21,079 bases of DNA, taken from the IMG/VR virus record IMGVR_UViG_3300032291_003389, positions 1 through 21,079 of that record; one strand, given 5' to 3'. A program made the translations under genes and the position numbers. The notes below the pieces were generated by a model. That model saw nothing but the letters and a program-made list of their open reading frames with translations, did no database searches and was not told where the DNA came from. Origin of the DNA: a virus. This document shows positions 1 to 21,079 of this stretch, piece by piece. Within the stretch, counting starts at the first letter, position 1. Every line of letters starts with the position of its first letter.

Positions 1-270
1 CCAAAAATAAATATGGATGGTACTCTATACGGTATAACAAATGACAACTACACTGACGAAATTTTACCAAAAACCTCATCAATGGTCCGAGGTGAAGAAC
101 TTTTAGAATTATTAAATCTAATAGTTAGATTTCTATCCACTCACACTCACGCTTTTCCAGGACTTCCTCCGGTACCCGTTACTCAAGACGGTTCAAATAT
201 TGCAACTATTTTAGTGGAAATGCAAAATGCATTTAATAAAGTTCTTAATCAAAATATCCGAATAAATTGA
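1..270 (+). CDS. C-terminal end of a probable virion structural protein (5' partial)
   Basis: The frame is open to the left edge: the codons before the ATG at 13 read P-K-I-N with no stop, so that ATG is probably an internal methionine and the real start lies outside the window. About 89 residues remain. The visible part has a helical stretch (RGEELLELLNLIVRFL) followed by a His/Pro-rich turn (HTHAFPGLPPVP) and a helical tail. Such HxHxxxGxPPVP endings occur in phage structural proteins, but I cannot name a specific T4 counterpart. It ends in TGA at 268-270, and the TATTTATA octamer that precedes the next gene begins at the very next base. A tail or baseplate role is inferred from the neighbour at 290 and is not shown by the sequence. 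Confidence 0.6.
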   Translation, partial: PKINMDGTLYGITNDNYTDEILPKTSSMVRGEELLELLNLIVRFLSTHTHAFPGLPPVPVTQDGSNIATILVEMQNAFNKVLNQNIRIN

Positions 271-278
271 TATTTATA
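271..278 (+). promoter_or_regulatory. TATTTATA octamer before the 290 gene (candidate phage promoter)
   Basis: TATTTATA lies directly after the TGA stop of the first gene and 19 nt before the ATG at 290. It belongs to a set of similarly placed octamers across the window. The genes at 1786, 2180 and 2772 have no octamer of their own, which fits one transcription unit from 290 to the terminator at 3245. Confidence 0.5.
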
Positions 279-289
279 TTAAAAAGTAA

Positions 290-1786
290 ATGTCAATTTA
301 TAGGTCATATTTTAGTAGAAACAATACGTTAATTTCAAACTCAAACACTAATACAGGTAGAAATCCTGAAACAGAACTTAGTTTTGGTAGTTCAGACTAT
401 GCAATACCAAATTACGGATTTACAAGATTCATTTTCGATTTGGATTTATCAGGTTTAACCGGATTAACCGAATCTGGTGTGATTTCTAGTGAATGTAACA
501 CAGGAACTACACATTATTTAAAAATGACGAACACTTCTTCTTTTGAGGAAGATTTACTGAATACAAAAATGACCAATGGTAGAAGACGAGCAACATCTTT
601 TGACCTTATTTTATTCAGAATACCTAAGACATCAGGAGATACAGGTGAACCACAATATTGGGATGAAGGGGTCGGATACGACTTCAACGAGTTTAACTTG
701 GCAGTAAATAATAGTCAAGGGGGTGCATCACCTTTAACATACGTTGACGACAGGTCATACTCTACAAGACCATCAAATTGGTTTAAAACAACTACAGTTA
801 CAAATTGGTCAGAGAACGGAATTTACAGTAATGTAAACACAGGCATTGTAAATTATAATGATTTAGATATACTTGATACTCAACATTTTGAGTTTGGTAA
901 TGAGGACATTTATTTCAATATGACAAATGAAATAAATGGTATATTGAATGGTACAATCACAGGTACTACTGGTTGGGGTATTGCTTATATGCCGGATGTT
1001 GAGAACATAACAGGTCTAACCGAATCTTACAGTGTTGGTTTTTTCACTAAACACACCCAAACCTTTTATCAACCTTTTTTGGAAACAACATACAATGACT
1101 TAATAAAAGACAATAGAAATAATTTTATTAAAAACCAAACAAATAAATTATATCTATATGTTTATGAGAATGGTGATTTTGTTAATTTAGACTCTTCTCC
1201 AACGGTTAATATATACGACCCAAATGATGAACTAATAATACCCTCTTTGAGTAGTTGTTTGGTTACAAAAGGTGTGTATGAAATAACTGTACCGAATCAA
1301 TTAACTTCTTATAGTTCTCCTTGTGAGTTTACCGACAAATGGACAAACATTTCATTAAACGGTGAATCATTACCTGATATTACAAACACTTTTATTTTAA
1401 GAAACCCCATTAGTAGATTAACCATTGGAACCGAAACAAGAGACCCTGAAATTTTTGGGTTTGATTTCTATGGTATAAAACAAGATGAAAAAATTTTAAA
1501 TACTGATATCAGAAAAGTAGGGGTGATTATTAAAAAAGCATATACGACTCAAACTACTATCGATAACGTAGACGCTCAATATAGAATTTATGTTAAAGAA
1601 GGAACAACAGAAGTTCAGGTACAAGATTGGACTAAAATAAATAGAACTCCTAACGAATTTTATTTCATTTTTGATACGAGAGATAAAATTCCAAATCAAT
1701 ACTACGTTGATATTATGGTAAACATTAACGGACAACGAGATACTTATAAAAGAGAACTATCATTCCAAATTGTTAATAAAAAATAA
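290..1786 (+). CDS. Probable virion structural protein, beta-rich, 498 aa
   Basis: Unrecognised at family level with certainty. The protein is rich in Asn, Thr, Ser, Gly and aromatic residues with alternating beta-type patterns (for example GFTRFIFDLDLSGL near residue 43). It has no signal peptide, membrane segment or enzymatic motif that I can see. Its last ~100 residues look like one or two Ig-like beta domains (VGVIIKKAY, AQYRIYVKEG, YYVDIMVNINGQ). This composition is typical of phage tail, baseplate or neck proteins. The first gene of its unit, it follows a TATTTATA octamer, and its TAA stop overlaps the next ATG by one base (TAATG at 1784-1788), so it is translationally linked to 1786. 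Virion role is inferred from composition and context. Confidence 0.55.
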   Translation: MSIYRSYFSRNNTLISNSNTNTGRNPETELSFGSSDYAIPNYGFTRFIFDLDLSGLTGLTESGVISSECNTGTTHYLKMTNTSSFEEDLLNTKMTNGRRRATSFDLILFRIPKTSGDTGEPQYWDEGVGYDFNEFNLAVNNSQGGASPLTYVDDRSYSTRPSNWFKTTTVTNWSENGIYSNVNTGIVNYNDLDILDTQHFEFGNEDIYFNMTNEINGILNGTITGTTGWGIAYMPDVENITGLTESYSVGFFTKHTQTFYQPFLETTYNDLIKDNRNNFIKNQTNKLYLYVYENGDFVNLDSSPTVNIYDPNDELIIPSLSSCLVTKGVYEITVPNQLTSYSSPCEFTDKWTNISLNGESLPDITNTFILRNPISRLTIGTETRDPEIFGFDFYGIKQDEKILNTDIRKVGVIIKKAYTTQTTIDNVDAQYRIYVKEGTTEVQVQDWTKINRTPNEFYFIFDTRDKIPNQYYVDIMVNINGQRDTYKRELSFQIVNKK

Positions 1787-2178
1787 TGAGAAAAAGTTTA
1801 AAAGAAGAAAATATTGATTTATTGGTTCAAAAAATCAAATCAAGTTTACACGAATCAGAAAGTAACGAGGGGATTTTTGACCCAATCAAAGACGCATATA
1901 CGGGTTTAAAAGGGGTTTGGAGAGGTGAAGGATATGATTATTTCAAGTATTTAAGCTCATTAAGGTCTCAAATAAAAACTTTACAAAAATTAGACGAACC
2001 TAACAAAAAAATTTTTGGTAATTTGAATAATCTAAAACAAAAGATTCAAAGTTCTAAAATGCCACAACAAAAAAAAGACAACATAGAAAACGCAATAAAT
2101 CTCGCAATACAACATTTTGACACATATCAAAACCTTATAAACTCAATAGAAAATTTAATCACACAAAAAATAAGTTAA
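1786..2178 (+). CDS. Small helical protein with N-terminal helical module, 130 aa
   Basis: Unknown function. Residues 6-24 (EENIDLLVQKIKSSLHES) form an amphipathic helix ending in L-H-E/S and resemble the N-termini of the next two proteins and an internal stretch of the scaffold at 11733-13292. The remainder is charged and helical (residues ~55-130, rich in K, Q, N, L and I), with a short aromatic stretch GVWRGEGYDYFKYL near residue 44. The L-x-E/S pattern at residues 21-24 fits the T4 gp21 protease rule, so the first 23 residues may be a removable leader; this is inference. The start overlaps the previous stop by one base and there is no Shine-Dalgarno sequence. The next gene begins one base after this stop. 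Confidence 0.6.
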   Translation: MRKSLKEENIDLLVQKIKSSLHESESNEGIFDPIKDAYTGLKGVWRGEGYDYFKYLSSLRSQIKTLQKLDEPNKKIFGNLNNLKQKIQSSKMPQQKKDNIENAINLAIQHFDTYQNLINSIENLITQKIS

Positions 2179-2179
2179 A

Positions 2180-2761
2180 ATGGAAAAAGTAATCAGACTA
2201 ACTGAGTCAGAATTAACTAAATTAGTTAGAACAGTAATTAAAGAAAGTGAAAATGAGGTATTTGTTGCGGAAATGAATGCTGATTTAGCTGAAGTTGGGT
2301 TACCAAGAATATCTTTGGATGATTTAAATTCAGATTCTATACCTCAAGCTTTTATAGATAGTAGTATGAATTCAGACCCAAAACCTAATGAAGGTAATGA
2401 TGAAAAAGAAACCATATTTCAAAAAATTCAAAACGCAATTTGTTCTTCGGATGAAGACCAATTAAAGATTGCTAAAAAACAAATAAAAAATATCATAAAG
2501 AAGAAATTTGGAATTGGTAGGGCAATAAAAAACATTTTTGGTGGTAAGAAAAAATCTGAACAGGAACCTATGAATGAACAAGTTGAGTTGGCTGTTGCCA
2601 CAACTGTTCTTGGTGTTACTGCACCACTATGGGTTTGGGTTGCAATAGGCGCGGTTGTTCTATTTTTGATTTTAAAAAGAATCTTCCGTCGTAGAGATGG
2701 TTACGGTTGCGGAGGAAGATTAACTTTAAGACAATGGCAAAGAAAAACAGGAATATATTAA
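2180..2761 (+). CDS. Module-bearing protein with a hydrophobic segment and Arg-rich tail, 193 aa
   Basis: Unknown function. Residues 6-23 (RLTESELTKLVRTVIKES) align closely with residues 5-22 of the next protein although the rest does not match. They end in I-K-E/S, a possible gp21-type cleavage point after E22. Residues ~90-125 are strongly basic (KKQIKNIIKKK, GGKKK). Residues ~134-165 form one long hydrophobic segment (LGVTAPLWVWVAIGAVVLFLIL), followed at once by KRIFRRR and a Gly/Arg-rich C-terminus. This architecture would suit a protein that contacts membrane and nucleic acid, for example one ejected with the genome, but that is speculation. It is tightly coupled to both neighbours (1-nt and 10-nt gaps). 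Confidence 0.6.
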   Translation: MEKVIRLTESELTKLVRTVIKESENEVFVAEMNADLAEVGLPRISLDDLNSDSIPQAFIDSSMNSDPKPNEGNDEKETIFQKIQNAICSSDEDQLKIAKKQIKNIIKKKFGIGRAIKNIFGGKKKSEQEPMNEQVELAVATTVLGVTAPLWVWVAIGAVVLFLILKRIFRRRDGYGCGGRLTLRQWQRKTGIY

Positions 2762-2771
2762 AAAAATAATT

Positions 2772-3239
2772 ATGAAAATAGTAAAACTCAACGAAACAGA
2801 TTTATCAAGAATTGTCAGAAAAGTTCTTTCTGAACAAGAACACGAAAACTATATGTTCTTTTCAAACTTAGAACAAATGAGAAGACAATGTGATATTCTT
2901 TTGAATGACTTTGACCCACATATGATTGATGAAATATTATCAGGTGGTCACGATTGGGCGGCAGACCATATTTCTGAAGCAAAAAATAGTATGGACCAAG
3001 TTTTTGATTTCTTGATGAATGAGAAAGAAGGTTTTGAAGATGAACATTCCGAAGAGGTACATATGATGGAAGGAAGAAAAAAAACAGGTACTAAATTATG
3101 TTCAAGAGGTAAAGCAGCTGCTAAGGCTAAATTTAAGGTCTATCCCAGTGCTTATTCGAACGGTTTCGCGGTTCAAGTTTGTAAAGGACGTATGAAAGGA
3201 TTAGACGGAAAAAAAAGGTGTTCACCACCTTATTGTTAA
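2772..3239 (+). CDS. Module-bearing protein with basic Cys-containing C-terminus, 155 aa
   Basis: Unknown function. Residues 5-22 (KLNETDLSRIVRKVLSEQ) are the N-terminal module shared with the protein at 2180, ending in L-S-E/Q. The middle (~23-100) is acidic and helical with several His (DPHMIDEILSGGHDWAADH, EDEHSEEVH). From residue ~100 the charge flips to a basic domain with Cys110, Cys137, Cys150 and Cys155 and the stretch KFKVYPSAYSNGFAVQVCKG. I recall the K-VYPSAY-x-N...C-K-G pattern in small phage proteins, but no function is known to me. Four cysteines could bind one metal ion. Last gene of the 290 unit, it ends six bases before a strong terminator hairpin. Confidence 0.65.
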   Translation: MKIVKLNETDLSRIVRKVLSEQEHENYMFFSNLEQMRRQCDILLNDFDPHMIDEILSGGHDWAADHISEAKNSMDQVFDFLMNEKEGFEDEHSEEVHMMEGRKKTGTKLCSRGKAAAKAKFKVYPSAYSNGFAVQVCKGRMKGLDGKKRCSPPYC

Positions 3240-3244
3240 AATAT

Positions 3245-3270
3245 AAAACCCGTCAAAAGACGGGTTTTTT
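3245..3270. terminator. Bidirectional terminator between convergent genes
   Basis: Perfect 10-bp stem AAAACCCGTC / GACGGGTTTT with an AAAA loop (3255-3258). On the plus strand it ends in a T-run and closes the 290-3239 unit. On the minus strand the stem is followed by TTTTATATTTT and can close the 3272-4720 gene. Confidence 0.85.
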
Positions 3271-3271
3271 G

Positions 3272-4720
3272 TTAGAGAGCTTTTAAATTACCCTTTTTGA
3301 AATCATCAAAATTGGGCCCTTTTGTTAAAATATTTTTTTTGTTTTTTCTTTCGTAACTTAATATTCCTGCTCTAGTTGCAGATGCGAAGAATGAACTAAA
3401 GTATCCTTTAGGGTATATGGGTCCGTTTTTTCCTATGTATTCAAAACTACCATCATTTAATTTTCTTTTTGTAATTTTTCCAATATCTATTAAAAAATCA
3501 ATCGCATTCCCTTCTTTTCCACTATCGATGTAATCGACTAATTTATTAATCAAACCATCTTTCTTTTCAAATGTAAAACCATAAGACATTCTATTTGGAT
3601 ACCAAGCCTTTTTATCCCCTAATACAAAATTTTTTAAATTTTGGTCATTTTGAATAAGTCCCCATATCTTACCACTAATGCGATTGCAATAACTATTAAA
3701 AGGACTTCCCATATCACCTGGAGATGAAATTGGGAAATTGGCAACCGCAATGTTAATACGCCAAAGATTTTCTATCTCAACCGGTGGTTCAAAATCATCA
3801 TTGGGTTGGTATCCAATATCTGAATCTAACATACTATCTGAAAGGTGATAAGAAATCATTAATGTTCCCTCTTCAATTTTTTGCTCATCCTCTTCCCAAC
3901 CGAAAAAAATCTTGAAATCAATTTCCGCCATATCCTTATCAATAATTCGAGGATTTGAAAAATCAAATGTTAATGGTTTTTTTGAAGATAAAAGATTTTT
4001 AGTAACAATTACGTGATAACTATTATTACTATCAAAAAGTTTGTATAGGTTTTTAGTTGTATGTTTTGAAAAATCTTCTTCTATTTTTTGATTTGCAGTT
4101 TTTCCCAAACCGACTTTTAAAATATCAACTTCTCGGGGTGGCATTACTGTATCTTGAGCATCATACCAAGTTTCTTCTCTCGGTGTTTTGTGTAACGCAA
4201 TCTTATAGAACTTATTTGATATGTCGAAGTCTTTCATTATCAAATAATAGAGAACATTATCACCCGTTGAATATTTTTCAAAATAACCTGGTGATGATTG
4301 TGTTGTACACCATTTTGTTCCCATACCATACTTACAAGACGCTGCGTGACTTGTTGGTTTAACAATTAAAATCCTATTATCCTCGTAAATTTTTTCAGCT
4401 TCCGATTCTATTTTTTTTCTTTGGGATTTAGAACCATAATCTTCTATTGCCGCTTTTAACTCAACGACATCAGGATATTGGTTGATATCTTTAATTTCCA
4501 AGTTCTTACCAACTCGGTCAAATTGTTTAACCAATTCCAATACTTCCATCGCTAACGGAAGTGAGTTGAATTCTAATTTCTTTAGTATCCAATCAGCGTA
4601 TTTGTAATTACTTGATTTTATGAAGGGGTCATTTAATACGGCATCCAAAACTGAGATATCAAAATCCGCCATATATTTTTTCAATATGTCTTCCCTTCTT
4701 CCTTCGAAAATATAGTTCAT
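3272..4720 (-). CDS. Phage protein with YGxGTKWCT motif, 482 aa, function unknown
   Basis: I recognise the motif style but not the function. The N-terminus starts MNYIFEGRREDIL, then a helical region of ~120 residues. A compact segment around residues 120-175 contains SHAASCKYGMGTKWCTTQ, then YFEKYSTGDNVLYYLIMKD and KIALHK. Phage proteins with a conserved C.YG.GTKWCT stretch followed by a Y..LYYII-like strand are common in large phages and remain uncharacterised to my knowledge. The C-terminal half is mixed alpha/beta without clear motifs. The I-F-E/G at residues 4-7 resembles a gp21 site, but this is weak. It is a single-gene unit: a TATTTATT octamer sits 11 nt before its ATG, and it lies between terminators at 4749-4766 and 3245-3270. 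Confidence 0.65.
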   Translation of the reverse strand: MNYIFEGRREDILKKYMADFDISVLDAVLNDPFIKSSNYKYADWILKKLEFNSLPLAMEVLELVKQFDRVGKNLEIKDINQYPDVVELKAAIEDYGSKSQRKKIESEAEKIYEDNRILIVKPTSHAASCKYGMGTKWCTTQSSPGYFEKYSTGDNVLYYLIMKDFDISNKFYKIALHKTPREETWYDAQDTVMPPREVDILKVGLGKTANQKIEEDFSKHTTKNLYKLFDSNNSYHVIVTKNLLSSKKPLTFDFSNPRIIDKDMAEIDFKIFFGWEEDEQKIEEGTLMISYHLSDSMLDSDIGYQPNDDFEPPVEIENLWRINIAVANFPISSPGDMGSPFNSYCNRISGKIWGLIQNDQNLKNFVLGDKKAWYPNRMSYGFTFEKKDGLINKLVDYIDSGKEGNAIDFLIDIGKITKRKLNDGSFEYIGKNGPIYPKGYFSSFFASATRAGILSYERKNKKNILTKGPNFDDFKKGNLKAL

Positions 4721-4723
4721 ATA

Positions 4724-4731
4724 AATAAATA
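4724..4731 (-). promoter_or_regulatory. TATTTATT octamer before the 482-aa protein gene
   Basis: On the minus strand GTATTTATTTAT runs into the ATG at 4720, with 11 nt from the first T of the octamer to the ATG. It begins 18 bases downstream of the terminator that closes the FKBP gene, as expected of a new transcription start. Confidence 0.45.
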
Positions 4732-4748
4732 CTTCTTATAATAAAAAA

Positions 4749-4766
4749 ACCCCTCAGAAGAGGGGT
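4749..4766 (-). terminator. Terminator of the FKBP gene
   Basis: Stem ACCCCTC / GAGGGGT with a 4-nt loop. On the minus strand it is followed by seven T residues. It lies about 30 nt past the stop codon at 4797. Confidence 0.85.
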
Positions 4767-4796
4767 CCAAGTAATCATTTTCGAATGTTTACTAAA

Positions 4797-5225
4797 TCAA
4801 TTTTTGATTTCCACAACCTCCAAATCAAAAAATAATTTTTTACCCGCCAATGGATGATTTGCATCAATCTTAATCATATCTTCACTTATACCCATAACTT
4901 TAACTCTAACAGGTCCCATTGCACTTTGTGCAGAAAGAATATCACCTTCTTGTACTGTTTCAGGGAATTGAGATTTTGGAATATCAAAAATCATTTCACT
5001 TCTGTATTCACCATAAGCATCAGTCGGCTCAATCTCAATGGTCTTTTTTTCACCAGCGGTCATTTCCATCAAACCACTTTCAAACCCTGGAATTACTTGT
5101 TTTGCACCAATTTTAACCTCAATTGGTTCTCTTCCTTCAGTAAGCGATGTATCAAAGATTTCACCGTCTTCAAATTTACCTGTGTAATTTACAATTACTA
5201 AATCGTTGTCTTTTACTTTTTGCAT
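4797..5225 (-). CDS. SlyD-type FKBP peptidyl-prolyl cis-trans isomerase, 142 aa
   Basis: Catalyses proline isomerisation and, in this family, acts as a folding chaperone. FKBP core residues are visible: VNYTG (12-16, Tyr14), FDTS (24-27, Asp25), VIPGFESGL (44-52) and the strand GEKKTIEIEP. Residues ~66-119 form the insert-in-flap (IF) region, including DAYGEYRSEMIFDIPKSQFP and EGDILSAQ. The C-terminal NHPLAGKKLFFDLEV (from residue 123) is the classic SlyD signature. The protein lacks the His/Cys-rich metal-binding tail of E. coli SlyD. No signal peptide, so cytoplasmic. It is followed by its own terminator and has no octamer upstream; the leader is A-rich without a Shine-Dalgarno sequence. 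Possible clients are phage structural proteins, which is inference. Confidence 0.92.
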   Translation of the reverse strand: MQKVKDNDLVIVNYTGKFEDGEIFDTSLTEGREPIEVKIGAKQVIPGFESGLMEMTAGEKKTIEIEPTDAYGEYRSEMIFDIPKSQFPETVQEGDILSAQSAMGPVRVKVMGISEDMIKIDANHPLAGKKLFFDLEVVEIKN

Positions 5226-5275
5226 TTTAATTTTTTTTTAAACATAAAACATTAATTTTGGTAAATCAATAACTA

Positions 5276-5283
5276 TATTTATA
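5276..5283 (+). promoter_or_regulatory. TATTTATA octamer before the 5292 gene
   Basis: TATTTATA on the plus strand, 16 nt before the ATG at 5292, in the 66-nt divergent gap shared with the FKBP gene. No minus-strand copy is present here for the FKBP gene. Confidence 0.45.
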
Positions 5284-5291
5284 TTTGTGTT

Positions 5292-5705
5292 ATGGAAAAC
5301 TTGAAATTAAACGGATACATACCAAGATTATTATTTAAAATCTATATTAACCTAAAAAATAGATTTGACCCCCAAACTCCAATTAAAGAAGAAGAATTGT
5401 TGTGTTTTGAAATCTGTAAAAAAACAATATTCACACCCAATTCAAAACTGACTATGGCGCCTCTTTCAAATAAGAGGTTTATTAAAAGTGATGAAAATGA
5501 TATGTTTATTGTGATTCACAATAGAATTGTTTCAATAATAAATCACGTATACAGTTACAATGTCTATATCGAAAAAGACGATGTTTATGAAGAATTGATT
5601 AAAACTTTTGATGAAGAGTTAGAAAAAAGAAGGGAAGAATTAGAGAACGAGATAAAGAGTAATATCAAACATTCACTTCAAAATATATTGAATAGACTTA
5701 GTTAA
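5292..5705 (+). CDS. Hypothetical protein, 137 aa
   Basis: Unrecognised. Residues 1-60 are mixed (LKLNGYIPRLLFKIYINLKNRF; FEICKKTIFTPNSKLTMAPLSNKRFI), the centre is hydrophobic and beta-like (DMFIVIHNRIVSIINHVYSYNVYI), and residues ~95-137 are a charged coiled-coil-like helix (DEELEKRREELENEIKSN). No catalytic motif, signal peptide or membrane segment. It is a single-gene unit preceded by an octamer, and its 3' end overlaps the convergent gene at 5698 by 8 bp with no terminator between them. The intact frame, motif-bearing start and ordinary codon usage support a real gene. Confidence 0.65.
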   Translation: MENLKLNGYIPRLLFKIYINLKNRFDPQTPIKEEELLCFEICKKTIFTPNSKLTMAPLSNKRFIKSDENDMFIVIHNRIVSIINHVYSYNVYIEKDDVYEELIKTFDEELEKRREELENEIKSNIKHSLQNILNRLS

Positions 5706-6417
5706 AGTTTTCTCTCAATATTTTCAATATAGTTTCCTTTAAAGTTTTTTTGGGTTTGTAAGAAACCATTGTTGGTTCGTTACCTGTACCAACTTTTGGT
5801 GATTTCTTTTCCTCTCTTCTTTTTTGAGCACAAGCTGCTCTTTTTTCTGAATCACTCATTTTTGCAGCAACTCCTGCGGCTCTACATTTTGGATAACCTT
5901 TTGAATCAGCTTCAGGTCTTCCGCAAGGCGGGTGACCACCACCCTCTTTTTTTCTACATATATTTACCCAAGGACCTTTTGGTTGTTTACTACCTTTTGG
6001 TTTCTTTTTGGTTCCAAACCAAACCGCCAAATCCTCTTTCACTAAAACATTTTCATATTCCGATTTGGGAATGTGAGCTGATTTTTTTATATAATCAGGA
6101 GTACCAGGTTCTTTATTTCCCATAGGGTTGTAACCATTAAATGGATTTCCATCTTCATCATTTTGAGAAAACATTTTTTGTGTCATTTTAGCCATTTTGA
6201 TTGCCATTTTTTCGAGTTTTTCAATTTCTTCTTTTGACTTATCCATATGACCATCATAACTATCGTAAGCGTTTTCTGCACTTACATATTGAGATACAGG
6301 TGTATTAAAAGGCTCCAAAGTTTCTTTTTGCCAAATGTGAGGAGCTAAGTTTAGTGGAACTCTAAAGTTACCAACCATACCCGCTCCAGTTGCTTCACTT
6401 AATCTTTTTTTATTCAT
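5698..6417 (-). CDS. Basic Cys-containing phage protein, 239 aa
   Basis: Unknown function. The N-terminus (NKKRLSEATGAGMVGNFRVPLNLAPHIW) has an L-S-E/A site at residues 6-9 that fits the gp21 cleavage rule. A helical region follows (~60-82, EEIEKLEKMAIKMAKMTQKM). Residues ~137-205 form a basic domain: GPWVNICRKKEGGGHPPCGR, YPKCRAAGVAAKMSD, ACAQKRREEKK, with Cys154, Cys165, Cys178 and Cys197 plus His162, so metal binding is plausible. I recall this PWVNIC...CGR...YPKCR arrangement from other phage proteins without an assigned function. The C-terminus KKTLKETILKILRENFN resembles the helical module seen at other N-termini in this window. It has its own octamer 15 nt upstream and is convergent with 5292. 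Confidence 0.65.
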   Translation of the reverse strand: MNKKRLSEATGAGMVGNFRVPLNLAPHIWQKETLEPFNTPVSQYVSAENAYDSYDGHMDKSKEEIEKLEKMAIKMAKMTQKMFSQNDEDGNPFNGYNPMGNKEPGTPDYIKKSAHIPKSEYENVLVKEDLAVWFGTKKKPKGSKQPKGPWVNICRKKEGGGHPPCGRPEADSKGYPKCRAAGVAAKMSDSEKRAACAQKRREEKKSPKVGTGNEPTMVSYKPKKTLKETILKILRENFN

Positions 6418-6424
6418 ATATTTC

Positions 6425-6432
6425 TATAAATA
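6425..6432 (-). promoter_or_regulatory. TATTTATA octamer before the 5698-6417 gene
   Basis: On the minus strand TATTTATA stands 15 nt before the ATG at 6417, in a 31-nt divergent gap. The plus gene at 6449 has only a looser version (TATTTTAA at 6431-6438, 18 nt upstream). The plus-strand reading TATAAATA equals the T4 late promoter core, so the direction of action is ambiguous here. Confidence 0.4.
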
Positions 6433-6448
6433 TTTTAAAATTCAGAAA

Positions 6449-6667
6449 ATGGAAGAAAAACAACCAATAGGATACTTATTCGAATCAATTGCGATTTATG
6501 ATATGAATTCAGTTGAAATGTTTGTTGATAATTTAAATGCTCAACAAGCAACATATGTCATAATGCAGGCCTTGGAGATGGCAAATAAAAAAGGAATATA
6601 TTCTCTTAGAGAATCTGAGATTCTTTCAAAATCTCTCAGAATATTAGAAAAACCCCCCACTCAGTAG
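6449..6667 (+). CDS. Small conserved-looking protein, 72 aa
   Basis: Function unknown. Compact helical protein with the pattern VEMFVDNLNAQQATYVIMQALEMANKKGIYSLRESEILSKSLRIL, split here as a first helix (residues ~22-30), a second (~32-48) and a third after the turn GIYSL (~50-66). I recall similar small phage proteins with a Y/F-(S/T)-hxExExhSKxhR ending, but no role. The last codons (P-P-T-Q-stop) lie inside the terminator stem at 6649-6678, so the stop codon sits in the hairpin loop. It is a single-gene unit, divergent from 5698-6417. Confidence 0.65.
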   Translation: MEEKQPIGYLFESIAIYDMNSVEMFVDNLNAQQATYVIMQALEMANKKGIYSLRESEILSKSLRILEKPPTQ

Positions 6668-6678
6668 TAGGGGGTTTT
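6649..6678. terminator. Bidirectional terminator overlapping the end of the 72-aa gene
   Basis: Stem AAAACCCCC (6649-6657) / GGGGGTTTT (6670-6678). The plus-strand copy leads to a T-rich tract. The minus-strand copy follows the stop of the synthetase-like gene at 6685, and the four A before the stem supply T residues on that strand. The hairpin includes the stop codon (6665-6667) of the plus gene. Confidence 0.8.
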
Positions 6679-6684
6679 AATTTT

Positions 6685-7512
6685 TTACACCAATTCGAGT
6701 TTTTCACTCTTCATCATCTCATACGCTCTTGCAAGTCTTGTTAGACCAATACCACCACCAAATCTTGGAAAAAACTTATGAGTTAAAAACTCCTCAAGTT
6801 CTTTTTCAACTCTTTCTTTACCAAATAGTTCAAAAAGTTTTTCACAATATTTTCCATCTTCGATAGAATAGAAATTATTTCTCATTTGCACAACATCACA
6901 ACTTCTTTCTGCACTTCCTATTGTTTCCTGCCCATATAATATAACATCTATTTTATTGAATACATTTCCATCAACCGATTTCATATTCCAAAAAGGATTT
7001 GTTCTTAAAGGGAAATTTTGTAGAGATACAACAGAACCAATTTCTTTCCAAATTTTGGTTTCGTGTTCATTTTCCAAAATTTTAGTTTCATACTCCAAAC
7101 ACATTCTGTCATAATCAACTGCAATTGGTTTATCAAATCCCAAAAACTCCAATAGTTCTTTTTCCAAACTTTCCAAAACAAGCATATCACCCCTGCTTTC
7201 AAATTCAAACATTGGAAAAATCATTTCGTGTCTACCCTCGATTGGGGTTTTTTCTTGACGATAAGATGTTGATACGCAAAACACACCTGGCCAAGTTGGA
7301 TTTTTTAATAATTCATACTCCAACCACATTTGTCCTGTTTGAGGTAAAGGCCAAATCTGACCTTGATACTCAAAGGTTGCAATTGAATGCGGGTTTTCAC
7401 AAGCAGCCAAAATTGATAATCTTGATTGAGTTGGGACCTCAATAAATCCTTTTTTAATGAAGAAAGTTCTCATTTTTTGAACAAGTTCATCGTACACTTT
7501 TGTTTGTTTCAT
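6685..7512 (-). CDS. Stand-alone class II aminoacyl-tRNA-synthetase-like enzyme (Asx/Lys type), 275 aa
   Basis: Carries the catalytic fold of the Asp/Asn/Lys class II synthetases without an N-terminal OB-fold anticodon-binding domain. From the ATG at 7512 I see: KKGFIEVPTQSRL (motif 1 region); SYRQEKTPIEGRHEMIFPMFEFE (motif 2 with its Arg and Glu, written here in two parts: SYRQEKTPIEGRHE and MIFPMFEFE); an ETIGSAERSCD strand like the amino-acid-binding E-x-x-x-G-x-x-R of Asx enzymes; and GGGIGLTRLARAYE (motif 3 with the ATP-binding Arg). All core residues appear intact, so it likely makes an aminoacyl-adenylate. Relatives of this size include archaeal asparagine synthetase (AsnRS paralogue) and EpmA-type protein modifiers; a truncated tRNA ligase is the other option. 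An upstream in-frame TTG at 7569 falls in a terminator hairpin and is rejected as start. Confidence 0.8.
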   Translation of the reverse strand: MKQTKVYDELVQKMRTFFIKKGFIEVPTQSRLSILAACENPHSIATFEYQGQIWPLPQTGQMWLEYELLKNPTWPGVFCVSTSYRQEKTPIEGRHEMIFPMFEFESRGDMLVLESLEKELLEFLGFDKPIAVDYDRMCLEYETKILENEHETKIWKEIGSVVSLQNFPLRTNPFWNMKSVDGNVFNKIDVILYGQETIGSAERSCDVVQMRNNFYSIEDGKYCEKLFELFGKERVEKELEEFLTHKFFPRFGGGIGLTRLARAYEMMKSEKLELV

Positions 7513-7552
7513 TTTTTGTTTTTTATGGTTTATTTTATTTAAATTTATGAGC

Positions 7553-7580
7553 AAAAAAAATCCCTTCAAAATAGAAGGGA
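7553..7580 (-). terminator. Intrinsic terminator upstream of the synthetase-like gene
   Basis: Stem TCCCTTC (7561-7567) / GAAGGGA (7574-7580), loop of 6 nt, followed on the minus strand by eight T residues (7560-7553). It is directed to the minus strand and lies 41 nt before the ATG at 7512. The stop codon of a 26-codon ORF (7566-7646) is inside the hairpin. Confidence 0.75.
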
Positions 7581-7646
7581 ATTAAAATAATTTATAATGT
7601 ATAATACGTTTCGGCTATAAATAAAGTTTCGAAATTTTTCCAACAT
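7566..7646 (-). CDS. Candidate 26-aa leader or small protein
   Basis: ATG at 7646 opens a 26-codon frame beginning MLEKFRNFIYSRN and ending NYFNSLLF, with TGA at 7568-7566 inside the terminator hairpin. Four of 26 residues are Asn (7, 13, 19, 22). A TATTTATT octamer stands 12 nt before the ATG, the same spacing as for the TerL gene. Its placement before a gene related to asparagine activation suggests a leader peptide, but AT-rich DNA easily produces Asn codons and I see no alternative antiterminator pairing. It could also be a free-standing small protein, or not translated. Confidence 0.3.
   Translation of the reverse strand: MLEKFRNFIYSRNVLYIINYFNSLLF
7616..7623 (-). promoter_or_regulatory. 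Second TATTTATA octamer upstream of the synthetase-like gene
   Basis: On the minus strand it falls inside the 26-codon ORF, 111 nt before the ATG at 7512. If it is a promoter, the transcript would reach the terminator at 7553-7580 after roughly 50 nt. Confidence 0.3.
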
Positions 7647-7650
7647 CAAA

Positions 7651-7658
7651 AATAAATA
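7651..7658 (-). promoter_or_regulatory. TATTTATT octamer before the 26-codon ORF
   Basis: 12 nt from its first T to the ATG at 7646 on the minus strand, within the spacing range seen for clear genes. Confidence 0.35.
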
Positions 7659-7683
7659 TACACTTTAACAAAAAAAAACTAAA

Positions 7684-7691
7684 TAAATTTG
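7684..7691 (+). promoter_or_regulatory. Possible Bacteroidota-type -7 element (TAAATTTG)
   Basis: TAAATTTG matches the published Bacteroidota -7 consensus TAnnTTTG. It lies 49 nt before the ATG at 7733. No convincing -33 TTTG is visible at the expected distance. The gene lacks the phage octamer, so a host-type promoter would make sense. Confidence 0.3.
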
Positions 7692-7732
7692 GTTTGTTTT
7701 ATTTTTTTTTCTACCTTGTAAAAAAATTAATT

Positions 7733-8137
7733 ATGAAATACATTTTATCCATTTTTATTCTTTTCTTGTCAACTTTAACTTATTCACAAAATTTTGTTGA
7801 GATTTCAATTAAAAAGACAAAAGAAGAAATGTTTCAAGACACGACATTAGTTAGCATTGCAAAAGAATGTCACGTAGATTTGTCGAAATACACCGTCTTA
7901 TCTCTTAGCAAAATAATTGATACAATAAATTTTTACGAAACACATAAATATAATTGCAGAATTGTAAAACAAGAAATTTATTTTACAAAAAAAGATGACG
8001 TTTCATTCCGTTTTTATGAAAAAACAAATAATGAAACGTCAAAAAAAAGAATTAATGAAAAATTTATATTTTGTTATATTTCAAAACAAAAAAATTCCAA
8101 TAACAAATATGAAATGTTTTTATATAGAATTGAGTAA
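7733..8137 (+). CDS. Small secreted protein with signal peptide, 134 aa
   Basis: Unknown function. The start is taken as the ATG at 7733, because the longer frame begins with TTG at 7694 and would put 13 residues before a perfect signal peptide. Residues 1-19 are MKYILSIFILFLSTLTYSQ: a Lys, a hydrophobic core, then T-Y-S-Q, the usual Bacteroidota cleavage context. The mature part (~115 aa) is mixed and Lys-rich, with Cys at about residues 45, 69 and 113, and no lipobox. Context: it stands alone between divergent and convergent phage genes, without an octamer but with a host-like -7 element, and its codon use is even more A-rich than neighbours. It could be a moron-type gene acting in the periplasm or envelope (for example superinfection exclusion), which is inference. 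Confidence 0.7.
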   Translation: MKYILSIFILFLSTLTYSQNFVEISIKKTKEEMFQDTTLVSIAKECHVDLSKYTVLSLSKIIDTINFYETHKYNCRIVKQEIYFTKKDDVSFRFYEKTNNETSKKRINEKFIFCYISKQKNSNNKYEMFLYRIE

Positions 8138-8139
8138 AA

Positions 8140-8682
8140 TTACTTAGGAATTGATTGGTTTGTTGGTATTGAACCAAGAACTCTTGCAGTCATTGATTCA
8201 TATCTTTTACCCAATCCAATTTTACCGGCAAGACCCTTTTTACTTCTTTTGGTTTTGCTGGTAATTCCCATTTTAACCCATACCAAACCTTTATTATTCT
8301 CATCATAAGTTGGAACATAAACCAAATTAGGATTATCGTTCATAAATTCTTTGTTTAAAGGTCCTACCCACTCTTCATATGGGCTAACATAACCAACTTT
8401 AGTAACCAACCAATTAGGATTACTTTCAATTTCATTTTTTGAAGGTACTCCAAATACTTTTGTCATATTTTGAATTTGAACACTAAGTCCATCAGATTCA
8501 CTGTAAATACCTTTAACCAATCCAACGGTTGTTTGTCCAAATCCACCCTCTTTTAATGCAGGAAAACTAAACGAATAATCCTGTTCTTTCAATAAATAAA
8601 GTTTTTTGGTCGCACTTTCGTGTAGTGACAAAATTCTTTGTCTTTCTTCTTGGTCAACTTCAAACATTTTCTTTTTCAACAT
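8140..8682 (-). CDS. Phage protein with two leader-like (L)xE sites, 180 aa
   Basis: Unknown function. The N-terminus reads FEVDQEERQRILSLHESATK then KLYLLKEQDYSF. The RILxLHExATK...EQ pattern is one I recall at the start of otherwise unrelated phage proteins. It contains L-H-E/S (E22) and L-K-E/Q (E33), both fitting the gp21 cleavage rule. The body (~40-150) is beta-rich (GFGQTTVGLVKGIYSESDG, LVTKVGYVSPYEEWVGPL, LVYVPTYDENNKGLVWVKMG), and the tail is strongly basic (TSKTKRSKKGLAGKIGLGKRYE). An alternative start is the second Met at 8667. It has an octamer 23 nt upstream in a palindromic divergent region, and ends 2 bp from the convergent 7733 gene with no terminator. Confidence 0.65.
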   Translation of the reverse strand: MLKKKMFEVDQEERQRILSLHESATKKLYLLKEQDYSFSFPALKEGGFGQTTVGLVKGIYSESDGLSVQIQNMTKVFGVPSKNEIESNPNWLVTKVGYVSPYEEWVGPLNKEFMNDNPNLVYVPTYDENNKGLVWVKMGITSKTKRSKKGLAGKIGLGKRYESMTARVLGSIPTNQSIPK

Positions 8683-8697
8683 AAATTATATTTTAAT

Positions 8698-8705
8698 AAT
8701 AAATA
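8698..8705 (-). promoter_or_regulatory. TATTTATT octamer before the 8140-8682 gene
   Basis: Minus-strand copy 23 nt before the ATG at 8682; left arm of the divergent palindrome. Confidence 0.45.
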
Positions 8706-8709
8706 TCAA

Positions 8710-8717
8710 TATTTATT
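8710..8717 (+). promoter_or_regulatory. TATTTATT octamer before the 8732 gene
   Basis: Plus-strand copy 22 nt before the ATG at 8732; right arm of the divergent palindrome. Confidence 0.45.
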
Positions 8718-8731
8718 ATAAATGTTGAGTT

Positions 8732-9100
8732 ATGGAAAATTTACTTTCTTTAACTTGGTACGTCGAGTCTCCAATTGACTTTGAACACAAACAATATGTT
8801 CTGTGGGTTTATTTGCAAAAAGTTGACGTTAGTTTTCTAAAAAAAGAATTATCTCCTCACCTCCTTTATATGGAAAGACTTATTGACGAATTACATTTCT
8901 TCAACAGTGCATTTACAATGATTAAAAGTGATTTTGACAAACACAGATATGTCTTTTTTGAAAATGTGAAGTTGGAAGGTGAAGATAATAAATTCATCTA
9001 CGAAATAAGAGATATTGTGGACTTTGCAATACCACAAGTAGAATCCCGAATAAAAACAGGTTATAAAATCTTCGAAAGAAACAAACAAATTCTATATTAG
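8732..9100 (+). CDS. Hypothetical protein, 122 aa
   Basis: Unrecognised. Opens MENLLSLTWYVESPIDFEHK, then helical segments (YVLWVYLQKVDVSFLKKEL; LLYMERLIDELHFFNSAF) rich in aromatic residues, and ends basic (SRIKTGYKIFERNKQILY). No signal peptide, membrane segment or catalytic motif. The style (MEN start, short, one-gene unit with octamer, overlapping its convergent neighbour) is the same as for the 137-aa protein at 5292, but the sequences do not match. Its end overlaps the endonuclease gene by 9 bp. I believe it is conserved in related phages but cannot verify this. Confidence 0.6.
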   Translation: MENLLSLTWYVESPIDFEHKQYVLWVYLQKVDVSFLKKELSPHLLYMERLIDELHFFNSAFTMIKSDFDKHRYVFFENVKLEGEDNKFIYEIRDIVDFAIPQVESRIKTGYKIFERNKQILY

Positions 9101-9781
9101 AATCTTATTTGATTTTCTGATATTCTCGTCCGCCCACATAGGTTGAAGGTTTTCCAAGCTCCAACATCTTATAAACTCATTATCTCCGATTTCTTGGAAG
9201 TTAAATGCGGTGATTGGAGTAATGTGGTCAACGTGCCATTCACCGTAATTTTCCCACGTCATACCCTCTGAGAATTGATTTTCCAAGTGAGTTGCAAGTT
9301 CTTCAGGAGAATATTGTAATATCTCAAAATAATGACCGTATTTGTTCAGGTTATTTTCTTTTAGTACAGTCCATATTGCGGTTCTGAAATTGGCTACGAG
9401 TTTGTATAGGGGGTCGTTTGCTTTTCTTGTTTTTTCGTAGTTTCTTTTATTTTCTCTGTGTTTATCAATATTTTTTTCTCTCCATTCTTTGTGGTACTGA
9501 TTTAAATAATCTCTTTTATTTTCAGACCATTTTTTGTGATTGTTCTTCAATCGTTCTTTAGTTTCAGGTTTAGAAAAATATTTTTTAGTTGCAACTTCTC
9601 TACCACCAATATATCTTCTTCCTGAAGGTCCTAATTTAACACCATTTTCTTTAAGAATTCTATTAATTGTTGGCTTACTAATACCCATTTTTAATGATAT
9701 GGTCGGGGTACCTAATAATTCTTCATTATACATTTTCAAAATAATATCTAACTCTTCTTTTTTTAATTCTATCTTTTTCAT
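9092..9781 (-). CDS. HTH-HNH homing-type endonuclease, 229 aa
   Basis: A free-standing site-specific DNA endonuclease, probably a mobile homing-type gene. Residues ~20-47 form a helix-turn-helix (PTISLKMGISKPTINRILKE) that may contribute to DNA recognition. Residues ~65-120 are a very basic linker (repeated K/R-N-K/R patterns). The C-terminal HNH domain has EWHVDHITPI (H183, D185, H186), FNF and CWSLENLQPMWADENIRKSNK with N201, the usual HNH layout. It sits directly downstream of the capsid gene terminator but has its own octamer 11 nt before the ATG, so it is expressed separately. A gene next to a conserved head gene is a common home for such elements. Confidence 0.88.
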   Translation of the reverse strand: MKKIELKKEELDIILKMYNEELLGTPTISLKMGISKPTINRILKENGVKLGPSGRRYIGGREVATKKYFSKPETKERLKNNHKKWSENKRDYLNQYHKEWREKNIDKHRENKRNYEKTRKANDPLYKLVANFRTAIWTVLKENNLNKYGHYFEILQYSPEELATHLENQFSEGMTWENYGEWHVDHITPITAFNFQEIGDNEFIRCWSLENLQPMWADENIRKSNKILI

Positions 9782-9784
9782 AAT

Positions 9785-9792
9785 TATAAATA
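9785..9792 (-). promoter_or_regulatory. TATTTATA octamer before the HNH endonuclease
   Basis: Minus-strand CTATATTTATAATTATG, 11 nt from the first T of TATTTATA to the ATG at 9781. It follows the capsid-gene terminator at 9840-9863. Confidence 0.45.
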
Positions 9793-9832
9793 TAGAACAT
9801 TTTTCCGAAAAATCAATTGTTTTGTTGAAAAA

Positions 9833-9863
9833 ATAAAAAAAGGAGACAATTTCTTGTCTCCTT
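9833..9863 (-). terminator. Terminator of the major capsid protein gene
   Basis: Perfect 10-bp stem AAGGAGACAA (9840-9849) / TTGTCTCCTT (9854-9863) with a 4-nt loop. The minus-strand T-run (TTTTTTTATTTTTTC) follows. It lies 23 nt past the capsid stop codon. Confidence 0.9.
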
Positions 9864-9885
9864 AAGTTTATTTTTAAAAGATTGA

Positions 9886-11697
9886 TTATCTCAATTCTCT
9901 TAAATCAAATGTACGAACACCATCAACTGTAATACGTCCGTAAAAACGGTTGTTCACCATCTTTTTTGCGTATCTCGTCATAATACCCTTGATTGGAGTA
10001 AAGTTGAACGGATTGTACATTGTAGGAGTTAATTGTAGAGGTACATACGGTGCGTAGATGTAACCTGTGTCTAACAATGAAGTTCCTTTGTGTCCCAACA
10101 AAATTTGGTTTGGTGGGAAGTAAGGGTCACGATAAACTTGGTAACGACCAGCTAAAGTACCTACTCTTTCAATACCCATATTGTATTGGTCCTGCTCAGG
10201 AGCTGCGTTTGAAACGTGGAAATACTCCAAGTCATCAAATACTGCACTGATTTCAGAAGAAACCACAATCCAGTTAGCACCACCTCTCAAAGTTGATTTG
10301 TGGATTTGAGCTGAAATTTGGTTGATTGCTGTAATCAATGTTTGGTTCCAGTCTTTCTGAGTGTAAGGAATAGCGTTTCCTCCGAGTCTCTTCCATCCGT
10401 TGTAATCCCAACGTAAATTCCAAGCTGCACCTTTTCTAAGGTCACGAAGGATTTCACGGTCGATTTCAGCCGCAACCTGCTCTGACAACAATGCTGTCAA
10501 TTCAGCTTCAGCGTCAATGTTGTGGAATGCCGCAACGTCTTGAGCCATTTCAGGAGACCATTGTGCTCTCAACTTTCTTTCAGTTACAGAAACTGTAACA
10601 GACTGAAGGTCAAAAGATACCTCACCGATTCTATCTTCGAATTCCATATTCTTGTAAACTCTGTAAGTTGCTCCGAAAGCTACGTATGGGTTAGACAATA
10701 CTGCCGCCAAAGTAGTTGAGAAACCTGAGTAACCGTCAAGTGAGTTTGCACCTACGTTACAAGGAACTTGTAAGTCTACCTCAAGATAAATCTTACCATC
10801 TGCACTACAGATATTATCGTAAGCACCACCATTACCTGTTGTAGGGAATGAAGTTGTTGTTTGACTACCGTACTGAACGATACCTTTACCGTATTTCTGA
10901 GTTACAACTCTGAATAACAAAGGACCCGCACCGAAGTTTGCGTCTGTAGTAACACCTGAGAATGCGGCACCAACAGCAGTTCTAGCACTAACTTGTAAAT
11001 CTGAAAGGAAAGATTCATTATCCATTGTTTGACCATCAGGACCGATTAATTTACCAGCTCCGCCAGATGCGAAACCTGATAAAGAGATTAATACTTTTCT
11101 GTAGTTACCTGGACCGTAACCTGAAGTTACTAAGTCGCCTGCACTCCATACAACAGTATCAACCGACGCACTAATTGCAGAAAACTGACCTTTAGAATAG
11201 TCGAATAAACCTGGAGGGTCAAGAGCCGGTTCGCCACCTTCGTAGAATCTGTCATACAAATTCTTGTCAGTGTTATAGTTGTAACCATCACCAGGTGCTC
11301 CTGTTGGGTTGTTTGGAGAACCTACAGGTGCTCTGTGTTGACCCGGATTTGTAGTTTCATACCCTTGGATATTTGGTACGAAGTAGAACAACTTACCGAT
11401 TGGAAGGTTCATAGCTTGTACAGAAACGATGTCGTTAGCCAACAACTTAGAGAATACTCTACGTACGATTGGGAAAACTACAGTTTCGAAAGAACCTGAG
11501 TCAGATGTTGATGATGCTTCGTTAATCAACCAAGAAGCTTGGTTTTCATATAACTGAGCAACGTTTTCTTTTAGGTGGCCTTTAAGACCTTCGAGGAACC
11601 CTAATTTGTCCCATTTGTTGATTGTGTCTTCTTTGATAACTTTAAGGTGCTTAAGACCGATGTTACCAACGAGACCTGATTCTAATAATGCTCCCAT
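9886..11697 (-). CDS. Major capsid protein, T4 gp23-like, 603 aa
   Basis: Forms the hexamers of the head shell. The N-terminal region KENVAQLYENQASWLINEAS, followed by FPIVRRVFSKLLANDIVSVQAMNLPIGKLFYFVP, is the gp23-family signature (given here in parts). The predicted prohead-protease site is I-N-E60/A61, close to the T4 site after E65, leaving ~543 mature residues. The centre carries a family-variable Gly/Ala/Ser-rich insertion (~100-330). The C-terminal part has conserved SPEMAQDVAAFHNIDAEAEL, GGANWIVVSSEISAVFDDL and a YAPYVPLQLTPTMYNPFNF stretch. T4 gp23 is 521 aa, so this one is larger. Its GC content and codon use look less AT-rich than neighbours, as expected for a highly expressed gene. 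No octamer is visible upstream; probably transcribed with the scaffold gene. Confidence 0.95.
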   Translation of the reverse strand: MGALLESGLVGNIGLKHLKVIKEDTINKWDKLGFLEGLKGHLKENVAQLYENQASWLINEASSTSDSGSFETVVFPIVRRVFSKLLANDIVSVQAMNLPIGKLFYFVPNIQGYETTNPGQHRAPVGSPNNPTGAPGDGYNYNTDKNLYDRFYEGGEPALDPPGLFDYSKGQFSAISASVDTVVWSAGDLVTSGYGPGNYRKVLISLSGFASGGAGKLIGPDGQTMDNESFLSDLQVSARTAVGAAFSGVTTDANFGAGPLLFRVVTQKYGKGIVQYGSQTTTSFPTTGNGGAYDNICSADGKIYLEVDLQVPCNVGANSLDGYSGFSTTLAAVLSNPYVAFGATYRVYKNMEFEDRIGEVSFDLQSVTVSVTERKLRAQWSPEMAQDVAAFHNIDAEAELTALLSEQVAAEIDREILRDLRKGAAWNLRWDYNGWKRLGGNAIPYTQKDWNQTLITAINQISAQIHKSTLRGGANWIVVSSEISAVFDDLEYFHVSNAAPEQDQYNMGIERVGTLAGRYQVYRDPYFPPNQILLGHKGTSLLDTGYIYAPYVPLQLTPTMYNPFNFTPIKGIMTRYAKKMVNNRFYGRITVDGVRTFDLRELR

Positions 11698-11732
11698 TTT
11701 TTTATAGGTTTTTATTTGGTTTATTTAATTTT

Positions 11733-13292
11733 TTAACTAATCTTACCCATCAAATCCTTAATTCTCATAAACTGAGGATTTTCATAAGTTTTTGACTCAA
11801 TAAGAGTAGTTGATGAACCTGTAGAAACTGATTTGTTTAATTTTGTTTCAACAGACTCATTGATTGGTTTAGCTTCAACTTGATTCAAATCGTCTTTGAT
11901 TGACTTGTAAAGAGATTTTGACTCTTTTAAAGTTTCAACTCCGTCAAATCTGCGAAGAATGTTTATTTTTTCTTTCTTAGTAGTTGAATGTTCAGTGAAA
12001 AGTCTTGTTGCGTAAGCTAAATTGGAGTTGAAAATTGCAACTTCATTTAATTTCTCTCTAAACACGTTAAGTGCTTTTCTGTACTCTTCATTCTTCTCTC
12101 TCAACATACTAACTTCTGCTTCTAAAGCTTCGAATTTTAAATTTCTGTTTGGTGTAATACCTTTTCTTAATCCTCTTCCTGATTCTGAACCCATACCGTA
12201 AGTACGAGAAGCTTCTTTGGTTTCCATTTTCTTAACGGACTTCATTTCGCCTTCCATATTTTCACCTTTTTTGTAGATGAATTTAGGCTTACCTGTTCCC
12301 ATCATTTTTGGACCTTCTTTTTTCTTCACATCGAACCCGCCCGTAGTTTTCTCATAAGAGAATTTAGGACCGTGTCCAACTTTACCTTTAGGTTTAATGG
12401 ATTTCATAGATTCTTTAGTTTCAGACTTCTTCATTCTTTTGTGACTGTAAGCTTCTTGAACTGTGTCATCAAAACCTCCATCACCAAAAGTTTGGTCGAT
12501 GTCGTCATCTTCTTCCATTTCGATTTCATAGACAACTTCTGTATCAGACATATCACCGTCTTCTTCAAGACCTTTGATACCATACATACCGGTCATATCG
12601 TCGTCCTCATCTAGACCTTCGATACCGTACATACCTGTCATATCGTCGTCCTCATAGAGTTCGTCAGTTGCAAAAGCACCTGGTGCATCCATTTCGTCCA
12701 TTACGATTTCATAGACAACATCAGTTTCTTCAGAACCAAAGTCAGTATCGAATTCTGATGTATTTACAGGTTTTTCACTAAAAATAGCGTCAACAACTGC
12801 GTCAACATCTTCATCATCAACTTCATCTAATTCGTTCATAGAACTAAATTCTTCCATTGACTCACCCAATTTAATTAGGTATTCACTGTCGGTTTCATTA
12901 TCTGTTAAATGAATGTCATCACCATCTTTTTTGATGATAATTCCATCTTCTTCTCCCATAGCTTTGAAAACCTTAAGAATTTCTTCGTCTGAAGCACCTG
13001 TCAAATCGATAGTTTCTTCGTCAGAGTCATCGTCATCGTCAGAATCTTCGTCGTCCGAATCCATTTTATCAGTATCCATTTCGTCTGCATCAGGCATTTC
13101 CATACCAACAGCACCCATTTCAACGTCATCGTCGTCATCCTCTTCTTGTTCAGAAAGTGATTCTTTTACCAATTGACTGATTTCTTCCTTCATAGTAGAA
13201 GCAAGTATTCCTTTTGCATTTTCAGAGATAACTTCTTCAACTTGTTTCATTTGTAGAAGTGCCTCTTCGGCTAACGATTTTTTTTCGTGCAT
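11733..13292 (-). CDS. Acidic prohead scaffold/core protein, gp22-like, 519 aa
   Basis: Likely internal scaffold of the prohead, as it lies directly upstream of the capsid gene where T4 has gene 22. Residues 51-120 and 150-275 are extremely acidic (long runs of D and E). Residues ~213-245 hold a 15-aa tandem repeat (EDDDMTGMYGIEGLD, two copies plus a partial). Residues ~280-380 are basic (KGKVGHGPKF, KKKEGPKMMGTGKPKF). From ~388 a coiled coil (KFEALEAEVSMLREKNEEYR) leads into FREKLNEVAIFNSNLAYATR, the most gp22-like part. Several (L/I/V)-x-E sites followed by S, N or Q (E24, E44, E48, E457, E479, E499) fit digestion by gp21. Nearly twice the length of T4 gp22 (269 aa). Two octamers lie upstream. 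Confidence 0.78.
   Translation of the reverse strand: MHEKKSLAEEALLQMKQVEEVISENAKGILASTMKEEISQLVKESLSEQEEDDDDDVEMGAVGMEMPDADEMDTDKMDSDDEDSDDDDDSDEETIDLTGASDEEILKVFKAMGEEDGIIIKKDGDDIHLTDNETDSEYLIKLGESMEEFSSMNELDEVDDEDVDAVVDAIFSEKPVNTSEFDTDFGSEETDVVYEIVMDEMDAPGAFATDELYEDDDMTGMYGIEGLDEDDDMTGMYGIKGLEEDGDMSDTEVVYEIEMEEDDDIDQTFGDGGFDDTVQEAYSHKRMKKSETKESMKSIKPKGKVGHGPKFSYEKTTGGFDVKKKEGPKMMGTGKPKFIYKKGENMEGEMKSVKKMETKEASRTYGMGSESGRGLRKGITPNRNLKFEALEAEVSMLREKNEEYRKALNVFREKLNEVAIFNSNLAYATRLFTEHSTTKKEKINILRRFDGVETLKESKSLYKSIKDDLNQVEAKPINESVETKLNKSVSTGSSTTLIESKTYENPQFMRIKDLMGKIS
12566..12655. repeat. 45-bp in-frame tandem repeat in the scaffold gene
   Basis: Two copies of a 45-bp unit, the identical segment CATATCGTCGTCCTCAT recurring exactly 45 bases apart (ending at 12610 and 12655), with few substitutions. 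A decayed third copy (EDGDM) follows. Each unit encodes EDDDMTGMYGI(E/K)GL(D/E). Confidence 0.85.
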
Positions 13293-13312
13293 AATTTTTT
13301 ATTATTTTAACT

Positions 13313-13320
13313 AATAAATA
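13313..13320 (-). promoter_or_regulatory. TATTTATT octamer before the scaffold gene
   Basis: Minus-strand CTATTTATTAGTTAAAATAA, 28 nt before the ATG at 13292. The downstream bases resemble those at the protease gene (TATTTATTAGATAAAATAAT), extending the shared motif. Confidence 0.5.
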
Positions 13321-13382
13321 GTTCCAAAAATCAAAAAAGATTGATTTCTGAACTTGAGAATCGGAATTTTTTTATTCCTTAT

Positions 13383-13390
13383 GATAAATA
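13383..13390 (-). promoter_or_regulatory. TATTTATC octamer after the DUF4494-like gene terminator
   Basis: Minus-strand GTATTTATCAT, 98 nt before the scaffold ATG and 17 bases downstream of the terminator at 13407-13428. It may be a second promoter for the scaffold-capsid unit. Confidence 0.4.
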
Positions 13391-13399
13391 CTAATTAAA

Positions 13400-13428
13400 A
13401 TAAAAAAAGGTGGTCATTAGACCACCTT
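13400..13428 (-). terminator. Terminator of the protease/nuclease/DUF4494-like unit
   Basis: Stem AAGGTGGTC (13407-13415) / GACCACCTT (13420-13428), loop ATTA, followed by TTTTTTTATTTT on the minus strand. Confidence 0.88.
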
Positions 13429-13450
13429 GGAATTTTATGAACCAAAAAAA

Positions 13451-13663
13451 TTAATCTTCGATAACTTCATCAATTTTACTTTCTGAAACTGAAGTAATCC
13501 TCCAATCGTAAGAGAACTGTTCATACCTTTTGGTAACTTTTGCCTCAACATCTGTCACAGAGTAACCTCTGACTAATTTCTCTTCTCTAATTTTTTTAAT
13601 TTTTCCTGTTTGTTCGTCAGGAAGTTCATACTGAATTTTTGCAACAAAATACTTTTCGTCCAT
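13451..13663 (-). CDS. DUF4494-like small protein, 70 aa
   Basis: Function unknown. KYFVAKIQYELPDEQTGKIKK then REEKLVRGYSVTDVEAKVTKRY matches the pattern of DUF4494 proteins of Bacteroidota (a beta hairpin, K-E-x-x-LV, then S-x-T-(E/D)-A/V-E-A-x-(I/V) helix). The family is characteristic of Bacteroidota chromosomes and their phages, so this gene is useful as a host-range marker. Acidic C-terminus (SKIDEVIED). It is the last gene of the unit that starts with the protease, 27 nt after the nuclease gene, and is followed by a strong terminator. The call rests on pattern memory; a profile search would settle it. Confidence 0.6.
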   Translation of the reverse strand: MDEKYFVAKIQYELPDEQTGKIKKIREEKLVRGYSVTDVEAKVTKRYEQFSYDWRITSVSESKIDEVIED

Positions 13664-13690
13664 AGTTTTATTTTTTTAAAAATGATAATT

Positions 13691-14284
13691 TTATTTTGAA
13701 TTGTCAACTAACGTAGTTAGAGACTTTTTAAATTCTAAACAATCGTGCCAATAACATCCATTACACTTGTTTACCTCATCATAATTTTCGTCACCCTTTG
13801 AAAAAGAAATGGTATAACCCAATTTTTTAGCATCGAATCTTTTGTTTGTAAGTTTACAAACTTTACACATTTGTCTTTTAAATAAATTTTCTCTGAGGGT
13901 GAGTGCTTGGAAATCCTCTACTTTTTGTGTTTCGGTATCTAAAACCGAATCATTGTCATATCTCCCATTTTTGTGGTCAGGAAGAATATAATCATTTGAG
14001 GTTCCACTTAAACCTGAATGGGAAGAATCACGAGAACAAATCTCCTTTCTTATTTTATCTGAAATTGGTCTTTGAGAGAGTTTTTTTTGTCCTGTTAACC
14101 TGACCATCCAAATCTTTTCTTCTGTTTTTGTTTCATAAAGAAAACCAAATGTTCTAATCCAAGGACAACCGTTATTGAAATTCAAAGGTTCAAATTCTCC
14201 GACAAATTCATTTTTTGATACCCACCTTGACTCACCAAAAAGATTTGGTCGTGAAAGTTTTAGAAATAATTCTTTTTTTGTCAT
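13691..14284 (-). CDS. HNH restriction-endonuclease-like protein, 197 aa
   Basis: Probable sequence-specific DNA endonuclease. The N-terminal segment (SRPNLFGESRWVSKNEFVGEFEPL, shown here by its core SRWVSKNEFVGE) and the C-terminal region resemble HNH-type type II restriction enzymes. The nuclease centre is YILPDHKNGRYDND (D103, H104) with Q-A-L-T-L-R-E-N133 further on. C140 and C143 (CKVC), and C174 and C177 (CNGC), should form the structural zinc site. The sequence between, GDENYDEVNKCNGCYWHDC, fits the same family. No methyltransferase is present in the window. It is co-transcribed with the protease (14-nt gap), so it is expressed with head genes. It may be a selfish endonuclease or act on host or competitor DNA; an active role in packaging is a weaker alternative. 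Confidence 0.7.
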   Translation of the reverse strand: MTKKELFLKLSRPNLFGESRWVSKNEFVGEFEPLNFNNGCPWIRTFGFLYETKTEEKIWMVRLTGQKKLSQRPISDKIRKEICSRDSSHSGLSGTSNDYILPDHKNGRYDNDSVLDTETQKVEDFQALTLRENLFKRQMCKVCKLTNKRFDAKKLGYTISFSKGDENYDEVNKCNGCYWHDCLEFKKSLTTLVDNSK

Positions 14285-14298
14285 TCGATATTAGGAAA

Positions 14299-15012
14299 TT
14301 AATTTCCCAAATAATCGGATAATCTTTTCATTAAATCAATAGACTTGTCTTTTTCAACTCCAACTGACTTATTATTTTTTTCTTCTTCGATGTTTTCTTC
14401 GTATCTACCTCTATCGTTCACATCCACAAAAAGGTAAGCCCCTGGTGTTGAAGGTGATGAAACCAAATCAAAACATATTAATTCAAAATCATCTTGTACT
14501 TCGTTTCTTTCTCCTACTTTCTTTAGTGAACCAACACCTCTTGATGAAACCCCCATTGTTACTCCTTGTCTCATAAGATTAGCTGCAATATCTCCCTTTG
14601 TAGAAACTATTCCTTTTTCGTGGAAACCTGGTGAAGTCAAAAGTTTTAATTTACCCATTAAGATATTTTTATCCCACCAAATATCAGTGATTAAATGTGA
14701 AACTCTATCTAAATCAATTAGTGAAGAATCAGGGTGATTTAACTCAGAAGTTGAAAGACCTTTTTTAATAACTTCCTTATATTTTTCGGCCTCTCTTCTT
14801 AATATTTTTTCAGGGTAAAATCTCCCGTTTCTATTAGGTGTGTCAAATTTTTGTAGAACTGCGTAGAACTCAAAAAGATTTTTGTAGTCCAATTGGTTTT
14901 GTTCTAGCATTAGTGCGTTTTTTGGTTCAGTTGGAGAGATGAATCCTGCATCCATCTCAACCAATATACCGAAACCTAATTCGTTGGCTTCTAATATTCT
15001 CAATGGTTTCAT
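14299..15012 (-). CDS. Prohead core protease, T4 gp21-like, 237 aa
   Basis: Serine protease that processes capsid, scaffold and internal proteins during head maturation. Visible signatures: NRNGRFYPEKIL (60-71), LSTSELNHPDS with catalytic His93, TMGVSSRGVGSL with the catalytic Ser at 156 or 157, and FDLVSSPSTPGAYLF (171-185). Length is close to T4 gp21 (212 aa). Its known rule is cleavage after (L/I)-x-E. Its own N-terminus MKPLRILEAN contains I-L-E8/A9, which could be a self-processing site. First gene of a unit with the nuclease and DUF4494-like genes. An octamer precedes it by 22 nt, with no Shine-Dalgarno sequence. Confidence 0.92.
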   Translation of the reverse strand: MKPLRILEANELGFGILVEMDAGFISPTEPKNALMLEQNQLDYKNLFEFYAVLQKFDTPNRNGRFYPEKILRREAEKYKEVIKKGLSTSELNHPDSSLIDLDRVSHLITDIWWDKNILMGKLKLLTSPGFHEKGIVSTKGDIAANLMRQGVTMGVSSRGVGSLKKVGERNEVQDDFELICFDLVSSPSTPGAYLFVDVNDRGRYEENIEEEKNNKSVGVEKDKSIDLMKRLSDYLGN

Positions 15013-15026
15013 TAATTATTTTATCT

Positions 15027-15034
15027 AATAAATA
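15027..15034 (-). promoter_or_regulatory. TATTTATT octamer before the prohead protease gene
   Basis: Minus-strand AATATTTATTAGATAAAATA, 22 nt before the ATG at 15012, just after the stop of the 15049 gene. Nearly the same 18-base context precedes the scaffold gene. Confidence 0.5.
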
Positions 15035-15048
15035 TTAAGAATATTTCT

Positions 15049-15477
15049 TTATTTCTTAGATAAAGAAAAATCGAAGTACTCATTATCTAACATATTTTGT
15101 TCGAAAACATTTTTTACTATTTTCTTAATAGAATTTTTTAGATTATTTGATTTAAATTCGGTTTGATTTTCAGTGAATAAATTTATTTCTAAATTGAGAA
15201 ATGATTTTTTTCCAATAACAATTCCGCTTGTTCTTAAATCTAAATCAACAATGGAATTAGATGTAAATATATTTTTATCTATTGAATCTAAAACTGTGTG
15301 TTTGATTTCTCTATTTAAAACACCAACGATACGATTCCAATTTTCTAAATCTTTTTTTGGTGAGACCCAAGACTGAATGTTTATGTAGATTGACTTTAGA
15401 TTTTTAGAATCTACAGTTCCATATACGGATTTGAAGTAATTTGAAGTGTTTAGTTTAACGCTTTTTCCTTTTTTCAT
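15049..15477 (-). CDS. Conserved-looking phage protein between portal and protease, 142 aa
   Basis: Unrecognised function. Opens KKGKSVKLNTSNYFKSVYGT, then a beta-type segment SIYINIQSWVSPKKDLENW and a basic/amphipathic continuation. The second half alternates beta (SIVDLDLRTSGIVIGKKSFLNLEINLF) and helix (NNLKNSIKKIVKNVFEQN). No transmembrane or catalytic motif. Its place in the head block, where T4 encodes the small core proteins 67 and 68, hints at a head or neck role, but the beta-rich look does not match those. Divergent from the bS21 gene with a 95-nt gap, and no octamer; a TTGATA/TATAAA-like arrangement is visible in the gap but is weak. Confidence 0.6.
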   Translation of the reverse strand: MKKGKSVKLNTSNYFKSVYGTVDSKNLKSIYINIQSWVSPKKDLENWNRIVGVLNREIKHTVLDSIDKNIFTSNSIVDLDLRTSGIVIGKKSFLNLEINLFTENQTEFKSNNLKNSIKKIVKNVFEQNMLDNEYFDFSLSKK

Positions 15478-15553
15478 TAATTTTCATTGTAAAAAGTTTA
15501 TTTTTTTTAAAAAAATACGAACTTTATAGTCCAATATCAAATTTTTCGATACG

Positions 15554-15559
15554 TATAAT
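15554..15559 (+). promoter_or_regulatory. TATAAT -10-like hexamer before bS21
   Basis: TATAAT ends 13 nt before the ATG at 15573. No good -35 match at 17 nt. This is the only plus-strand gene besides the secreted protein that lacks the octamer, so it may use a different promoter class. Confidence 0.25.
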
Positions 15560-15572
15560 AAAAAAAAAGATT

Positions 15573-15761
15573 ATGTTAATAGTTAATATCACAAATAATG
15601 ATAACATTGATAAAGCACTTAAAAAGTTGAAATCAAAAGTTATCAATACAAAACAACAAAAACAACTTTTGGACAGAAAAGAATATACAAAAAATTCCGT
15701 CAAAAGACGGAATCAAATGTTATCTGCAATGTATAAGGAAAGAAAATCAAAGAGTCTCTGA
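15573..15761 (+). CDS. rpsU: Ribosomal protein bS21 homologue, 62 aa
   Basis: Small-subunit protein that binds near the 3' end of 16S rRNA and influences start selection. MLIVNITNNDNIDKALKKLK matches the bS21 N-terminus (beta start, N/E-x-(I/F)-D-x-AL-(K/R)-(R/K)-x-K), followed by a helix and the basic end RKEYTKNSVKRRNQMLSAMY, as in bS21 (R/K-x-x-Y-x-K-P/N-S-x-x-R). Length is close to Bacteroidota bS21 (~64 aa). Phage-encoded bS21 has been reported in several large and marine phages. It is the only plus gene within the head block, lacks a Shine-Dalgarno sequence (AAAAAAAAAGATT before ATG), and its 3' end overlaps the convergent 15747 gene by 15 bp. Confidence 0.82.
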   Translation: MLIVNITNNDNIDKALKKLKSKVINTKQQKQLLDRKEYTKNSVKRRNQMLSAMYKERKSKSL

Positions 15762-16448
15762 TAATTTTTTTAGTCTCAAATAATTAAGACTATTGAAATC
15801 ATCACCTTCTATTTTTCTTATCGTTTCTTCTATCTTTTCCTTAGTCTCTTTAGTTTCACTTTCTTTAATCGTTGTAAGTTTTTCTACCGAATATTTTTTA
15901 AGGTCTTCAAATTTAGACTTTAAAATATTTTGGTCTTCACTTAAAACCTCAGAAAGTTCCATTTTTGCACTTTCATCTAGAGAATTAATATATTCTTTTA
16001 AGTTTTTGTTAGCAATATTTACCATTGAACTCAAAGGAATTTTTAATCCTTCATTAATTTGTTTTTTTGGTCTCATTAATAATGAAACTACTTTTTTCTT
16101 ATTATCAAGTGTATTTTTTAAATCCGAAAATCTTTCTTGAATATAAACTAAATCATCAATTTCTTTGTAATTGTTTAATTCATTATCCAATTTCACCTTT
16201 GGTAATTTAACCTCTTTAATAAAAGATTGAATTAATTTTATCCCCTCATCAAGAAATTCTTGTGCTTCTTTTTCATTCATTCCTTGTGGAGTAGAAAGGT
16301 CAGAATACAATGAATATATTTTGGAAATATTTTTATTATCTAAAATATCCTTCTTAAACTCTAATAGAGCGGTTTTGAAACTTTCTTTATTACCATATGA
16401 AGATAATAAATAATTTTCTGTTATAGTTTTAATTTGTCCGAAAGTCAT
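15747..16448 (-). CDS. Helical protein next to the portal gene, 233 aa
   Basis: Unrecognised. Almost entirely alpha-helical and charged, with many K and E. It opens TFGQIKTITENYLLSSYGNK, has ISKIYSLYSDLSTPQGMNEK near residue 41, a loop MRPKKQINEGLKIPLSSM, and a C-terminal coiled-coil-like stretch (LTTIKESETKETKEKIEETI). Several (L/I)-x-E sites (V-L-S-E, I-K-E/S, I-N-E/G) would fit gp21 digestion, so a prohead core role like T4 gp67/68 is possible by location and composition. The start is 22 nt after an octamer that immediately follows the portal stop. The end overlaps bS21 on the other strand. Confidence 0.62.
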   Translation of the reverse strand: MTFGQIKTITENYLLSSYGNKESFKTALLEFKKDILDNKNISKIYSLYSDLSTPQGMNEKEAQEFLDEGIKLIQSFIKEVKLPKVKLDNELNNYKEIDDLVYIQERFSDLKNTLDNKKKVVSLLMRPKKQINEGLKIPLSSMVNIANKNLKEYINSLDESAKMELSEVLSEDQNILKSKFEDLKKYSVEKLTTIKESETKETKEKIEETIRKIEGDDFNSLNYLRLKKLSETL

Positions 16449-16462
16449 TTCTTTTTTTTTTA

Positions 16463-16470
16463 TATAAATA
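16463..16470 (-). promoter_or_regulatory. TATTTATA octamer directly after the portal stop codon
   Basis: Minus-strand TAA stop of the portal gene (16473-16471) is immediately followed by TATTTATA, 22 nt before the ATG at 16448. Confidence 0.45.
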
Positions 16471-18270
16471 TTATGAATTAAGTAACTTATCTAATTCAGA
16501 ATTAATTTCCGAAAATGAATCAGAACTCTTGTTGAAATCTAAACTTTGTGAATTTCCAATTACATTTTTTTCAAGTATTAAGTTTATCTTTTCCATTTTA
16601 GATTCAGGTGTTACTTCTCCTCCTCCAGATGGAGGCGGTTCAATTGGTGGTGGTACCGATTCTTCTCCCGCAGGTATTTCTCCTGGTATTGATGCTCCTG
16701 CGTTACTTGTACCACCTGAAATATTATTACCATATAATCTATCTAAAGTGTCAAAAAGACCTGTTTTAGTAATTACTGTTGGAGTTGCTTTTAGTTCTTC
16801 ACCCAAAGCTCTTTCAAATCTTTGTTGTAGTAAATCAACTCTTATTTCTTCATCAGAGAATCCAAAAATATGTTTCTTTGCCCAAGTTGAAGATACTGCT
16901 TGTATTCCATTACCTGGGTCAGAAACTAAATCTTTATAAAGTAATATTTTTTCTTTGTAAACATCGATTTTAAGTAAGTCCGCCTGAGTAGAAGGATTAG
17001 TCAGACCCAAAGTAAAGTTTGAAAGTTCGTCTTCAAAACCCAACAAGAACAAATGTACGATTGCAATTTTATTCAATTCTTGAATCATACTTTTTTGAAT
17101 TCTGTTGATTGTTCTAGCAAAACGAATATCCTGTAAAGACAGATTTTTTCCATCTCCAACAACTTCTTCAAATCCAAGGAAAGCCTTAGGAACTCTAAGT
17201 GCGGTTAATAATTTCTTTTGAATATATTCAATATCCGCAATTTCAGATAGGTTTGTTGCACCTGGTAACGTAGTGATTGGGTCAGGGGCTGCCGGGTCTC
17301 TTACAGGGATAAAATAGTCTTGGTCAACCGCCATTTGGTTGAATCTCATATCCACATTACCTGTTTTTGAGTCTACAATTTGTTGCCTTTTGAATTTATC
17401 GGCAACACGATTTACGTATGCTTCAACATCCTCATCGTTCATATTTCCGACATAAACCTTAAACATTCTTCTTTCAGGTGCTCTTGAAGTTCTATAAATC
17501 ATCATAGCGTCTTCAGACAATAAAAGTTGTTTCCAAATCCTTCTTGCCTTTTCAAGCATTGAAGTTCCGTAAGGTAATTTTCTATCGTCACCTAACAATC
17601 TAAAGTGAGCAATCTCCCAAGATTGGAAGGTCATTGATTTATTCTTCCAATGAAAGGTTAATGCTCTTTTAGCCTCAGTTTTACCTAGCTCAACAGGATG
17701 TTTATCACTCATACCTACCTCGTGTCTTTCAATGTCAATATTAGGTAACTGTTGACAACCCACAATACCCTTATCAGGGTCTAATTTCAAATAAACAAAA
17801 TTGTCACCATATTTACACGTATTTCGTGTCCACATAGGTAAGTTAGTGTTAATATCCAAAATATTATTAAATAAATCCGCTAAAACAGACTTTATCCTTT
17901 TTGACTCAGAATAAATCTGTAACATAAAACCATCTTCATTTACTGTTGTGGATTCTTCTGCATAGATATCTAAAGCTGCTGAAATTTCGGGAGTATACTC
18001 CATACTTTCATAATCATAATATGATGAAAGTCTTGAAGGTTCGTAATATACCGCCTGAGTATAAAGACTATTCTCTACCTTAGTCCATTGTTTTGCTAAA
18101 TAGAACGATTGTTGAGCCTCTAATCTTTCCCTTTCGTATTCGTCTTTATTTTTTGTTCTAAGAAGTTCTTTTTTATCAACTTTAAAAGAGGGATAATCTT
18201 GACCCAAAAGTGAGTTAGGTCCAAATGTTTGACCTAACCGTTGCCATATCGTTTGATTGTTTTCTGCCAT
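16471..18270 (-). CDS. Portal protein, T4 gp20-like, 599 aa
   Basis: Forms the dodecameric head-vertex channel for DNA. Family stretches: MEYTPEISAALDIYAEESTT (residues ~90-109), WTRNTCKYGDNFVYLKLD, HFRLLGDDRKLPYGTSMLEKARRIW (given here as FRLLGDDRKLPYGTSMLEKA), EDAMMIYRTSRAPERRMFKV, and the long helix region NLSEIADIEYIQKKLLTALR followed by VPKAFLGFE. The C-terminus carries a Gly/Pro-rich linker (~525-560: GGTSNAGASIPGE, PPPIEPPPSGGGE) ending in a helical tail with NLILEKN, an L-E context. T4 gp20 is 524 aa, so the extension accounts for the extra length. No gp18/gp19 sheath or tube genes lie between TerL and portal, unlike T4. Confidence 0.94.
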   Translation of the reverse strand: MAENNQTIWQRLGQTFGPNSLLGQDYPSFKVDKKELLRTKNKDEYERERLEAQQSFYLAKQWTKVENSLYTQAVYYEPSRLSSYYDYESMEYTPEISAALDIYAEESTTVNEDGFMLQIYSESKRIKSVLADLFNNILDINTNLPMWTRNTCKYGDNFVYLKLDPDKGIVGCQQLPNIDIERHEVGMSDKHPVELGKTEAKRALTFHWKNKSMTFQSWEIAHFRLLGDDRKLPYGTSMLEKARRIWKQLLLSEDAMMIYRTSRAPERRMFKVYVGNMNDEDVEAYVNRVADKFKRQQIVDSKTGNVDMRFNQMAVDQDYFIPVRDPAAPDPITTLPGATNLSEIADIEYIQKKLLTALRVPKAFLGFEEVVGDGKNLSLQDIRFARTINRIQKSMIQELNKIAIVHLFLLGFEDELSNFTLGLTNPSTQADLLKIDVYKEKILLYKDLVSDPGNGIQAVSSTWAKKHIFGFSDEEIRVDLLQQRFERALGEELKATPTVITKTGLFDTLDRLYGNNISGGTSNAGASIPGEIPAGEESVPPPIEPPPSGGGEVTPESKMEKINLILEKNVIGNSQSLDFNKSSDSFSEINSELDKLLNS

Positions 18271-18298
18271 TGTATAAATTTACTTAAAGGGTTGATAA

Positions 18299-18306
18299 TA
18301 TAAATA
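18299..18306 (-). promoter_or_regulatory. TATTTATA octamer directly after the TerL stop codon
   Basis: Minus-strand TAA-G-TATTTATA, 36 nt before the portal ATG at 18270; the longest spacing in the set. Confidence 0.45.
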
Positions 18307-18307
18307 C

Positions 18308-20071
18308 TTATCGTGCCCCAAATAACCATCCATAGTTTTTGTAATCTTGTTGTGAAGGACCTTGACTAGGGAAATAACCTGTTTTTACAGGTGTTTGAGG
18401 AATTTGCGGATTGAAAAACTCTGAAGAATTTTTGTTTTCATTTACCGATGAAGCCCAAGAATTAATCATTGCCTTTGTGTGATTCACATTTTTTTCTAAC
18501 TGTTGGAAAGATTTTTCTCCTACAAATATTGACATCGCAATAGACATTATGCAATCGTCGTGACCATTTTTTTGGTGGTCCGCTCTTCCATTAATATAAA
18601 CAAACCCATTCATTTCGTTGTGTAAACGACTTGAACGAATAATAAAATTGTGTCTTATTGCTTCTTCAAAAGATGCTATTATTTGAACTCTTTTTGAGTT
18701 GAAATTAATTCCGGGAATTTTTTCTTGTAATTTAGGGTCAAATTTCCATTTGTTTTGTGTATCAACATTATCAATGTAAAAACCTCCCTTATAATTCATT
18801 TCTTGTAACTTTCTTGCCGTTGCAACTCCCATTCCTCCTGTTAAATCTGTAACACAAAAGGCGTTATACATAGTACCCCATTTGTATGCAATTTCCGCAA
18901 CTACATCTGGTGGTACTTTGCCAACATATTCTAACACTTGTTTTCTTTCATCAAAATCAATAATTTCTATACAGGAGAAATCTTCAGAATCTCCTCTAGA
19001 CACATCAATACCCATAATATATTTGTGACCAACCTCAGGTTCATCAAAAATCCACAACGCATTACCCATAAGTTTTGCTTTAGGGTCCTGTATTGTATTA
19101 TTTTTAATTCTTTGTAATGTTTCGGAGTCAAATACGTTATCACCCGAACTTAAAAAGTTACACTCCAACTCCTGAGCAACTTTTCTTCTGTCGAATTTGA
19201 GTTTTTTAACCATTTTCTCAAACCAATCAGAACAAGGTTTATAACCCCTTTCAATATAATCTATTGTTATTTCGTGGTCTCTTTCATATGGGTTATCAAC
19301 ACTTAAATCAACCACCGAGTCTGTGGGGTATTCTTCTCTATTAAGTAAAAAATGAACCAAGTCAGTTGTTTTAACCATATACAAATCTTTTGTATATCTT
19401 GGGTCTTTAAACCAAAACATCTCAGAAATTTTGAAATCATTCATATTTCTTAATGCTTGGTCATAAATCTCATAATATATGGGGTCTTGTCCATTTGGTG
19501 TTGATACCACAATAACCTTACCACCTGTAGATAGTGATGCCATACAAGCAGCCCAAAAGTCTGAGTCCGCATCAATAAACGCAGCCTCATCAAAAATAAG
19601 AATAGTTGGTGTGTAACCACGAAGAGCATCCTTTGATGTTGCGACAGCCTTAACCTCACAATCATTGTTTAATTTGAAATGTCTTGCCGCATTTTTTTCG
19701 GGAGAAAATCCTATTCCCACCCAAGATGGCCACTGCTCAGTAAAACTTCTGATTTTGTTTGCCATTTCAACGGAAGTATCCAATTTGTTGGCGATTATCA
19801 GAATTTTTTCAGGTTTATTTTTCTTTGCAAAAGCCAATTTCTTAGATGCCCAAGCTGCGGTTACAGTAGAAACCCCCGCCTGTCTATACTTGAGTGCAAT
19901 ATTCTCGTTAAAATTCTCATAATCCTGTATTAGTCTAATTTGGTCGGGAAACAAATCTAAAGGTACGTATTTAGATTTTGTATTATCGAAAGTTTGTAAA
20001 TAAGTACGAAGTGCATAAGGAGTATCTTTCATACACTTTGTTACTTCTATTATTAATTGTTCTTTAGTCAT
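18308..20071 (-). CDS. Terminase large subunit, T4 gp17-like, 587 aa
   Basis: ATP-driven DNA packaging motor and headful nuclease. ATPase: Walker A variant ALKYRQAGVSTVTAA (residues ~59-73), Walker B TILIFDEAAF (156-165, D161 E162), and the coupling motif VVSTPNG (188-194). Nuclease: IMGIDVSRGDSEDF (D356), CVTDLTGGMG (D409) and GHDDCIMSIAMSI (D505/D506), which are the three acidic positions of the RNase H-like fold. Length is close to T4 gp17 (610 aa). It has an octamer 12 nt upstream, right after the terminator of the preceding gene, so TerL starts its own unit. The C-terminal ~50 residues are Pro/Gln/Ser-rich (PQIPQTPVKTG, SQGPSQQD), a divergent docking tail. Confidence 0.96.
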   Translation of the reverse strand: MTKEQLIIEVTKCMKDTPYALRTYLQTFDNTKSKYVPLDLFPDQIRLIQDYENFNENIALKYRQAGVSTVTAAWASKKLAFAKKNKPEKILIIANKLDTSVEMANKIRSFTEQWPSWVGIGFSPEKNAARHFKLNNDCEVKAVATSKDALRGYTPTILIFDEAAFIDADSDFWAACMASLSTGGKVIVVSTPNGQDPIYYEIYDQALRNMNDFKISEMFWFKDPRYTKDLYMVKTTDLVHFLLNREEYPTDSVVDLSVDNPYERDHEITIDYIERGYKPCSDWFEKMVKKLKFDRRKVAQELECNFLSSGDNVFDSETLQRIKNNTIQDPKAKLMGNALWIFDEPEVGHKYIMGIDVSRGDSEDFSCIEIIDFDERKQVLEYVGKVPPDVVAEIAYKWGTMYNAFCVTDLTGGMGVATARKLQEMNYKGGFYIDNVDTQNKWKFDPKLQEKIPGINFNSKRVQIIASFEEAIRHNFIIRSSRLHNEMNGFVYINGRADHQKNGHDDCIMSIAMSIFVGEKSFQQLEKNVNHTKAMINSWASSVNENKNSSEFFNPQIPQTPVKTGYFPSQGPSQQDYKNYGWLFGAR

Positions 20072-20075
20072 ATAT

Positions 20076-20083
20076 TATAAATA
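20076..20083 (-). promoter_or_regulatory. TATTTATA octamer before TerL
   Basis: Minus-strand TTTGGTATTTATAATATATG, 12 nt before the ATG at 20071 and 3 bases past the terminator stem at 20087-20118. Confidence 0.5.
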
Positions 20084-20084
20084 C

Positions 20085-20118
20085 CAAACCCCTCCGTTAA
20101 GTAAATATTGGAGGGGTT
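20085..20118 (-). terminator. Terminator between the 20138 gene and TerL
   Basis: Stem AACCCCTCC (20087-20095) / GGAGGGGTT (20110-20118), loop of 14 nt. The minus-strand tail after the stem is TTTGGTATTT, poorer in T than the other terminators, so read-through is possible. Confidence 0.65.
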
Positions 20119-20137
20119 CGATTATAATTTTGTTGGT

Positions 20138-21079
20138 TTATTTTGGTAATGAGAGACCTAAACCACTCAAAAAGTCGTCTAAACCATCATCGTCATCATC
20201 GTCAGATGAATTATCACCTTCTTCTTCCTTGTAGTTGTCATACTCGTTTTTGAGTTCCATTGCCTCTTTCATAATTTCTTCAAATCTCGAAGTCGCCCTT
20301 CTGTTTTTTGACTCATCATCTGATATGGCATCTCCAATAATTAATAAAAATTCTTTAGCAGGTAATTGATATAACTGTATGTGAAACCAATTTATAAGTC
20401 CTTTATTTGAATCATCAAACATTTCGTCAGGTAATGCAAATCTAATTTTTTCAACAATTTCAGGTCCGATTCTCAACTGCATAGGTTCGTTTGATAATAT
20501 ATCTGTTTGACCTAATACTTTTTGTCTGAGCCCTGGTTCTTTTGGTAATCCGTGTCTTCCTTTTCCTTCTTCAATACCTTTTACAATTTCGTGACAAACA
20601 ATAGGGAAAATTAAACCATATGCACGAATAACAGTATCGGGTGCTTCTTCACCACCTTCGTCATCCCCTTCATCATTATTATCTAATTCTACTTTTCCCG
20701 CAACACCTTGACCTGTTTGACTCATCATTTCTATCATCTGCTCCATAGAGAAATATAGATAGTCATTAACCGCCATAATTGCCAAATAGTTAGGATACAA
20801 GTTTGGATTTATTGCATCCAATCTTTGTTTAACTTCAGGTTTTTGGAAAACATAATGACCTTTTTTAGCCGCACCCTGTATAATTGCATTTATAATATTT
20901 CTTTTATGTTTTTCTAACTCCAACTCTTCTTGTGGTGTTAAATCCTCAACATCAAAAGAAGGGTATTGTGGTTTTTCTTGTTCTTCTTCATCCTCTTCAG
21001 GTTCTTCTTCATATCTGAAGTTGGAAACGTCAATTGGTGTACGATTAAGGTACGCTTCAATTTTGTACCAATCAGGGTC
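20138..21079 (-). CDS. Conserved-looking phage protein upstream of TerL (5' partial), at least 313 aa
   Basis: The frame stays open to the right edge: 52 codons upstream of position 20923 (beginning DPDWYKIEAYLNRTPIDV, with an acidic EEEPEEDEEEQEK stretch) have no stop. The TTG at 20923 is therefore not the start; the true start is outside the window. Visible regions: IINAIIQGAAKKGHYVFQK, LYPNYLAIMAVNDYLYFSME, an acidic loop DNNDEGDDEGGEE, RAYGLIFPIVCHEIVKGIEE, LRIGPEIVEKIRFALPDEM, LINWFHIQLYQLPAKEFLLI, and an acidic tail ending GLDDFLSGLGLSLPK. T4 has the small terminase gene 16 here, but this protein is larger and I see no HTH or coiled-coil motif, so a small-terminase call is not supported. 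A virion or packaging role is inferred from location only. Confidence 0.6.
   Translation of the reverse strand, partial: DPDWYKIEAYLNRTPIDVSNFRYEEEPEEDEEEQEKPQYPSFDVEDLTPQEELELEKHKRNIINAIIQGAAKKGHYVFQKPEVKQRLDAINPNLYPNYLAIMAVNDYLYFSMEQMIEMMSQTGQGVAGKVELDNNDEGDDEGGEEAPDTVIRAYGLIFPIVCHEIVKGIEEGKGRHGLPKEPGLRQKVLGQTDILSNEPMQLRIGPEIVEKIRFALPDEMFDDSNKGLINWFHIQLYQLPAKEFLLIIGDAISDDESKNRRATSRFEEIMKEAMELKNEYDNYKEEEGDNSSDDDDDDGLDDFLSGLGLSLPK

Follow-up and report, generated by a model that had tools for sequence, protein, structure and literature searches.

The N-terminal leaders described here are quite probably capsid-targeting propeptides that mimic the phage scaffold and that would be removed inside the head by the S77 prohead protease, thereby freeing the attached cargo. 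Judging from sequence comparisons, the tagging of more than 100 unrelated proteins in uncultured T4-like phages most likely serves to load these proteins into heads and then to release them. The first-pass annotation had proposed T4-like capsid-targeting sequence (CTS) leaders that are cut after (I/L)-x-E, and this is now the best-supported explanation because the leaders are portable, stop at the predicted site, have a helix in common with the scaffold, and co-occur with the S77 protease and the gp23 capsid protein. The observation is confirmed, and it is larger than that annotation supposed.

The window, which is the whole stretch of DNA analysed (21,079 bp), is a genome fragment of an uncultured virus. 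Its minus strand encodes a T4-type head module, comprising a large terminase (PF03237), a gp20 portal, a prohead protease, an acidic scaffold, and gp23, with small proteins encoded around it. Close relatives are abundant in IMG/VR (protease 81% identical, at least 600 loci). Isolates are distant (below 60% everywhere); by capsid, a Microcystis phage and Flavobacterium phage immuto come nearest. The host of the window phage may plausibly be a member of the Bacteroidota. All ORFs and residues listed in the first-pass annotation are present, and the relevant features are as follows.

1786-1854, plus strand: degenerate leader 1 (residues 1-23, predicted cut after LHE23) of ORF 1786-2178
2180-2245, plus strand: leader 1 (residues 1-22, predicted cut after IKE22) of ORF 2180-2761, supported by a profile match
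2772-2834, plus strand: leader 1 (residues 1-21, predicted cut after LSE21) of ORF 2772-3239
3069-3071, plus strand: second candidate site (E100/G) in ORF 2772, between the N-domain and a Cys-rich C-domain
4703-4720, minus strand: short candidate propeptide (IFE6/G) of ORF 3272-4720
5701-5748, minus strand: C-terminal helix tag (KTLKETILKILRE/NFN) of ORF 5698-6417
6034-6036, minus strand: internal candidate site (E128/D) in ORF 5698-6417, with V at P3 in the window
6394-6417, minus strand: short candidate propeptide (LSE8/A) of ORF 5698-6417
8584-8682, minus strand: leader 2 (residues 1-33, predicted cut after LKE33) of ORF 8140-8682
9886-11697, minus strand: gp23-type major capsid protein (PF07068, E 2e-70), with propeptide 1-60 at 11518-11697
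11733-13292, minus strand: scaffold protein, with the shared helix and LSE48/Q site at 13149-13193, then an acidic stretch
14299-15012, minus strand: prohead protease (Peptidase_S77, gp21-like; PF03420, E 4e-23), with its own ILE8/A near the N-terminus
16471-18270, minus strand: gp20-type portal protein (PF07230, E 4e-78)

Leader 1 forms the N-terminus of ORFs 2180 and 2772 (MKKIVKLTESDLxRIVKKVLxE/Q), and the same N-terminus recurs among 80 relatives picked by their protease as M-K-K-I-V-K-L-T-E-x-D-L-x-R-I-V-K-K-V-L-x-E-Q. The sites first proposed for these two ORFs, IKE22/S and LSE21/Q, are the leader-1 sites. In the ORF 2772 family, E21 is present in 35/35 sequences and is preceded by L, I, or M. 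The AlphaFold model of this protein (pLDDT 72) has a helix at residues 8-20 followed by a linker, and its fold has no PDB match. At the second candidate site of ORF 2772, E is found in 35/35 sequences with mostly I or M at P3 and G at P1′ in 33/35, and the model is disordered around E100/G (pLDDT below 50 for residues 93-106). The ORF 2180 cargo contains a hydrophobic segment, and a search for related loci with the whole 2180 protein as the query gave no match. For ORF 1786, where LHE23/S had been nominated, the presence of a leader is borne out by canonical leader 1 at the matching place in four homologues (L017, L173, L175, and L133); the window copy is degenerate, with its site shifted about three residues further on. 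L017 encodes two adjacent unrelated proteins, homologues of window ORFs 2772 and 1786, that carry nearly letter-identical copies of leader 1.

The portability of these leaders is apparent from a scan of viral contigs with a DNA pattern for leader 1, which matched at least 120 contigs. Nearly all of the matches listed lie 3-7 codons past an ATG and ahead of very different proteins. When the sequence behind the leader was clustered by BLAST into cargo families, leader 1 was found on at least 85 families and leader 2 on at least 23, with three common to both among the matches listed. The leader-1 families are mutually unrelated beyond the leader, and neither leader was found in 69 random viral contigs that were scanned.

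The boundary of the shared sequence was examined by computing pairwise identity by position for 79 leader-1 families that are unrelated past the leader. Identity is 0.90 at V14, 0.54 at I/L15, and then 0.27, followed by 1.00 at E17 (P1) and 0.32 at P1′ (mostly Q). Beyond P1′ it lies at background (0.05-0.09), such that the shared sequence ends no more than one residue from the predicted cut. Because the first pattern imposed the Glu, the scan was repeated with a pattern ending ahead of the site. Among the resulting leaders with cargo, P1 is E in 68/68, P3 is I or L in 64/68, and P1′ is Q in 50/68. Leader 2 has [IL]xE at the matching distance in 66 of the 90 matches listed, compared to 9.6 in shuffles, and both leaders converge on (I/L)-x-E-Q. 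These are features of CTS elements, namely a short propeptide ending in L/I-x-E and the same leader on unrelated mature proteins.

Scaffold residues 34-49 (MKEEISQLVKESLSEQ) are conserved across relatives, and the resemblance of a scaffold segment to the module of the small proteins, which had been noticed from the window, holds up quantitatively. When 242 windows taken from the alignments of the scaffold, the capsid, and the protease were compared with the leader-1 profile, this helix scored best (pairwise E about 5e-5); it is in register with leader 1 at E-Q and has the same L-S-E/Q site. It is present in 17/17 further leader-bearing records examined and in 0/3 leaderless records with S77 and gp23. 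An insertion displaces the site in the scaffolds of G006 and G017, where it recurs as KKVIKE/Q and TKLRE/Q, and the helices of G016 and G033 have no clean (I/L)-x-E. The proposed capsid site, INE60/A, is likewise upheld by conservation (E and A in 25/25, I or L at P3 in 24/25). It aligns residue for residue with E65/A66 of T4 gp23, the position at which that protein is cleaved. The gp23 propeptide of T4 is 65 residues long (PMC9026906), consistent with a cut there. In the protease, the E and the I/L of ILE8/A are found in 53/56 sequences, as the first-pass annotation would predict, and this site is comparable to LIE-9 of T4 gp21, which has been discussed as a possible self-cleavage site (PMC9026906).

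Leader 2, with the consensus M..LFxIxEEExxRILxLHESATKxxYLxEQ, begins ORF 8140 and constitutes a separate class. Of the two sites proposed for this ORF, LKE33/Q coincides with the cargo boundary. LHE22 is not likely to be cut, given that the boundary is at E33 and that variants without HE (...MHSGKKNVISEQ and ...NLHLNEQ) retain the terminal site. Eight records (G001, G002, G004, G005, G018, G029, G030, and G031) have the start of the leader-2 gene no more than about 250 bp from the gp23 match; in the window, an endonuclease-like gene interrupts this order.

Other tags are shorter or differently placed. Homologues of ORF 3272 begin with short propeptides (...LIQE/G, ...LLNE/G, ...ILIE/S). For ORF 5698, the nominated LSE8/A is fully conserved, with E, I/L at P3, and A at P1′ each in 32/32 family members. 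The internal junction of this family has E and D in 32/32 and I or L at P3 in 31/32, and two shorter homologues (L080 and L154) start at that junction. The C-terminal helix tag has its E in 30/31 and I/L in 30/31. In four relatives leader 1 takes the place of this tag or runs on from it: canonical leader 1 occurs at the C-terminus in L031 and L154 and between two domains in L151 and L157. The helix tag is therefore not restricted to the N-terminal location that had been assumed, given the C-terminal copy of the 5698 family and the relatives with a copy between domains. Tags are also swapped within families, with L043 lacking the C-terminal tag of the 5698 family and carrying it at the N-terminus, and with L172 having the long leader 1 in place of the short propeptide of ORF 3272. 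The structure model of ORF 5698 was unusable (pLDDT 52). Loss of the Glu from C-terminal copies was considered as proof of cleavage, as three extreme C-terminal copies of leader 1 lack it; this argument was dropped in view of the C-terminal helix of the 5698 family, which retains it.

To establish the phage context, 34 large leader-bearing records and 11 random large records were scored for S77 and gp23. Both genes are present in 23 of the 34 and neither in nine, and in the remaining two (G003 and G015) one is present and the other runs off the contig end. The S77 protease, as expected for a CTS system, is thus encoded in 24/34 leader-bearing records and in the window. Three of the random records have both genes, and leaders are found in 0/11. 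The most leader-1 proteins in any record is 13 (G007, 296 kb). In G021 (214 kb, 11 leaders), neither S77 nor gp23 was seen, and this record is therefore a fragment or an exception. The leader-1 pattern produced only two matches in 257 Gb of bacterial and archaeal genomes, and both were set aside: one is a 53-aa ORF with host-like genes next to it on a contig of a Bacteroidota MAG, and the other is an internal match. No cultured relative with leaders was found by tblastn of isolated phages or by a profile search of six named relatives. The tblastn result shows little because the queries (23-25 residues) are short and partly repetitive. The profile search, whose targets included Flavobacterium phage immuto, Rhodothermus RM378, and Microcystis phage Mel-JY01, yielded only one weak leader-1-like N-terminus (LR756508).

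Most cargo families match nothing. Among those that can be recognised are peptidoglycan-binding, LysM, phage lysozyme, and alpha/beta hydrolase proteins. One possibility is that cell-wall enzymes are borne in the head and aid DNA entry. The peptidoglycan-binding, LysM, and lysozyme-like cargoes could also suit lysis or tail roles.

A third leader, MKITKSQLKQIIKEEL, was suspected and then scanned for, and it is present on at least 166 distinct proteins from at least 132 unrelated families. Among the 172 listed, 122 have [ILM]xE with the E at position 18-26, compared to 30 in shuffled tails (maximum 46). Large records with this leader encode S77 in 14/17 cases and gp23 in 13/17, including all of those of at least 190 kb. 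By these sequence features, the third class marks other T4-type jumbo phages and is an independent case of the same behaviour. In many of these records, the gene between the protease and scaffold starts with a similar helix (e.g. MGITKNQLKLIVKECLVEILAE/G). An N-terminal helix is likewise found in the scaffolds of these phages, in several of them with (I/L)-x-E-Q at its end, and the likeness of the third leader to its own scaffold, judged without a score, is weaker than that of leader 1. It is an evenly balanced proposition that each T4-type lineage, including those of jumbo phages, bears a distinct helix tag matched to or derived from its prohead core, with (I/L)-x-E behind it, by which a fast-changing set of a dozen or more effectors is loaded into the head for delivery.

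In the mechanism we propose, the tagged protein would be built into the prohead core by co-assembly through a short amphipathic helix; in leader 1, this helix imitates one in the phage's own scaffold. Once activated inside the closed prohead, the S77 (gp21-type) protease would cut after (I/L)-x-E at the helix end, and the cargo would be freed within the head alongside the scaffold and capsid cleavages. If T4 is a guide, at least part of the cargo so released probably passes into the host along with the DNA. We infer core binding, cleavage, packaging, and ejection, with the shared scaffold helix as an indirect pointer to core binding and the capsid site equal to the T4 cut as an indirect pointer to cleavage.

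This arrangement resembles the T4 CTS system, in which propeptides of 10-19 residues direct internal proteins to the core before gp21 cuts them off after L/I-X-E; a D at P1 stops this cut and leaves targeting intact (PMC9026906). As with IPI-III and Alt of T4, an N-terminal propeptide ending in L/I-x-E is common to divergent proteins (PMC9026906, PMC3012670), and the phage has an S77 protease, a scaffold, and gp23. In contrast, the leaders here are longer (about 21-33 residues) and seem to differ in sequence from the T4 IP leaders; sequence similarity to those leaders is not needed for function. There are also at least two leader classes in one phage, many more cargo families than in T4, and up to 13 leader-1 proteins in a single record. 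The tag is sometimes placed C-terminally or internally, and leader 1 is a copy of a scaffold helix. T4 gp67 has the same layout as the N-terminus of the window scaffold (helix-like segment, LIE/G, acidic stretch), whereas here, unlike in gp67 or gp22, this layout opens one large scaffold and the helix is reused as a tag elsewhere. In phiKZ and SPN3US, many head and ejected proteins are likewise reported to be processed after a short Glu-ending motif by a diverged gp21-like protease (PMC9026906, PMC5694885, PMC10052503), but that head protease is only distantly related. T4 CTS logic would explain most of the features seen in these sequences, the exceptions being G021, G016, G033, the C-terminal or internal tags, and the cell-wall-type cargoes. 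A further counter-point to a CTS reading is that the Glu at P1 might be partly explained as a helix-end residue. Searchable papers, which took in few subscription papers or preprints, contained no earlier description of the leaders and no matching strings, so the novelty of the leaders is provisional.

Among other explanations, chance matches of (I/L)-x-E in Glu-rich N-termini are exceedingly improbable. The motif is short, and it occurs in the first 40 residues of six of 20 other window genes (3.5 expected). The nominated proteins (6/6 versus 1.4 expected) were chosen after looking, and such a raw count within the window is too weak and post hoc to serve as evidence. The comparative tests are strong instead, and both the invariant Glu recovered when it was not imposed and the drop in identity at the cut contradict a chance origin. 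It is also rather improbable that the helix serves as a general tag for docking or dimerisation that takes proteins to some other phage structure, such as the tail, baseplate, membrane, or replication body, with the Glu acting as a helix cap and no cut taking place. Tags at C-termini and between domains would suit such a role, as would the many cargoes resembling cell-wall enzymes. However, homology among unrelated leaders breaks off precisely where the protease consensus lies, the site outlasts insertions and deletions in the helix, the scaffold has the same helix, and leader-2 genes adjoin gp23.

More weight, though still on the doubtful side, is due to the idea that targeting is real and that the cargo consists of core or scaffold components that are digested and then stay in or leave the head, with no delivery to the host. 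T4 gp67 and gp68 are core proteins of this kind (PMC9026906), and the further internal sites in ORFs 2772 and 5698 would fit digestion. Against this, the cargo families are extremely varied, differ from one relative to another, and contain enzyme-like folds, a pattern that fits delivered effectors and not a structural core.

If the leaders are indeed targeting propeptides, the scaffold-helix match makes cargo recruitment by T4-type cores directly testable, and the leaders suggest portable tags for loading proteins into the heads of non-model phages. The few proteins that T4 carries in its head were identified biochemically. In the present case, sequence alone gives hundreds of functionally uncharacterised proteins from uncultured and jumbo phages a probable fate, which is to be packaged, trimmed, and delivered. 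An unannotated part of aquatic phage genomes thereby becomes a testable list of delivered proteins. Should the scaffold-mimicry code prove true, the delivered set of any such genome could be listed from its sequence.

A probable endonuclease gene and an endonuclease-like gene lie next to head genes of the window, and two further genes have enzyme-like products:

13691-14284, minus strand, ICEA-family protein (PF05315, E = 1.7e-37)
9092-9781, minus strand, Endonuclease VII/HNH-like gene (phrog_1035)
6685-7569, minus strand, class II aminoacyl-tRNA-synthetase-like core (PF00152, E = 1e-10; phrog_29758, E = 3e-96)
4797-5225, minus strand, FKBP-type peptidyl-prolyl isomerase (PF00254, E = 2e-20)

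The ICEA-family gene, which probably encodes a mobile endonuclease, is inserted between the scaffold and protease genes of the head operon. The Endonuclease VII/HNH-like gene separates gp23 from the leader-2 gene, a placement beside the capsid gene that recalls T4, where segD adjoins gene 23. The synthetase-like product is possibly a phage-encoded asparagine-synthesis or tRNA-related enzyme. The phage genome also encodes a peptidyl-prolyl isomerase of the FKBP type.

A third leader class, MKITKSQLKQIIKEEL with LxE, is carried by other S77/gp23 phages (loci L423-L542, records G046-G062). Among the matches listed, up to six pattern matches fall within 7.6 kb (locus L499).

Leader 1 separates two domains of a single ORF at five loci (L101, L168, L178, L034 and L019), an internal position that resembles a polyprotein junction. 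A canonical leader 1 also occurs in a 53-aa ORF (L202:2157-2327) on a 164-kb Bacteroidota MAG contig; the neighbouring genes are host-like, and the ORF is possibly a phage remnant.

In window ORF 2180-2761, which encodes a leader-1 protein, the cargo carries a hydrophobic segment directly behind MNE/Q. Conceivably, this cargo is an ejected protein that inserts into the membrane.
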